From the NCBI RefSeq assembly GCF_019443505.1, contig NZ_CP080377.1, forward strand, positions 6,262,001 through 6,326,000: DNA of 64,000 nt, read 5' to 3'. Shown here one piece after another: positions 1 to 64,000 of this stretch (the first letter of the stretch is position 1; each line of letters opens with the position of its first letter). The stretch is from Janthinobacterium sp. PAMC25594. Its GTDB lineage: Bacteria; Pseudomonadota; Gammaproteobacteria; Burkholderiales; Burkholderiaceae_D. Made by a program: the position numbers and the translations under genes. Under the pieces are notes generated by a model that was not told the DNA's origin, made no database searches, and was given only the letters and a program-made list of their open reading frames with translations.

Positions 1-1
1 C

Positions 2-1654
2 GGCCGCTTCTTCGCCTGGTTCAACCGCTTCTTCGGCCGCGCTTCGCACCGTTATGAATCGGGCGTGAAGGGCGTGTTGGGCCGCAAGAGCGCCTCGCTG
101 GGCGTGTATGCGCTGCTGGTCGTCGCCGCCATCTTCACCTTCAAGTCCGTGCCGGCCGGCTTCGTGCCAGCGCAGGACAAGCAATACCTGGTGGGTTTTG
201 CGCAATTGCCCGACGCCGCTTCGCTGGACCGCACGGAAGATGTCGTGCGCCGCATGTCCGACGTCATCAAGTCGGTGCCCGGCGTCGAATCGACCATTGC
301 CTTCCCCGGCCTGTCGATCAACGACTTCACCAATGCGCCGAACGCCGGCATCGTGTTCGCCACCTTGAAGCCGTTCGACGAACGCACCAGCAAGGAATTG
401 TCGGGCGGCGCCATCGCGGCCGAGATCAACAAGCGCCTGGGCGGCATCCAGGACGCTTTCATCATGGTCTTCCCGCCACCACCGGTCAACGGCCTCGGTA
501 CCATCGGCGGCTTCAAGATGATGATCGAAGACCGCGGCAACCTCGGTTACGACGCGCTGTACAACGCCACCCAGGCACTGGCCGCCAAGGCCTACCAGAC
601 GCCGGAACTGGCGGGCGTGTTCTCGGGCTACCAGATCAACGTGCCGCAGCTGTTCGCCGACGTCGACCGCGTGAAGGCCAAGCAGATGGGCGTGCCGCTG
701 GCGACCATTTACCAGACCTTGCAGATCAACCTCGGTTCGCTGTACGTGAACGACTTCAACCAGTTTGGCCGCACCTATCAGGTGCGCGTGCAAGCCGATG
801 CGGTGTTCCGTTCGCATGCGCAGGATATCGCGCAGCTGAAGGTGCGTAGCAACAAAGGCGAAATGATCCCGCTGTCGTCGCTGATGCGCGTCAAGGACAG
901 CTATGGTCCCGACCGCGTGCAGCGCTACAACGCTTACGCCGCAGCCGACTTCAATGGCGGCGCCGCCCCTGGCGTGTCGAGCGGCCAGGCGCAAGCCGCG
1001 CTGGAGCGCATCGCCAAGGAAGTGCTGCCGCAAGGGATTTCGTATGAATGGACGGAGCTGACCTACCAGGACATCTTGTCCGGCAATACGATGATTTATG
1101 TTTTCCCGCTGTGCGTGCTGCTGGTGTTCCTGGTGCTGGCCGCCCAGTACGAAAGCTGGACCCTGCCGTTGGCCGTGATCCTGATCGTGCCGATGTCGAT
1201 CCTCTGCGCCTTGCTTGGCGTGAAACTGACCGGCGGCGACAACAACGTGTTTACCCAGATCGCGCTGTTCGTGCTGGTGGGGCTAGCGTCAAAAAATGCC
1301 ATCCTGATCGTGGAATTTGCCCGCGAACTGGAAGAGCATGGCCGCACCGTCGTGCAAGCGGCGCTGGAAGCGTGCCGTCTGCGTCTGCGTCCGATCCTGA
1401 TGACGTCGATCGCCTTCATCATGGGCGTGGTGCCCCTGGTGTTCTCGCACGGCGCCGGCTCCGAAATGCGCCATGCGATGGGCGTGGCGGTGTTCGCCGG
1501 CATGCTGGGCGTGACCTTCTTCGGCCTGTTCCTGACGCCCGTGTTCTACGTCCTGCTGCGCACCCTGGCGCAGCGTTTTGAGAAAAAACCAGCCGTCGCT
1601 GTCGCCAAGCCAAGCGCTGCGCCAGCGCTGGACCTGGAAGGAGATATATATTGA
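2..1654 (+). CDS. RND multidrug efflux permease, C-terminal part (5' truncated by window)
   Basis: This is the C-terminal half of an inner-membrane AcrB/MexB-type (HAE1) proton-driven drug exporter. The frame is open from base 2, so the GTG at 65 is an internal valine and not a start. Visible are the first membrane helix of the second half (YALLVVAAIFTF), the second large periplasmic loop starting GFVPAQDKQYL, and a cluster of membrane helices from about base 1090. The RND signature GLASKNAILIVEFA lies near base 1290. About 550 residues are present of a usual 1040 or so. The stop overlaps the start of the outer-membrane partner by 4 bp (TTGA), so the two are translationally coupled. The periplasmic adaptor gene presumably lies upstream of the window. 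The substrate cannot be told from this part. Confidence 0.95.
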   Translation, partial: GRFFAWFNRFFGRASHRYESGVKGVLGRKSASLGVYALLVVAAIFTFKSVPAGFVPAQDKQYLVGFAQLPDAASLDRTEDVVRRMSDVIKSVPGVESTIAFPGLSINDFTNAPNAGIVFATLKPFDERTSKELSGGAIAAEINKRLGGIQDAFIMVFPPPPVNGLGTIGGFKMMIEDRGNLGYDALYNATQALAAKAYQTPELAGVFSGYQINVPQLFADVDRVKAKQMGVPLATIYQTLQINLGSLYVNDFNQFGRTYQVRVQADAVFRSHAQDIAQLKVRSNKGEMIPLSSLMRVKDSYGPDRVQRYNAYAAADFNGGAAPGVSSGQAQAALERIAKEVLPQGISYEWTELTYQDILSGNTMIYVFPLCVLLVFLVLAAQYESWTLPLAVILIVPMSILCALLGVKLTGGDNNVFTQIALFVLVGLASKNAILIVEFARELEEHGRTVVQAALEACRLRLRPILMTSIAFIMGVVPLVFSHGAGSEMRHAMGVAVFAGMLGVTFFGLFLTPVFYVLLRTLAQRFEKKPAVAVAKPSAAPALDLEGDIY

Positions 1655-3141
1655 AAACCAATGCAATCATCCGGCGCGCGGCGCCCGTCTTGAGCGCCAT
1701 GGCCGCCGCAGTCCTGCTGGCCGCCTGCGCGGCGCCCGAGTTCAAGCAGCCGCAGATCGAGACGCCCACGGCGTTCAAGGAAGCGCCAGCGCCTGCCGTG
1801 CAGACGGCGGCCGACGGCACGCGCTGGAAGCAGGGCGTGCCCGCCGAGCGCCAGGCGCGCGGCGAATGGTGGCTGGCGTTCAATGATCCGGCCCTGACCA
1901 GCCTGATCAACGAAGCCACGCAGGCGAATGCCAACCTGGCGGTGGCCGCCGCCCGCGTCAAGCAGGCGAGGGCGATTGCCGGCATCGCCGAAGCGGACCG
2001 CATTCCGCAGGTGGGCGTGAACGTGGGCGGCCAGCGCAACCGCGCTTCGGCCGTGTCGCTCGGCTTGCCGAACGGCGCGCCGGTGGCGGCCACCAACGTC
2101 TACCAGGCCAGCCTGACGGCCAGCTACGAAGTCGATCTGTTCGGCAGGGTGGCGGCTAACGTCAGCGCCTCGCGCAGCGATGCGCTGGCCGTGGAAGCGA
2201 CGTACCGTTCCGTGCTGTTGTCGCTGCAGGCCGACGTGGCGCAAACCTACTTCCAGCTGCGGGCCACGGATGCCGAGCTGGCGACCCTGGAACAGACGGT
2301 GCGCCTGCGCGAGGAGAGCGTGCATGTGAACCAGCGCCGCTACGACCTGGGCGACATCGGCGAATTCGATTTGTCGCGTGCCCGCACGGAGCTGTCGACC
2401 GTGCGCGCCGAAGCCATCGGCCTGCAGCGCCAGCGCGCCACCGGCGAGCATGCGCTGGCCGTCCTGCTGGGCAAACCGGCCGCCAGCTTCACGGCGAGCG
2501 TCAACCCGCTGCAGGACAGCGGCTTCCTGCCCGTGATCCCGGCCGGCATGCCGTCGTCCCTGCTGGAGCGCCGTCCCGACATCGCGTCGGCGCAGCGCAC
2601 CATGGAAGCGTCGAATGCGCGCATCGGCGTGGCGAAATCGGCCATGTTCCCCGCCTTGAGCCTGAACGCTTCCGGCGGCGGCGCGTCCGATACCTTCTCG
2701 GACATCTTCAAGTGGAGCAGCCGCTCCTGGCTGCTGGGCGCCCTGATGTCGATGCCGATCATCGACGGCGGACGTAATAAAGCTGCCGTGAGTCGCAGCG
2801 AAGCGCAGCTGGAAGAGTCGGTGGCGACGTATCGCCAGAGCGTGCTGGTGGCCTTCGCCGAGGTGGAAGACAACCTGGCCGGCCTGCGCATCCTGTCGGG
2901 CCAGACGCAGCAGATCGACGAAGCCGTCGTCTCGGCGCGCCGTTCGGCCGACCTGGCGCAAAAGCTGTACGACGCGGGCCGTTCCAGCTACCTCGATCTG
3001 CTCGACGCGCAGCGCAACCTGGCTGCCATCGAGCGCAATGCCGTGCAACTGCGTGGCAACCGCGCCGTCACCACGGTGGCGCTGATCCGCGCCCTGGGCG
3101 GCGGCTGGGGCGAGACGGAGCCGCAGGTCGCGGCCAACTAG
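1651..3141 (+). CDS. outer-membrane efflux lipoprotein, OprM/NodT family
   Basis: TolC-like outer-membrane channel of the tripartite pump, 496 residues, the usual family size. The N-terminus is a lipoprotein signal peptide with lipobox LAAC at about residue 26. Two outer-membrane efflux repeats follow, roughly residues 80-270 and 290-480, with typical NLAVAAARVKQARA and YDAGRSSYLDLLDAQRNL segments. The start is a TTG overlapping the permease stop. AAGGAG at 1638-1643 is well placed for it, and no ATG gives a complete signal peptide. The gene ends at a strong intrinsic terminator, so it is the last gene of the efflux operon. Confidence 0.95.
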   Translation: MKTNAIIRRAAPVLSAMAAAVLLAACAAPEFKQPQIETPTAFKEAPAPAVQTAADGTRWKQGVPAERQARGEWWLAFNDPALTSLINEATQANANLAVAAARVKQARAIAGIAEADRIPQVGVNVGGQRNRASAVSLGLPNGAPVAATNVYQASLTASYEVDLFGRVAANVSASRSDALAVEATYRSVLLSLQADVAQTYFQLRATDAELATLEQTVRLREESVHVNQRRYDLGDIGEFDLSRARTELSTVRAEAIGLQRQRATGEHALAVLLGKPAASFTASVNPLQDSGFLPVIPAGMPSSLLERRPDIASAQRTMEASNARIGVAKSAMFPALSLNASGGGASDTFSDIFKWSSRSWLLGALMSMPIIDGGRNKAAVSRSEAQLEESVATYRQSVLVAFAEVEDNLAGLRILSGQTQQIDEAVVSARRSADLAQKLYDAGRSSYLDLLDAQRNLAAIERNAVQLRGNRAVTTVALIRALGGGWGETEPQVAAN

Positions 3142-3197
3142 TTTCCCGGCACCGCGGGCTGGAGTGTCCGGCCCGCGGCAAGGGATGCATATCGGGA

Positions 3198-3231
3198 ACG
3201 GCGTCGTGCGCTTGCACGGCGCCGTTTTTTT
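3198..3231 (+). terminator. intrinsic terminator of the efflux operon
   Basis: A 12-bp stem (3198-3209 with 3214-3225, one G-T pair) closes a GCTT loop and runs into a T7 tract. It lies 57 bp after the OprM-like stop. Confidence 0.92.
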
Positions 3232-3326
3232 ATAGCTTGCGTAGACAATCAGTTGAATCCGTTTGCGGACAGACCGCGTAAGTACTCCTGCAATCACGCA
3301 AACGCAGTCATCCAGGAGATATCATC

Positions 3327-3884
3327 ATGCGCACCTTCATCCCCGCAGCATTGTTCCTCACTTCCATGCTGGCCGCCAGCACCTCTTTTTCCGCCGACAT
3401 GACGACCATGGTGGGTGGCCAGAGCATGTATCCGTCCAGGGACATCGTCGATAACGCCGTCAATTCGGCCGACCACACGACCCTGGTCGCCGCCGTCAAG
3501 GCAGCCGGTCTGGTCGATACCCTGAAAGGCAAGGGGCCGTTTACCGTGTTCGCGCCGACGAATGCGGCGTTTGGCAAACTGCCGGCCGGCACCGTCGAGA
3601 CCCTGGTCAAGCCGGAAAGCAAGGCGACGCTGACGAAAATCCTCACCTACCACGTGGTTCCCGGCAAATACGACTTCAAGGCGCTGGCCAGGGAAATCAA
3701 GATGCATGATGGTAAAGCCACTTTGCCCACGGCCAGCGGGGGCAAGCTGATGTTCGCCATGAATGGCATGCACAATATCGTGGTGATGGACGAGGGCGGC
3801 AACAGCGCCAACATCAGCACCTATGATGTGTACCAGTCGAATGGCGTGATCAATGTGATCGACACGGTACTGATGCCGAAATAA
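3327..3884 (+). CDS. secreted fasciclin (FAS1) domain protein
   Basis: A 185-residue exported protein with a Sec signal peptide (about residues 1-23, cleavage after SFSA) and one FAS1 domain (about 45-185). FAS1 hallmarks are visible: the H1 motif FTVFAPTNAAFGKLP, the YHVVPGKYDF segment and a C-terminal NGVINVIDTVLMP. FAS1 domains mediate adhesion and extracellular or periplasmic protein contacts; no enzymatic role is implied. AGGAG lies about 9 bases before the ATG. It is a single gene, isolated by terminators on both sides, and converges with the small Ala/Lys-rich genes. Confidence 0.93.
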   Translation: MRTFIPAALFLTSMLAASTSFSADMTTMVGGQSMYPSRDIVDNAVNSADHTTLVAAVKAAGLVDTLKGKGPFTVFAPTNAAFGKLPAGTVETLVKPESKATLTKILTYHVVPGKYDFKALAREIKMHDGKATLPTASGGKLMFAMNGMHNIVVMDEGGNSANISTYDVYQSNGVINVIDTVLMPK

Positions 3885-3907
3885 AGACACGAAAAAGCGG
3901 ACGAAAA

Positions 3908-3935
3908 AAAAGACAGGGAAAACCCTGTCTTTTTG
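3908..3935. terminator. bidirectional intrinsic terminator
   Basis: GACAGGG (3913-3919), AAAA loop, CCCTGTC (3924-3930), flanked by A5 on the left and T5 on the right. It can terminate both the fasciclin gene and the opposing small-protein operon. Confidence 0.9.
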
Positions 3936-3951
3936 GCTTGCGCGGCCTTGA

Positions 3952-4215
3952 TTACTTGGCTGGCGCTGCTGCCGGTGCGGAAGCTGCTGCCGCGGCCGGA
4001 GCTGCTGGCGTTGCCGGTGCGGCTTTCTTTGCCTTGTGATGCTTGGCTTTCTTGTGCGTTGCCGGCTTGACGGCGGCTGCCGGCGCTTCGGCCTTGACGA
4101 CAGGGGCGACGACAGGAATCGGTGCCACTGGTGCGACTGGCGCGACGGCTGGCGTCTGGGCGAAAGCGGCGGTGGCGAACAGGCTGGCGATCAGGGTGGC
4201 GATAACTTTTTTCAT
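3952..4215 (-). CDS. small secreted Ala/Pro/Lys/His-rich protein, Asr-like (copy 1)
   Basis: An 87-residue protein. Its signal peptide (MKKVIATLIASLFATAAFA) is nearly identical in the four other copies at 4258-4608, 5957-6286, 6328-6666 and 6889-7206. The mature part is low-complexity: a Pro/Ala/Val stretch, then HKKAKHHKAKKAAPATPAAP. Composition and architecture resemble the enterobacterial periplasmic acid-shock protein Asr; that is inference from appearance, not a proven homology. It lies 42 bp downstream of copy 2 with AAGGAT as ribosome site and no terminator between, so the two form an operon. The operon ends at the bidirectional terminator. Confidence 0.85.
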   Translation of the reverse strand: MKKVIATLIASLFATAAFAQTPAVAPVAPVAPIPVVAPVVKAEAPAAAVKPATHKKAKHHKAKKAAPATPAAPAAAAASAPAAAPAK

Positions 4216-4257
4216 TTTAATATCCTTGGTATGTGTGGTCAGTAACGTGTGTCGGAA

Positions 4258-4608
4258 TTACTTGGCTGGAGCCGCTTCGGCGGTGGCCGATGCCAGCTTT
4301 TCGTCAGCCTTGGCCTTGGTTTTCTTGGCTTTGTGGTGGGCCTTGGCCTTGGTGGTGGCCGCTTCCGCTTTGGCGCTGGCGACGTCCGTTTTCGCGGCGA
4401 CGACTGCTTTCGCTTCTTTCGCGTCCGCTTTGACGACCGTTTGCGCTTCCTTGGCGTCCGCTTTCACGACGGCCTTGGTGTGGGCCGCTTCCACTTTGGC
4501 GGGAACCGAGGCTGCTGCGGTAGCATGTGCTGCCGGAGCTGCAGGCGTTTGGGCGAAGGCTGCAGTTGCGAACAGGCCGGCGATCAGGGTAGCGATAACT
4601 TTTTTCAT
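4258..4608 (-). CDS. small secreted Ala/Lys-rich repeat protein, Asr-like (copy 2)
   Basis: A 116-residue protein with a Sec signal peptide ending AFA and a mature region dominated by short Ala/Lys/Glu/Asp repeats (KADAKEA units). It ends in a His-containing basic segment, KAKAHHKAKKTKAKAD. The repeats would give a highly charged, largely disordered or helical chain. It is the first gene of an operon with copy 1. Its upstream region, up to the TGTAA-N5-TGTAA box at 4714-4728, is nearly duplicated in front of copy 4 (6328-6666), so the pairs arose by duplication of a two-gene unit. Confidence 0.87.
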   Translation of the reverse strand: MKKVIATLIAGLFATAAFAQTPAAPAAHATAAASVPAKVEAAHTKAVVKADAKEAQTVVKADAKEAKAVVAAKTDVASAKAEAATTKAKAHHKAKKTKAKADEKLASATAEAAPAK

Positions 4609-4713
4609 GGTGCAGTCCTCAGTGGTGGTTTGTCTGGTAAGTCTGTTGGTGCCGGGATGATTCCCGTGTCACTGAGCATAAAACGCGCTCCGGGACGCTT
4701 GCGTTGACGGTCA

Positions 4714-4728
4714 TTACAAACGCTTACA
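4714..4728 (-). promoter_or_regulatory. direct-repeat regulator box TGTAA-N5-TGTAA (copy A)
   Basis: Two TGTAA half-sites one helical turn apart, 106 bp upstream of copy 2. A conserved GTCAAC and a TATGCT-like -10 element about 33 bp further down follow. The box overlaps the stop codon of the serine hydrolase. The same arrangement recurs at 6772-6786 and 7304-7318. A 10-bp direct repeat is typical of OmpR/PhoB-family regulators. Confidence 0.7.
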
Positions 4729-5743
4729 TCTGCGTTGCATCCGCCTTCAGGATGGCTTTGAGGATGTCTTCCGAACGGCGCTGCCCATGCGCCTTGCCGT
4801 AGGCGCTCGATGCGATGCTGACGACCATGCGACGCGCCGGTATCACATAGATCTTGTTGCCGCCATTGCCCGAGGCGAAATGCACGGCAATCTGCTGTCC
4901 GTCGATGTCCTGCGTCTTCGCATACCAGAAATAACCGTAGCTGTCGGCGTAGCGGTCGACGGCGCCGATGGCCACGCGCGGCGCCAGCGCGGCTTGCAGC
5001 CAGGCGGCGTCGATCACTCTCCGCCCATCAAACACGCCGTCGTCGAGCACCATCTGGCCGATTTTCGCCGTATCGCGTGCGCGCAGCGACAGATTGCCCT
5101 GTCCTTTCGGGTGGTGTGCCACGTCGCGGCCCCAGCTCCAGCGCGTGATGCCCAGCGGCGCGAACAGCACCTTGGCGGCGAAATCTTCGAGGTCGGTGCC
5201 GCTGGCGTTTTCCACCACGCGTCCGGCAATGTACGAACCCAACGAGTTGTAGCGATAGGTGCTGCCCGGCTTTGTTGCCGCCGGCACGCCGCGCACGAAG
5301 GCGGCGGGGTCGGACGCGGCATCGAGCTTGTCTTCATTGCCGGGCGACTGCTCGTCTTCGTCGAAGGCGGCCAGGCCCGAGCGCATGGTCAGCAAGTCGT
5401 CGAGGACGACCTTGCCGGCGGGGCTGCCAGCGATTTCGGGCCAGTAATCGCCCACGGTTTTTGTTGTCGCCAGTTGTTCCCGCGCCACGGCGGCGCCCAC
5501 CAGCAGAGCGGTGATGCTCTTGCCGGCCGAGCGGATGTCGTGCAGGGTGTCGGCCGTCTCGCCGTTGTAATAGCGTTCGGCCACGATAACGCCATCGCGC
5601 AGCACGACGACGGCGCGCAAGTCGCCATGGCTGTCGCGGTCCCGGGCTTGCAGGACTTGTTCCAGGGTGGCGGGGGCGTCTTGCGCATTGGCGGCGCAGG
5701 GCAGGGACAGGGCGGCAAGCAGGAGCAAGGGCAGGTGACGCAT
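4724..5743 (-). CDS. serine hydrolase, class C beta-lactamase/DD-peptidase-like fold
   Basis: An exported penicillin-binding-fold hydrolase of about 339 residues. The start was placed at the ATG that begins a clean signal peptide (MRHLPLLLLAALSLPCAANA); the longer frame adds an implausible Cys-rich leader that crosses a terminator. The SxxK nucleophile motif is SAGKS (about residue 74), the YxN motif is YNS in TYRYNSLGSYIAG, and a late GNGGNKIYV segment occupies the third-motif region. Such proteins are usually esterases, amidases or peptidases; true beta-lactamase activity cannot be assumed. It lies between two units of the Asr-like array and in the same orientation. Confidence 0.85.
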   Translation of the reverse strand: MRHLPLLLLAALSLPCAANAQDAPATLEQVLQARDRDSHGDLRAVVVLRDGVIVAERYYNGETADTLHDIRSAGKSITALLVGAAVAREQLATTKTVGDYWPEIAGSPAGKVVLDDLLTMRSGLAAFDEDEQSPGNEDKLDAASDPAAFVRGVPAATKPGSTYRYNSLGSYIAGRVVENASGTDLEDFAAKVLFAPLGITRWSWGRDVAHHPKGQGNLSLRARDTAKIGQMVLDDGVFDGRRVIDAAWLQAALAPRVAIGAVDRYADSYGYFWYAKTQDIDGQQIAVHFASGNGGNKIYVIPARRMVVSIASSAYGKAHGQRRSEDILKAILKADATQM

Positions 5744-5864
5744 GGGATAGGCTTCGCGGCGATGGTGGGATTGCCAGTGTCCCTCATGTGCGCCGCTTTG
5801 TCGCGCACAAGCTGGCCTGTTCGATGAAGTTTGCATGAAGGCGCAGTGCAAGAGGCAACATGCA

Positions 5865-5887
5865 AAAAGGACAGCCGAAGCTGTCCC
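5865..5887 (-). terminator. intrinsic terminator of Asr-like copies 3-4
   Basis: On the minus strand a 7-bp GGACAGC/GCTGTCC stem with a four-base loop is followed by T5. It lies about 70 bp after copy 3 and separates it from the serine hydrolase. Confidence 0.85.
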
Positions 5888-5956
5888 TGGTATTGCAGGC
5901 GAATTGGCCACGTTAGCGCAGACCCGGCGGACGCGCTCCCGTGACTGTGTTCGCGA

Positions 5957-6286
5957 TTACTTCGCTGGTGCTGGCGTTGCCGGAACGGTTTCTGCCGCTT
6001 TCGCTGCATCCGCTTTCACTTTGGCCTTGCTGGCCTTGTGATGGGCCTTGGCCTTGGTGGCTTTGGCATCGGCCTTGGCGCTGGCGACATCGGCTTTCGC
6101 ATCGGCGGCGACGACCGCTTCCTTGGCATCGGCTTTCACGACAGCCTTGGTTTCCTTGGCTTCCGCCTTGACCACGGCTTTCGTGTGGGCCGCTTCCGCC
6201 TTGGCCGGAGCCGGGGCTGCAGGGGTTTGGGCGAAGGCTGCGGTAGCGAACAGGCTGGCGACGAGGGTGGCGATAACTTTTTTCAT
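5957..6286 (-). CDS. small secreted Ala/Lys-rich repeat protein, Asr-like (copy 3)
   Basis: A 109-residue paralogue with signal peptide MKKVIATLVASLFATAAFA. The mature chain has KAEAKETKAVVKADAKEA repeats, then a basic KAKAHHKASKAKVKAD block and a Pro/Ala tail. It is the second gene of an operon behind copy 4 (41 bp gap) and ends at a GGACAGC hairpin terminator. It is closest in sequence to copy 5 at 6889-7206, which suggests several rounds of duplication. Location is expected to be periplasmic or extracellular. No catalytic motif is present. Confidence 0.87.
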   Translation of the reverse strand: MKKVIATLVASLFATAAFAQTPAAPAPAKAEAAHTKAVVKAEAKETKAVVKADAKEAVVAADAKADVASAKADAKATKAKAHHKASKAKVKADAAKAAETVPATPAPAK

Positions 6287-6327
6287 TTTATTTTCCTGGC
6301 AAGTGGTAAGTGATGGTGTGTCGAGGA

Positions 6328-6666
6328 TTACTTGGCGGCTGCTGGTGCCGCTTCAGCGGTGGCCGAAGCCAGTTTTGCATCGGCCTTGGCCTTGGTGTGC
6401 TTGGCCTTGTGGTGGGCCTTGGCTTTCGTGCTGGCCGCTTCCGTTTTGGCGCTGGCCACGTCCGTTTTCGCGGCGACGACGGCTTTCGCTTCTTTCGCAT
6501 CGGCTTTCACGACGGCTTGCGCTTCCTTGGCGTCCGCTTTCACGACGGCCTTGGTGTGGGCCGCTTCCACTTTGGCAGGAACCGAGGCTGCTGGCGCTGC
6601 AGGCGTTTGGGCAAAGGCAGCGGTAGCGAACAGGCCGGCGATCAGGGTAACAATTGCTTTTTTCAT
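6328..6666 (-). CDS. small secreted Ala/Lys-rich repeat protein, Asr-like (copy 4)
   Basis: A 112-residue protein, close to identical to copy 2 over most of its length: same signal peptide type, same VPAKVEAAHTKAVVKADAKEAQ opening and same TDVASAK segment. It differs by a short deletion near the N-terminus and by KHTKAKADAK near the end. Its promoter region, including the regulator box and the bases just before the start, also matches that of copy 2. It is first in an operon with copy 3. Confidence 0.87.
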   Translation of the reverse strand: MKKAIVTLIAGLFATAAFAQTPAAPAASVPAKVEAAHTKAVVKADAKEAQAVVKADAKEAKAVVAAKTDVASAKTEAASTKAKAHHKAKHTKAKADAKLASATAEAAPAAAK

Positions 6667-6771
6667 GGTGCAGTCCTCGGTGGTGGTTTGTCTGGTATGT
6701 CTGTGGGTGCCGGGATGATTCCCGTGTCACTGAGCATAAAACGCGCCCCGGAAGCTTACCGTTGACCTTGT

Positions 6772-6786
6772 TTACACTTTCTTACA
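6772..6786 (-). promoter_or_regulatory. direct-repeat regulator box TGTAA-N5-TGTAA (copy B)
   Basis: Same direct repeat as at 4714-4728, again 106 bp upstream of the first gene. It is followed at the same spacing by GTCAACG and then GCGCGTTTTATGCT. Confidence 0.7.
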
Positions 6787-6835
6787 ATCAGGTTTTTTAA
6801 AAGATGTTGCTGCATGATGTGGTGGTGAAAACGAA

Positions 6836-6859
6836 AAAAGACAGCCGAAGCTGTCTTTT
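6836..6859 (-). terminator. intrinsic terminator of Asr-like copy 5
   Basis: AAAAGACAGC, CGAA loop, GCTGTCTTTT. On the minus strand the stem runs into T residues about 30 bp after the stop of the gene at 6889-7206. The hairpin core is the same as at 5865-5887. Confidence 0.85.
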
Positions 6860-6888
6860 CTTGTGGCGCGGAAAACGCGCGGAAGCGA

Positions 6889-7206
6889 TTATTTGGCTGC
6901 TGCCGCGGTCGCTTCAGTTTTGGCTTCGTCAGCCTTGGCCTTGGCTTTTTTCGCTTTGTGATGGGCTTTGGCCTTGGTGGCTTTGGCGTCAGCCTTGGCG
7001 CTGGCGACATCGGCTTTGGCGTCTGCAGCGACGACGGCTTCTTTCGCATCGGCTTTCACGACGGCCTTGGTTTCTTTTGCTTCTGCTTTGGCCACTTCCT
7101 TGGTGTGCTTGGCTTCGGCCTTGGCCGGCGCTGCTGGTGCTGGGGTTTGAGCAAAGGCTGCGGTAGCGAACAAGCCGGCGATCAGAGTAGCGATTACTTT
7201 TTTCAT
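6889..7206 (-). CDS. small secreted Ala/Lys-rich repeat protein, Asr-like (copy 5)
   Basis: A 105-residue paralogue, the only monocistronic copy. The signal peptide is MKKVIATLIAGLFATAAFA. The mature chain has KAEAKHTKEVAKAEAKETK repeats, the shared VAADAKADVASAKADAK block and a His-Lys-rich KAKAHHKAKKAKAKAD segment. It has its own TGTAA box at 7304-7318 and its own terminator. A histone-H1-like or LEA-like protein would look similar in composition, but the signal peptide argues against a DNA-binding role in the cytoplasm. Confidence 0.87.
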   Translation of the reverse strand: MKKVIATLIAGLFATAAFAQTPAPAAPAKAEAKHTKEVAKAEAKETKAVVKADAKEAVVAADAKADVASAKADAKATKAKAHHKAKKAKAKADEAKTEATAAAAK

Positions 7207-7303
7207 GGTGCAGTTCCTCGAGAAGTGGGTTGTAGTTCAGGAGATGCATTTCCCCTGTCACTGAGCCAAAAACGCGCCGTGCGGCAATTGCGTTGACACG
7301 CCA

Positions 7304-7318
7304 TTACAAATACTTACA
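7304..7318 (-). promoter_or_regulatory. direct-repeat regulator box TGTAA-N5-TGTAA (copy C)
   Basis: Third occurrence of the direct repeat, 98 bp upstream of copy 5, followed by GTCAACG and GCGCGTTTTTGGCTCAGTGACA. The surrounding sequence is more diverged than in copies A and B, which makes conservation of the box more telling. Confidence 0.7.
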
Positions 7319-7362
7319 CTTGCCGCGTAAGCACCTTGCCGCACGGCCTGCGCGCGTCGACG

Positions 7363-7384
7363 CACTCTGTTAGCTGGCGTACCG
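7363..7384 (+). promoter_or_regulatory. element shared with the SDR-ku promoter
   Basis: CACTCTGTTAGC followed by ten bases ending ACCG. 19 of 22 positions match the element at 14137-14158 on the opposite strand, upstream of the SDR-ku operon. It lies 65 bp from the preferred ligD start, against 62 bp in the other case. Confidence 0.55.
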
Positions 7385-7439
7385 CGCGCCAGCCCCTGGC
7401 GGCCTAGACTCGATGCCATCCTCACCGCATGGGTCCGCC

Positions 7440-9929
7440 ATGAAAGCCGACTTGAAAACCGCTTTGAAAACCTATCAGGCCAAGCGCAATTTCGCCGTCA
7501 CGCCCGAGCCGGCAGGCGGCGGCGAGGACGCGGGCGAGGTGCTCACCTTCGTCATCCAGAAGCATTGGGCCAGTCGTTTGCACTATGATTTTCGCCTGGA
7601 ACTCGATGGCACGCTGAAAAGCTGGGCCGTGCCGAAAGGCCCCAGCTACGACCCGCGCGACAAGCGCATGGCCGTGCAGGTGGAAGACCATCCCCTGGCC
7701 TACGCCAGTTTTGAAGGCACGATCCCGGAAAAACAGTATGGCGCGGGCAAGGTCATCATCTGGGATAAAGGAACGTGGCAGCCGCAGCCAGCCACGCCCG
7801 ATGCGCGCGCCGCGCTGGCGGCCGGCGAACTGAAATTCACTGTGCGTGGCCACAAGATGCAGGGCAACTGTGTGCTGGTGCGCATGCAGGGCAAGGATGA
7901 AAAGAAACCGGCCTGGCTGCTGATCAAGGAAAAAGACGCGTTTGCCCGGCCGGCCGCCGAATTTTCCGTTGTCGACGAGTTCCCCGGCAGCGTCAAGCAC
8001 AAGGCCTTGTCCGCGCGCAAGTTGGCTGCCGCACCGCCCGATGCCGCTTTGCCCTCCACCCTGTCGCCCCAGCTGGCCACCCTGGTCGATACGCCGCCGC
8101 CAGCCGCGCAAGACTGGATTTTCGAGGCGAAATTCGACGGTTACCGCCTGCTCGCGCGTTGCGATGGCGATCAGGTCGCCCTGATCACGCGCAATGGCAA
8201 TGACTGGACGGCCAAATTGCCGCCGCTGCGGCAGGCGCTGGAACAGATGGGCTTGCCGCCAGGCTGGTATGACGGTGAAATCGTCGTCAACGATGCCGGC
8301 GGCCACCCTGACTTCGGTGCCTTGCAGCGCGCGTTCGATGCGGACAGCACCAGCGCGATCGTGTATTACTTGTTCGACGTGCCGTATTTCGACGGCCATG
8401 ATCTACGGGGCCAGCCCGTCGAGGCGCGCAGCGCTCTGCTGCAGGGGCTGCTGGAACAATTGCCCGCCTCGCCGCTGGTGCGTTTCAGCGGCGCGCTCGA
8501 CGCCGAACCCCGGCAACTGCTGGCCCACGCCTGCCGCCTGGGGCTGGAAGGGGTGATCGGCAAGCGGCGCGGCTCGCCCTACGTCACGCGGCGCTCCGGC
8601 GACTGGATCAAGCTCAAATGCGGGCTGCGCCAGGAATTCGTCATCGGCGGCTATACGGCGCCGCAGGGCGCGCGCGAGGGGATCGGGTCGCTGCTGCTGG
8701 GCGTGCACGATGAGCAGGGCAAGCTGCGCTACGCGGGCAATGTGGGCAGCGGCTTTGACGATGCGGTCCTGCGCGACTTGCGGCGCCGCCTCGATGCGTT
8801 GGCCGTTGATGCCAGCCCGTTCGCAGGCAAGGCGGGCGGCGTGCGCCAGCCCATCTGGGTCCAGCCGCAACTGGTGGCCGAGGTTGGTTTTGCGCAATGG
8901 ACCCGTGGCGGCGCCGTGCGCCATGCCGTGTTTCACGGCTTGCGCAATGATAAAAAACCGGTCGCCATCGTGCGCGAGCGGGCACAGCGGATCGACAGGG
9001 AGAAGACGATGCAAAATCAAGCCACGCCGGACGGCGTCTTGCCGGCCAGTTTCAAGGTCAGCCATGCGGACCGGGTGATCGACCAGGACAGCGGCGCGCG
9101 CAAGATCGACCTGGTGCGCTATTACGCGCTCGTGGGCAAGCTGATGCTCGTGCATTTGCGGGGCCGGCCCGTGTCGCTGGTGCGTGCGCCGGGCGGCGTG
9201 GGCGGCGAGCTGTTTTTCCAGAAGCATGCGGATACGTCGACCATGCCCGGCGTCAGAGAGCTCGATCCCGGCCTCGATCCCGAGCATGCTTCCATGCTGG
9301 AAGTGGCCAGCGTACAGGGCCTGTTATCGGCGGCGCAGTGGAATGTGGTGGAGTTTCATACGCAAAACGCGCTGGCCAGCGCCTACGACACGCCGAACCG
9401 CCTGGTGTTCGACCTGGACCCGGGCAAGGGCGTGGCCTGGCCCGCCATTCGCGAAGCGGCCGTGCTGCTGCGCGCCTTCCTGACGGAGCTGGGGCTGCCC
9501 GCCTGGTTGAAAACCAGCGGCGGCAAGGGCTTGCACGTAGTCGTGCCGATCCGCCCGAAACACGACTGGGATACGGTCAAGGCGTTTTCGCAAGCCATCG
9601 TGGCGCACATGGCGCAGCATATACCGGCGCGTTTTGTCGTCAAGAGCGGGCCGGCTAACCGCGTCGGCAAGATCTTCATCGATTATTTGCGCAACGGACG
9701 GGGCGCCACCACCGTGTGCGCGTGGTCGGCCCGCACGCGCTCCGGGCTGGGCATTTCCGTGCCGCTGGCCTGGGAGGAACTCGAGCAGCTGAAGGCGGGC
9801 GATCAATGGACGGTGAACAACGTCCACAGCCGCCTCGACGTGGGCAATGCGCCGTGGGCTGGCTATGCGCGCAGCGCCAGGGGCATCGATGGGGCCATGC
9901 AGAAACTGGGTTTCACTGCGGCGGCTTGA
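7440..9929 (+). CDS. ligD: ATP-dependent DNA ligase D (phosphoesterase-ligase-polymerase)
   Basis: Bacterial non-homologous end-joining enzyme, about 829 residues, in the Pseudomonas order PE-LIG-POL. The 3'-phosphoesterase domain (about 30-180) shows [13 protein letters not shown] and [12 protein letters not shown]. The ligase domain (about 200-520) carries the adenylated lysine in FEAKFDGYR and [12 protein letters not shown]. The primase-like polymerase domain (about 540-825) has the metal-binding FDLDPG and the [10 protein letters not shown] motif. I prefer the ATG at 7440 over 7413: it gives the family-like N-terminus ([16 protein letters not shown]) and puts the shared upstream element at the same distance as in front of the SDR-ku operon. 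It works with Ku (12348-13196). The 3' end overlaps the convergent kinase gene by 17 bp. Confidence 0.95.
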
Positions 9930-12225
9930 GCGGCAGGCTGGCGCGCACCAGTTGCAGGGCTTCGTCGATGGCAACGTTGAGCTGGGGAATCTCGACGGGT
10001 TTGGTCAGGTAGCGGAAAAAGCCCGCGGCCAGGCCGTGATGGATGTCGCCTTTCATGGCATTGGCCGTCAGCGCGATGACGGGGATGTGCGCCGTGCGCG
10101 GATCGTTGCGCAGGATGCGCTGCGCCTGGTTGCCATTCATGCCGGGCAGGTTGATATCCATCAAGATCACATCGGGGCGGCGCTCCAGCGCCAGCGCGAT
10201 GCCATGGCGCGCGTCGGTGGCCGAGATCATGCGCAGATGGGGCAGGAAGCTGATGATGTCTTCCACCAGCCGCAGGCTGGCCGGATTGTCTTCCACGTAC
10301 AGCAGCAGGGCCTGGCCGCCGGCATCGTCGGCGGCGTCGCCAGCAGGTTCGGCCAGCCCCTCCGTGTCCAGCGGCATCCTGGCGGGCGGCGTGGCCATGG
10401 TGTCGAGTTCGATCCAGAAGACGCTGCCCACGCCGACGCAGCTGTGCACGCCCATGGCACCGCCCATCAGCTCGATCAAGCGCTTGGTGACGACCAGGCC
10501 GATGCCCGTGCCTTCCTCGCTGCCCGCCTCTTGGCCCAGGCGGTTAAACGGCTGGAACAGTTCCGCCATCTGCGTGTCGTCCAGGCCCTTGCCCGTGTCG
10601 CGGATGGCGATGCGCACGCGCTGCGCAGCCGGTTGCGAGATTTCCAGCGCCACCTTGCCGGCCGGGCGGTTGTACTTGATGGCGTTCGACAGCAGGTTCA
10701 ACAGCACTTGCTTGAGGCGCGTATGGTCGGCCCTGACTGTCAGCGGCCCGCAGACCGAAAAGACCATCTCGAGCTGGCGCTGCTGCGCCTGTTCTTCCAC
10801 CATCACGCGCACTTCCTCGATCAGCGCGGGCAGCGCCACCGCCTCGATCGACAGGCTCAGGCTGCCTGACTCGATCTTCGCCAGGTCGAGGATTTCATTG
10901 ATCAGGGTGAGCAGGTGGCGGCCCGAGGTGACGATGTTTTGCACGAAGGCGCGTTTTTGCTGCACGGTCGCGGGCAACGATTCGTTGGCCAGCAGCTGGG
11001 CAAAGCCGAGGATGGCATTGAGCGGCGTGCGCAATTCGTGCGACATGCTGGTGAGAAAGCGGTCCTTTGCCTGGCTGGCCCGCTCCAGTTCGATTTTCTG
11101 TTCATTGAGCGTGTGTTCGATGCGCTTGCGTTCCGTGATGTCGCGGATGGCTGACGAAACCAGCACGCCTTCGTCCGTCTCCAGCGGCGACAGGCTGATT
11201 TCGACGGGAAACTCGGTGCCGTCGCGGCGCAAGCCGTACAGTTCCAGGCCCGCACCCATGGAGCGGGCGCGTGGCGCTTTGGAAAAGGCTTGCCGGTGGT
11301 GCGGATGATCATGCGCGTAGCGGGCCGGGATCAGCACTTCCACATTGCGTCCCAGCAGCTCCGCGCGCGAATAGCCGAACAGGCGTTCCGTTTGCGAGTT
11401 GACGAGCACGATCTCGCCATCACCATTGACGATGACGATGGCGTCCGGCGCCGATTCGAGCAGGCCGCGGAACTTTTGCTCGGCCCGGCGCCGGTCGCTG
11501 ACGTCGCGGATGGCGCTGATGACGAAGGTGCCGATCTCCGTCTGGATGGGCGAGAGGCTGATTTCGACGGGGAACTCGACGTTGTCCTTGCGCAAACCCA
11601 GCAATTCCAGGTCGGCGCCCATGGTGCGCGTGCGGGGCTGGTCGAAATAGCGCGCGCGGTGTCCCACGTGCGCGTGGCGCAGGCGTTGCGGCAACAGGGT
11701 ATCGATTTGCCTGCCGCTCAATTCTCCTTCCGCATAGCCGAACAGGCGCTGCGCCTGCTGGTTGGCCAGCACGATGGCGCCCGTGGCGTTGACCATGATG
11801 ACGCTGTCCGGCGTCGATTCGAACAGCACCCGGTAGCGCACGTCGACAAACTGGGCGTCGCGCGCCGCTTTCAGCAAGGTCGTGTCCTTCATGGTGGAAA
11901 TCAGGTAGCAGGGGGCATCCGGCGTGGCGCGTGCGGACTGGCAGGCCACATCGATGTAGATGAGTTCGCCATCCTTGCGCCGCCGCATCGATTCGCGGTC
12001 ATAGCTGCCATGCAGCGCCAGTTTCTCGTCGATCAGCGGGGCTGCTTCGGCCTGTCCCGGCAGCGAGATCAGTTCCCACAGCGGGTGGCCCAGCGCCTCA
12101 TCGCTGGCATAGCCGAAGATGCGCTGCGCGCCGATCGTCCAGCGCACGACGACATGGTCTTCATTCGTGATGACAACGCCGCCAGGGGCGCCGCTGAGGA
12201 TAAGCTGATCTAACTCGGCATCCAT
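9913..12225 (-). CDS. PAS-PAS-PAS hybrid sensor histidine kinase with receiver domain
   Basis: A 770-residue cytoplasmic kinase with no membrane segment. Three PAS domains (about 1-115, 125-245, 250-370) are followed by HisKA with the phospho-accepting His in [16 protein letters not shown] (about 395). The HATPase domain has N-box [12 protein letters not shown] and G-boxes DTGKGL and [10 protein letters not shown]-terminal receiver (about 640-765) has its Asp in [11 protein letters not shown] and its Lys in YLTKP. PAS2 and PAS3 share an almost repeated RxMGAxLELxGLR segment, suggesting an internal duplication. It lies between ligD and ku on the ku strand, but no signal ties it to repair. No partner regulator is adjacent. 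Confidence 0.92.
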
Positions 12226-12290
12226 TGTTTTCCCGCACGCATGACAGGGCTTGCCGGACGGCAGGCTGTGTGCATACGCTAGCGAGAAGC

Positions 12291-12304
12291 TTGATCAAAG
12301 TCAA
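12291..12304 (-). promoter_or_regulatory. FNR/ANR-like site upstream of the PAS kinase
   Basis: TTGAT-N4-GTCAA, one mismatch from the FNR-type TTGAT-N4-ATCAA palindrome. On the minus strand it overlaps a TTGACT that could serve as a -35 element, about 65 bp before the kinase start. It may be chance. Confidence 0.33.
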
Positions 12305-12347
12305 TGCATTTATATTATTGAAGATTATCCGCGGCGGACTGCGAGCA

Positions 12348-13196
12348 TCAGGCCGTCTTGCGCCTGGCGGGCGGTGGTTTGCGGGAGGCGGACGAGGCCG
12401 CGCGCGCCTTCTTGCCCAGGCTTTGCTGCAGCAGGGCGACCAGGTCGATCACGTTGCTGCCGTGCTCTGCTTCCGGCTCGGGCGCGGTGATGGTCTTGGT
12501 CTGTTTCGCCTTGATTTTTTTCTTGACCAGCGCCAGCACGTCTTCGCGATAGCTGTCGTGGTATTGCCCCGGTTCCCACGTTTCGCTCATGCCCTCCACC
12601 AGCGACAGGGCCATTTTGAGTTCCTTGTCGGTAATGCCCGCCCCCTTCAGGGTGCTGGCGGGCAAGTCCAGGTCGTCCGTGGGGCGGATTTCATCGGCGT
12701 AGCGCAGGGTGTTGAGCACGATGGCGTCGCCGACGCAGGCGAGCGCGCACAAATGTTGCTTGGTGCGCATGACTACGCTGGCGATAGCCACTTTATCGGC
12801 CTTGCGCAAGGTTTCGCGCAGCAGCGCATAGACTTTCTCGCCGCCCTTGGCGGGCAGCAGGTAATACGGGTGCGCGTAAAAGGTCAGCGGCACTTCCGTC
12901 GCATCGACAAAGGTCAATATGGCTATGGTTTGCGTGGCCTTCACGTTCGCCTGCCTCAAATCTTCGTCGGACAGCACCACGTATTCGTCCGTCTTGTATT
13001 CATAGCCCTTGATGATGTCGTCCCACTCGACTTCCTTGCCCGTCTGCTTGTTGTAGCGTTTGTAGCCGATGGGTGCGAAGTCGCGCCGGTCCAGCATGGA
13101 TAAGTCCAATTCATGGTCGAGACTGGCTGAAATCAGCTCGACGGGGATGTGCACGAGGCCGAAGCTGATGGCGCCTTTCCACAATGCGCGCGCCAT
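12348..13196 (-). CDS. ku: Ku DNA end-binding protein
   Basis: A 282-residue bacterial Ku homodimer subunit that binds double-strand ends and recruits LigD. The family start MARALWKGAISFGLVHIPVEL is present. The core ring domain (about 1-250) includes GYKRYNKQTGKEVEWDDIIKGYEY and the AHPYYLLPAKGGEKVYALLRE segment. A Lys/Arg-rich C-terminal tail (KKARAASSASRKPPPARRKTA) is of the type that contacts DNA or the ligase. The start is only 3 bases after the SDR stop, so the two are co-transcribed. ligD is 2.4 kb away on the other strand. Confidence 0.95.
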   Translation of the reverse strand: MARALWKGAISFGLVHIPVELISASLDHELDLSMLDRRDFAPIGYKRYNKQTGKEVEWDDIIKGYEYKTDEYVVLSDEDLRQANVKATQTIAILTFVDATEVPLTFYAHPYYLLPAKGGEKVYALLRETLRKADKVAIASVVMRTKQHLCALACVGDAIVLNTLRYADEIRPTDDLDLPASTLKGAGITDKELKMALSLVEGMSETWEPGQYHDSYREDVLALVKKKIKAKQTKTITAPEPEAEHGSNVIDLVALLQQSLGKKARAASSASRKPPPARRKTA

Positions 13197-13199
13197 GGC

Positions 13200-14084
13200 C
13201 TAGTTCCCCACGCTGCCGGTGACGGGCAGGACGATGCCCGTGATGTAGCTGGAACAGGCGGGCGAGGCCAGGAAGACGTAGGCGGGCGACAGTTCCTCGG
13301 GCTGGGCCGGGCGGCGCATGTCGGTGTCGGCGCCGAATTTTGCGATGTCCTCGGGCGACTTGTCGGCCGGGTTGAGGGGCGTCCAGACGGGTCCCGGCGC
13401 GATGGCGTTGACGCGGATGCCCTTGTCCAGCAGGTTGCCGGCCAGTGCCATGGTAAACGCATGGATGGCGCCCTTGGTGGTGGAATAATCGAGCAAGTAC
13501 TTCGAGCCTTGCAAACCCGTCACGGACCCCGTGTTGATGATGGAGGCACCGCGCTGCAGATGGGGCAACACGGCCTTGGCCATGTGAAAGTAACCGTAGA
13601 CATTGGTTTTCATGGTGAGGTCGAAGCGCTCCTCGCTCAGGTCCAGCAAGGATGCGGCGTGTTCCTGGAAGGCGGCGTTGTTGACCAGTATGTCGATGTG
13701 CGTGAACCGTTCCAGCACCTGATTGACGGCTTGCTGGCAAAAGCCCTGCTCGCGCACGTCGCCGGGTATCAACAGGCAGCTTTGGCCTTCCGCTTCCACA
13801 TAGCGTTTCGTTTCGTTGGCGTCCGCATGTTCGTTCAGGTAAATGATGACGACATCGGCCCCTTCGCGCGCATACAGCACGGCCACGGCGCGGCCGATGC
13901 CCGAATCACCGCCCGTGATGATGGCCACCATGCCGGCCAGCTTGCCGCTGCCGCAGTAGTCGGGCGCCAGGAAGCGGGGTTTCAATGGCATCTGTGCTTC
14001 GCTGCCGGGTTTGGCGGCATCGCGCTGCTCCGGCTGGACGGCGCGCTGCAAGTTACCGGCGGACTGGTCCTTGTTCTCGTTCAT
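13200..14084 (-). CDS. SDR-family NAD(P)-dependent oxidoreductase (YghA/GSP39-like)
   Basis: A 294-residue short-chain dehydrogenase. The start was set at the ATG giving MNENKDQSAGN, with GGAGG 6 bases upstream. Features are the cofactor-binding TGGDSGIGRA (about residue 55), the NNAAFQ segment, and catalytic Ser (NTGSVTG), Tyr and Lys (YSTTKGA). The N-terminal extension rich in Pro and Gln (about 45 residues before the Rossmann fold) is typical of the YghA/general-stress-protein 39 subgroup. The substrate is unknown. It is the first gene of an operon with ku, so it may belong to a stress or stationary-phase regulon. The divergent tetR is the nearest candidate regulator. Confidence 0.92.
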   Translation of the reverse strand: MNENKDQSAGNLQRAVQPEQRDAAKPGSEAQMPLKPRFLAPDYCGSGKLAGMVAIITGGDSGIGRAVAVLYAREGADVVIIYLNEHADANETKRYVEAEGQSCLLIPGDVREQGFCQQAVNQVLERFTHIDILVNNAAFQEHAASLLDLSEERFDLTMKTNVYGYFHMAKAVLPHLQRGASIINTGSVTGLQGSKYLLDYSTTKGAIHAFTMALAGNLLDKGIRVNAIAPGPVWTPLNPADKSPEDIAKFGADTDMRRPAQPEELSPAYVFLASPACSSYITGIVLPVTGSVGN

Positions 14085-14136
14085 GCTGGCCTCCGTGGAA
14101 ACGAAGATCCAGTATCGGCGCGGCACCCCCATCAAA

Positions 14137-14158
14137 CGGTGCGCTTGCTAACAGAGTG
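14137..14158 (-). promoter_or_regulatory. element shared with the ligD promoter
   Basis: On the minus strand this reads CACTCTGTTAGC followed by ten bases ending ACCG. 19 of 22 positions match 7363-7384. Its start-distal part lies 62 bp before the SDR start. It is the only such match I noticed by eye between the two end-joining transcription units. Confidence 0.55.
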
Positions 14159-14180
14159 GCGCAAACGGGTGTAAGATTAG

Positions 14181-14197
14181 ATGATGATTGACATCAT
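14181..14197. promoter_or_regulatory. inverted repeat, possible TetR operator
   Basis: ATGATG-N5-CATCAT, immediately upstream of the tetR ribosome site (GGAGG) and in the tetR/SDR divergent intergenic region. TetR regulators usually bind such palindromes next to their own gene. Confidence 0.45.
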
Positions 14198-14209
14198 AGT
14201 GGAGGCAGC

Positions 14210-14779
14210 ATGAAAGTGAGCAGGGAGCAGGCGGCGCTGAACCGCGAGCGCATCGTCGACGTGGCGGCCAGATTGTTCCGCGAGAAGGGTTACGACGGCA
14301 TCGGCGTGGCCGACCTGATGAAGAACGCGGGCCTCACGCATGGCGGCTTCTATGGCCATTTTGCGTCCAAGGAAGATTTGATGATCGAAGCGTGCCAGCA
14401 TGCCTTGCATAAGTCGCTGGAAGGCTGGCGGGCGAAGGTCGCCAGCGACCCGCAGCGGGCGCTGCCGGCCATCATCGATAGCTACCTGACCACCCGCCAC
14501 CGCGACCAGCCTGGCACAGGCTGCCCGGCGGCGGCCATGGGCGTCGACGTGGCGCGCATGTCGCCCGGCGCGCGTCCCGCCTTTGCGCAGGCGACGCGGC
14601 AGCAGTTTGCGCTGCTGGAAGGCTTGCTGCCGGACGGCAGGCCAGAAGAGCGGCGCCAGCAGGCCATCGCCACGTTTGCCGCCATGGTGGGCGCCATGGT
14701 GCTGGCCCGTTCCGTCGATGACGAGGCGCTGTCGGCGGAAATCCTTGAGGCCGTGAAGGCGCAATTGCTGCCAGACTGA
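14210..14779 (+). CDS. TetR/AcrR-family transcriptional regulator
   Basis: A 189-residue repressor. The N-terminal helix-turn-helix (about 12-58) contains RIVDVAARLFREKGYDGIGV and the recognition segment AGLTHGGFYGHFASKEDLM, typical of the family. The C-terminal ligand-binding region (about 80-185) includes GTGCPAAAMGVDVARM. Close relatives of the GGFYGHFxSKEDL type often control oxidoreductases and efflux genes. It is divergent from the SDR-ku operon, with a palindrome at 14181-14197 next to its start, so autoregulation and control of the SDR are plausible but unproven. Confidence 0.92.
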   Translation: MKVSREQAALNRERIVDVAARLFREKGYDGIGVADLMKNAGLTHGGFYGHFASKEDLMIEACQHALHKSLEGWRAKVASDPQRALPAIIDSYLTTRHRDQPGTGCPAAAMGVDVARMSPGARPAFAQATRQQFALLEGLLPDGRPEERRQQAIATFAAMVGAMVLARSVDDEALSAEILEAVKAQLLPD

Positions 14780-14845
14780 GCATATCCCCCTGTCAGCCGG
14801 CCGCGTCGCATGATAGGCTTCGGTTTTCAGATTTCGGGATCATTC

Positions 14846-16486
14846 ATGCTGCTCTGGCTCAGGCAATACCGGCGTCCTCTGTTGGCCGGAGACATCACCG
14901 CCGGTATCGTTGTCGCCATGATGATGGTGCCGCAAGGCATGGCCTACGCGCTGGTGGCGGGCTTGCCGCCCGTGGTGGGCATCTATGCCAGCATCCTGCC
15001 GCCCGTGCTGTACGCCTTGTTCGGCAGCAGCATGACGCAATCGGTGGGGCCCATGGCCATCGTTTCCCTGATGACGGCCGCAGCCCTGGCACCGCTGGCC
15101 GACCCCGGCTCCTCCTTGTATATCGTGCTGGCCGCCCAGCTGGCCTTCATCAGCGGCCTGGTCCTGCTGCTGTGCGGCGTGCTGCGCCTGGGCTTCATGG
15201 CCAGCTTTTTATCGCGTCCCGTGATTAGCGGCTTCAGCAATGGCGCCGCGATCCTGATCATCTGGGGCCAGATCACGCCCTTGCTCGGTGCCAGCATTCC
15301 CCACTGGCATACGCCCAGCCTCGTGCTGGGGCTGTCCGGCCTGCTGTTCCTGTGGCTGGCCAAACGCTACGCGTCGCGCCTGCTGCAGCGTTGCGGCTTG
15401 AACCAGGTGGCGGCCGATGTGGGCGCGCGCCTGGCGCCGATGGCGCTGGTGCTGGCCGGCATCGCGCTCGTCGCCTATGGCGGCCTGGACGCGATGGGCG
15501 TGCAGACGACGGGCCACGTGCCCAGCGGCTTGCCGGGCCTGAACCTGGCCACCTCGGGCGCCCATTGGCGCACCTTGCTGTCGCCGGCGCTGCTGATCGC
15601 CTTCATCATCTTTTTGATGAGCATGTCCGCCGCCCAGACCCTGGCGCAAAAACGCGGTGAAAAACTGCACACGAACCGTGAACTGCTGGGCTTGGGCGCG
15701 GCCAACGTGGCCAGCGCGCTGTCGGGCGGCTTTCCCGTCACCGGCTCCATCTCGCGCTCGGCCGTCAATTTCCAGGCGGGCGCCAACACGCCGCTGGCCA
15801 GCATCATCACGGCGGGCTTGCTGGCGCTGGCGCTGGTGGCGCCCACGGGCTGGCTGGCCCTGCTGCCGCTGCCGGTCCTGGCGGCCACCATCATCTTTGC
15901 CGTGGCCAGCCTGCTGGACTGGGATACCTTGAAACTGTCGTGGCGCTACGACCGCAGCGATGCGCTGGCCCTGCTGGCGACCACGGCCGGCGTGCTGGTG
16001 CTGGGCGTGGAAGCGGGCGTGGTGATCGGCGTGCTGCTGTCGATGGGGACCCTGATCTGGCGCGCCAGCCGTCCGCACATCGCCGTGCTGGGGCGTATCC
16101 CGAATAGCGAGCACTTCCGCAACGTGGAGCGCTACGAGGCGCAAACCTTGCCGGACGTCTTGCTGCTGCGCATAGATGCGGGCCTGTTCTTCGGCAATGT
16201 GGAAGCCGTCACCGAGCGCGTGGAAGACGAATTGCGCGGTCACCCGACGGCGCGCCACCTGGTGCTGGTGTTGTCGGCCGTTAACCAGATCGACAGCACG
16301 GCCCTGCTGGGCTTGATCGAACTCAACAGCGCGCTGGCCAAGCGCGGCATCAGCCTGAACCTGGCCGAAGTGAAGGGCCCCGTGATGGACCGCCTGCGCC
16401 AGAGCAGCCTGCTGCATGACCTGAGCGGCAAGCTGTACCTGAGCACGGCGCTGGCGACGGCTGATTTAAGTGGGGGAAACGCGTGA
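14846..16486 (+). CDS. SulP-family anion transporter with STAS domain
   Basis: An inner-membrane SLC26/SulP transporter of about 546 residues. Multiple hydrophobic helices are visible, among them AGIVVAMMMVPQGMAYALVAGLPPVVGIYAS, the usual N-terminal signature, and the SFPVTGS-like GGFPVTGSISRSAVN. A cytoplasmic STAS domain follows (about 435-540; VLVLSAVNQIDSTALLGLIEL). The substrate may be sulfate, bicarbonate or a dicarboxylate and is not decidable here. I favour the ATG at 14846 with GGGA upstream; 14810 is an alternative without a ribosome site. The stop overlaps the next gene's GTG. Confidence 0.92.
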   Translation: MLLWLRQYRRPLLAGDITAGIVVAMMMVPQGMAYALVAGLPPVVGIYASILPPVLYALFGSSMTQSVGPMAIVSLMTAAALAPLADPGSSLYIVLAAQLAFISGLVLLLCGVLRLGFMASFLSRPVISGFSNGAAILIIWGQITPLLGASIPHWHTPSLVLGLSGLLFLWLAKRYASRLLQRCGLNQVAADVGARLAPMALVLAGIALVAYGGLDAMGVQTTGHVPSGLPGLNLATSGAHWRTLLSPALLIAFIIFLMSMSAAQTLAQKRGEKLHTNRELLGLGAANVASALSGGFPVTGSISRSAVNFQAGANTPLASIITAGLLALALVAPTGWLALLPLPVLAATIIFAVASLLDWDTLKLSWRYDRSDALALLATTAGVLVLGVEAGVVIGVLLSMGTLIWRASRPHIAVLGRIPNSEHFRNVERYEAQTLPDVLLLRIDAGLFFGNVEAVTERVEDELRGHPTARHLVLVLSAVNQIDSTALLGLIELNSALAKRGISLNLAEVKGPVMDRLRQSSLLHDLSGKLYLSTALATADLSGGNA

Positions 16487-16872
16487 ACATGGAACTGAAT
16501 CTGCACGGCGAGGCACGCGCCGTTGACAGCATCGCTGCGCTGGAACAGGCGCTGCGGGAGGCGCGCGCGCTGGCGCAGTGCGAGCTGTGGCTGACCCTGG
16601 CCACCGAGGCGGAGCAGGGCCCGGCCCTGTGCATGCTGCGCAACGGCGGCAACGCCTGGCTGATGTATCTGTCGGGGCAGGATGAGCTGAGTTTTCATAC
16701 GCTGGGCGACGAGGAGGCGGACGGCGTTTGCAGCTACCTGCTGTCGAATGGCCAGGTGGATGAGTATCCCGAAGCCTGGTGCGTGGAGGTGGAGCAATGC
16801 CAGCGCGCCTTCGTCGCGTTTTTCAGGACAGGCGGCGCGCGGCCGGCCGCCATCGCGTGGGAGGCGGATTGA
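16483..16872 (+). CDS. Imm1-family-like immunity protein
   Basis: A 129-residue protein without signal peptide. The last third, roughly VDEYPEAWCVEVEQCQRA then FFRTGGARPAAIAW, matches my memory of the C-terminal signature of Imm1 proteins: a strand, a helix ending in FFxTGxRP, then a Trp strand. The middle part (NAWLMYLSGQDELSFHTLGD) also fits. Imm1 proteins neutralise polymorphic toxins, often deaminases or nucleases. No toxin gene is adjacent, so it would be an orphan immunity gene. The GTG start overlaps the SulP stop, with GGGGG 6 bases upstream; the ATG 6 bases on is an alternative. Confidence 0.6.
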   Translation: MNMELNLHGEARAVDSIAALEQALREARALAQCELWLTLATEAEQGPALCMLRNGGNAWLMYLSGQDELSFHTLGDEEADGVCSYLLSNGQVDEYPEAWCVEVEQCQRAFVAFFRTGGARPAAIAWEAD

Positions 16873-16873
16873 G

Positions 16874-17143
16874 ATGCCGCAAACCACGCAAACGATCATC
16901 GCCGACATCGACAGTGAACTGGTGGCCGCGCTGGACGCCAGGGCAGGTTTATTGACGCTGCGCGCCATCCTGCTGCGCTACAAGGCCAGCGGCGTGACGG
17001 CGGCGCAGGTGGCCGGCTTGCTGCAGGAACTGCGTCCAGCCACGCAGGAGGGCCCGCTGGAAGACGTGATACTGGATGCCCTCGACATGGTGACAGGCTG
17101 GTGCACGCCGCAGCTGCGGGTATGGGACGACCAAGTCATATGA
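16874..17143 (+). CDS. small hypothetical protein (89 aa) in the Imm1 operon
   Basis: I do not recognise a named family. The chain is mostly helical and acidic, with TLRAILLRYKASGVTAAQVAGLLQELR followed by EDVILDALDMVTGWCTPQLRVW. The Trp-Cys near the end is conspicuous. The start is the ATG 1 base after the Imm1-like stop; the stop overlaps the next ATG (ATGA). The tight coupling suggests a shared role with the Imm1-like gene. No signal peptide or membrane segment is present. Confidence 0.7.
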   Translation: MPQTTQTIIADIDSELVAALDARAGLLTLRAILLRYKASGVTAAQVAGLLQELRPATQEGPLEDVILDALDMVTGWCTPQLRVWDDQVI

Positions 17144-17313
17144 ATCATCAAGATGAACGCCTGGACGCCTGGTACGACGGCTCGGCCATCTGCCTGATCG
17201 CCGTCGGTGCGCACGGCGACCCGCTGGACCTGAGCGACGACGAAGTGCGCGCGCTGATCGCGAAGCTGCAGCACTGCCTGGCCGAGTCCGAAGCTGCTGC
17301 GACAGACGACTGA
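17140..17313 (+). CDS. small hypothetical protein (57 aa)
   Basis: An acidic 57-residue protein beginning MNHQDERLDAWYDGSAICLIAV. It starts at an ATG overlapping the previous stop and is the last gene of the SulP-Imm1 operon. Two short strands (SAICLIAVG and a DPLDLS turn) and one helix (DDEVRALIAKLQHCLAES) are expected. No family is recognised. Codon use looks like that of its neighbours, and the operon-internal overlap supports it being real. Confidence 0.6.
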   Translation: MNHQDERLDAWYDGSAICLIAVGAHGDPLDLSDDEVRALIAKLQHCLAESEAAATDD

Positions 17314-17317
17314 CGGC

Positions 17318-17797
17318 TCAGGCGGCCGCCAGCGCCTTTTCCATCGCCACGCTGGCCAGGCTGATGCCGCTGGGATGCGCATACGCTTCCTCGCGCAAGG
17401 CGATGAAGCCGGCGGCAGCGTAAAACGGCTCCGCATTGAGCGACGCGGACAGGTGCAGGCGCGCAATGCCGCGCTGGCGCGCCTGCTGCTCCAGCGCCGC
17501 CAGCAGGCGCTTGCCGATGCCCAGGCCCGCGCGGGCCGGATCGACGAATACGGCATCGACTTCCTGCTTGTCCGCATCGAGCATGGCGTAGCCGGCAATG
17601 ATATCTCCCTGCAGCGCCACGATGCCGCCACCGGCAGCCAGCATGGCGGCATACGAGTCCGGCACGGGCGAGGCCGTCCATACGGCGATCTGTTCCGGCG
17701 CATAGTGCGTGGCGCAACCGACGCGCACGGCCACCGTGCGCAAGGCCCACAGGGCGTGGATGTCGAAGGGCAGCGCGGGGCGCACGGTGATGGGCAT
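17318..17797 (-). CDS. GNAT-family N-acetyltransferase
   Basis: A 159-residue acetyltransferase. The start was placed at the ATG giving MPITVRPALPFDIHALWAL; the longer frame upstream is an antisense shadow of the neighbouring gene. The acetyl-CoA-binding motif A is VDAVFVDPARAGLGIGKRLL (R/Q-x-x-G-x-G/A type), and the C-terminal motif B contains LNAEPFYAAAGFIAL. The substrate is unknown. It is convergent with the Imm1 operon and lies just downstream of the type VI immunity gene. Confidence 0.9.
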   Translation of the reverse strand: MPITVRPALPFDIHALWALRTVAVRVGCATHYAPEQIAVWTASPVPDSYAAMLAAGGGIVALQGDIIAGYAMLDADKQEVDAVFVDPARAGLGIGKRLLAALEQQARQRGIARLHLSASLNAEPFYAAAGFIALREEAYAHPSGISLASVAMEKALAAA

Positions 17798-17862
17798 GGG
17801 GGATTTCCGGGCAAAAGGCCATGCTAGCGCAATGGCTTGCACTGCGCCAGCATGCCTTTTTG

Positions 17863-18991
17863 TCACTGCGCCGGCTTGTCCGGATCGATGTAGTACGAGC
17901 CAGGCGGCGCACCCGGCACTTTCACCCGGAACTTCAGGCCGGACAGCAGCTTGTCCCACAAGGCAATGGCCTCTTCGTCCGTCAGCGATGCGGCTTCGGC
18001 GGCGCCGACCATGTTGTGGGCGACTTTGGTGTACATGGATGCTTCCAATACCGCTGGATAGGCGATATCGCGCGGCGTACCGACCAGTGTCCATTCAAAA
18101 TCATGCACGCCATCGGTACGCCGTATCAACGATTCCTCGCCATGCCAGTGCTGCACGTCACGCTTGCCCTCGCGTAGCAGAGTACGAGGGGGATAATTCT
18201 TGCCTTGTTGGTCTTTTGCTTCCTGGATACGAGCAAGTAATGATAATTTTCCACGTACTTTTGCATCATATTCGGCAGGAGGATAGTCACCGTAGGCATT
18301 TTTATTCGCAGTGATGGAAAAAGTCACGTCTGGAAAGCTGGGGAAATACAAGCCTGCATCCGCCATTTCCTGACTATTATATTTGTTGTCGCTCATGAAA
18401 CCATTTTTGACGCAATAGCCAGGTTCCTTGGGAACTTCATTTTCATCGCGCAGACGTAAGTTGTTGGCGCGGACCATTTGATTTCGTTTGGAGTCTGCTA
18501 TTGTTTCATCTTTTCTTTTTGATCCATCAAGAATAAATATGTGGTTTCCTTTTATAACGTAGGTCTTGAAGAATAGATCGCCATCTTCCTTGGAAAATTT
18601 CCCATCGTAATATTGAAGTTGCCAGCTATTTTCTACTGGACCTTTTTCATTGTATATAATTTCAGAGTTTGGGTCATTTTTTCTTATTTTTTCAATTTCT
18701 TCTTCAATGCGTTCGTTTTTTTTCTGTTATTCCACCTGGTATGCTCTTGATTTCCGAAAGAATTGTTGTTCCTCCTGATATGAGTTGTGCTTCTTGTGGA
18801 ACCTCCAGGGCATAGCGCCCGAAGCATACAATTTTTGTTTTTAAAAAGAGAACTTCCAGACGTTTGCTAAGTTTGAAATTCCCAAGCATTATGGTCTCCT
18901 TGTCTGCATTTTTTTTCGCGTGGGCGGATAGGAAAGCCATCGCAATAACTGTGATCGTGAGGAAAATTGTTTTCTTTATCTTATTATTCAT
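17863..18991 (-). pseudogene. Tli4-like type VI immunity protein, frameshifted
   Basis: Two reading frames form one gene. The first (18704-18991) has a Sec signal peptide ending SAHA and the family-like segment VCFGRYALEVPQEAQLISGG. It stops at 18704, just after an A8 run (plus-strand T8 at 18716-18723). Removing one A joins it without a stop to the frame ending at 17863, giving about 375 residues. The join reads NERIEEEIEKIRKNDPN, then continues to MVRANNLRLRDENEVP. Tli4-type proteins are periplasmic inhibitors of T6SS lipases, and the gene starts 3 bases after the lipase stop. The 5' half is markedly AT-rich compared with the region, a sign of transfer. Inactivation, slippage or a sequencing error are all possible. 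Confidence 0.75.
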
Positions 18992-18994
18992 GGC

Positions 18995-20848
18995 TTAATC
19001 CCATTTTGCCGTCTTGGCAATTTGTACGATGGAATACAGCATGGATGCCATTACATTTGTATCGGCATAGCTGTTCTGGTGGTCATAACCGTTCGCTTCC
19101 GCCATGCCATGTATGAACAGTGTGCCTGTGATGTGCCGTGCAGAACGGTCTGACGGTACCGTCCCATCACCGCGTGCACTGGCTGACTGTAGCTTTAATT
19201 TTAAGTTTTTCCCTCCGGCTTGGACGAGGAGTTGTCCCTTGCTATCATCTTCAAGTAATTTCCATTTTTCAGGTAGCGGCTCAAATTTATTCCATGGATC
19301 GTTAGATCCGCTGTGAAGACCGTTAATTAATTTAAATACGACATCGCCATAACTTAAAAAATTCCTCGATGCGCAATAGCTTGCATAAGTGTTTGGGTGA
19401 AACGTTTTCTCTATGGATGATAAAAATTCTGAGGCTTTTCTTATGCGCTTCATTGTTTCTTCTATACCGCCACCTTTTTCACGAGGGAGGTCAGCGGGGT
19501 TTACCCATTTTGGGTTGATTAGCCTCCACCACGCATTGGCGGGTTGAAGGTAAATGCTTTCCAGTGCAGTGGCCTTATCGCGAGGCCAGCTCCATAAAAC
19601 TTTATCCTGTGCATCTACAATTTTCAGCCAATTCTGGCCATATGCCGCACCTGGCAACATTTCCAGTGGCGCTGGTGCGTTAGCCAGAATGGCGGTAGCA
19701 TGCATACCGTCGATGCCCAGAATTTTGGCTTCTATTTCTGCTATAGAACCTTCTCTTTCCTGAAAGCCAAAACGCATGCGTTTATATGCCCCTGCGGCTC
19801 CAATGGTTGGCATCACGTTGTGATAAATTCCCAGAATTTTCACATCTTTATCATCAAGCATCTTTCCATAGCTGGGGTGTATCAATGCACGGGCCAGCAA
19901 GCCCCCCATGCTATGCGTGACGATGATGACTTCGTTGCATTTGAATCCGCGTTGCTGGTAGCCTTTGACCAGACCGCGCAGTCGCTCTGCAATAGTGACG
20001 GCGGATACCCCATTGCTCTTGATAAAGTTGTAACCCATCGCATGCACTGGATACCAGCAAGGAGAAATTTTCTTTAAATCGCCGACGCTAATGGCTTTGC
20101 CCGATGACGCGCCAAAATTTTCTGGATCTTGCAAAAGCAGTGCGCCAAGGCCACTCGTTTGACGCCAGACAGGATGTGGCTTACCGTCGGAAATCATGTT
20201 ATTGAGATGCAGTTCGGCAGCCCGCAACATTGTTCCGTATGCACCAGCAAATAACACTTCACTCCATCCTCGCCAACGTGCTATTTGTGCTGGGCTTTGG
20301 TAGGAGCAGGCTTTACCTTGATTCGGACGTGTTGTTGTCGCGATCCTGTTAGTTCCCATTAAAGGAGGAATGGGTGTAAAGCTGTCGGGCACATTTTGAT
20401 GTCGTGCATCTGCGGCTCTGGTTTCCGCACCGTCTGGATCGAAGCGGCTGTTGCTTTCGGTGTAATGGTAGTACTCGACTTCGGTTTCATTGGGATCAAA
20501 CACCAATTGACGCTGCCGTGGCGACGCATCTTTGAACCAGCCACCCAAACCATTGTTTGTGAGGACAGCCGCCTTGCCTCCCGCACCCATCATATCGTCT
20601 GGCCGCCAAGCCCGATTGTCTGGACGGCCCAATTCTTCCTGGCGCACCTTGCTCATCCGTAGATTGCTGCCCATCACGCCTGGCAGGAAAATGACAGGAA
20701 TTACCTTGCCTGGCGGTAGGGTGACGTCATGTCGCGCGGTATCTTTTGTTTCCGTCATCGAAACGGCGAGTTCCGCCCAACCTCCTACGCCCTGACTAAA
20801 TTTTTCAGGATGATTGCCGCGGTTATTCAAGTCCTCACATTTGCTCAT
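18995..20848 (-). CDS. T6SS lipase effector, GxSxG-type Tle family (probably Tle4-like)
   Basis: A 617-residue alpha/beta hydrolase without signal peptide, as expected for a VgrG-delivered effector. The oxyanion region is VIFLPGVMGSNLR (about residue 50). The nucleophile elbow is THSMGGLLA (GxSxG-like with Thr first, about residue 315). A late GDGTVP and YDHQNSYAD probably supply the Asp and His of the triad. Its ATG overlaps the VgrG stop (ATGA), and a Tli4-like gene follows by 3 bases, so delivery by that VgrG and neutralisation by that inhibitor are inferred. Assignment to Tle4 rather than another Tle class rests on the immunity partner. The predicted target is periplasmic phospholipid of rival cells. 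Confidence 0.78.
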   Translation of the reverse strand: MSKCEDLNNRGNHPEKFSQGVGGWAELAVSMTETKDTARHDVTLPPGKVIPVIFLPGVMGSNLRMSKVRQEELGRPDNRAWRPDDMMGAGGKAAVLTNNGLGGWFKDASPRQRQLVFDPNETEVEYYHYTESNSRFDPDGAETRAADARHQNVPDSFTPIPPLMGTNRIATTTRPNQGKACSYQSPAQIARWRGWSEVLFAGAYGTMLRAAELHLNNMISDGKPHPVWRQTSGLGALLLQDPENFGASSGKAISVGDLKKISPCWYPVHAMGYNFIKSNGVSAVTIAERLRGLVKGYQQRGFKCNEVIIVTHSMGGLLARALIHPSYGKMLDDKDVKILGIYHNVMPTIGAAGAYKRMRFGFQEREGSIAEIEAKILGIDGMHATAILANAPAPLEMLPGAAYGQNWLKIVDAQDKVLWSWPRDKATALESIYLQPANAWWRLINPKWVNPADLPREKGGGIEETMKRIRKASEFLSSIEKTFHPNTYASYCASRNFLSYGDVVFKLINGLHSGSNDPWNKFEPLPEKWKLLEDDSKGQLLVQAGGKNLKLKLQSASARGDGTVPSDRSARHITGTLFIHGMAEANGYDHQNSYADTNVMASMLYSIVQIAKTAKWD

Positions 20849-23439
20849 GGCAGTTCTCCCTTATAACGAATGATGTAGCTGTCCATGCCGGTGGATTTTT
20901 GTAGTTGCGTGGAACCGTCTTCCGCGCTTTTGCCGGCCATGTTGCCGTCATCGCGCAGGATTTCAAAAGCAACGCCGACGGCTGGCGTATCGTCGACATT
21001 CACCAGCAAGACTTCCTGATCAAAACTGCTGTGTGGCCGTTCATTAAATTCCTGCGACACGCTCTTCGGCGCCAGGGTCTCCAGGTTGCCGTTGAAGAGC
21101 ACCGGGGATGAGGTGAAGAACTGCACCTTGTCGCTGATTTCCAGCATGTGGTTGGCGCCGTGCAGGCGGATGCCTTTCTTGCCCTTGATGTTGACCCAGT
21201 CCGCTTCGCTGATCTGCGACAAGACTTTCCGGGCGAGAATTTCCACCTCGTCGCTGTGGGCCTGGATGGACACCTTGCCGCTGGCGGCGATCAGCTTCAT
21301 GCCGGCCTTGTGCACGAACAGGCTGAAGCTCCTGGCGATGCTGGCAAACATGCTGTCGCCGCTGGCGAGTGAAATATGCTTGCTGCTGGTGAGCGCCACA
21401 TGCTCGCTGGCGGCCAGGTGGATGGACTGGGCCGTGCTCAGCTCGATGCCGGCCGGGCTGGCCAGCAGCAAATGTGGTTCGGACAGCTCCGGGAAATCGC
21501 CGCCGGCGCCCTTGATGGCGGCGTTTTGCCGCTGGATGGATTCGGCCACGCCGCCCTGTTGAGCGGCGCTGTCTTGCGCACCCGCGTCGACAGCCATGCC
21601 GGCCAGTCCCTCTTGCAGTTGGCGCGCCTGCGCCAGGCGAGCTTGTGTTTCGTCGAGCTGTTTGACTGATCCCGTTCCTGTTGATGTTTCGGTGGTGATC
21701 AGCATGCCTTTGGCGGCACGCAGGGCGCCCCAGGCGTTGCTGGCCAATTCAAAGCCCACGCCGCGCGCCTCCTTGCGGCCGGCGTTGTCGTCGATGCGGG
21801 TGATGTTGCCCAATGACAGACGGCTATCCTGGTGCTCGCTGCGCAGCTGTGCCTGGATCGAGCCCTTGGTGTCGTCGAGCACCAGGTGGTTGGCGCTGCG
21901 GGCGCCCAGTTCGCGGCTGCGCAAGCCGGACAGGGCACGCTGCTGAGGCAGTTGCCATGGCGGCGGATTGGCGCTGTTGTAGACCACGCCGATGACGATG
22001 GGATGGTCGATATTGCCGTCCTGGAATTGCACGACGACTTCCTGGCCTACACGGGGCAAGGCGATTTGCCCCATTTGCGGGCCCGCCATCGGCATCATGA
22101 CCCTTATCCACGGCGAGCTGCGCTCATCGAATGTGCCCAGGCGGTCCCAGTGAAATTGCAGGCGGATGCGTCCCAGGGCATCGGTATGGATTTCCTCCCC
22201 GGCCGGCCCGACCACCAGCGCCGTCTGCACGCCGGCAACGATGCATGGCGTGCTGTTGTAGCCACGGCCCGGCCGCCAACGGATGTCCCGGCGCACGCAC
22301 ACCATATTGTTGACATAGTGGGAGGGCGCGCTGGGGCCAACCTGATAATTATTGCTGGCGCTATGCACCACTGACAGGATCAGGTATTCGCGTTCGGCAA
22401 TACTGTCAGGGCGCTCCTGGCCAGGCTGGTAGTGTTTTTCCTCGGCGCTGAAATGCCCATCGAGCCGGAAGCAAAGGCCGGGCTGTGCGCCACGATGATT
22501 GCCGGCCGCCTCGAAATACTGGCGCAGATGGTCGCTTTCTTCCATGCGGCGTTGTGCCAGCGATTCCCCATCATCGACATTCCTGTAGCCATAGGCGCCC
22601 GTGTTTTCGTACAGTTCGTGGGCAAATACATCGCCCTGGCGATTCAGGGAGTGGCCGCTGGCAAGGCGTGGCTGCGGATTCTTATAGTCGAAACTGGCCA
22701 AGGTCAGCTGCCCGGAGCCGATCCGGCGCACGGCTTGCCACTGTTGCAAGCCATCGTCTTCCATGGAACCCGACTCGGAGTGAAAACGCATGGCGCCGTC
22801 GCCGGATGCCGTGGCGATCATGTCCGCCAGGATGCTGTTGTCCGCGAGCCAAAGCGTATGCCCATCGGCGCGGTGCGCGTACCAGTAATGCCAGCCCAGC
22901 GCCTCCCAGCGCCGGTGCAGGTGGTTGTAGTCGGTTTCATTGTGCTGGTTGGCGCAAGTGATCTGTGGATCGTCGCCATGGATGCTGGTTTGCCAGTCGC
23001 GCTGCCCGTAGTGCGCGAACGTTGTTTCGGTCAGCTGTATCACGCTTTGGCCATGAAAGGACACATTGTCCTGGCGCAGCCGGGCAAAGGCCAGCCACGG
23101 TTGCAGCACCATGCGGTACCACGCAAAGCCGCCATCGGCGCGCAGCAGGCAAAACTCGCCCACATAGCCGTTAAAGTAGCGCAGCGTGCCATCGTCGCGC
23201 AGCATGGAAATGCTCACCATGCGGCCCATCATGGCCTTGAGCGCAATGTGCGCGTCATCGGACAGCAATTCGGCTTCGAAACGGAAGTCGCGCGATACCT
23301 CTTCCCTGGCAGTGAGCGAATTGACCAGCAGGATGGCGCCGGCCGGGCCATCGTCATGGGGGAACTCGATCTTCAGCAAGCGCCGCTCTTGCGCGGCGAG
23401 GTCGAAGGCCGATAGTGCCGCCTGGATGCTTGCATGCAT
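20845..23439 (-). CDS. vgrG: type VI spike protein VgrG with DUF2345 and C-terminal extension
   Basis: An 864-residue spike trimer subunit. The N-terminal gp27-like part (about 1-380) is followed by the gp5 OB-fold with VGPAGEEIHTDALGRIRLQFHW and SPWIRVMMPMAGPQMGQIALPRVGQEVVV. The DUF2345 beta-helix extension covers about 560-790 (LASPAGIELSTAQSIHLAASEHVALTSSKHISLASGDS). A final module (about 800-864; VDDTPAVGVAFEILRDDGN) resembles the transthyretin-like adaptor seen in effector-carrying VgrGs. It sits between the PAAR gene and the lipase gene, overlapping the latter by 4 bp. Confidence 0.95.
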   Translation of the reverse strand: MHASIQAALSAFDLAAQERRLLKIEFPHDDGPAGAILLVNSLTAREEVSRDFRFEAELLSDDAHIALKAMMGRMVSISMLRDDGTLRYFNGYVGEFCLLRADGGFAWYRMVLQPWLAFARLRQDNVSFHGQSVIQLTETTFAHYGQRDWQTSIHGDDPQITCANQHNETDYNHLHRRWEALGWHYWYAHRADGHTLWLADNSILADMIATASGDGAMRFHSESGSMEDDGLQQWQAVRRIGSGQLTLASFDYKNPQPRLASGHSLNRQGDVFAHELYENTGAYGYRNVDDGESLAQRRMEESDHLRQYFEAAGNHRGAQPGLCFRLDGHFSAEEKHYQPGQERPDSIAEREYLILSVVHSASNNYQVGPSAPSHYVNNMVCVRRDIRWRPGRGYNSTPCIVAGVQTALVVGPAGEEIHTDALGRIRLQFHWDRLGTFDERSSPWIRVMMPMAGPQMGQIALPRVGQEVVVQFQDGNIDHPIVIGVVYNSANPPPWQLPQQRALSGLRSRELGARSANHLVLDDTKGSIQAQLRSEHQDSRLSLGNITRIDDNAGRKEARGVGFELASNAWGALRAAKGMLITTETSTGTGSVKQLDETQARLAQARQLQEGLAGMAVDAGAQDSAAQQGGVAESIQRQNAAIKGAGGDFPELSEPHLLLASPAGIELSTAQSIHLAASEHVALTSSKHISLASGDSMFASIARSFSLFVHKAGMKLIAASGKVSIQAHSDEVEILARKVLSQISEADWVNIKGKKGIRLHGANHMLEISDKVQFFTSSPVLFNGNLETLAPKSVSQEFNERPHSSFDQEVLLVNVDDTPAVGVAFEILRDDGNMAGKSAEDGSTQLQKSTGMDSYIIRYKGELP

Positions 23440-23451
23440 GGCCTGCCTCCG

Positions 23452-23706
23452 TTATAGCGATGTGATCAGGTGGGCGCCGCAGGCGGTGGCATCGCCGTCA
23501 TAGGCATACGGCTTGCCCAGGTGTTTTGCGCCGGCGCCGTCCGGCGTGATGGGAAAGTTGCCCTTGCATTTGGGGCAGAAAGTCATGTCATCGGCCAGCG
23601 CCGCCGTCTTCCCCATCACGGTAGTGCCGGATGATGCGCTGGTGACCTTGCCGCCATGATCGGTTGCGTCTCCGAGCCGGATAACGCCGCGTCCCGCATG
23701 TTTCAT
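23452..23706 (-). CDS. PAAR-domain spike-tip protein
   Basis: An 84-residue PAAR protein that caps the VgrG trimer. The pattern GRGVIRLGDATDHGGKV, then FCPKCKGNFPI, then YDGDATACGAHLITSL is characteristic. The His and Cys residues probably bind the zinc at the tip. The start is the ATG with GAGG 6 bases upstream; an in-frame ATG 18 bases earlier is less likely. It is 12 bp upstream of vgrG in the same operon, behind tssG. It carries no toxin extension. Confidence 0.9.
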   Translation of the reverse strand: MKHAGRGVIRLGDATDHGGKVTSASSGTTVMGKTAALADDMTFCPKCKGNFPITPDGAGAKHLGKPYAYDGDATACGAHLITSL

Positions 23707-23735
23707 GCTTGCCTCGCTTTCCATGGATGAGTTGC

Positions 23736-24761
23736 TCAAGCCAGTTGCAGCAGATAACGCACTTCGGCGCCGCGTACCTTGCCTTGTGCGGTTTGCAAGA
23801 ACGTCGTCCAGCCAAGGCGTCGTCTTTCTGACGGATTGGCACTCAGGAGCAGGGGGGTAATGCATGGCGGACTCAGTATCAGCCGCACTTCATATTGCAA
23901 GTCCGGCACGCCAAACAGCGTCAGCATCTTTGCCAGTGCCGCCGCCCCCGCGCTGCGTGGCAGGAAGCGTTGCAGGCCGGCGGGATCCAGCGGGCCGATA
24001 TGCAGGCAGATGCGCATGTCCTGGCGCCACAGCCGCAGGCCCAGGGTTGCGCCGCGCGCCAGCGTAAAGTTGACACTGCCTAGCAGGCTGCGCCGGTTTT
24101 TTTCCAGATAGTCCCAGCCACCGACAAATTGTTGCAAGGTGACGGGTACGCCGCAGTATTCGGCCAGCACGCGGCCAATCGCTTGCGCGGAGACGGGACG
24201 GCAGCGCAGCAGACCCGCGTACCAGGCCGCGACGTCCTGCGTCACGGCATCCGGTGCGGCCTTCGACGGCAGCGCAGTGCGCCGCACGCCGCCCAGTGCC
24301 AGCAGCAAAGGCAATTGTGCATCTTTTGCCTGGGTCTGGAGCGTCGATTCCAGCCGATACTTTTCCCACGTCTGGTAATACAGCGCGACCATGCGGTGCG
24401 AAAAGATATCGAGAAAGGCCGAGACGCCGGCATCCTTGCTCGACAAGCGGTAGGCGGCGATGCGTTCCGAGTGATGCAAGGGCAAAGTGCCGCCGACGCC
24501 CAGAAAACGCATGAACGTCGGTGTCAGGATCAGTTGTTCATGCTCGTCGAGCGAGAGCTGTTCGATTTCACTGGCGGGAAAACTCAAGGACAAGCTGTTT
24601 TTGAAGCGCAATACCTGGCTGAAGGCTTGTGCATGGGACACGTTCTGCTGACGTAGCCAGCACAGCAGAATACGCACCGCCTGGATGAACTGGTAGCGGT
24701 ATGGCTCGGCCAGCAAGTGGTGCATCACACCAGATTCTGCAGTCCGCTTCTTGGTTTGCAT
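23736..24761 (-). CDS. tssG: type VI baseplate subunit TssG
   Basis: TssG (VasB/ImpH), about 341 residues, usual size. Opening segment HHLLAEPYRYQFIQAVRILL and the later FKNSLSLSFPASEI and GVGGTLPLHHSERIA match the family. TssG sits with TssF and TssK in the wedge of the T6SS baseplate. I chose the ATG at 24761, which overlaps tssF by 37 bp and gives the usual short lead. A start at 24725, sharing a base with the tssF stop, is the alternative. It lies between tssF and the PAAR gene. Confidence 0.92.
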   Translation of the reverse strand: MQTKKRTAESGVMHHLLAEPYRYQFIQAVRILLCWLRQQNVSHAQAFSQVLRFKNSLSLSFPASEIEQLSLDEHEQLILTPTFMRFLGVGGTLPLHHSERIAAYRLSSKDAGVSAFLDIFSHRMVALYYQTWEKYRLESTLQTQAKDAQLPLLLALGGVRRTALPSKAAPDAVTQDVAAWYAGLLRCRPVSAQAIGRVLAEYCGVPVTLQQFVGGWDYLEKNRRSLLGSVNFTLARGATLGLRLWRQDMRICLHIGPLDPAGLQRFLPRSAGAAALAKMLTLFGVPDLQYEVRLILSPPCITPLLLSANPSERRRLGWTTFLQTAQGKVRGAEVRYLLQLA

Positions 24762-26530
24762 CGGATCAGCTCCTCTCCGCTTTGCTGTGACAGCACCACC
24801 AGTTCGATGAAACTGTTGATTTGCACATACAGCCCAAGGAAGTGATCGATCACCTGCACAAACAGGTGCATGCCGCTGCCGACGAACGCTTCCTCGTCCA
24901 GCGTGATGCGCACCTCCACGCCATGCGCCAGCGAGGTTCCGCGCTTGTGCCGCAGCCATGTCGTGGTCGGCGCGTGCGCCAGCGCGGCGATGCCGCCGAT
25001 CTGGCGTTGCGAGCTTGCCGATTGGGACAGGTCATACAGCGTCAGCATTTCGCGCAGCGCCGGCAGGCCTTCCTGGACCAGCGCGTGATGATTCAGCGCC
25101 AGGTGCGAAATGAGGCGCCAGTGCAGGCCCGCGCCCGGCGAAAAGCGGCGCGGCTGGCTGGGGCGTCGCAGCATGTGCAGCGCGGGTCCGCCAGCGCATG
25201 GCTGCAGGTCTCCTTGCGGCTGGCCGTATTTGAGGGCAAGGGGAAGATCGCGGTTGCTGCATGTCAGCGACAGCGACAAGCTGGCCTTTTCATGGATCAA
25301 GGGATTGAAGTCGCTGTCGACCAGCGTGATTTTCTTTTCGTGACCAGGACTGTTGATGGCCAACGCCGTATCGTGGCGCATGACCCAGTAATGGCCTTGT
25401 TGCGCCGTGCCCTCGCCATGGCGCAGGCTGTACAGGGGGCGAAATTCGCTCAGCGTGCTTTCGCCTCCCCGTTGGCGCAGCAAGCGCACCGCATCGACGG
25501 AAACGACTTCGTAGCCATGCGCATGCGTGGCATGGGCCAGCACGGAGTAGTCGGTTTTTTGCCGGGTGACGGAAATCGGCACGCCTTCCTGGCGGAAGAG
25601 ATTGACCGCAGGACTGCAGCCTAACTTTAAGTTTTCGCTGGAAATGCTGGACAACATGCGCGCCGCAGCGGAATCGGGCCGCAAGCCGGCCATGCACAGA
25701 TGCAGGGTAAAGCGCTGGCTGCCAGGCGGCAGGGCCGCGCTCAGCGCCGCGATATCGATGTCAAAGAAATTGAATTTTTCCGGATACGCAAAATACTCGC
25801 TCAGGATGCGGTACGCGGGCTGCGAGCGAGCACCGAACGGTATCAAGGCATCCGTGTCGGCGAAGCCGACGGGCGTCACAGGCACGGCAGGCAAGGCCAT
25901 CCATTGCAGCGCGTCGATCGACACAAAAGCGCAGACCGTATGCCTGAACAAGGCATCGCGCAATGCGGCGGAAAAAGAAGCTTCGCCATCGATGAAAACG
26001 CGCAGCGATGCTGGCGCCGCGTCGAGATGCCGGATGCCGATGTTCAGCGAGGAAGTTGCCGATGCTGGCAGGCGCACGCCTGGCGGCGCCTTGATCATGG
26101 CATCGTAAACGGCGCTGTCCAGTACCGATGCTCCTGTCGTCATATCGTAGATCGTCTTGAAACGGCAGCGCACGCCGCGCACGGGCGTTGCGTCCATTTC
26201 ACTGCCGGCCGGCAGGTGCGATACGCCTGCGCCAGCCGCCGGGGTGGGCTGGCGCACGATGCTGCACGATGGAAAGGGGCGTAGATAATGGGGGAACAGG
26301 GCTTCGAACAAGGCTTCGGTAAATTGCGGATAGTCGTCATCGAGCCGTTTTGAAATACGTGCCGCCAGCATGGCCACCGATTCGATCAGGTGTTCGACGT
26401 GCGGATCTTCGCAAGCTTCGCCGGACATGTGCAGTTTTCCGGCGACTCTCGGATAGCGCTCGGCAAACTCACGGCAATGTCGCCGCAGCATCACCAGCTC
26501 GCGCTCGAAATACGGCAGCAAATCCTCCAT
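24725..26530 (-). CDS. tssF: type VI baseplate subunit TssF
   Basis: TssF (VasA/ImpG), 601 residues, full length. The start MEDLLPYFERELVMLRRHCREFAERYP and the following LIESVAMLAARISKRLDDDYPQFTEALFEALFPHYLRP are diagnostic. AGGA lies 10 bases before the ATG. It is the first gene of the minus-strand operon tssF-tssG-PAAR-vgrG-tle-tli and is divergent from tssK across 174 bp. The usual companion tssE (gp25-like) is not here. Confidence 0.95.
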   Translation of the reverse strand: MEDLLPYFERELVMLRRHCREFAERYPRVAGKLHMSGEACEDPHVEHLIESVAMLAARISKRLDDDYPQFTEALFEALFPHYLRPFPSCSIVRQPTPAAGAGVSHLPAGSEMDATPVRGVRCRFKTIYDMTTGASVLDSAVYDAMIKAPPGVRLPASATSSLNIGIRHLDAAPASLRVFIDGEASFSAALRDALFRHTVCAFVSIDALQWMALPAVPVTPVGFADTDALIPFGARSQPAYRILSEYFAYPEKFNFFDIDIAALSAALPPGSQRFTLHLCMAGLRPDSAAARMLSSISSENLKLGCSPAVNLFRQEGVPISVTRQKTDYSVLAHATHAHGYEVVSVDAVRLLRQRGGESTLSEFRPLYSLRHGEGTAQQGHYWVMRHDTALAINSPGHEKKITLVDSDFNPLIHEKASLSLSLTCSNRDLPLALKYGQPQGDLQPCAGGPALHMLRRPSQPRRFSPGAGLHWRLISHLALNHHALVQEGLPALREMLTLYDLSQSASSQRQIGGIAALAHAPTTTWLRHKRGTSLAHGVEVRITLDEEAFVGSGMHLFVQVIDHFLGLYVQINSFIELVVLSQQSGEELIRCKPRSGLQNLV

Positions 26531-26704
26531 CTTTCTTTTCCTGTGTCTTTGCGGCGGAATGGCCAGTATCCGAGCGTTTTCTCAAAGGTAAATTGCGTTT
26601 GCGCAAATAATTGAACAGGGTGCTGCGCGACATCAAGGGCTTCCACGCTAACAACATCAGACTGGCAAAGCAGCAAGATTCCAACGGTCAACATGGAGAA
26701 CGCC
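26531..26704. other. tssF/tssK divergent intergenic region
   Basis: It must hold both promoters of the type VI module. I looked for a sigma-54 promoter with 10-bp GG/GC spacing and found none. A short minus-strand frame reading MSRSTLFNYLRKRNL resembles a helix-turn-helix fragment but has no gene around it. No clear operator or terminator is seen. Confidence 0.5.
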
Positions 26705-28051
26705 ATGACATTGCCATCCAAATTACTTTGGTCCGAAGGCCTGGCCATCGGCCCCCAGCAATTCCAGCAGCTGGACCGCTACCATGAAGCGCGCCTGCAA
26801 CGTCTGGCCTCGTTGATTAATCCCCATTTATGGGGCGTGCATGGCGTCAGCTGGAATGCGGATGCACTGGCCAACAATAGCTTGCGGGCGGACGCCATGT
26901 CGCTCGTCTTTCAGGATGGAGAACTGTTTGAGGCGCCGCTTGGCGATGTATTGCCCAGTGCCGTGGATCTGTCCAAGCTGCCTTCCAGCGAACATAGTTT
27001 TACTTTTTATGCCGCGCTGCCGGCGCTGCAGGCACATGGCGGCAATGTGAGCTCCGCAGGCGCGCGCTATGTCCAGGCGGATATCGAGACCCCGGATCTG
27101 TACAGCGAGGCAGTCAGCATCGAGGTGGCTTATTTGAAGAAGCGCGTGTACCTGCTGTCGCAACTCGACCCCCTGAATGATTACCTTGCCATCCCGGTGA
27201 TTCGTTTGTACCGTGCCGGCAACGGCGGCTTCGAAGTCGATACTTCCTTCATGCCACCTGGCCTGACCATCAGCGCCGAGTCTTCGCTGCAGAAAATGCT
27301 CGAGTCGCTGATCGACCGCATGGGCGCGAAAATTGAAGCGCTGTACAGCCGCCACCGTCAGCCCGGTAACAATACGGTGGAATTTCATGGCGGCGATGTT
27401 TCCTCGTTCTGGATGCTCAATACATTGAGCACGGCCAGCGCCACGCTCAGTCATTGCGCCAGTTACCGGCGCCACCATCCCGTGTATTTGTTTGAAAAAT
27501 TGATGGCGTTGGCCGGTGGCTTGATGACGTTTTCGAAAAAATACACGTTGAGCGACTTGCCGGCTTATTCCCACGATGATGCGGCTCCCGGTTTCGGCAA
27601 GCTCGATGGCATTATTCGCGACCTGATCGATACGGTGCTCCTGTCGCGTTACTTCCCGATTGCGCTGTCCAACGACGCGCAACAAAACACCCACTATTAC
27701 GGCTTGCTCGATGCCAAGCGGATTGACCGTCAGACCGAACTCTGTCTTGCCGTAAACGCCGATATGCCGGCGCTGGAACTGGTCGCCACGGTGCCGTTGC
27801 AGTTCAAGATTTCATCTCCGGACAATATCGAACTATTGCTGGGCCGGGCACTTCCGGGTGCCGAGTTGCGTCATATGGCCCAGGTTCCTGCTGAAGTGCC
27901 GGTGCGGCCGAACACATATTATTTTTCCATCGATGGCAAGGGCAGTATTTATGACAGCATGATCAAGGCCCAGGCGATTGCGATTTATGTGCCGTCTGGC
28001 ATAAAAGGGCTGAAGCTGGAATTGTTCGGTATCAGCGGTACCGCCGCGTAA
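26705..28051 (+). CDS. tssK: type VI baseplate subunit TssK
   Basis: TssK (VasE/ImpJ), about 448 residues, usual size. The N-terminus KLLWSEGLAIGPQQFQQLDRY corresponds to the family opening (VxWxEGxxLxPQHFQQ). TssK links the baseplate to the TssL/TssM membrane complex through its C-terminal head. GGAG 6 bases before the ATG at 26705 decides that start over the ATG 12 bases upstream. It stands alone on the plus strand, divergent from tssF. No tssL, tssM or tssJ follows; a sensor kinase comes next. Confidence 0.93.
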   Translation: MTLPSKLLWSEGLAIGPQQFQQLDRYHEARLQRLASLINPHLWGVHGVSWNADALANNSLRADAMSLVFQDGELFEAPLGDVLPSAVDLSKLPSSEHSFTFYAALPALQAHGGNVSSAGARYVQADIETPDLYSEAVSIEVAYLKKRVYLLSQLDPLNDYLAIPVIRLYRAGNGGFEVDTSFMPPGLTISAESSLQKMLESLIDRMGAKIEALYSRHRQPGNNTVEFHGGDVSSFWMLNTLSTASATLSHCASYRRHHPVYLFEKLMALAGGLMTFSKKYTLSDLPAYSHDDAAPGFGKLDGIIRDLIDTVLLSRYFPIALSNDAQQNTHYYGLLDAKRIDRQTELCLAVNADMPALELVATVPLQFKISSPDNIELLLGRALPGAELRHMAQVPAEVPVRPNTYYFSIDGKGSIYDSMIKAQAIAIYVPSGIKGLKLELFGISGTAA

Positions 28052-28149
28052 CGATGCGTGGCGTGGCGAGCGGGTGGATTGTCAAAAGATTGCCCTAAGG
28101 AATAGACTTGCCCCTGCAGTTGACGTTATCATGTTTTTGTAAGTGTCGG

Positions 28150-28163
28150 TGGCTGATCAGCCA
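28150..28163. promoter_or_regulatory. 14-bp perfect palindrome upstream of the sensor kinase operon
   Basis: TGGCTGATCAGCCA, about 45 bp before the first kinase gene. A TTGACG lies some 30 bp further upstream, at about 28120. It could be an operator or part of an early hairpin. Confidence 0.35.
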
Positions 28164-28207
28164 GCGCATGGGTAAAACATGGTGACAGGCGGGAGTGGGC
28201 ATGACGA

Positions 28208-31200
28208 ATGATGCGTGATGTGCCGGGCGGTGGGCAGGGCAGGGCAGCGGTGCGCCGCTGCTGCCGCGCATTGCTGCTGGCGTTGTGTATCGCCGCGCCC
28301 TGCGCCGCATCGCCGGCAGCGGCAGCGGCCGTCGCGCCGCCGCACGAGGGCCAGCGCGTGCTGTTCCTGAACGCCTACGACTATGGCCGCGCCGGCGTGG
28401 AATCGTACACGCGCACCTATGTGACCGCCATGGTCGCCGCGGGCCTGGCCAGCGAAGACATCATGGTCGAGCACCTGAACCTGAATACCCAGGGCGACCC
28501 GGCGCTGCGCAACGAAATGCGCGATTTGTTGCTTTTAAGATACACCCAGATGATGGGGCGCAAGGCCGACCTGATCATCGCCATGCAGCAGCCGGCGCTC
28601 GATTTTTTGCTGTCGGACCTGGCGCCGCTGGCGCGCGGCGTGCCCGTGCTGGCGATTAACACCTCGGGCATGGTCTTGCCTGCCGGCAGTCCGCCTGCCA
28701 TCTGGCAGCAAAAGGCGAATGTCGACTTTCCCGGCACGCTTGCGCAAGCCATGGCGCTGTTCCCGGAAACCAAGACCATCGTCATGGCCGTCGGCACCAG
28801 CGAGGCCGACCAGGTCTTGAAGCGCAGCATGCAGCAGGCGGCGCTGGCATGGCAGGGCAAGGTGGCCATGCGCTACCTCGATGACCTGACCCTGGAGCAG
28901 ATGCGCGCGGCGGTGGCGCGCCTGCCCGCCGATACCGTGCTGGTGGCGGGCAATGTCAACCGCGACGTGGCCGGCAATATCGCCACGCCCGTGCAGTTTT
29001 CCGTACAGCTGGCGCGGCTGGCGAATGTGCCCACCTTTGGCATGTACAACGCGACGGTCGGCAAGGGCATCCTCGGTGGCTCCATCCTGCACATCGAACG
29101 GGCCGCGCAGCAGGTGGCGCAGATGTCGCTGGCCGTGTTGGACGGCAAGGCGCCCGCCGCGCCGGGAGCCTTGCTGCCGCCGGTTCGCCCGGTGCCCATG
29201 TATGACTGGGAACAGTTGCAGCGCTGGGATGCCGACATCAGCCGCCTGCCGCCGCACACGCTGTTCTTCAACCGGCCACCGCAACTGTGGCACGAGCACC
29301 GCGTTGCCGTGCTGCTGGTGGGCGGCGTCTTCATCGTGATGGCCGGCTTGCTGAGCGCCTTGCTGCTGCAGCGGCGGCGTTTGCGGCGCGCCGAGAGCGA
29401 GGCGCGCGAGAGCGAGCAGCGCTTCCGCATCCTCGTCGAGCATGCGCCGGAAGCCATCCTGGTGTACGACCTGGACCTGGACCGCTTCGTCGACGCCAAC
29501 AGCAGCGCGCAGCGCATGCTGGGCCTGTCGCGCGCAGCGCTGCTGGCGCGCGGGCCGTTCGACCTGTATGCCGGCAAGCAGCCCGATGGCTTGCCGCTGG
29601 GGCTGATGATGGAAGAGCATCTGCGCCGCGCCATGCTGGGCGAGCCTGTCCTGGTGGAACGCAATGTGCGGCGTGCCGACGGCAGCATTTTTCCCTGCGA
29701 GGTGCGGCTGGTCAAGTTGCCCATGGAGGGGCGGCGCCTGGTGCGCAGCGGTATCGTCGACATCTCCGAGCGCAAGCACAGCGAGCAGGAATTGCTCGGC
29801 TACCGCGACCACCTGGAAGAACTGGTGCAGCAGCGCACGGCGGCCCTGTCGGTGGCCGTCACCGAGGCCGAATCGGCGAACCGCGCGAAAAGCGTCTTCC
29901 TGGCCAACATGAGCCACGAATTGCGCACGCCCTTGAATTCCGTGATCGATTTTTCGCAGATGATGGCCGATTCGAGCAGCATGTTCGAGGAAGAAAAGCA
30001 CAACCTGGCCATCATCAACCGCGCCGGCCATCATTTGCTGACCTTGATCAACGACATCCTCGAATTGTCGAAAATCGAAGCGGGCCGCATGCAGCTGCAA
30101 ACGGGACCCGTGGACTTGAATGGCTTGCTCGACGAAGTGCTCGAAATGGTGCGCATGCGCTCGAGCGACCAGGGCATCGCGCTGCAGATCGAACGTTCCG
30201 GCGTGCCGCCGCTGGTGCGCCTCGATGGCGCCAAGCTGCGCCAGGTGCTGCTCAATTTGCTGTCGAACGCGCTCAAGTTCATCGAGCAGGGCAGCGTGAC
30301 CCTGTCGCTGGCGTGCCAGGCGGCGGAAGGTGGGCAGATGGCGCTGGCGTTTGCCGTGCGCGATACGGGCAGCGGCATCGCGCAAGCGGATCTGGAACGC
30401 ATCTTTGAACCGTTCGTGCAGGCCGACAGCGCCGTGGCGCAGGCCGGCACGGGACTGGGGCTGACCATTTCGCGCGAATTCGTGCGCCTGATGGGCGGCG
30501 AGCTGCGCGTCGATTCCACCTTGGGAGCGGGCTCCGTATTCCGTTTCGACCTGCGCGCGCCGGTGCTGCAGCAGCCGGCCATCGCGGCGCTGGCGCCGGG
30601 CCGCGTGGCGCGCCTGCCGCCGGGCCAGCGCGGACGCATGGTGCTGCTGGTCGACGATGACGACAACTGCCGCAAGCTGCTGGCCGGCTTGCTGGCGCCG
30701 CTGGGCTTCCAGCTGCGGGAAGCGGCGGGCGGCGCGCAGGCGCAAGCCATGCTGGCGGCGCAGCGCTATGACATGGTGCTGAGCGACTGGCGCATGCCGG
30801 ACATGGATGGCCTGGCGCTGACGCGCTGGCTGCGCGCGCAGCCGGCGCTGGTGCAACCGCGCCTGGTGATCATGACCGCTTCCGCCTTCGAAGAAGAAAA
30901 GCAGGAGGCGCTGGCGGCCGGCGCCGACGGCTTCCTGCGCAAGCCGATCGAACAGGAACACCTGTTCGCCATGCTGGAGCAGCAACTGGGCGTGCGCTTT
31001 CAGCGCACCGCCGGCGCGCCGCCGCGCGTGCCGGCGCCAGCCTTTGACCTGTCGCAGGCGCTGGGCCAGCTGGGCGCGGCCGAACGGCAGGCGCTGCTCG
31101 AATCCGTGCAGGCCCTCGATTTGCGGCGCAGCGCCATCGTGCTGGCCGGCGTGGCGACCGGCCTGCCGCAGCTGTCCGCCCACATCGCCGCCATGCTGGA

Positions 31201-31273
31201 ACAGCATCAATACCAGCCGCTGTGCGCCTTGCTGACGCAGCTGGCCAGCGAACCGCAGGGCGAAGACGCATGA
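28208..31273 (+). CDS. hybrid sensor kinase with periplasmic ABC-type binding domain
   Basis: A 1021-residue membrane kinase. A signal peptide or anchor (about 15-40) is followed by a periplasmic domain (about 48-345) of the ABC substrate-binding type, with RVLFLNAYDYGRAGVESYT and AGNVNRDVAGNI. Then come a membrane helix (VLLVGGVFIVMAGLLSALLL, about 365), PAS (about 400-520), HisKA (His in [16 protein letters not shown]), HATPase ([25 protein letters not shown]) and a receiver (Asp in MVLSDWRMPDMDG, Lys in FLRKP). The C-terminal helical tail ends LEQHQYQPLCALL and is echoed in the next gene. The ATG of the next kinase overlaps its stop. The ligand is unknown. Confidence 0.93.
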   Translation: MMRDVPGGGQGRAAVRRCCRALLLALCIAAPCAASPAAAAAVAPPHEGQRVLFLNAYDYGRAGVESYTRTYVTAMVAAGLASEDIMVEHLNLNTQGDPALRNEMRDLLLLRYTQMMGRKADLIIAMQQPALDFLLSDLAPLARGVPVLAINTSGMVLPAGSPPAIWQQKANVDFPGTLAQAMALFPETKTIVMAVGTSEADQVLKRSMQQAALAWQGKVAMRYLDDLTLEQMRAAVARLPADTVLVAGNVNRDVAGNIATPVQFSVQLARLANVPTFGMYNATVGKGILGGSILHIERAAQQVAQMSLAVLDGKAPAAPGALLPPVRPVPMYDWEQLQRWDADISRLPPHTLFFNRPPQLWHEHRVAVLLVGGVFIVMAGLLSALLLQRRRLRRAESEARESEQRFRILVEHAPEAILVYDLDLDRFVDANSSAQRMLGLSRAALLARGPFDLYAGKQPDGLPLGLMMEEHLRRAMLGEPVLVERNVRRADGSIFPCEVRLVKLPMEGRRLVRSGIVDISERKHSEQELLGYRDHLEELVQQRTAALSVAVTEAESANRAKSVFLANMSHELRTPLNSVIDFSQMMADSSSMFEEEKHNLAIINRAGHHLLTLINDILELSKIEAGRMQLQTGPVDLNGLLDEVLEMVRMRSSDQGIALQIERSGVPPLVRLDGAKLRQVLLNLLSNALKFIEQGSVTLSLACQAAEGGQMALAFAVRDTGSGIAQADLERIFEPFVQADSAVAQAGTGLGLTISREFVRLMGGELRVDSTLGAGSVFRFDLRAPVLQQPAIAALAPGRVARLPPGQRGRMVLLVDDDDNCRKLLAGLLAPLGFQLREAAGGAQAQAMLAAQRYDMVLSDWRMPDMDGLALTRWLRAQPALVQPRLVIMTASAFEEEKQEALAAGADGFLRKPIEQEHLFAMLEQQLGVRFQRTAGAPPRVPAPAFDLSQALGQLGAAERQALLESVQALDLRRSAIVLAGVATGLPQLSAHIAAMLEQHQYQPLCALLTQLASEPQGEDA

Positions 31274-33435
31274 TTTTTCACGCACCGAAAGGCGACCGCC
31301 TGGGCGGCGTGTCCATCGTGCTGGCCGTCAGCGTGGCGCTGACCTGTGTCGTCACCGTGCTGCTGCTGGCGTTTGCCGTGCTGTTTTACCAGTCCGAACG
31401 CGAGCAGCGCTGGCAGCACCTGCATCGCAGCCTGGCCGTCAGCGCGGACCAGCTGGCCGTGGCCATCGAACTGCCATTGTGGAACCTGGATGAAAAGCAG
31501 ATGCAGGCCATCATGCGCAGCATGCTGGGCAAGCGCGACCTGGTGGCCAGCTCCCTCACGCCGGGCATCGGCAAGGAGGCGCTGGTACTGCGCCGGACTG
31601 CGGACGGCGCCATCGACAGCCTCTCCGCGCTATCGGCCGAACCGGGCTGGCTGGTGCAGCGGCGCCCCGTGACGATGGGCGGACAAGTCATCGGCAGCGT
31701 TGCCGTGTATGCGACGCCGGCCCTGCTGGACGCGCAGCTGCGGCAGCGCGCGCTGGGCATCGGCGCCATGATCGTGGCGCTCGACGTGATCCTGGTGGCC
31801 AGCATCTGGCTGCTCATGTGGTGTCTGATGCTCAAGCCGTTGAAGGCCATCGGCCAGTACGCGGCCGGCGTCAAGGCGGGGCAGGGCGAAGCGTTCGGCA
31901 CGCCGCCGAAAGCGTGGTTCCTGGGCGAGCTGCGCACCCTGTACCGCTCCATCCGCGACATGGTGGCGCTGCTCGACAGCCGTTACCGCGCCCTGCAGCG
32001 CAGCGAGGAGCGCGTGCAGATGGCCACCGGCGCGGCCAGCATCGGCATCTGGGACTGGAACGTCAGCAGCGACGCCTTGCAGTGGGATGAACAGATGTAC
32101 GCGCAGTTCAAGGTCGATGCGGCCAGCACCATGTCGCCGGCGGCGATCTGGCGCGCGGCGCTGATGCCGGACGACGTGCCGGCCACCAAGGAGGCCCTGC
32201 GCGCCGCGCTGGGCGCCGGCCAGGCGTTCACGCACGAGTACCGCATCCTGTGGCCCGATGGCGCCATCCGCTACATCAAGGCCGATGCCGTGATCTTCCG
32301 CGACGGGCGGGGCCAGCCCATGCGCCTGGTAGGCTCGAACTACGATATCACGGCGCACCGCGAGGCTGAAATGGAACTGCTGCGCCACCGTCACCACCTG
32401 GAAGAATTGGTGGCCGAGCGCACGAGCGCCCTGTCGGTGGCCGTCAGCCAGGCGCAGGCGGCGAACCGCGCCAAGAGCACCTTCCTGGCCAACATGAGCC
32501 ATGAACTGCGCACGCCCTTGAATTCCGTGATCGGCTTTTCGCGCCTGATGGCCGCCTCGCCCAACATGCAGGACGATGAAAAGCGCAACCTGGCCATCAT
32601 CCACCGCTCCGGCAATCATTTGCTCACCCTGATCAATGAAATCCTCGAACTGTCGAAGGGCGAGGCGGGGCGCTTGCAGGCGCAGGCGACCGTGGTGGCG
32701 CTGGCACCGCTGTTGCAGGAAGTGATGGACATGCTGGGCATGCGCGCCGAGCAGCAGGGACTGGCCCTGCGCCTCGATTGCGCGGACCTGCCGGCGGCGG
32801 TGCTGCTCGACGCGACGCGACTGCGCCAGGTGCTGCTGAACCTGATGTCGAATGCCGTCAAGTTCGCCGGCGGCGGCGAAGTCACCTTGCGCGTGCGCGG
32901 CGAGCGGCGCGATGACGCCACATGGCGCCTGTCGTTCGCCGTCAGCGACACGGGCATCGGCATCGCGCTGGAAGATCAGCAGCGCATCTTCGAACCCTTC
33001 GTGCAGGCCGACAGCGCGGGACCGAAGGACGGCACCGGCCTGGGCCTGGCCATCTCGCGCGAATTCGTGCGGCTGATGAAAGGCGAGCTGACGCTGGAGT
33101 CCTTGCCGGGGCAGGGCGCCACCTTCCGTTTCAGCATACCCGCGCAGGCGGCGCAGGCGCCAGTGCCGGCCCCCGTGCCAGCGGCCATGTCGGCGCAGGC
33201 GGCAGTGCCGCCGGCGCTGCAGGCGCAAGACTTGCTGCTGCTGGCCGGGGCAGAGCGCGCCGCCTTGCTGGTGGCGCTGCGCGAATTGAACCTGGCCAGG
33301 GTGGCGCAACTGCTGGCGGCCTTGCCGGCGGCGGCTGCACCGTTGCTGGTGCCGCTGCAGGCGATGCTCGAGCAGCACCAGTACCGCCAGCTGTGCGACT
33401 TGCTGGAGAATGAGGGCGCGCTGGCGCATATATGA
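31270..33435 (+). CDS. membrane sensor histidine kinase with PAS domain
   Basis: A 721-residue kinase; the start is the ATG overlapping the preceding TGA. Membrane helices at about 17-40 and 160-180 bracket a periplasmic sensor (about 45-155). A linker and PAS fold (about 250-365) follow, then HisKA ([16 protein letters not shown]), HATPase (LLNLMSNAVKFAG, DTGIGI, GTGLGLAI) and an Ala-rich linker. It has no receiver domain, unlike the preceding gene. The final 60 residues (LAGAERAALL to LEQHQYRQLCDLL) match the tail of the preceding kinase, so both share a C-terminal module. The core is close in sequence to its neighbour, suggesting tandem duplication with a changed sensor. Confidence 0.92.
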   Translation: MIFHAPKGDRLGGVSIVLAVSVALTCVVTVLLLAFAVLFYQSEREQRWQHLHRSLAVSADQLAVAIELPLWNLDEKQMQAIMRSMLGKRDLVASSLTPGIGKEALVLRRTADGAIDSLSALSAEPGWLVQRRPVTMGGQVIGSVAVYATPALLDAQLRQRALGIGAMIVALDVILVASIWLLMWCLMLKPLKAIGQYAAGVKAGQGEAFGTPPKAWFLGELRTLYRSIRDMVALLDSRYRALQRSEERVQMATGAASIGIWDWNVSSDALQWDEQMYAQFKVDAASTMSPAAIWRAALMPDDVPATKEALRAALGAGQAFTHEYRILWPDGAIRYIKADAVIFRDGRGQPMRLVGSNYDITAHREAEMELLRHRHHLEELVAERTSALSVAVSQAQAANRAKSTFLANMSHELRTPLNSVIGFSRLMAASPNMQDDEKRNLAIIHRSGNHLLTLINEILELSKGEAGRLQAQATVVALAPLLQEVMDMLGMRAEQQGLALRLDCADLPAAVLLDATRLRQVLLNLMSNAVKFAGGGEVTLRVRGERRDDATWRLSFAVSDTGIGIALEDQQRIFEPFVQADSAGPKDGTGLGLAISREFVRLMKGELTLESLPGQGATFRFSIPAQAAQAPVPAPVPAAMSAQAAVPPALQAQDLLLLAGAERAALLVALRELNLARVAQLLAALPAAAAPLLVPLQAMLEQHQYRQLCDLLENEGALAHI

Positions 33436-33609
33436 AAGTGTGGGCTGACAACATCGAATTCGATGAAAAGGCGGACTAAGTGCCGTGGATGGATGGTGCC
33501 AAATTGCAATAAAGATTATGATGATAGTACGTAGTTCATCGCAAAGAAATGTCTTGTCCAGCGTGGCAACCGACCGCCGCGCCTCATCCAAAGCTGAGAG
33601 AACTGCTAC
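33436..33609. other. intergenic region before the GGDEF-EAL gene
   Basis: 174 bp holding a 12-bp palindrome ATCGAATTCGAT near 33453-33464. No terminator was found after the kinase, so readthrough into the next gene is possible, and no convincing -35/-10 pair is visible. Confidence 0.4.
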
Positions 33610-35814
33610 ATGCACCGCGATTTTTCGGAAGTGAATTCGAAGGGCGAAGTACTGATCGTTGAAGATACGCCGGCTTCACTGAAGCTGTTGAGCGACTTGC
33701 TGGGCGGCGCCGGCTATGCGGTGCGCCAGGCGCCGAACGGTGAACTTGCTCTGTGGACGGCCCAGGCGCGCCCACCGGAGCTGATCCTGCTCGACGTGCG
33801 CATGCCGGGTCTCGACGGCTTTGAAGTGTGCCGCCGCCTGAAGGAGATACCGTCCCTGCGCCAGGTGCCGGTGATTTTCCTGTCGGCCCAGTACGATACG
33901 GACGACAAGGTGCGCGGCTTTGCGCTGGGCGCCGTCGATTTCATCGCCAAACCCTTCCAGGCCGAGGAAATCCTCGCCCGCACCGATGCGCATGTGCGCC
34001 TGGCGCGGGCGCAGCTGCAGCTGGCGCAGGAGCGCGCCAACCTGGAACGGCGCGTGGCCGAACGCACGGCCGAACTGGAACAGGTGGCCAGCACCCTGGC
34101 GCGCGAAGTGCAGATCCGCCGCGCCAACGAGGAATTGCTGCGCCTGTCCGGCCAGGTCTTCGAAGCCACCCAGGACGCCATCCTGATCACGGATCCGGCC
34201 GGCGTCATCGTCACGGCCAATCCCGCCTTTACACGCATCACCGGCTACGCGGCGCAGGAAGTGGTGGGCACGGACATCATGCGCCTGCACGCCGAATACA
34301 CGGGCGAAGCGGTGCTGCTGGCCCTGCGCCAGGGCTTGCGCAGCAGCGGCTGCTGGTCGGGCGAAGTACAGACGCGGCGCAAGAGCGGCGACACCTATCC
34401 CTGTTTGCTCAGCGTCTCCACCGTGCATGGCCCGGACGGCGGCGTCGTCAACTACGTGGGCGTCTTCCTCGATATCAGCGAGCGCAAGGCCGAGCAGCAC
34501 CTGATCGACTTCCTCTCCTACCACGACGCGCTGACGGGCTTGCCGAACCGGGTGCTGCTGCGCGAGCGCTTCGAACAGGCGCGCGCGAATGCCCTGCGCG
34601 ACAGCCAGCAGGTGGTGCTGATGTGCCTGGACCTGGACCGCTTCAAGAACATCAACGATTCGCACGGCCAGGCCGTGGGCGACAAGGCGCTGCAAGTGGT
34701 GGCGCGTTTCCTGTCCGGCTGCGTGCGCGAGGGTGACACGGTGGTGCGCCAGGGCGGCGACGAATTCCAGATCCTGCTGCAGGACGATGCCCTGCTGGGG
34801 CGCACGCTGGCGCTGGCGCAAACCATCCTGGCCGGCTTGCGCGAAGAGCTCAGCGTCGATGGCGAGCGCCTGGCGCTGACCACCAGCATCGGCATCGCCA
34901 TGTGCCCGGCCGACGGCGACAGCCTGGACGACGTGCTGCGCCACGCCGACACGGCCCTGGTGCGCGCCAAGGAAATGGGGCGCGACCATTACGCCTTCTT
35001 CACAGAGCGCATGGGCAGCGATATCCGCGCCCGCCTGGCCATGCAGCAGCAGCTGCGCGGCGCCATCGGCCGCGATGAATTCACCGTGCATTACCAGCCG
35101 CAGATGTGTTTGCGCACGGGCGCCTTGCTGGGCGCGGAAGCCTTGCTGCGCTGGGATAACCCGGTGCTGGGCAAGGTGCCGCCCGGCCTGTTCATCGCGC
35201 TGGCCGAGGAATACGGCTTGATCACGGCCATCGGCGAATGGGTGCTGGAAAGCGTCTGCGCGCAGATCCGCGCCTGGCACGACGCGGGCCTGGGCAGCAT
35301 CAAGGTGGCCGTCAACCTGTCTGGTAAACAGTTCGCGCAGGACCGCACGGTGCCGTTCGTCGAGGCGGTATTGCGCAAATACGGCATCGCGCCCGCCTGC
35401 CTCGGCATCGAGATCACGGAAAGCACGGTGATGGGCGACCCGGACAAGGCCGTGGCGGCGCTGACGCGCCTGAAGGATATCGGCGTGGGCATTTCGCTCG
35501 ACGACTTCGGCACCGGCTATTCCAGCCTGGGCTACCTGAAGCGCTTTCCCATCGACGTGCTGAAGATCGACAAATCCTTCGTCGACGACGTCACCACCAG
35601 CAGCAGCGACGCGGCCATCGCCCGTTCCGTCATCTCGCTGGCACACAACCTGGACATGCGCGTCATCGCCGAAGGCGTGGAAACGCGCGAGCAGGTGGAC
35701 TTCCTGACGGAGCACGGCTGCGACGAAATGCAGGGTTATTATTTCAGCCGGCCCCTGGCTGCCGCACCATTCACTGTCTTGCTGCGCGAACGGCGCACCC
35801 TGGCCGTGGCCTGA
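33610..35814 (+). CDS. response regulator with PAS, GGDEF and EAL domains
   Basis: A 734-residue cyclic-di-GMP enzyme. The receiver domain (about 12-130) has Asp in LILLDVRMPGLDG and Lys in FIAKPF. A coiled linker (about 135-170) leads to PAS (about 170-285). GGDEF (about 290-460) has an intact RQGGDEFQ active site. EAL (about 475-725) has intact EALLRW, EITES, DDFGTGYSSL and KIDKSF. Both catalytic domains therefore look competent, and net synthesis or hydrolysis would be set by phosphorylation. It follows the two kinases in the same direction and is the natural phosphotransfer partner, especially for the second kinase, which lacks its own receiver. Confidence 0.94.
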   Translation: MHRDFSEVNSKGEVLIVEDTPASLKLLSDLLGGAGYAVRQAPNGELALWTAQARPPELILLDVRMPGLDGFEVCRRLKEIPSLRQVPVIFLSAQYDTDDKVRGFALGAVDFIAKPFQAEEILARTDAHVRLARAQLQLAQERANLERRVAERTAELEQVASTLAREVQIRRANEELLRLSGQVFEATQDAILITDPAGVIVTANPAFTRITGYAAQEVVGTDIMRLHAEYTGEAVLLALRQGLRSSGCWSGEVQTRRKSGDTYPCLLSVSTVHGPDGGVVNYVGVFLDISERKAEQHLIDFLSYHDALTGLPNRVLLRERFEQARANALRDSQQVVLMCLDLDRFKNINDSHGQAVGDKALQVVARFLSGCVREGDTVVRQGGDEFQILLQDDALLGRTLALAQTILAGLREELSVDGERLALTTSIGIAMCPADGDSLDDVLRHADTALVRAKEMGRDHYAFFTERMGSDIRARLAMQQQLRGAIGRDEFTVHYQPQMCLRTGALLGAEALLRWDNPVLGKVPPGLFIALAEEYGLITAIGEWVLESVCAQIRAWHDAGLGSIKVAVNLSGKQFAQDRTVPFVEAVLRKYGIAPACLGIEITESTVMGDPDKAVAALTRLKDIGVGISLDDFGTGYSSLGYLKRFPIDVLKIDKSFVDDVTTSSSDAAIARSVISLAHNLDMRVIAEGVETREQVDFLTEHGCDEMQGYYFSRPLAAAPFTVLLRERRTLAVA

Positions 35815-35838
35815 GCATACACGCCGCGGTGCGGCCGA

Positions 35839-35855
35839 TGCACCATGCCGGTGCG
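35839..35855 (+). promoter_or_regulatory. NtrC-like binding site upstream of the urease operon
   Basis: TGCACC-N5-GGTGCG, one mismatch from the NtrC dyad TGCACC-N5-GGTGCA. It lies about 50 bp upstream of the sigma-54 promoter elements, the normal enhancer position. Confidence 0.6.
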
Positions 35856-35902
35856 TCCGCGGCAGCGTGGTGCGCGATTCTCACCTTTCCTTCCCCTGAC
35901 GC

Positions 35903-35918
35903 TGGCACATATCCTGCT
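35903..35918 (+). promoter_or_regulatory. sigma-54 (RpoN) promoter of the urease operon
   Basis: TGGCAC-N5-CTGCT with the -24 GG and -12 GC separated by exactly 10 bases. One mismatch from the TGGCAC-N5-TTGCT consensus. The transcript would start about 20 bp before ureD. Confidence 0.7.
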
Positions 35919-35950
35919 TAGGTAATCGCTTATTTACGCGATTGCCCCGC

Positions 35951-36817
35951 ATGCCAGACAGTACCCACCCAGTCATGCCTTCACAGCCCAGCGCGCACGG
36001 CGCCTGGCAGGCGCATTTGCGCCTGGGCTTTGCACTGCACGACGGCGTCAGCCGCCTCGTCGAACGCACGCATCGCGGCCCTTTGCGCGTGCAAAAGCCC
36101 CTGTACCCGGAAGGCGATGCCGTCTGCCACGCCATCATCATCCATCCGCCCGGCGGCGTGGTGGGCGGCGACCAGCTGGCCGTCGACGCCACGGTGGGCG
36201 CAGGCGCGCACGCCTTGCTGACCTCGCCGGGCGCGGCCAAGTGGTACCGCGCGAATGGTCACGTCTCGGGTCAGCACATCGTGCTGCGCGCTGGTAGCGG
36301 CGCCGCCATCGAGTGGCTGCCGCAGGAAAGCATTTTCTTCGACCAGGCTTGCGTACGCCTGCGCCACGAGGTGGAACTGGCGCCGGACGCCGGCTACATC
36401 GGCTGCGACATCGTCTGCCTGGGCCGCAGCGCCTCGGGCGAAATTTTTAACACTGGCAGCATCAGCCAGCAAGTGCGGATCCGCCGCGGCGGCAAGCTGC
36501 TGTGGTGGGAGCAGGGCGTGCTGGCTGCCGGCGGCGCGCTGATGGCCAGCCCGCTGGGGCTGGGGGGCCACACGGTATGCGCCACCCTGATCGCCGTCGG
36601 CACACCGGTTTCTCCATCAGTACTGGCAGCCGTGCGCGGGATCGCCGTGCCTGCCGGCGCCGCGTTTGGCGCCACGCACATGAAAGCGCTGGTGGTGGTG
36701 CGCCTGCTGTGCGGCGACAGCGAGGCGGCGCGCCGCATCATGCTGGCCGCCTGGCTGCTGCTGCGCCCCGCCATGCTGGGACGCGACGCCGTCGTGCCCC
36801 GCATCTGGAACACTTGA
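35951..36817 (+). CDS. ureD: urease accessory protein UreD (UreH)
   Basis: About 288 residues. UreD binds apo-urease and, with UreF and UreG, guides nickel into the active site. Family segments: [45 protein letters not shown] and [13 protein letters not shown]. Several ATG codons compete; 35951 is the first, a TTG lies 9 bases earlier and another ATG is at 35975. No strong ribosome site distinguishes them. First gene of the ureDABCEFGJ operon. Confidence 0.95.
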
Positions 36818-36842
36818 ACAGGAAAGACGCACAAGGAAAACC

Positions 36843-37145
36843 ATGGACCTGACTCCCCGCGAAAAAGACAAGCTGCTCATTTTTACGGCCGCGCTGCTGG
36901 CCGAACGGCGCCTGGCGCGCGGTTTGAAATTGAATTATCCGGAAGCGGTGGCCCTGATCAGCGCCGCCATCATGGAAGGCGCGCGCGATGGCAAGTCGGT
37001 GGCGCAGCTGATGTCGGACGGTACAAAAATACTCTCGCGCGCCGACGTCATGGACGGCATCGCCGAGATGATCCCCGATATCCAGGTGGAAGCGACCTTC
37101 CCCGATGGCAGCAAGCTGGTGACCGTACACCATCCGATACCGTAA
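36843..37145 (+). CDS. ureA: urease gamma subunit
   Basis: A 100-residue structural subunit of the cytoplasmic nickel urease that hydrolyses urea to ammonia and carbamate. It opens [20 protein letters not shown] and contains [22 protein letters not shown], both typical of the family. Length is standard. It lies 25 bp after ureD and 30 bp before ureB. Confidence 0.98.
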
Positions 37146-37175
37146 GCACACAAGCGACATTGACAGGAGCCGCTC

Positions 37176-37505
37176 ATGACCCCAGGCGAATACAAATTGG
37201 AAGAAGGCGAAATCAGCCTCAATGCGGGCCGCGCCACGGCCACCGTGGTGGTGGCCAACCGTGGCGACCGGCCGATCCAGGTGGGCTCGCACTTTCACTT
37301 TTTTGAAGTCAATCCCGCGCTGGCTTTCGAGCGCTGGCGCGCCTACGGCATGCGCCTGAACATCACTGCCGGCACGGCCGTGCGCTTCGAACCTGGCCAG
37401 CAGCGCACGGTGGAACTGGTGGCGCTGGCGGGCGAACGCAAGGTCTACGGCTTCAATGGCGCAGTGATGGGCGACCTGCAAGACACACCCCCGGGAAAGG
37501 ATTGA
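37176..37505 (+). CDS. ureB: urease beta subunit
   Basis: A 109-residue structural subunit. Typical segments are [40 protein letters not shown] and [19 protein letters not shown] clear AGGAG precedes the ATG. ureC follows after 1 base, so the two are translationally coupled. Confidence 0.98.
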
Positions 37506-37506
37506 G

Positions 37507-39207
<1,701 letters not shown>

Positions 39208-39219
39208 GCAGGAGACATC

Positions 39220-39735
39220 ATGCTCACATTGCATACCAAACTGGCGGCTGACGATACTCGCGCCGCCGTTGCCCAACTGGTGCTGCCCTACGACCAGCGC
39301 GAAAAATGCCGGCTGCGCGCCGTGCTGTCGAATGGCGACGAGGTGGCCGTGTTCACCGTGCGCGGCACGGTGCTGCGCGACGGCGAGCGCATGACGGGGC
39401 CGGAAGGGCAGGTGGTGCGGATCGTCGCCGCGCGCGAACCGACCTACCTGGTGCGCTGCGCGGATGCGCACACCCTGCTGCGCTGCGCTTTCCATTTGGG
39501 GAACCGCCACACGCAGGCGCAGGTGGGCGACGGCTTTTTGCGCATCCGCACAGACCCCGTTTTAAAAGAAATGCTGCAAGGCTTGCAGGCGATGGTGACG
39601 GAGGAAAGCGCGCCGTTCGAACCGGAGGCGGGCGCGTATGGCGGCGGCCATGGTCACCACGACGGCCACGGCCAGCATTTGCTGGCACCCGTGCCGCTGC
39701 GGCAGAAAATCCACCGCCCTGGTGACACTGCATGA
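39220..39735 (+). CDS. ureE: urease accessory protein UreE (nickel metallochaperone)
   Basis: A 171-residue nickel carrier. The N-terminal peptide-binding domain (about 1-75) and the metal-binding domain (about 80-145; RCAFHLGNRHTQAQVGDGFLRI) are followed by a His-rich tail, GGGHGHHDGHGQH, that can hold extra nickel. The stop overlaps the ureF start. It delivers nickel to the UreG dimer during urease maturation. Confidence 0.96.
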   Translation: MLTLHTKLAADDTRAAVAQLVLPYDQREKCRLRAVLSNGDEVAVFTVRGTVLRDGERMTGPEGQVVRIVAAREPTYLVRCADAHTLLRCAFHLGNRHTQAQVGDGFLRIRTDPVLKEMLQGLQAMVTEESAPFEPEAGAYGGGHGHHDGHGQHLLAPVPLRQKIHRPGDTA

Positions 39736-40415
39736 TGCAGGCCTCGGCCCTGCTGCATCTGCTGCAGTTCGCCAGCCCGGCCCTGCCGATCGGCGCCTAC
39801 AGCTATTCGCAGGGGCTGGAAGCGGCGCTGGAGTCAAGCCTGGTGCACGACGCGGCCACGGCGCGCGCGTGGATCGCCCAGCATCTGACCTTGGTGGTGG
39901 CGCGCTGGGAAGCGCCGCTGTGCTGGCGCTTGATGCAGGCGTTCGAGCAGCAGGATTTGTGCGCCGTGCAGCGCTGGAGCGAGCGTTTCATCGCTTCGCG
40001 CGACACGGCGGAATTTCGCGCCGAAACCATCCAGATGGGATATTCATTGACCAAATTGCTGGCCGAACTGGGCGTGGCCGACGGCGTGCTGATCGACATG
40101 CTGCAGGGGCAGCCGGAAGTGGCGCTGCCCACGGCGTATGCCTGCGCCGTGGCGGCGCTGGCGATTCCGCGCGAAGAGGCGCTGCTGGCCATGCTGTTCG
40201 CCTGGGCGGAAAATCAGGTGCTCGTCTGCGTGAAATCCGTGCCGCTGGGGCAGGTGGCGGGCCAGCGCCTGCTGCTGTCGCTGCGGCCGGAACTGGAAGC
40301 GGCGGCGCTGACGGCGCAAACGTTACCAGACGACGAGATGGGCAACTGGGCGCCCGGCCTGTCGCTGCTGTCGATGCGGCACGAAGTGCAGTACAGCCGC
40401 CTGTACCGTTCCTGA
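39732..40415 (+). CDS. ureF: urease accessory protein UreF
   Basis: A 227-residue all-helical accessory factor that joins UreD and UreG in the urease activation complex. Diagnostic are [38 protein letters not shown] and the C-terminal [14 protein letters not shown]. The start ATG overlaps the ureE TGA. Full length. Confidence 0.96.
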
Positions 40416-40437
40416 ACTATTGAATGAGAGAGCAAAC

Positions 40438-41072
<635 letters not shown>

Positions 41073-41076
<4 letters not shown>

Positions 41077-41633
41077 CTGCAAGACTGATGACAAAAACGG
41101 CCGCCGTGGCCGCGCTGTACCTGCTGGCCTTGCCGGCGATGGCCCACCCCGGTCATGGCGAAAGCGTGGGTTTTCTGGCCGGTTTCGCCCATCCGTTCAC
41201 GGGCATCGACCACTTGCTGGCCATGCTGGGCGTGGGTATCTGGGGCGGCCAGCAGCGCCGCGGCCTGGGCCAGCCCGTCACTTTTCTCGGCATGATGCTG
41301 CTCGGTGCGCTGGCCGGCATGGTCGGATTGACGGTGCCCGGGCTGGAAACGGGCATTGCCGCCACGGTGGCGCTGGTGGGGCTGGCCATCGCGCTGGCGC
41401 TGGCCTTGCCGAACTGGCTCGGCATGCTGCTCGTGGGCATGTTTGCGCTGGCGCATGGCAATGCGCATGGCCAGGAATTGCCGGCTGCCTCGGCCGCGTG
41501 CGGCTTCCTGCTGGCTTCGGCCATGCTGCTGTGTGCGGGACGTTTCGCCGGCCAGGTGCTGGCCGGGCGCGTGCTGCGCGTGGCCGGCGTGGCCTTGACG
41601 GCCGCCGGCGTGGTGCTGCTGGGAGTGAACTAA
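41073..41633 (+). CDS. ureJ: HupE/UreJ-family nickel permease
   Basis: A 186-residue membrane protein with a signal peptide ending AMA and then the conserved [35 protein letters not shown]. That segment is rich in His and Asp, likely a nickel site. Further helices and a second metal-type motif [10 protein letters not shown] follow. It starts on the ureG stop. HupE/UreJ proteins import or pass nickel to the urease system. Its gene ends 2 bases past the stop of the opposing acyltransferase gene. Confidence 0.92.
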
Positions 41634-42241
41634 GCGCCGGGGCGCTTCTCGGACAGCACGATGGGCGCCGCCTTTTCCGGATGCAAGCCCTGGTGGCCCG
41701 CATACACGGCGGCGATGGCGGCCATGTCGGCATCCTTGTCGCCCGTCAAGTATAAATGGTCGACGACGCCCAGCACCTTGTTCGGGTAGTCGATATACAC
41801 CAGCAGCAGCGGCACCTTGGCGGCCAGGGCCAGGTGATAAAAGCCGCTTTTCCAGTTCGGACGGTAGCTGCGCGTCGCTTCCGGCGTGATGGCCAGCCAG
41901 TACCAGTCGGCGGCCAGCATGCGCACGGCCTGACGTTGAATCGTGCCGCTGGTGGTGCTGCGGTCGACGGGTTCGCCGCCCAGGTAGCGCAGCACCTTGC
42001 CCATCGGGCCGCGGAACAGGGAATCCTTGGCCAGCCAGCGGAACGGCAGCGACAGCGCCCATTTGCCGAACAGGCCCACCATGAAATCCCAGTTCGACGT
42101 GTGCGGGTAGACGACGACGATGCCGCGCGGCCCCGGCAGGGGACGGAAGCGCAGGCGCCAGCCAAATAGCTGCAGCACGCGCAACGCGCAGCGCTGGTGC
42201 CAGGTCGGCAAGTCGTCCGCTTGTACAAATAAATCGTCCAT
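41630..42241 (-). CDS. PlsC-like lysophospholipid/1-acylglycerol-3-phosphate acyltransferase
   Basis: A 203-residue acyltransferase. The catalytic HxxxxD motif is HTSNWD (about residue 47). The second block is KDSLFRGPMGKVLRYLGG, and PEATRSY stands where the EGTRS motif is usual. It lacks long hydrophobic anchors except an N-terminal amphipathic segment. Members of this short subgroup act on lysophospholipids or other amine/alcohol acceptors; the substrate is open. Convergent with ureJ (3-base overlap). Confidence 0.85.
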   Translation of the reverse strand: MDDLFVQADDLPTWHQRCALRVLQLFGWRLRFRPLPGPRGIVVVYPHTSNWDFMVGLFGKWALSLPFRWLAKDSLFRGPMGKVLRYLGGEPVDRSTTSGTIQRQAVRMLAADWYWLAITPEATRSYRPNWKSGFYHLALAAKVPLLLVYIDYPNKVLGVVDHLYLTGDKDADMAAIAAVYAGHQGLHPEKAAPIVLSEKRPGA

Positions 42242-42491
42242 TGATACCCTTCAGTGACACTGTTCTTGATCGGATGGCGCTGCTGGCCATTTTCCTTGAA
42301 ACAAAAATTCTGCGCAGGCATTCTATACGGGGCTGGCGATGGCGACAAGCAGCCGAGGCCGCTATTCATGCGGCGTCGGGGCTGTTTGTACTGCCATTTT
42401 AACCATGCTTGCTTCCAGTGCCGGGCACTAAATGCACACAATGTGGTCAAACCTTGATGCAGCATTGATCCACCCGACAGGGAGCCATGGC
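42242..42491. other. 250-bp intergenic region
   Basis: Between the divergent acyltransferase and the 73-residue unknown gene. It contains no coding frame I would defend, no terminator hairpin and no clear promoter pair. It must nevertheless hold the promoters of both flanking genes. Confidence 0.4.
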
Positions 42492-42713
42492 ATGAAAAAC
42501 AGTATCGAGGAACTAGCTGGGGAGAATGTCCGAACGGACAAAGTGATGGCCGAGCTCGTCGAGCGGGGCGTGGCGTTTCATCACGCCCTCGGTCGGACGG
42601 TGGCGACAGCCTACTTGCGTGAGCACGCGGTGCCGGCCGAGGTGATACGCCGCGTGTTCAGCAGCGTGCAGGCGCGCCGTCCGGCCCGGCCGGCACGGCG
42701 CCGATGGCGCTGA
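42492..42713 (+). CDS. small conserved-looking hypothetical protein (73 aa)
   Basis: Starts at an ATG with GGGAG upstream and reads MKNSIEELAGENVRTDKVMAEL. It is helical, with a basic Pro/Arg-rich tail (QARRPARPARRRWR). A His-Ala-Leu-Gly-Arg-Thr segment in the middle and the basic tail hint at nucleic-acid contact, but no family is recognised. It stands alone and is followed by a hairpin. Confidence 0.6.
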   Translation: MKNSIEELAGENVRTDKVMAELVERGVAFHHALGRTVATAYLREHAVPAEVIRRVFSSVQARRPARPARRRWR

Positions 42714-42719
42714 GGGACA

Positions 42720-42751
42720 GGCGGCAGCGACGAAGTGCCGTTGCTGTCGCC
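42720..42751. terminator. long hairpin between convergent genes, weak T tract
   Basis: A 12-bp stem with two G-T pairs (42720-42731 with 42740-42751) lies between the 73-residue gene and the convergent oxidoreductase. No T run follows in either direction, so termination is only a possibility. Confidence 0.4.
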
Positions 42752-42765
42752 CGGAGTGCTGTTGT

Positions 42766-43830
42766 TTAAGCCAGTGCCGCCAGTGCCGGGTAGTCCGTGT
42801 AGCCGGTCGCGTCGGGTGCGTACAGCGTGTCTGGGTTCAGGGGATTCAAGGGCGCGTCACTGTGCAGGCGGATGGGCAGGTCGGGGTTGGCGATGAACCA
42901 CAGGCCAAAGGCCACGGCATCGGCTTCGCCCTTGGCCAGCAGGGCTTCGGCTGCCGCCTTGTCCATTTTCTCGTTGGCAATGTACACGCCGCCAAATGCC
43001 TGCTTCAGGTACGGACCCAGGCGGTCTTCACCGAGCGCTTCGCGCGCGCAGATGAAGGCGATGCCCCGTTTGCCCAGCTCGCGTGCCACGTAGCCGAAGG
43101 TGGCGCGCGGGTCGGAGTCGCCCATGTCGTGCGCGTCGCGGCGCGGCGCCAAATGCATGCCGACCTTGTCGGCGCCCCAGACGGCGATGCACGCATCCGT
43201 CACTTCCAGCATCAGGCGGGCGCGGTTTTCAATCGAACCGCCGTAGTTGTCGGTGCGCAAGTTGGTGCTGTCTTGCAGGAACTGGTCGAGCAAATAACCA
43301 TTCGCGCCGTGGATTTCCACGCCGTCGAAACCCGCTTTTTTCGCATTCTCGGCGCCCAGGCGGTAAGCCGCCACGATGCCGGGAATCTCTTCCGTATCGA
43401 GCGCGCGGGGCGTGACGAATTCCTGTTTCGGGCGCAGCAGGCTGACATGGCCGGCCGGCTTGACGGCGCTGGGCGCCACAGGCAGGTCGCCATCGAGGAA
43501 AACGGGCGCGGAAATGCGGCCCACATGCCATAGTTGCAGCACGATCAGGCCGCCCGCGTCATGCACGGCCTTGGTGATGTGTTTCCAGCCTTCCACCTGC
43601 TCGTCGGACCAGATGCCCGGCGTGTCCGCATAGCCCACGCCCTGCGGCGTGACGGCCGTCGCTTCCGAGATAATCATGCCGGCCGAAGCGCGCTGCGTGT
43701 AGTACTCGGCCATCAGGGCGTTGGGCACGCGGCCCGGATTGCCGGCGCGCGAACGCGTCAGCGGCGCCATGATGATGCGGTTTTTCAGTTGCAGGCTGCC
43801 AATGGTGATGGGGTCGAATAAGGTTGCCAT
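42766..43830 (-). CDS. Old Yellow Enzyme-family alkene reductase (NemA-like)
   Basis: A 354-residue FMN-dependent ene-reductase, full length. Family blocks: IIMAPLTRSRAGNPGRVPN, LQLWHVGRIS, FDGVEIHGANGYLLDQFLQDSTNLRTDNYGGS with the substrate His-x-x-Asn pair (HGAN), and a C-terminal FMN phosphate segment. Such enzymes reduce activated alkenes, quinones, nitro-esters or maleimides. It follows an ArsR-type gene by 56 bp on the same strand, suggesting induction by an electrophile or redox signal. Confidence 0.95.
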   Translation of the reverse strand: MATLFDPITIGSLQLKNRIIMAPLTRSRAGNPGRVPNALMAEYYTQRASAGMIISEATAVTPQGVGYADTPGIWSDEQVEGWKHITKAVHDAGGLIVLQLWHVGRISAPVFLDGDLPVAPSAVKPAGHVSLLRPKQEFVTPRALDTEEIPGIVAAYRLGAENAKKAGFDGVEIHGANGYLLDQFLQDSTNLRTDNYGGSIENRARLMLEVTDACIAVWGADKVGMHLAPRRDAHDMGDSDPRATFGYVARELGKRGIAFICAREALGEDRLGPYLKQAFGGVYIANEKMDKAAAEALLAKGEADAVAFGLWFIANPDLPIRLHSDAPLNPLNPDTLYAPDATGYTDYPALAALA

Positions 43831-43886
43831 GATTACTATCTTTCCTGTCGAGAGTGCCGCGAACGGCGATATGGATGGGGTTGCTG

Positions 43887-44183
43887 TTACAAACCTTGCT
43901 GCATGTGCTCCAGAAAAGCCTGGATAGTGGCTTCATTGCGCTTGAAAAAGCTCCATTGGCCAACTTTCCTGGCTGAAATCAAATCGGCCTTTTGCAAGGT
44001 GGCCAGGTGGGCCGAGACCGTCGATTGCGACAGACCCAGCTTGCGGTCGATCAGTCCGGCACAGACGCCGAAGTCGAGCGGATGCTCTTGCTCGCAAAAA
44101 TATTGCTCCGGCTCCTTCAGCCACTGCAAAATCTGCCGGCGTACCGGATTGGCCAGCGCCTTGTGGATGGCGTCGATGTCCAT
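43887..44183 (-). CDS. ArsR-family winged-helix regulator
   Basis: A 98-residue regulator. It opens MDIDAIHKALANPVRRQILQWL and the recognition helix lies in GLSQSTVSAHLATLQKADLI. It lacks the classic arsenic-binding CxC. Two cysteines instead flank the loop in QYFCEQEHPLDFGVCAG and could be a thiol sensor. It is upstream of the Old Yellow Enzyme gene in one operon, with a palindrome 63 bp before its start, so it probably represses both genes. Confidence 0.9.
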   Translation of the reverse strand: MDIDAIHKALANPVRRQILQWLKEPEQYFCEQEHPLDFGVCAGLIDRKLGLSQSTVSAHLATLQKADLISARKVGQWSFFKRNEATIQAFLEHMQQGL

Positions 44184-44245
44184 GCTGTTTCTCCTGGTCG
44201 ATGTTCGTCTTCAAGCGATATATGGTTCGTCTTTTGTGAATTTCA

Positions 44246-44265
44246 ATATCGGTATATTACGATAT
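44246..44265. promoter_or_regulatory. ATATCG-N8-CGATAT palindrome, candidate ArsR operator
   Basis: A perfect 6-bp inverted repeat with an AT-only centre, in the gap between the arsR-like gene and the DUF1304 gene. ArsR proteins usually bind such AT-rich dyads over their promoters. Confidence 0.5.
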
Positions 44266-44306
44266 AAGTAAAAAGCGTGAAGGCCGATGGATTTTTCAGG
44301 CAGGAA

Positions 44307-44669
44307 TCAATCGAAGTGGAATAGCAGCAAGGCGATGACGGCGGGCACCGTTTGCAGGTAGAGGATGCGCGTCATGACAGTCGCCGCGCCCCATACGCCG
44401 GCCACGGCGATGCAAGCCAGGCCGAAGACGGTGAATGCATGGGCGATGGCCGCGTCCGGGTGAAAAAAGCCCAGCGCCAGCGCCGCGACGAGAAAGCCGT
44501 TGTAGCAACCCTGGTTCGACATGGCGGGACGCACGATCTCCGCCTTTTCCCTGGACAGGCCAAACACCTTGCGTCCGCGCGCATCGAACAGCACGGTTTC
44601 CAGCAGCACGATGTAGACGTGCAGCAGCAGGATGAGGGCGGTAAGGATTTGGGCCAGAAGCAGCATCAT
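44307..44669 (-). CDS. DUF1304 small membrane protein
   Basis: A 120-residue integral membrane protein with four hydrophobic segments and the characteristic central block [27 protein letters not shown]. The biochemical role of DUF1304 proteins is not known to me. It lies upstream of, and on the same strand as, arsR-OYE, with the operator-like palindrome between. A common redox or electrophile response is possible. Confidence 0.85.
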
Positions 44670-44773
44670 TGTTCCCGAGAGTGAATAGGTGCGGCAATTA
44701 TGCTGCCAAGTGCCTGTTTTTTGGCAACATCACCAGAAAAAATGTGCTGGCGGCAAGAGCCTTCACCCGATGG

Positions 44774-44779
44774 TATACT
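44774..44779 (+). promoter_or_regulatory. candidate -10 element of the guanidine-responsive operon
   Basis: TATACT, about 16 bases before the first riboswitch hairpin, which places the transcript start just ahead of the aptamer. No good -35 hexamer is seen at 17 bp. Confidence 0.45.
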
Positions 44780-44794
44780 TTTCCTTTTGCTCCT

Positions 44795-44846
44795 GTGGGG
44801 ACGACCCCGCTCGATGTGGGGGCTGCATGGCGGGGACGACCCTGCC
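44795..44846 (+). ncRNA. guanidine-II (mini-ykkC) riboswitch
   Basis: Two hairpins, each capped by the tetraloop ACGA. The first is GGGG-ACGA-CCCC (44797-44808, extendable to 44795-44810). The second has an eight- to nine-pair stem around 44829-44846 with the loop at 44836-44839. They are separated by 18 bases and followed 5 bases later by the ribosome site of the exporter. Paired ACGR-loop hairpins directly before a SugE gene are the hallmark of the guanidine-II class, where guanidinium binding frees the ribosome site. Confidence 0.88.
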
Positions 44847-44863
44847 GCCTCAGGAGAGTGTGT

Positions 44864-45184
44864 ATGGCGTGGATCATCTTGGTATTGGCCGGTTTGCTGG
44901 AAATCGGCTGGGCCATCGGCCTCAAATACAGCGCGGGGTTTACCCGCCTGGTGCCGTCCGTACTGACGGCCGTTTCCATGCTGGGCAGCGTGGTGATGCT
45001 GGGCCTGGCCTTGCGCACCTTGCCGTTGGGCACGGCGTATGCCATCTGGACGGGCATCGGCACCGTGGGCACGGCCATCTTCGGCATCATGGTGCTGGGT
45101 GAGCCGGCCAGCGCCGCGCGCATCGCCTGCATCGCATTGATCGTGTCCGGTATCCTGGGCTTGAAACTGCTCAGCCCTCAATAA
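44864..45184 (+). CDS. gdx: SMR-family guanidinium exporter SugE/Gdx
   Basis: A 106-residue four-helix membrane protein. The first helix [22 protein letters not shown] carries the essential glutamate and the Trp-Gly pattern specific to the SugE/Gdx branch, followed by [10 protein letters not shown]. Gdx proteins exchange guanidinium for protons as dual-topology dimers. AGGAG lies 7 bases before the ATG, immediately after the riboswitch. The older name sugE is also used. A second SMR gene follows by 11 bp. Confidence 0.93.
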
Positions 45185-45195
45185 AGGATGCCAGC

Positions 45196-45537
45196 ATGAG
45201 TCTCACCATGACGTATTTCTACCTGGCCATCGCCATCATCGCCGAAGTCATCGCCACCAGCGCCTTGAAGGCGTCCGAAGGCTTCAGCCGTTTGTGGCCC
45301 AGTGTCATCACCGTGATTGGCTACAGCATCGCCTTCTGGTGCTTGTCCCTGACCCTGAAAGTCATTCCTACCGGCATCGTGTACGCGATCTGGTCCGGCG
45401 TGGGCATCGTGCTCATTTCCGCCGTCGGCTGGTTCTGGTTCAAGCAAAGCCTCGATACGCCGGCCTTGATCGGCCTGGGGCTGATCATTGCCGGCGTACT
45501 GGTGATTAACCTGTTTTCCAAGTCCGTTGGTCACTAA
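45196..45537 (+). CDS. SMR-family multidrug transporter, EmrE/QacE-like
   Basis: A 113-residue four-helix membrane protein with the EmrE-branch signature [22 protein letters not shown], including the glutamate that binds proton and cation substrates. The Tyr and Trp positions of the drug pocket lie in [11 protein letters not shown] and VYAIWSGVG. It is cotranscribed with gdx, so it should also respond to guanidine. It may export guanidine derivatives or work with Gdx, though each subfamily normally forms its own dimer. Confidence 0.92.
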
Positions 45538-46500
45538 TCAAAAGCTGGCGGCGACCCTTGCCAGGTAATACCACTCGGCATTGGCTTGCGCATTGACGTC
45601 CGGGAACAGAATGTAGGCGTCGAACTCGGCCGTCACGGGCGTGCCGTCCGCGCGCACGCCGATCTGATCGCCCTGTTTGACCTTGTCAAAGCTGGACCAA
45701 GTCTTGATGAAGCGGTCGCTTGCATGCAGCTTGTCGTGCACGACGACCATGTTCAGCGCTTCCATGTCGGCGTCGGCGATCGGTTCAGGCTGTGGCGCAT
45801 CGATGAAGCCGAGGAAGGCCAGGGTGTTCATGATGGCGCGGTAGGCAACATCTGGCGCGGCCGGGTCGGCGTGCTGGCCGCATTCCAGGGTCAGGGCATA
45901 GCCACCCGTCGAGCGCATGTATTCGGTGGTGCCCACGCCATAGCGCAAGACCAGGCCCACCTGGTCGCTATTGCCCAGGCGGCGCTGCACGCCCTGGCCA
46001 TACGCATGCAGCCAGCCATCGACGAAGCGGCGCACGCCCAGGCGGCGCGCCAGCGCGCGTTCCTTGTCTTCATGTTGAAACGGTTGCAGCGGGCCATCGT
46101 TGTTGCGCGGTCCTACCATGACGAAGGGCTGGCTGTCGGCATTGAATGAATGCAAGTCCAGCAGCACGTCGTGCTGGCCCAGCAGAGGGCACAGCCAGTT
46201 GGCGATGCGGTCTTCGAAATCCTGTGGATTGTCGTTTGGAAACAGGTTGCGGTTCAGGTTGCGGTCGCCGCTGCGCACGCCCTTGGCGTAGGCCAACGGG
46301 TTGGTGATGGGCACGAAAGTGACGCTGCCGGCCACGATGGAGAGGGCGCCGCTGTCGAGTTCAGCCATCACGCGGTGGATGCCCTTGGTGCCGCAGGTTT
46401 CATTGCCGTGCACGGCGCCCGTGACGATCAGGCGCGGGCCGCTGCCCTGGCCCGTGTAGTTGATGGATTTGAAGTGGAGTGCGCTGCTCATGCTGGACAT
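45538..46500 (-). CDS. succinylglutamate desuccinylase/aspartoacylase-type (M14-like) hydrolase
   Basis: A 320-residue zinc hydrolase. The metal ligands are the His and Glu of TGAVHGNETCG and the His of LLDLHSFNADSQP. The catalytic Glu is in ALTLECGQH. A C-terminal beta-rich domain (about 235-320) follows. Family members deacylate amino-acid derivatives such as N-succinylglutamate; no ast genes are adjacent, so the substrate is undecided. The stop abuts the stop of the convergent SMR gene. ATG codons at 46500 and 46491 are both possible; an AGGA fits the second better. Confidence 0.88.
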   Translation of the reverse strand: MSSMSSALHFKSINYTGQGSGPRLIVTGAVHGNETCGTKGIHRVMAELDSGALSIVAGSVTFVPITNPLAYAKGVRSGDRNLNRNLFPNDNPQDFEDRIANWLCPLLGQHDVLLDLHSFNADSQPFVMVGPRNNDGPLQPFQHEDKERALARRLGVRRFVDGWLHAYGQGVQRRLGNSDQVGLVLRYGVGTTEYMRSTGGYALTLECGQHADPAAPDVAYRAIMNTLAFLGFIDAPQPEPIADADMEALNMVVVHDKLHASDRFIKTWSSFDKVKQGDQIGVRADGTPVTAEFDAYILFPDVNAQANAEWYYLARVAASF

Positions 46501-46638
46501 ATCCTATGCTGTTGCGGGAAGGGAAAGCGGGGTCGGCATATTTTAGCGGGATTCGCCGTGCACGCCTGCAAAAAGTTGGCCATGGCAAGGTGCGGCATGG
46601 CATGATCGGCGCCACCGTTGTTTTCCCTTGCCGATTCC

Positions 46639-47751
46639 ATGTCCAGTACGTCCCATTCTTCCCGTCTGTATGGCCTCGATACCTTGCGCGCGCTGGCCAT
46701 CGTGCTCGTCTTCATGAACCATTATCTGCTGTTCGTGAGCGAGGGCGGGGCGTTTGGTTTCTGGGGCGAAATCGGCTGGGTCGGCGTGGACCTGTTCTTT
46801 GCCCTCAGCGGCTATCTGATCGGCAACCAGATCTTTGCGGCCTTGCGCAGCGAACACGGCTTTTCCTTGCCCCGCTTCTATGCGCGGCGCTTCCTGCGCA
46901 CCTTGCCCAGTTTTTATGCCGTGCTGGCGCTGTATTATTTGTGGCCCGCATTTCGCGGCGATAGCGCGCTTATTCCTCTGTGGAAATTCCTGACCTTTAC
47001 GCAAAACATCAATCTGACGCCGGGCACGGCGTTTTCGCATGCGTGGTCGCTATGCGTGGAAGAGCAGTTCTATGTGCTGCTGCCGGCCGTGGCGTTGGCA
47101 ATTGCCGCCTGCCGCAAGTCGTTGCTGTGGGCCTGGCTGGCCGTGGCCGCCAGCTTGATCGTCGGCATGCTGCTGCGCGCGTATTTGTGGGATGAATATG
47201 TGCAAGTGCCGCGCGGCGGCCTCGGCTATTACAAATATATTTATTACGCGTCGTGGTGCCGCTTCGACGAACTGGTGGCGGGCGTGGCGCTGGCGCTGCT
47301 GAAGAATTACCACTCCATCGCCTGGGCGCGCCTCACGTCATGCGGTAACCGCACTTTGCTGGCGGGAATCGCTGGCACGGCGCTGATGTTTTATGTATTT
47401 CTTACCGATCACTACGGTTATTGGGTGACGGTGTTCGGCTATCCAGCCCTGGCCGCCAGTTTTACCTTGCTGTTGATCGCCGCGCTCAGTCCCGGCAGTG
47501 CGCTATATCAACTGCGCGTGCCGGGTGCGGCCAGCCTGGCGCTGTGGTCGTATGCGATTTATTTGCTGCACAAGCAGCTGTGCATCCTGCTGCGCCCGCT
47601 TTTGCAGGATAGGGGTTATGGGCCGGACAGCCTGCCGGCCATGCTGATGATGATTATGTTGAGTATCACCACGGGCTGGCTTTTATATGCATTGGTGGAA
47701 ACGCCGTTCATGCGTTTGCGCGCGCGCTATGTTCCCGCCAATCATGCTTGA
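46639..47751 (+). CDS. acyltransferase-3 family membrane O-acyltransferase (OafA-like)
   Basis: About 370 residues with ten or so hydrophobic helices. The N-terminal active-site region reads RLYGLDTLRALAIVLVFMNHY and GWVGVDLFFALSGYLI. The Arg-Arg loop RFYARRFLRTLPSF and the cytoplasmic WSLCVEEQFY block complete the acyltransferase-3 pattern. Such enzymes O-acetylate lipopolysaccharide, peptidoglycan or exopolysaccharide. The ATG at 46639 gives a cleaner N-terminus than the TTG at 46618. It stands alone, convergent with the next gene. Confidence 0.9.
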   Translation: MSSTSHSSRLYGLDTLRALAIVLVFMNHYLLFVSEGGAFGFWGEIGWVGVDLFFALSGYLIGNQIFAALRSEHGFSLPRFYARRFLRTLPSFYAVLALYYLWPAFRGDSALIPLWKFLTFTQNINLTPGTAFSHAWSLCVEEQFYVLLPAVALAIAACRKSLLWAWLAVAASLIVGMLLRAYLWDEYVQVPRGGLGYYKYIYYASWCRFDELVAGVALALLKNYHSIAWARLTSCGNRTLLAGIAGTALMFYVFLTDHYGYWVTVFGYPALAASFTLLLIAALSPGSALYQLRVPGAASLALWSYAIYLLHKQLCILLRPLLQDRGYGPDSLPAMLMMIMLSITTGWLLYALVETPFMRLRARYVPANHA

Positions 47752-48216
47752 TTACATATCGATCACGTCGAGCCCCCGTGGCGTGCCCACCAGTAATTCC
47801 AGGATGGCATGCACGCGCAGGTTCGTGTCTTCATGTTCCGTGTTATAGATCAGGGTGCGCAGGCCGGGCACGGCTTCCGTGATGTGGGGGCTGGCGTAGG
47901 CATTGATCAATAACAAGACCAGGTCCGTGGCGCCCGCGCCGGGCTGGCGCCGCAGCCGGTCGTGGATCACGTTCAGCAGCGCGCGCTGCATGCGCGGCGT
48001 GGGATTGGTGATGTAGGCGAAGACGCTCGGCGTGTTGGCGATGGCCGCGCAGATGCGCCGCTCGATCTCGTCGGGCTTCACGTCGGAAGCGATATCGAAG
48101 TACGCGGCTTCCCAGCGCGTGCGCGCATAGGGGTGATTAGGCGGGAAGGAGTCGGCCGTTTCAAAACCGCAGATGCGGCTCAGGGTTTTCAGCCAGGCTA
48201 ATATGGTGGAGTTCAT
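47752..48216 (-). CDS. hypothetical protein (154 aa)
   Basis: No family recognised. The chain looks helical, with NSTILAWLKTLSRICGFE at the start and RMQRALLNVIHDRLRRQPG in the middle. LRTLIYNTEHEDTNLRVHAILELLVG near the end is reminiscent of HEAT/ARM-type helical repeats. No signal peptide or membrane segment. Its stop directly abuts that of the acyltransferase. Coding bias agrees with neighbours, so it is probably a real soluble protein. Confidence 0.65.
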   Translation of the reverse strand: MNSTILAWLKTLSRICGFETADSFPPNHPYARTRWEAAYFDIASDVKPDEIERRICAAIANTPSVFAYITNPTPRMQRALLNVIHDRLRRQPGAGATDLVLLLINAYASPHITEAVPGLRTLIYNTEHEDTNLRVHAILELLVGTPRGLDVIDM

Positions 48217-48324
48217 GCCGCGATTCTAGCGGCATTCCGCGTGCGCCGGGCCGACTCTATATAAAGAGGGCTGACGCCCGGGAAGCGGATGAAAAACAGA
48301 TTAAAGTTTCCTGTAAAACAGCCC

Positions 48325-48353
48325 TTGTCATTCTGGGAAAGCCTCTCTATAAT
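48325..48353 (+). promoter_or_regulatory. sigma-70 promoter of the tRNA-Val pair
   Basis: TTGTCA (48325-48330), a 17-bp spacer and TATAAT (48348-48353), 12 bp before the first tRNA. Near-consensus and well placed. Confidence 0.85.
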
Positions 48354-48365
48354 GCTGGTCTTCGG

Positions 48366-48442
48366 GGGCGGTTAGTTCAGCTGGTTAGAATACTTGGTCG
48401 ACATCCAAGGGGTCGGGGATTCGAATTCCTCACCGCCCACCA
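48366..48442 (+). tRNA. tRNA-Val (anticodon GAC), copy 1
   Basis: A 77-base cloverleaf with encoded CCA. Acceptor GGGCGGT/ACCGCCC, D stem GTTC/GAAT, anticodon stem CTTGG/CCAAG with loop TCGACAT, T stem GGGGA/TCCTC with loop TTCGAAT. The anticodon GAC reads valine GUC/GUU. Position 33 is C instead of the near-universal U. Confidence 0.95.
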
Positions 48443-48520
48443 GAATTTGGCAGTAGATGGTTTTAAGCTGGCGCAAGCCGCAAGCGGTCATTTGAAATAC
48501 AATGATCAAAAAAGTTTTAC

Positions 48521-48597
48521 GGGCGGTTAGTTCAGCTGGTTAGAATACTTGGTCGACATCCAAGGGGTCGGGGATTCGAATTCCTCACCGCCCACCA
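48521..48597 (+). tRNA. tRNA-Val (anticodon GAC), copy 2
   Basis: Identical over all 77 bases to the copy at 48366-48442, including the C at position 33. There is no separate promoter in the 78-bp spacer, so both copies are likely processed from one transcript ending at the hairpin at 48703-48729. Confidence 0.95.
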
Positions 48598-48702
48598 GAA
48601 TGCAGTTAGAGAGAAAGGTAAAGCCGGTTATGACACCGCGAACTACTACCAAGCTTTGGGAGTGACGCTAGTCGAACGGGTTTCCTTTGTCTCAAGAAAG
48701 TG

Positions 48703-48729
48703 AAAAACGCGGCTAGTCCGCGTTTTTTT
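48703..48729 (+). terminator. intrinsic terminator of the tRNA-Val transcript
   Basis: ACGCGG/CCGCGT stem (48707-48712 with 48718-48723), extended by A and T runs, ending in T7. Confidence 0.9.
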
Positions 48730-48808
48730 GCGTCTGCGTTTTCCTTTCAGTTATTTTACCCATCACATCGCAGTTTTACCTGGCGCCAGCGCCGATATGG
48801 AGATCAAT

Positions 48809-50716
48809 ATGCTTACAATCCGACTTCCCGATGGTTCCGCCCGTCAATTTGACGGCCCGGTCACCGTGGCCCAGGTTGCGGCCAATATTGGTACCGGCCT
48901 GGCCAAGGCTGCTCTGGCCGGCAAGGTCGACGGCAAGCTGGTCGACACCTCCTATCTGATCGAGCAAGACGCGGAACTGGCGATTGTCACGGACAAGGAT
49001 GCCGATGGCCTGGAAGTGATCCGCCACTCGACGGCCCACTTGCTGGCGTATGCCGTCAAGGAACTGTTCCCGGACGCACAAGTGACCATCGGTCCCGTGA
49101 TTGATAACGGCTTTTACTACGACTTCGCCTACAAGCGCCCGTTCACGCCGGAAGATTTGACGGCGATCGAAAAGAAAATGACGGAACTGGCCAAGAAGGA
49201 TGAGCAAGTCACGCGCAAGGTCGTTGCCCGCGACGAAGCCATCGAATACTTCAAGGGCATCGGCGAGGCGTACAAGGCTGAGCTGATCGGCTCGATCCCG
49301 GCCGACCAGGAAGTGTCGCTGTATTCCGAAGGCAAGTTCACGGACTTGTGCCGTGGCCCCCACGTGCCATCGACGGGCAAACTGAAAGTCTTCAAACTGA
49401 TGAAGCTGGCCGGCGCCTACTGGCGCGGCGACTCGAAAAACGAGATGCTGCAGCGTATCTATGGCACGGCCTGGGCCAAGAAGGAAGACCAGGAGCTGTA
49501 CCTGCACAACCTGGAAGAGGCGGAAAAGCGCGACCACCGCAAGCTGGGCAAGCAGCTCGATTTCTTCCATTTCCAGGAAGAGGCGCCGGGCCTGATCTTC
49601 TGGCATCCGAAAGGCTGGTCGATCTGGCAGCAAGTCGAGCAATACATGCGCAATGTGTACCAGGTCAACGGCTACCAGGAAGTCAAGGCGCCGCAAATTC
49701 TCGACCGTGGCCTGTGGGAAAAAACCGGTCACTGGGATAATTACCGTGAAAACATGTTCATCACGGAATCGGAAAACCGCGCGTATGCGCTGAAGCCGAT
49801 GAATTGCCCTGGTCACATCCAGATTTTCAACAATGGCATGCGCAGCTACCGCGACCTGCCATTGCGCTACGGCGAATTCGGCCAATGCCACCGCAACGAA
49901 CCGTCGGGCGCCTTGCACGGCATGATGCGCGTGCGCGGCTTTACGCAGGATGATGGCCACATCTTCTGCCTGGAAGAGCAGATCGCCGGCGAAGTGACGG
50001 CTTTCCACCAGCAGGCGATGGATGTCTACACGGCTTTCGGCTTCACGAATATCGACGTGAAGCTGGCCTTGCGTCCCGATAATCGCATCGGTACGGAAGA
50101 GTCCTGGGATTTTGCCGAGGAATCGCTGCGTTCCGCCCTGCGCGCCTGCGGCGTGGAATGGACGGAATTGCCGGGCGAGGGTGCGTTCTACGGTCCGAAG
50201 ATCGAGTACCACCTGAAAGACAGCCTGGGCCGTGCATGGCAAGTGGGCACCGTGCAGATCGATCCGTCGATGCCGGGCCGTCTGGGCGCCGAATACGTGG
50301 CCGTGGACAACACGCGCCAGGTGCCGATCATGCTGCACCGCGCGATCGTGGGTTCGCTGGAACGTTTCATTGGTATCCTGATCGAACACTATGCGGGCGC
50401 CATGCCGTTGTGGTTGTCGCCAGTGCAAGTGTCGGTGTTGAATATTTCCGACGCTCAAGCTGACTATGTACAGGAAGTTACAACAAAACTGCGCAAAGCG
50501 GGGCTGCGCGTACAGGCTGATTTGCGTAACGAGAAGATTACCTATAAAATACGTGAACATTCCGTACAAAAATTGCCTTACATCTTAGTAATTGGCGACA
50601 AAGAGCGGGATGCAAATACAGTGGCCGTGCGGGCGCGGGGCAATATCGATTTGGGCGTTATGTCCGTCGATGCCCTGATTGAGCGACTCAAACATGAAGT
50701 CGACACCAAGGCCTGA
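48809..50716 (+). CDS. thrS: threonine-tRNA ligase
   Basis: A 635-residue class II synthetase, full length. The TGS domain (1-62; [20 protein letters not shown]) is followed by the editing domain, with [11 protein letters not shown] and the zinc-type segment ending CRGPHV. The catalytic core has the zinc-binding Cys in [10 protein letters not shown], motif 2 in the [22 protein letters not shown] stretch, and motif 3 [21 protein letters not shown]-terminal anticodon-binding domain starts near [13 protein letters not shown] 7 bases before the ATG at 48809 fixes the start; the longer frame begins inside the upstream terminator. First gene of the translation operon. Confidence 0.97.
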
Positions 50717-50767
50717 CGAGGAAACTCGCTGCACGACCGTCTTACAAGATTTTTAAAGGAAATTACA

Positions 50768-51289
50768 ATAGCTACTGACAAGTCACATCGCATCAATGGC
50801 GAAATCACTGCCCCTGAAATGCGTTTAAGCGGGGTCGATAACGAGCCACTCGGTATCGTAAGTTTGGCTGAAGCCTTCCGCCTGGCGGAAGAGGCAAACG
50901 TCGACCTGGTGGAAATTGCGCCTACCGCGCAGCCACCGGTGTGCCGTTTGATGGACTACGGCAAATTTAAGTATTCGGAGCAAAAGAAAGCTCACGAAGC
51001 CAAATTGAAGCAAAAGATCATCCTCGTGAAGGAAGTCAAATTCCGTCCGGGGACTGATGATGGTGACTACAATATCAAGTTGCGTAATCTCATCAAGTTC
51101 CTCGATGAAGGTGATAAAACCAAAATCACGCTGCGTTTCCGCGGTCGTGAGATGGCGCATCAGGATATTGGCTTCCGCATGCTGGAACGTCTGAAAGCCG
51201 ATCTGGAGCCGTATGGCCAGGTCGAGCAGTTCCCGAAGATGGAAGGCCGCCAAATGATCATGGTTCTTTCGCCGAAGAAGAAGAAGTAA
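50768..51289 (+). CDS. infC: translation initiation factor IF-3, non-canonical ATA start
   Basis: IF-3 binds the 30S subunit, checks the start codon and blocks premature 50S joining. The first ATG (50819) would cut off a conserved N-terminus. The frame upstream reads [19 protein letters not shown], matching known IF-3 starts, and begins at an ATA at 50768, with AAAGGA 7 bases before it. That gives 173 residues, the usual size. IF-3 genes commonly use rare AUU/AUC/AUA starts, which allow IF-3 to repress its own translation. An in-frame ATT at 50762 is too close to the ribosome site. Confidence 0.93.
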
Positions 51290-51516
51290 GTTACAATAGC
51301 GTTTTACTGTGGATCGACGTGATTTGCGCCAGCATTGGTGCGGCACCAGATTCCAGGCAGAATTTGCGCGGCCCTGACAGCAATGTCCGGGCCGCGCGAA
51401 CTGTAGCGGACTCGCATCCGCTGCACAGCATGTGAAAGCAGGCATCTAAGCGCAGCGTCGTGTTGCCACCTGCAATCCTGTTATAAATGGAGCTGTCCGT
51501 AAGAGGACAGATTGCT
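51290..51516 (+). promoter_or_regulatory. structured leader before rpmI-rplT, candidate L20 autoregulatory site
   Basis: 227 bases without a gene. They contain a perfect 9-bp stem GCGCGGCCC/GGGCCGCGC (51366-51374 with 51389-51397, extendable by three pairs) and a second hairpin GCGGA/TCCGC (about 51406-51421). In other bacteria L20 represses rpmI-rplT through such RNA structure. No T run follows the long stem, so it does not look like a simple terminator. Confidence 0.4.
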
Positions 51517-51714
51517 ATGCCTAAAATGAAGACCAAAAGCTCTGCGAAAAAACGTTTTCGCGTGCGTCCGGGTGGTACTGTTAAATGTGGTCATGCGTTC
51601 AAACGCCACATCTTGACCAAGAAAACCACCAAGCTGAAACGCGCTCTGCGCGGTACCACCAATGTCGCTGCGTCTGACGTGAAATCCGTCTACCGCATGA
51701 TGCCGACTGCTTAA
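51517..51714 (+). CDS. rpmI: 50S ribosomal protein L35
   Basis: A 65-residue basic ribosomal protein. [20 protein letters not shown] and the [11 protein letters not shown] end are typical. The start is the second in-frame ATG; the earlier one adds an unneeded leader. It is cotranscribed with rplT 26 bp downstream. Confidence 0.97.
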
Positions 51715-51740
51715 TCTCACACTCAATATAAGGAGTTACT

Positions 51741-52100
51741 ATGCCTAGAGTAAAACGTGGGGTTACAGCTCGTGCCCGTCATAAAAAGATTCTTGTACAA
51801 GCTAAAGGCTACCGTGGTCGCCGCAGCCGTGTATACCGTGTTGCCAAGCAAGCAGTTATGCGCGCTGGCCAATACGCTTACCGCGATCGCCGCAACAAGA
51901 AACGCGTTTTCCGCCGCCTGTGGATCGCCCGTATCAACGCCGCTTCCCGTGAGCATGGCGTAACGTACAGCGTATTCATGAACGGCTTGAAAAAAGCAAA
52001 TATCGAACTGGACCGTAAAGTCCTGGCCGATATGGCTGTGATGGACAAGCCAGCATTCGCTGCGATTGTCAACGCAGTTAAAGCAAAAATCGCTGCGTAA
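51741..52100 (+). CDS. rplT: 50S ribosomal protein L20
   Basis: A 119-residue large-subunit assembly protein. [20 protein letters not shown] and [18 protein letters not shown] are diagnostic. AAGGAG precedes the ATG. It is the probable feedback regulator of its own operon and is followed by two hairpins before pheS. Confidence 0.98.
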
Positions 52101-52116
52101 GCATCGGTGATTGCAC

Positions 52117-52187
52117 AACGTCATCCGTAGGGTGACGTTATAAAGAGCGGGGCAGGGGTGTGAACCTTATGCCCCGTTTCCGTTTTT
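52117..52187 (+). terminator. two hairpins after rplT, second a likely (partial) terminator
   Basis: AACGTCA/TGACGTT (52117-52123 with 52133-52139) is followed by CGGGGCA/TGCCCCG (52148-52154 with 52170-52176). A T-rich tract interrupted by CCG comes next. It may attenuate rather than stop transcription into pheST. Confidence 0.6.
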
Positions 52188-52245
52188 GATTGTTGGGTTC
52201 TAGATTACTAAATCCAGGATTGATTTCCAAAACAGGAAAAGCCGC

Positions 52246-53262
52246 ATGAACTCCCTAGAAGAACTCGTCGTCTCGGCCCAGGCTGACTTTATCGCCGCCG
52301 CAGACGCTGCCGCACTTGAAAACGCCAAAGCCCGCTACCTGGGCAAGACTGGCCAGATTACCGAAATGATGAAGGGCCTGGGCAAGCTGGACCCGGACGC
52401 GCGCAAGGCACAGGGCGCCCTGATCAACGCCGTCAAAGTGCAGATCGAGGACGCGCTGACGGCGCGCCGTGATGCACTGGCCGATGCCCAAATGCAAGGC
52501 CGTCTGAACGCCGAAGCGATCGACGTGACCCTGCCAGGCCGTGGCCGCATGCCCGGCGGCATCCATCCCGTGATGCGCACGTGGGAGCGGGTCGAGGAAA
52601 TCTTCCGCTCGATCGGCTTCGACGTGGCCGACGGCCCCGAAATCGAAAATGACTGGACCAATTTCACGGCGCTCAACAGCCCGGAAAACCATCCAGCCCG
52701 TTCCATGCAAGACACCTTCTACATCGACGGCAACGACACCGATGGCAAGCCCTTGCTGCTGCGCACGCACACCAGCCCCATGCAGGTGCGCTATGCGCGC
52801 ACGTACACGCCGCCGATCAAGGTCATCGCGCCTGGCCGCACCTACCGCGTCGACAGCGATGCCACCCATTCGCCCATGTTCCACCAGGTCGAAGGCCTGT
52901 GGATCGCCGAAGACATCAGCTTTGCCGACCTGAAGGGCGTGTACCTGAACTTCGTCAAGGCTTTCTTTGAAACGGACGACTTGCAAGTGCGCTTCCGCCC
53001 GTCGTACTTCCCGTTCACGGAACCGTCGGCCGAGATCGACATCGCCTTCGGCTCGGGTCCCTTGAAGGGCCGCTGGCTGGAAGTGTCGGGCGCCGGCCAG
53101 GTGCATCCGAGCGTGGTGAAGAACTTCGGCCTCGACCCCGAGAAATTCATCGGTTTTGCTTTCGGCTCCGGCCTGGAACGCTTGACGATGCTGCGCTATG
53201 GCATCAACGACCTGCGCCTGTTTTACGAAGGCGATTTAAGGTTCCTGAAGCAATTCAACTAA
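52246..53262 (+). CDS. pheS: phenylalanine-tRNA ligase alpha subunit
   Basis: A 338-residue class II synthetase subunit with an N-terminal coiled coil (about 1-85) and a catalytic domain. Visible are [19 protein letters not shown], motif 2 with the FHQVEGLW loop, and motif 3 [17 protein letters not shown] lies before the ATG. It forms an alpha2beta2 enzyme with the downstream pheT. Confidence 0.98.
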
Positions 53263-53340
53263 GCGTTGTTCCGTTTGATTCATGGCGCTTGAGCGCCTGT
53301 GCGCTCGCGCTGTGAGCTTTGACCATTTGAAGGCTTGATT

Positions 53341-55767
53341 ATGCAATTTTCCGAAAACTGGCTCCGTACCATGGTCGATCCGAAGATGACTTCGGACGAA
53401 CTGGCCCATCTGCTGACCATGTCCGGTCTCGAAGTCGAGGACGTCGATCCTGTCGCCCCGCCGTTCTCGAACGTGGTGGTAGGCCTGGTCCTGGAGATGG
53501 AAAAACATCCGAATGCGGACCGCCTGAATGTGTGCCAGGTCGATGTCGGCACGGGCACCATGCTCAATATCGTCTGCGGCGCGCCCAACGTGCGCCCGGG
53601 CTTGAAAGTGGTCTGCGCGATGGCGGGCGCCGTGCTGCCGCCTGGCGCCGATGGCAAGCCGTTTGAAATCAAGGTGGGCCAGCTGCGCGGCGTCGAGTCG
53701 CAAGGCATGCTGTGCTCCGCGCGCGAATTGAAATTGTCGGAAGAAAACGCCGGCTTGATGGAATTGCCGGACGACGCGCCGATCGGCCAGAATTTCCGCG
53801 ATTACTATGCCTTGAACGACTTGAAATTCACCATCAAGTTGACGCCGAACAAGGCGGACTGCCTGTCCGTGCTGGGCGTGGCGCGCGAAGTGTCGGCTCT
53901 CACGGGCGTGGCCCTGAATGTGCCGCAGTTCCGCACCGTGCCGGTGTCCAGCGATGAAATCCTGCCCGTCAAAGTCAGCGCGCCGGACCTGTGCGGCCGT
54001 TTCACGGGCCGCGTCATCCGCGGTTTGAACGCCCGTGCCGCCACGCCGGACTGGATGAAGCAGCGCCTCGAGCGCAGCGGCCAGCGTCCGTTGTCGGCCC
54101 TGGTCGACATTTCCAACTACGTCATGCTGGAACTGGGTCGTCCCAGCCACGTGTTTGACCTGGCGAAGATCCACGGCAGCCTCGACGTGCGTTGGGGCAA
54201 GGCGGGCGAATCCGTCAAGCTGTTGAATGGCAACACCATTGCCGTCGACGAGTGGCTCGGCGTCATTGCCGATGAGCAGGAAATCGAATCGCTGGCCGGC
54301 ATCATGGGCGGCGACGCCAGCTCGGTTTCGGACGATACGGACAGCATCTACCTGGAAGCGGCCTTCTGGTGGCCGAACGCCATTCAAGGCCGCGCGCGCC
54401 GTTTGAATTTCTCGACCGATGCGGCGCACCGCTTCGAGCGCGGCGTCGATTTCGCCACCACCGTCGAGCACATCGAGCGCATCACGGCCCTGATCGTGGA
54501 AATCTGCGGCACGCCGGCGACCACCGTCGGCCCTGTCGACGACCATGTGGTAAACTTGCCGCAACGCCAGCCCGTGTCGATGCGCACGGCGCGCGCGCAA
54601 AAAGTCATCGGCGTGCCGCTCAACGATGCGCTGATCGCCGATATCTTCACGCGTCTGGCCCTGCCATTCACGCTGGCGGACGGCGTGTTTTCCGTGACGT
54701 CGCCCAGCTACCGTTTCGACATCGAGATCGAGGAAGACCTGATCGAGGAAGTGGCGCGCGTGTACGGCTTTGAAAACATCCCGACCCTGCCGCCCGTGGC
54801 AGCGAACGTGATGCAGATTGCACCAGAAAATACCCGCTCCCTGTTTGCGGTACGTCATGAGCTGGCCGACCTGGGCTTCCAGGAAGTGGTTAATATGAGC
54901 TTTGTCGATACGGCATGGGAGCGCGATTTCTCGGGCAACACCAATCCGATCAAATTGCAGAACCCGATCGCCAGCCAGATGAGCGTGATGCGTTCCTCGC
55001 TGATCGGCAGCCTGATCGCCAATGTGCGCTATAACCTGAACCGCAAGACGAACCGCGTGCGCATCTTCGAAGTGGGCGCCATCTACCAGCGCGACGACAG
55101 CGTGGAAAACGGCCCCTTGTCGGTGGCTGGCTACGCCCAGCCGAAGCGTGTGGCGGCCATGGCCTACGGCGCGGTAGCCGACGAGCAGTGGGGCCAGCCT
55201 GCCCGCACGGTCGACTTCTTCGACGTGAAGGCGGACCTGGAAGCGCTGTTCGCGCCGCTGGTCTTGCGTTTCACCAAGGCGGAACACCCGGCCCTGCATC
55301 CGGGCCGTTCGGCCAACGTGGAACTCGATGGCAAGGTCATCGGTTTCATCGGTGAATTGCACCCGCGCTGGATGCAAAAGTACGACTTGCCGCTGGCGCC
55401 CGTGCTGTTCGAAGTGGACGCCGCCGCGCTGACGCAAAGAGTCGTGCCCGTGTACCAGGAAATCTCGAAATTCCCTGGCGCCAGCCGCGACCTGGCCGTG
55501 GTCGTCAAGCAATCGGTAGCGGTGCAGGATCTGCTCGACAGCTTCCACGCCGCCGCCAAGGCCAGCCCTGCAGCGCGTATCGTGCAAGCCATTGTTTTAT
55601 TTGATGAATATCGTGGAAAAGGGCTGGAAACGGATGAAAAAAGCCTTGCTTTCCGGATTAGCTTGCAAGATACTCAAAACACCCTGCAAGACGATGTCGT
55701 CGATGGCCTGATGGCTGTCCTGATCGATGCGGCCAAGCAGGGTCACGACGCGAAACTGCGTTCGTAA
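53341..55767 (+). CDS. pheT: phenylalanine-tRNA ligase beta subunit
   Basis: An 808-residue subunit, full length. An EMAP-like tRNA-binding fold (about 40-150; [26 protein letters not shown]) is followed by B3/B4 editing, B5 DNA-binding-like and catalytic-like domains. A C-terminal anticodon-binding fold comes last ([15 protein letters not shown]). The ATG at 53341 gives the standard [14 protein letters not shown] opening; the TTG two codons earlier is less likely. Cotranscribed with pheS (78 bp gap) and followed by ihfA. Confidence 0.97.
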
Positions 55768-55936
55768 TACCGGACCGGCCGTCGCCTTGTGTGACGGCCT
55801 TTCCGTCGTCAACCGTAGACGAGCTTGCCATGTGGCGGGCTCGGGCGCACAGAAAAGGCAGGGCAGGAAAATTAATAACAGCGACGTTGATTCCGCCGTA
55901 CTGCAATCCGCACTGGCCGCCGATTTGCATCGGGCC

Positions 55937-56284
55937 ATGCTGGTTGCCAAGGTGCGCCAGGAAGCGGAAAAAGATTTACCCACCTTGACCAAGGCGGAAC
56001 TGGCCGAACTGTTGTTCGAGCAAGTGGGCCTGAACAAGCGCGAAGCGAAGGATATGGTCGAGACCTTTTTCGACGAGATCCGCAATGCGCTCGAGCGTGG
56101 CGAGGCTGTCAAGCTGTCCGGTTTCGGCAATTTCCAGTTGCGCGACAAGCCGCAGCGGCCGGGCCGCAATCCGAAGACGGGCGAAGAGATTCCCATCACG
56201 GCACGCCGTGTCGTCACTTTTCATGCGAGCCAGAAGCTGAAAAGCATGGTCGAAGAGACCAGTCCGCTGGCACGTGCTGCCTGA
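55937..56284 (+). CDS. ihfA: integration host factor alpha subunit
   Basis: A nucleoid protein that bends DNA sharply as a heterodimer with IhfB and supports recombination and sigma-54 promoters, such as the urease one here. The core [27 protein letters not shown] and [30 protein letters not shown] is unmistakable. The start is uncertain. The ATG at 55937 gives 115 residues, longer than the usual 100 or so, but no closer start exists. Open frame continues upstream of it with protein-like sequence ([21 protein letters not shown]), so a rarer start near 55870 is possible. Confidence 0.93.
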
Positions 56285-56294
56285 GTGAGTGGCG

Positions 56295-56699
56295 ATGAAC
56301 GAGCGCATCAGTAAAACCGAGTTGATCGCCTTGCCGCCCATTCCGGCGAAACGTTATTTCACGATCGGCGAGGTGAGCGAGTTGTGCGGCGTCAAACCAC
56401 ACGTACTGCGCTACTGGGAGCAGGAGTTTTCCCAGCTCAAGCCGGTCAAACGACGTGGTAACCGCCGTTATTATCAGCACCATGAGGTGCTGCTGATACG
56501 CCGTATCCGCGAATTGCTGTATGAACAGGGCTTTACCATCAGCGGCGCGCGCAACAAGCTCGATAGCCGTGGCGCATCGCATGCCGTCCTCGACGAGTTG
56601 CCTGTGCTGCCGGCCATGCCTGTTGTGCCGCAGGAAGCACCGCTGGACCGCGTGTGGATACGCAATGAATTAATTGCGATTTTAAACTTGCTAAAATAA
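56295..56699 (+). CDS. MerR-family transcriptional regulator
   Basis: A 134-residue regulator with the winged helix at about 15-85: KRYFTIGEVSELCGVKPHVLRYWEQEF and RRYYQHHEVLLIRRIRELLYEQGFTISGAR. It has no long dimerisation helix or metal-binding Cys after it, like the short MerR proteins that commonly follow ihfA in proteobacteria. Their target is unknown to me. It lies 10 bp after ihfA and ends the translation operon. The ATG at 56295 is preferred over the GTG two codons upstream. Confidence 0.92.
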   Translation: MNERISKTELIALPPIPAKRYFTIGEVSELCGVKPHVLRYWEQEFSQLKPVKRRGNRRYYQHHEVLLIRRIRELLYEQGFTISGARNKLDSRGASHAVLDELPVLPAMPVVPQEAPLDRVWIRNELIAILNLLK

Positions 56700-56892
56700 G
56701 ATTTGTACCAATATAGGTCGGGTTGTCCGATACCGGCCGAGTAGGGCTTGCCGCCCGGGCGCTGCCGCTAGTCTGCGGCGCGCCATATTTTGAATATAAT
56801 GTTAATGTTGCGTTTTTGTTAGTGACGCTAAGCCGGAGCAGCGTGCAGGTTCCGGTAGTCTTTCCCAGGCCAGGAAAATTTAAGGGGAAACA

Positions 56893-57525
56893 ATGATACG
56901 CGTTGCCATTTGTGATGATCACCAAATAGTACGAGCTGGATTCAAGCAGATTTTTTCGTCGTCAAGCGATTTCAGTGTGGTGGCGGAAGCCGGTACGGGG
57001 CGCGAAGCGCTCGATATCGCCCGCCGCGAAATATGTGATGTATTGCTGCTCGATATAGCCATGCCCGACCAGAGCGGCATCGATACCTTGCGCACGATCC
57101 GCCAGGGCCAGCCGGAATTGCCCGTGCTGATACTGAGCGGCTATCCCGCGCAGCAATACGCGCTGAACCTGTTCAAGATGGGCGCGAATGGCTATCTGAA
57201 CAAGGAATGCGAAGCCGATGAGCTGATGACGGCCGTGCGCACCGTGTTCCAGGGGCGCCGCTACGTCAGTTCCACCGTCGGTGAATTGCTGGCGCAGTCG
57301 TTTGACCGCGATACGAATGCCGCCCTGCATACGGAATTGTCGGACCGCGAGTTCCAGGTCTTCCTGCGCCTGGCGCGCGGCGCCACCGTGTCCGATATCG
57401 GCGTGGCCTTGTCGCTGAGCATCAAGACGGTGAGTACTTACCGTACGCGCATCATGGAAAAAATGGGCTTGCAATCGAACAGCGACTTGACCTATTACGC
57501 AATGAAAAACAATTTGCTTGACTAG
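56893..57525 (+). CDS. NarL/FixJ-family response regulator
   Basis: A 210-residue regulator. The receiver domain has acidic pair CDDHQ, phospho-accepting Asp in LLLDIAMPDQ and Lys in YLNKECE. The LuxR-type DNA-binding domain (about 145-205) reads LSDREFQVFLRLARGATVSDIGVALSLSIKTVSTYRTRIMEKM. AAGGGG lies before the ATG and a TATAAT at 56795-56800, without a good -35 element. A kinase of the matching HisKA_3 class follows, so they form a two-component pair. Confidence 0.95.
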   Translation: MIRVAICDDHQIVRAGFKQIFSSSSDFSVVAEAGTGREALDIARREICDVLLLDIAMPDQSGIDTLRTIRQGQPELPVLILSGYPAQQYALNLFKMGANGYLNKECEADELMTAVRTVFQGRRYVSSTVGELLAQSFDRDTNAALHTELSDREFQVFLRLARGATVSDIGVALSLSIKTVSTYRTRIMEKMGLQSNSDLTYYAMKNNLLD

Positions 57526-57668
57526 CGCTGCGGTGCGATCATGGAAACATGATCGCTCAGCCAGCTAGCCAGCACGACTTGTGCAGTGCAGCAGTCTGTG
57601 GCGAGGACTATAATTGGCCTGCGCGGCGCTTTTTCTTGCGCCGAACCTTGCTAAGGATGCACATCAGG

Positions 57669-59084
57669 ATGTATTTCACCGCTGAACCGGCCCCGAATCA
57701 CCGCCTGCCCCTGTACAAGACGATCCTGTGCGTCACTTGCGCCTTGCTGCTTGTACTCAATGGTTTCAGCCTCTATCATAACTTGCAGTCGCTGAAGGGC
57801 ACGAACGCCTTGCTCAGCCAGAGCGCCCGCGTGGCGGACCGCCTGCAGTATTTGAACGTGCTCGTGCTCGATGCGGAAAGCAGCTTGCGCGGCTATTTCA
57901 TTTCCGGCTCCGAAACGTATCTGGGGCCGTCGAAGACCGCTACCACCGAAATCGACAACGAATTCAGCGAGCTGCAAACCTTGCTCGCGGGCAGTCCCAC
58001 GCAGCTGAAAAACCTGGCGCAATTAAAGAGCTTGATCCGTCGCAAGATGTCGATGCTGCAAGAGTCGATCGAGGTCTACAAGCAGGGCGGGCTGGCTGAA
58101 ATCGTCAATATCTCGCGCGTCACCGATGACCGCGCCACCATGGATGAAATCCGCCTGCAGGTGGTGATCATGACGCGCGAACAGAATGAAGCGCTGTCGT
58201 CCGGCAGCGCCGCCTTTTATCATGAATACCAGAAAGCCGTGCTGCTCGGCATCGGCATCAATGCCCTGGCCATCCTCGTGCTGATCATGTTCTACCAGTT
58301 GGTGCGGCGCAGCTTTCAGAACCGCGCGGCCGTCGAGTATGCATTGCAAAATGCTAACGACACGCTGGAATCGACGGTCAGCAAGCGTACGGAGCAATTA
58401 TCCGTGCTGTCGCGCCATTTGATCAGCGTCAATGAAGTGGAGAAGGCGCGCCTGGCGCGTGAGCTGCACGATGAGCTGGGTGCCCATTTGACGTCGATCA
58501 GCATGGACCTGGGCGCCGTCACGCAGCAACTGGCGCACACGCAGCCTGAACTGGCCGCGCAATTGCGCCGCGCCAAGGCAACCCTGCTGGAAACGGTGGA
58601 ACTGAAGCGCCGCATCGTCGAGGATTTGCGCCCCAGCCTGCTGGACAACCTGGGCCTGTGCGCCGCCATCGAAAGCTATTGCGAGGATTTCGCGCGCATG
58701 AGCTCGGTTCGCTGCGAAACGGACGTGGCCATCAATATCGATAACCGCGAAGCCACCCTGACGATTGCCCTGTTCCGTATCGTGCAGGAATCGCTGACGA
58801 ATATTCTCAAATATGCGCGCGCCGGCATGGTCAGCGTGACATTGAAACGCAATGAACATGGCCTGGTGCTGCGCGTCATCGACGACGGCATCGGCATCAC
58901 CGAAGATGCGCTGCAAAAACCCATGTCGCACGGCTTGCTGGGCATGCGCGAACGGGCCTTGCTGCTGGGCGGTACCCTCACCGTGCGCCAGGGGCCGGAA
59001 GGCAAGGGCACGTGCGTGGAAGCCGTGATTCCGCTGCCGCTGACGCCGGAGCCGGAAGACATCAATGCGGATGCCGAGGCGTAA
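57669..59084 (+). CDS. NarL-class sensor histidine kinase with CHASE3-like sensor
   Basis: About 471 residues. Two membrane helices (about 20-38 and 195-215) enclose a periplasmic four-helix sensor with the CHASE3-like LDAESSLRGYFISGSETYLGP. After a coiled coil comes HisKA_3 with the His in ARELHDELGAHLTSI, then HATPase with VQESLTNILKYARA and DDGIGI. The longer frame to 57549 is possible; I chose the ATG giving MYFTAEPAPNHRLPLYKT with AAGGA upstream. It is the partner of the preceding regulator and ends at a strong bidirectional terminator. Confidence 0.92.
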   Translation: MYFTAEPAPNHRLPLYKTILCVTCALLLVLNGFSLYHNLQSLKGTNALLSQSARVADRLQYLNVLVLDAESSLRGYFISGSETYLGPSKTATTEIDNEFSELQTLLAGSPTQLKNLAQLKSLIRRKMSMLQESIEVYKQGGLAEIVNISRVTDDRATMDEIRLQVVIMTREQNEALSSGSAAFYHEYQKAVLLGIGINALAILVLIMFYQLVRRSFQNRAAVEYALQNANDTLESTVSKRTEQLSVLSRHLISVNEVEKARLARELHDELGAHLTSISMDLGAVTQQLAHTQPELAAQLRRAKATLLETVELKRRIVEDLRPSLLDNLGLCAAIESYCEDFARMSSVRCETDVAINIDNREATLTIALFRIVQESLTNILKYARAGMVSVTLKRNEHGLVLRVIDDGIGITEDALQKPMSHGLLGMRERALLLGGTLTVRQGPEGKGTCVEAVIPLPLTPEPEDINADAEA

Positions 59085-59097
59085 TTTTCTTTGATAC

Positions 59098-59134
59098 AAA
59101 AAAATGGCCGGGCATGCAGCCCGGCCATTTTTTT
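59098..59134. terminator. bidirectional intrinsic terminator
   Basis: A7, TGGCCGGGC (59105-59113), five-base loop, GCCCGGCCA (59119-59127), T7. It serves the kinase gene on the plus strand and the Crp/Fnr gene on the minus strand. Confidence 0.95.
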
Positions 59135-59156
59135 ATCTGTTCAGATCAGCCGTGGA

Positions 59157-59966
59157 TCAGCAGCGCGACACGTCGCGCAGCAAGCGGTCGTATTCCGTCT
59201 TGGCCACCTTGTAGCACTCGCCCGCATAGCATTCCAGGCCAGCGCGGTCCAGCACCGTGATATTGCCGCGGCGATAGTGGATCAAGCCTTCATCCTGCAA
59301 TTTGCCGGCGGCGGCCGTGATGCTTTCGCGGCGCACGCCCAGCATGATGGAGATCAGCTCTTGCGTCACTTTGAGTTCGTTCGATGGCGAACGGTCCAGG
59401 CGGTCCAGCAGCCAGCGGCACAGCTTTTGCTCGATCGAGCTGTGGCGGCCGCCGACGGCGTTCTGCGCCATTTGCGCAAACAGGGCGTTGGTATAGCGCA
59501 TCAGCAACTGGGGCAGCGCGCCGCCCTGGTTAAATGCATCGCGCAGGCTTTGCGTTTTCAGGCGGTAACCGTAGCCGGCGCTTTGCACGACGGCCGTGCA
59601 CATGGCGCGTTCGCCGGCCAGCAGCGAGGCACCGGCCACGCCTTCATGGCCGACGACGGCGATTTCCGTCGTGGCGCCATCTTCCATCACATACAGCAGC
59701 GAAATGATGGCGGTGGTGGGGAAATAGCTGTATTCCAGGTTGTTGCCGTAGGCATACAGTTCCTTGCCGAAAGGCAGTTCCACCAGTTCCAGGTCTTCGA
59801 ACAGCGATTCGAGCGCGGCGCGCGGCAGGGCGGCCAGCAATTCATTTTGTTGGGCACTGCTGAGGCTAACCCGCGACGCAAGCTTGATTTCCCGTCCGGC
59901 CGCCGGCATGGCGCGCGGCAGCAACTGGTTCTTCTGGACCGGGGTGATAAGTTGAGTATGGCTCAT
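59157..59966 (-). CDS. Crp/Fnr-family transcriptional regulator
   Basis: A 269-residue regulator. A cyclic-nucleotide-binding fold (about 60-165; ELPFGKELYAYGNNLEYSYFPTTAIISLLY) is followed by a C-terminal winged helix with LKVTQELISIMLGVRRESITAAAGKLQDEGLI. The Cys cluster of FNR is missing from the N-terminus, so it is not an iron-sulfur oxygen sensor. The effector is unknown. The ATG at 59966 has GAGGA 6 bases upstream; the longer frame runs into the promoter region. Single gene. Confidence 0.93.
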   Translation of the reverse strand: MSHTQLITPVQKNQLLPRAMPAAGREIKLASRVSLSSAQQNELLAALPRAALESLFEDLELVELPFGKELYAYGNNLEYSYFPTTAIISLLYVMEDGATTEIAVVGHEGVAGASLLAGERAMCTAVVQSAGYGYRLKTQSLRDAFNQGGALPQLLMRYTNALFAQMAQNAVGGRHSSIEQKLCRWLLDRLDRSPSNELKVTQELISIMLGVRRESITAAAGKLQDEGLIHYRRGNITVLDRAGLECYAGECYKVAKTEYDRLLRDVSRC

Positions 59967-60097
59967 AGTATTCCTCACAGGCTTTTTACATCGGAGTGCG
60001 ACTGCCGCGTTGCTGGTCAAAAAAGTTGCCGATTCCATGTGGTCACGGCGTTTTTGTCGACCGCGCGCTGCAGATCGCGATGTAGCTACTTTAAAAG

Positions 60098-60135
60098 CTT
60101 ATGTAAGTGGCGAACATAAGATTAGCAGTCGCCAC
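60098..60135. promoter_or_regulatory. overlapping inverted repeats upstream of the Crp/Fnr gene
   Basis: CTTATG-N11-CATAAG (60098-60120) overlaps GTGGCGA-N15-TCGCCAC (60107-60135). Both lie in the 225-bp gap between the chemoreceptor stop and the regulator start, in a position suited to autoregulation. Confidence 0.33.
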
Positions 60136-60191
60136 CTTGTAGTCTCTTTTGAGGCGAAATTGTAGTCCTTGTCCTACACTCACACTTTTGA

Positions 60192-62249
60192 CTAGCTAGC
60201 CTTGCGCCGTTCTGCGCGATTTTGTGATATGACGCGCGGCTTGTTGGCACTCCGCAGGCCGGCCGGACGCACGCTGGGCAAGCCGTCACGCATGCTCGTG
60301 GCACTCGCCAGGCGCGCGCCTGACGCCTCGTGTTCGCCCAGGCGGAAGCGGCTGACGGCCTGCGTCAGCGCCTCGCCTTCCTGGTGCAGGCGCTGCGAAC
60401 CGGCGCGCGCCTCGTCGACTAGGCCCGCGTTCTGGCGCGTCATGTCGTCGATTTGCGCCAGCGCCTGGTTGATGCGGGCGATCTCGCCATTCTGCTCGGC
60501 GCCCGCGCTGCTGATACGCCCGATCACCACGGCTACTTGCTGCACCGCATCGACGACTTGCCGCATGGTGTTGCCGGCGGCATTGACCAGGTCGCCTCCC
60601 GCATCGACGGTGGCCACGGAATCGCCGATCAGGCGCTTGATTTCCAGCGCCGCCTCGTTCGAGCGCTGCGCCAGGCTGCGCACTTCGGAGGCGACGACGG
60701 CAAAGCCGCGTCCTTGCTCGCCGGCTCTGGCCGCTTCCACAGCCGCGTTCAGGGCCAGGATATTCGTCTGGAAGGCGATGCCATTGATGACGCCGATGAT
60801 GTCGACGATCTTGTGCGAGCTGGCCTTGATCGAGGCCATGGTCTCGACCACGGCGCCCACCGTTTGCCCGCCGCGCAGGGCCACATCGGCCGCCGTCGCC
60901 ACCAAGGTGCGTCCCTGTCCTACATGGGCTTCGTTGCGGCCCACGGTGGCCGTCAGCTCGCGCATCGAATCGACGGTGGCGCCCAGCGCGTCCGCTTGCG
61001 TGGCCGTGTGGCCGGACAGGGCGGCATTGCCCTGGGCGATATCGGCGCCGGCCGCCGCGATGACGGCCGCGCCGCCGCGGATTTCCTGCACCAGGGTGGC
61101 CAGGCCATGCGTCATGGCGCCGAAGTCGCGTACCAGGTCGCCGATTTCGTCATGCGCCTGCGAGCTGATGCGCTGCGACAGATCGCCCGCCGCCGCCGCG
61201 CCGACGGCCACGCGCAATTGCGTCACGTCGCGCGCGAAGGCGGCATAGAAGCCCGCGCACAGGTAGGCGGCGGCCAGCAGCACCAGCAGCATGGCCGCCA
61301 GGATCAGGCCGCGGCGCGCCTCGTCGCGGGCGATGCGTTGCGCCAGCAGGCTGTCCAGCGCGCCGGCCGAGGCGCCGGACAGCGCGTGCAGGGCATCGAC
61401 GGCTTGCATGCCGGCCGCGTGGAATTGCGCGCCCGAGGTCTGGTCGTAGGAATTCGTCACTTCATTTTTCGTGCGTTCGAGGAAGGCGAGCGCGGTCGGC
61501 ACGGCTTTCAGCGCTCCTTGCAGGCTGGCGCGCAATTCCGGCCTGGCGGCGAGGATTTCGTCGAAGCGGGCCGGCAGGCGTTCCAGTTCGTGGCGCGCGA
61601 TCAGGGCGTTGGCGTTGACGAGTTGATCTTCGTTCGCTTCGAACAGGCCCGTGTCGATGTAGGCCGCGCCGCGCCCGGCGATGTCGGACAGGCTCTCGGC
61701 CAAGTCGGGCAGCGTGGCGGTAAACACGGCGCTCAGGTGGTTGGCGCCCGCGTCGGGGTCGAGGCTCAGGTGCGAACGGTCGGCCACCAGCTGGCCCAGT
61801 TTGGCCGCCTGGCGCAGCAGCGCCGTGTGCGCCGCGTAGCTGTCGCGCGCCGCGAGGCCCGCCTGGCGGCCCAGCAGGGCTTGCCACTGCTTCGTCAGCT
61901 CGGCCGCCTGGGGCAGGCCGGCGCCGGCCGGCAGGCGCGCCAGGGCCGCCAGAGAAGCCGTGATGCGCGCATTGACGGCCGTGTTGTCCATGCCCGCCTT
62001 GCCGCTCAGGCGCAAGTGCTCGAGGCCGCGCCGTTGCTGCAGCAGCCGCGTGCCTTCCTGCAGCTGGCGCACATAGGCCACGCCCTGCTGCGCATCCTGC
62101 GCCTGGGCCAGCGACTTGCCCAGCTCCGAGATCAGCAGGGTGGTCGCCAGCGCCAGCGGCAGCAGGAAGACCAGGCAGACAAGCATGAATTTGGGCAGCA
62201 GGCGCAAGCGCTGCATGAGTCGGATGGCGGGGGTAAGGAGGATTTTCAT
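60192..62249 (-). CDS. methyl-accepting chemotaxis protein
   Basis: A 685-residue chemoreceptor. The first membrane helix is [20 protein letters not shown] (about 20). A large helical periplasmic sensor (about 45-330) leads to the second helix [21 protein letters not shown] (about 340) and HAMP (about 365-415). The signalling domain has the hairpin tip [40 protein letters not shown]. It lacks a C-terminal CheR-binding pentapeptide; instead there is a basic tail. The ATG at 62249 gives the membrane protein start [15 protein letters not shown]. No che genes are near. The ligand is unknown. Confidence 0.95.
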
Positions 62250-62354
62250 CGGTTTTCCAGGGAAGAGTGGCGACATTTCTGCAGTGCAATGTTGCCTGTG
62301 GATTGTGACCCCTTGATGAAGTGGGCGATTTCGCTTTTCTCCACAGTGAAGCAG

Positions 62355-62383
62355 TTCACACGGAAGGCCGATCCTTCTGTAAA
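62355..62383 (+). promoter_or_regulatory. candidate sigma-70 promoter of prfC
   Basis: TTCACA (62355-62360), a 17-bp spacer and TGTAAA (62378-62383), about 30 bp before the prfC start. Both hexamers are imperfect. Confidence 0.4.
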
Positions 62384-62411
62384 ATCGAGGGTTTTTTGCG
62401 AGGGCCATATT

Positions 62412-64000
62412 ATGGTCACCAATATGGCCAACGAGAACGACATCACTACCCCCGATTCCAGCGACAATGCGGACAACGCCGTGGCGTCAGCCAGCAGCAA
62501 GGCGCCTGCCGTGATCGCGCGCGAAGTGCAGCGCCGCCGCACCTTCGGCATCATTTCCCACCCGGATGCGGGCAAGACCACCTTGACGGAAAAACTGCTG
62601 CTGTTCTCGGGCGCGATCCAGATGGCCGGTACCGTCAAGGCGCGTAAATCGGGCCGCCACGCGACGTCGGACTGGATGGAGATCGAGAAGCAGCGCGGCA
62701 TTTCCGTCGCCTCCTCGGTGATGCAGTTCGAATTCCGCGACCACGTCGTCAACCTGCTCGACACCCCGGGCCACCAGGACTTCTCGGAAGATACCTACCG
62801 CGTGCTGACGGCAGTCGACTCGGCGCTGATGGTGATCGATGCGGCCAAGGGCGTGGAAGCGCAGACGATCAAGCTGCTGGCCGTCTGCCGCATGCGCAAT
62901 ACGCCCATCGTCACCTTCATGAACAAGATGGACCGCGAGACGCGCGATCCGCTGGACCTGCTCGACGAACTCGAATCGGTGCTGAAGATCCAGTGCGCGC
63001 CCGTCACCTGGCCGATCGGCATGGGCAAGAACTTCCGCGGCGTGTATCACCTGCTGAACGACGAGATCATGCTGTTCAAGGCCGGTGAAGAGAAGGCCGA
63101 CGGCGCCTTTGAAATCATCAAGGGCATCGACAACCCGCGCCTGCAGGAGATGTTCCCGCTGGAGATGGACCAGTTGCGCATGGAAGTGGAGCTGGTGCAC
63201 GGCGCATCGAATCCGTTCAACCTGGAAGAATTCCTCTCCGGCGTGCAGACGCCCGTGTTCTTCGGTTCGGCCATCAACAACTTCGGCGTGCGCGAGATTC
63301 TCTCCGCACTGGTCGAGTGGGCGCCGGCACCGCGCGAGCGCGACGCGACAGTGCGTTCGGTGGCGCCGTCCGAGCAGCCATTTACGGGCTTCGTCTTCAA
63401 GATCCAGGCGAACATGGACCCGGCGCACCGCGACCGCATCGCCTTTTTGCGCGTGTGCTCGGGACGTTTCGAGCGCGGCATGAAGGTCAAGCACTTGCGC
63501 CTGGGGCGCGAGATCAAGGTGTCGAACGTGGTGACCTTCATGGCATCGTCGCGCGAACAGGTGGAAGAAGCATACGCGGGCGACATCATCGGCTTGCCGA
63601 ACCATGGCAACATGCAGATCGGCGACAGTTTTTCCGAAGGCGAGATGCTGACCTTTACGGGCATTCCATACTTTGCGCCGGATTTCTTCCGCTCCGTGCG
63701 CATCCGTAATCCCCTGAAGATCAAGCAGTTGCACAAGGGCCTGCAGCAGCTGGGCGAAGAGGGCGCGGTACAGGTCTTCAAGCCGGTGCAGGGCGGCGAA
63801 CTGGTACTGGGCGCCGTCGGCGTGCTGCAGTTCGAGGTGGTGGCGAGCCGCTTGCTCAACGAGTATGGCGTCGACGCCGTGTTCGAAGGCACCAGCATCA
63901 GCAGCGCGCGCTGGGTCAGCTGCGACGACAAGCGCACCTTGCAGGACTTCGAAAACGCGCTGGGTCACAACGTGGCCTACGATGCGGCCGGCAACATGGC
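62412..64000 (+). CDS. prfC: peptide chain release factor 3 (3' end cut by window)
   Basis: RF3 is the GTPase that recycles RF1 and RF2 from terminated ribosomes. The frame is open to the end of the window (529 complete codons), so only a short C-terminal piece is missing. The P-loop is [13 protein letters not shown], switch [16 protein letters not shown], and the guanine motif NKMDRE. Elongation-factor-like domains follow. An N-terminal Ser/Asp/Ala-rich extension of about 35 residues precedes the GTPase core. The ATG at 62412 is preferred, with another ATG four codons in. Confidence 0.96.

Follow-up and report, generated by a model that had tools for sequence, protein, structure and literature searches.

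In studied type VI secretion systems (T6SSs), the genes of the TssEFGK-VgrG baseplate belong to the main cluster. Auxiliary T6SS islands carry hcp, vgrG, PAAR, and effector genes, and we know of none with wedge genes. Structural work presents the wedge as a fixed part of one machine: the sections of PMC6300606 on which we draw describe a (TssK)6(TssF)2(TssG)1(TssE)1 complex closing around VgrG, in which the inner TssF contacts VgrG, the outer TssF contacts the sheath, TssG contacts TssM, and the TssK head contacts TssL/M. For Janthinobacterium, one or more complete clusters plus an incomplete T6SS locus have been described in strain SLB01, together with several orphan genes (PMC8929069), and in J. 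agaricidamnosum (PMC10470514); the parts of both papers considered here draw no link between missing tssF/G and detached cassettes. The "alternative baseplate" of PMC6450956, in its corresponding part, concerns TssA/TagA at the distal sheath end and is not a detached wedge cassette. Among the papers listed for the open literature, none describes multiplied tssFG cassettes alongside a core lacking tssF/G in its title or abstract opening; subscription papers fall mostly outside this scope, and prior notice is possible.

Here, we analysed a window of 64,000 nucleotides from Janthinobacterium sp. PAMC25594 (6262001-6326000 of its single 6.55-Mb contig), which contains a compact group of T6SS genes. 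A second tssK copy, tssK2, lies on the forward strand (window positions 26693-28051; PF05936, E 2.1e-116, and TIGR03353), divergent from a reverse-strand series composed of tssF (24725-26530; PF05947, E 1.1e-166, and TIGR03359), tssG (23736-24725; PF06996, E 1.4e-73, and TIGR03347), the gene of a PAAR tip protein (23452-23724; PF05488, E 1.1e-19), and vgrG (tssI; 20845-23439; PF05954, E 1e-64, and TIGR03361, E 1e-117); we refer to this wedge and spike as class A. All five proteins score above their own Pfam cut-offs, and NCBIfam concurs on TssK, TssF, TssG, and VgrG, while PAAR rests on Pfam. TssK2 is 46.5% identical to the TssK of the core cluster described below. On the same strand as tssF follow a putative lipase effector gene (18995-20848) and a Tli4-like immunity gene in two parts, N-terminal (18704-18991; PF18443, Tli4_N, E 9.7e-6, slightly below the cut-off) and C-terminal (17863-18477; PF18426, Tli4_C, E 4.3e-31). 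An earlier sequence-only reading had described all genes of this module as complete, which holds for tssK, tssF, tssG, PAAR, and vgrG and fails for the Tli4-like gene, which is split over two frames. Its statement that the window has no other T6SS core genes was borne out, purpose-built profiles finding no TssA, TssB, TssC, TssE, TssJ, TssL, TssM, Hcp, or ClpV in the 64 kb. The locus differs from a main cluster, in which core tss genes share one locus, in having only tssK, tssF, tssG, vgrG, and PAAR, and from an auxiliary or orphan vgrG island in having tssF, tssG, and tssK at the same locus as vgrG. Three wedge components (TssK, TssF, and TssG) are encoded in the window and the fourth, TssE, in the core cluster; in some relatives, all four genes are found within a single cassette.

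The lipase reading frame is open beside the frame-split Tli4-like gene (17863-18991), in which Tli4_C and the start of Tli4_N lie in different frames; relatives keep both parts in the same order. The predicted product, a 617-aa alpha/beta hydrolase, has weak Pfam matches to PGAP1 and Abhydrolase families (PF07819, E 1.9e-5; PF12697, E 6e-4) and no NCBIfam match, and near-full-length matches, 58-97% identical, occur in most class A relatives. A "Tle4-like" label for it would derive only from the adjoining gene belonging to the Tli4 family, within which Tli4_C is the part that matches above cut-off. The module had also been taken as bounded by GNAT and sensor kinase genes, which is half right, since both sides have co-oriented neighbours. 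The GNAT gene on the left points in the same direction as the tssF operon, and genes encoding a hybrid histidine kinase, a histidine kinase, and a response regulator-GGDEF-EAL protein (Pfam; 28208-35814, forward strand) are co-oriented with tssK2. Between tssK and 28208, no terminator-like site was called and two promoter-like matches were (28079-28132), in scans whose promoter and terminator counts are close to the shuffled mean. A co-oriented large gene stands beside tssK2 at most Janthinobacterium class A loci and not at most of those in other genera, and a possible link between these c-di-GMP signalling genes and the cassette is a guess. The region 16800-28300 contains only short, unremarkable two-copy repeats, with no mobile-element ends apparent, and the 422 plasmid records matching the window TssF are all below 60% identity, so there is no sign of class A spreading by plasmid.

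Genome-wide profile searches located the core cluster about 430 kb from the window, around a single VipB (TssC) match place at 5.854 Mb. It comprises tssM, tagF, an OmpA-like gene, tssL, tssK, tssJ, a TPR gene, tssB/tssC, hcp, tssE, clpV, and tssA, and profile matches around VipB include no tssF, tssG, or vgrG. An overlooked core tssF/G can be set aside, as none of the whole-genome TssF matches lies near the core, where tssE abuts clpV. TssF was instead matched at three places, 2.666 Mb, 5.533 Mb, and the window, and TssK at two, the core and the window. Cassette A (the window) thus has tssK2, tssF, tssG, PAAR, vgrG, and the lipase gene; cassette B (2.666 Mb) has tssF, tssG, vgrG, a DUF2169 gene, and an Rhs gene with a PAAR-like domain; and cassette C (5.533 Mb) has tssF, tssG, vgrG, Tle3, a gene of no assigned family, and PAAR. 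Cassettes B and C lack tssK. All 13 T6SS families are spread across these four loci, TssB/TssC only as a truncated 360-aa fusion. The genome encodes five VgrG proteins, and a sixth match to this family is weaker and shorter; two of the five stand without tssFG: a class A-like vgrG next to a phospholipase D-like gene, and a class C-like vgrG with Tle3 and PAAR, found one each in L116:5658-10515 and L117:5013-12086.

The sequence-only reading had left three explanations side by side, namely an exchangeable unit, a split main cluster, and a remnant, and held that a genome with the remaining tss genes but no further tssF/G/K would make the window simply the other half of one split system. The core does lack tssF/G, so the system is split; it has its own tssK and tssE, however, and the F/G half is present three times, so the window is not simply that other half. 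We consider it unlikely that a single ordinary T6SS was split, with the window as its other half and no exchangeable part. Such a split would account for tssF/G being missing from the core and present in the window, and split core loci have a counterpart in Neisseria T6SS-A (PMC10210955, in the sections drawn on here), but tssK occurs twice in this genome and tssFG three times as a detached set, every set accompanied by a spike and an effector of its own. The module is probably one baseplate-spike-effector cassette of a distributed T6SS, the core of which lacks tssF/G, in which case features of the exchangeable-unit and split-cluster explanations are mixed.

In this strain, the machine itself appears damaged. 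A single TssB/TssC gene was found (L004:7793-8875, genome 5853793-5854875). It encodes an in-frame fusion of 360 aa that joins about 70% of TssB to the second half of TssC; the TssB end is missing, as is approximately the first half of TssC. Aligned with relatives at the DNA level, the sheath gene lacks two stretches, one on either side of a short retained piece. All 22 other such cores that were read have two full genes, the TssB being 163-169 aa and the TssC 480-499 aa long. With its sheath gene truncated, this strain probably has an inactive T6SS, barring an error in the assembly. The sheath lesion suggests decay in this strain, and, together with the frameshifted immunity gene, would fit a lineage whose machine no longer fires, or else assembly errors.

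To place this arrangement in context, we surveyed 40 Janthinobacterium genomes, 39 of which carry T6SS genes (G022 gave no match), calling a VipB TssF-less where no full-length TssF lay within 20 kb and not counting TssF pieces or weak and partial TssK matches as intact. VipB stood without a full-length TssF inside 20 kb in 36 of the 39, and 33 of these 36 had at least one full-length detached TssF (one in 6 genomes, two in 13, three in 10, and four in 4), while none of the 39 had a full-length detached TssF without a TssF-less VipB. Every VipB had a TssF nearby in G002, G031, and G037. The three of the 36 with no full-length detached TssF were two fragmented drafts (G023 and G029, 83% and 88% complete) and G011, where the locus is incomplete and its TssC falls among those of full clusters. 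TssF-less sheath loci were fully read in 23 of the 36 genomes (22 relatives and this strain, G000) and in G011, and judged by position in the others. Among 79 TssE-ClpV pairs read, 39 hold tssF/G in a gap of 2.9-3.1 kb, and 40 have no tssF/G between them, with a profile-match gap of 0-60 bp in 37 and 428-869 bp in 3.

Class A was found in 32 of the 40 genus genomes, at 33 loci. A synteny comparison, as the sequence-only reading had proposed, found the order tssK-tssF-tssG-PAAR-vgrG called at 28 of these 33 loci, the other five being variants, contig ends, or gene-caller misses, and the effectors vary among the loci. The class A cassette holds the sole full-length detached TssF in G020, G026, and G028, as expected if the window were merely a missing half, but of the 36 genus genomes in which a VipB is TssF-less, 27 have two to four detached full-length TssF. 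One genome (G024) has classes B and C with no full-length class A, so that tssK2 is not universal. At 16 of the 21 class C loci of the genus (noted at L014:17701-19941 and L015), the cassette faces a Ser/Thr kinase-TPR gene; the remaining five, which form a more distant C subgroup, face a different gene.

Three genomes are telling. In the Janthinobacterium genome G003, the core is without tssK, tssE, tssF, and tssG, and both TssK are encoded in two cassettes, each with tssK, tssE, tssF, tssG, and vgrG; three further matches to the gp25 family, which includes phage proteins, lie elsewhere, none near VipB. Massilia polaris (G050) has VipB, TssF, TssK, and a TssE-type gp25 match once each genome-wide, with TssF, TssK, and gp25 grouped with tssG away from a core that has none of them; no VgrG was recognised in this cassette stretch. 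In G013, the core TssK is an 81-aa piece, and the TssK of the class A cassette is full. If these systems work, the cassette wedge genes must serve the core.

The same organization extends to other genera. The best 80 TssF loci from a species-wide collection with at least 592 relatives, some of the 80 being Janthinobacterium loci already in the genus set, included 43 without TssB/C, Hcp, or ClpV in the stretch, some stretches reaching contig ends (44 with L138, scored "full" by rule from a lone Hcp and a class A cassette by its TssF). We built TssF, TssK, and TssC trees with FastTree, leaving out identical sequences and loci below 85% (TssF) or 80% (TssK, TssC) profile cover, as well as the sheath fusion of this strain in the case of TssC; several nodes are weak. 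In the TssC tree, a single clade (support 0.99) unites 41 TssF-less cores from Janthinobacterium and other Oxalobacteraceae genera and stands beside the TssC of complete clusters. The TssF tree (164 sequences) groups 50 loci as class A with support 1.0. Of these, 17 are outside the genus set, in Massilia, Rugamonas, Duganella, Pseudoduganella, and other Oxalobacteraceae, with some changes in layout, and none of the 17 is in a complete cluster. Classes B and C are resolved as well, as are the complete clusters, in whose clade Massilia K-E-F-G loci are nested. This nesting indicates that the K-E-F-G loci probably derive from complete clusters, and the overall tree pattern that detachment probably occurred more than once. 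We further examined 24 non-genus genomes drawn from 34 non-Janthinobacterium cassette loci, and hence chosen for carrying a detached locus: 19 had a TssF-less VipB, 2 had no VipB, and 3 had only VipB with a nearby TssF, and 61 of their 80 TssF had no VipB within 20 kb on the same contig. Two Massilia drafts (G040 and G041, reached via L128 and L131) have three detached TssF each and no VipB match, from either incomplete assembly or core loss, and ten Massilia loci (L222, L225, L227, L229, L231, L235, and L237-L240) show a TssF-TssG pair without TssK, TssE, or VgrG in the stretch.

Purifying selection acts on the cassette genes much as on those of the core, with tssG somewhat less strictly constrained. 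Among relatives 85-99.9% identical over 95% of length, median dN/dS for class A was 0.07 for tssK2 (26 pairs), 0.12 for tssF (24), 0.20 for tssG (22), and 0.11 for vgrG (22); the other wedges gave 0.14 for tssF-B (16 pairs) and 0.16 for tssF-C (7), and the core gave 0.10 for tssK (18), 0.14 for tssE (18), 0.13 for clpV (20), and 0.09 for tssL (19). These values bear on the remnant explanation, in which cassettes are leftovers of extra T6SS clusters after gene loss and only decay is left. The nested Massilia loci, the broken TssF and TssK pieces in several genus genomes, and the damaged sheath and Tli4 genes of this strain would all agree with it. However, cassette genes are constrained close to core level, class A order is kept at most genus loci and the class recurs at 17 loci in other genera, and tssE sits next to clpV, with no tssF/G between, in 40 cores. 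Conservation and purifying selection thus argue against a remnant for the genus, and we regard that explanation as very improbable. On sequence grounds, the distributed T6SS, in which baseplate, spike, and effector genes are grouped in several detached cassettes, appears to be real, conserved, and beyond what "split" or "remnant" conveys.

We also considered whether wedge and spike are matched. The VgrG tree follows the TssF classes: class A cassette spikes (48) and class C ones (21) each occupy a clade of their own, and the 20 of class B group together, L048 among them with weak support. Such agreement would be expected if each wedge type existed because its spike type fits only that wedge, although linkage by itself would also yield it. 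Distances do not follow this pattern: TssF A, B, and C are roughly equidistant (45-48% identity), whereas VgrG identity is 56% between A and B and 28% between A and C. Moreover, a C-type VgrG query across the 40 genus genomes did not support strict pairing, as 20 genomes have C-type VgrG outside class C cassettes and 8 of the 20 lack class C TssF (an internal stop interrupts two of these orphan matches, that in G021 and one of the two in G031; a partial match in G028, without class C TssF, was left out of the counts). In L178 and L196, the spike near a full-type wedge is C-type, and in L157 and L180 it is B-type; strictly cognate pairs therefore seem to us quite unlikely. Identity along TssK likewise gave no sign that TssK2 is specially fitted to the core membrane complex, and we rejected that idea: with domain borders that we assumed, the C-terminal/N-terminal identity ratio was 1.11 for Janthinobacterium class A vs. 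core, 1.06 for class A vs. full-cluster, and 1.29 for core vs. full-cluster TssK. That the C-terminal part of TssK2 is not notably core-like counts against a distributed system, for which a shared membrane complex might predict such a fit. Also weighing against it are the three genus genomes whose TssF-less VipB has no full-length detached TssF, the five non-genus genomes with no VipB or only VipB near a TssF, the M. polaris cassette stretch without a recognised VgrG, and the damaged sheath and immunity genes of this strain.

For the distributed T6SS that we favour, a mechanism can be proposed. A core without TssF/G would form no normal wedge until a detached cassette supplied both. Each cassette would be a baseplate kit, expressed as a unit and nucleating on its own spike, and its TssF/G, sometimes with TssK/E, would assemble with the core by recruiting its sheath and membrane complex; cassettes B and C would use the core TssK, and class A would bring a second one. 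The cassette chosen at baseplate assembly may then bias which spike and toxin are fired, which is how a cassette might reprogram effector choice, as the sequence-only reading had proposed. We consider it evenly poised whether this amounts to a T6SS whose baseplates are interchangeable, where a core conserved among genera without tssF/G (in two of the genomes examined also without tssE/K) builds functionally different machines from alternative wedge-spike-effector cassettes. This group of soil and water bacteria appears to keep a tssF/G-less core with several wedge sets, to which spikes and toxins are tied. If this is true, the cassettes offer natural replacements with which to test the wedge surfaces matching spike, sheath, and membrane complex, and they show why gene-cluster callers may score such T6SSs as "incomplete".

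Several known systems offer points of comparison. It resembles the VgrG/PAAR-defined T6SS versions of Serratia marcescens (PMC4924876) in having one core and several spike-effector sets with differing cargo. In Serratia, VgrG, PAAR, and effectors vary, whereas here tssF/tssG are multiplied with the spike, some cassettes also multiply tssK and tssE, and the core is without tssF/G. Like orphan vgrG loci and auxiliary islands, the cassettes are vgrG-effector loci detached from the core, and unlike auxiliary islands, they carry wedge genes. Neisseria T6SS-A also has core genes in two loci, with tssF, tssG, and tssE apart from others, but its split runs along other lines (tssM, tssA, tssF, tssG, tssJ, and tssE together), and the sections of PMC10210955 considered here mention no multiplied tssFG sets, unlike what we observe. 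The TssEFGK-VgrG baseplate unit (PMC4604203, PMC6300606) is itself present in G003 cassettes and in Massilia K-E-F-G loci, with the exception of VgrG in M. polaris. Where that unit has been a constant element of a single apparatus, our reading, if true, would make the baseplate, besides the spike, a swappable part, and effector choice could be set as the baseplate is assembled.
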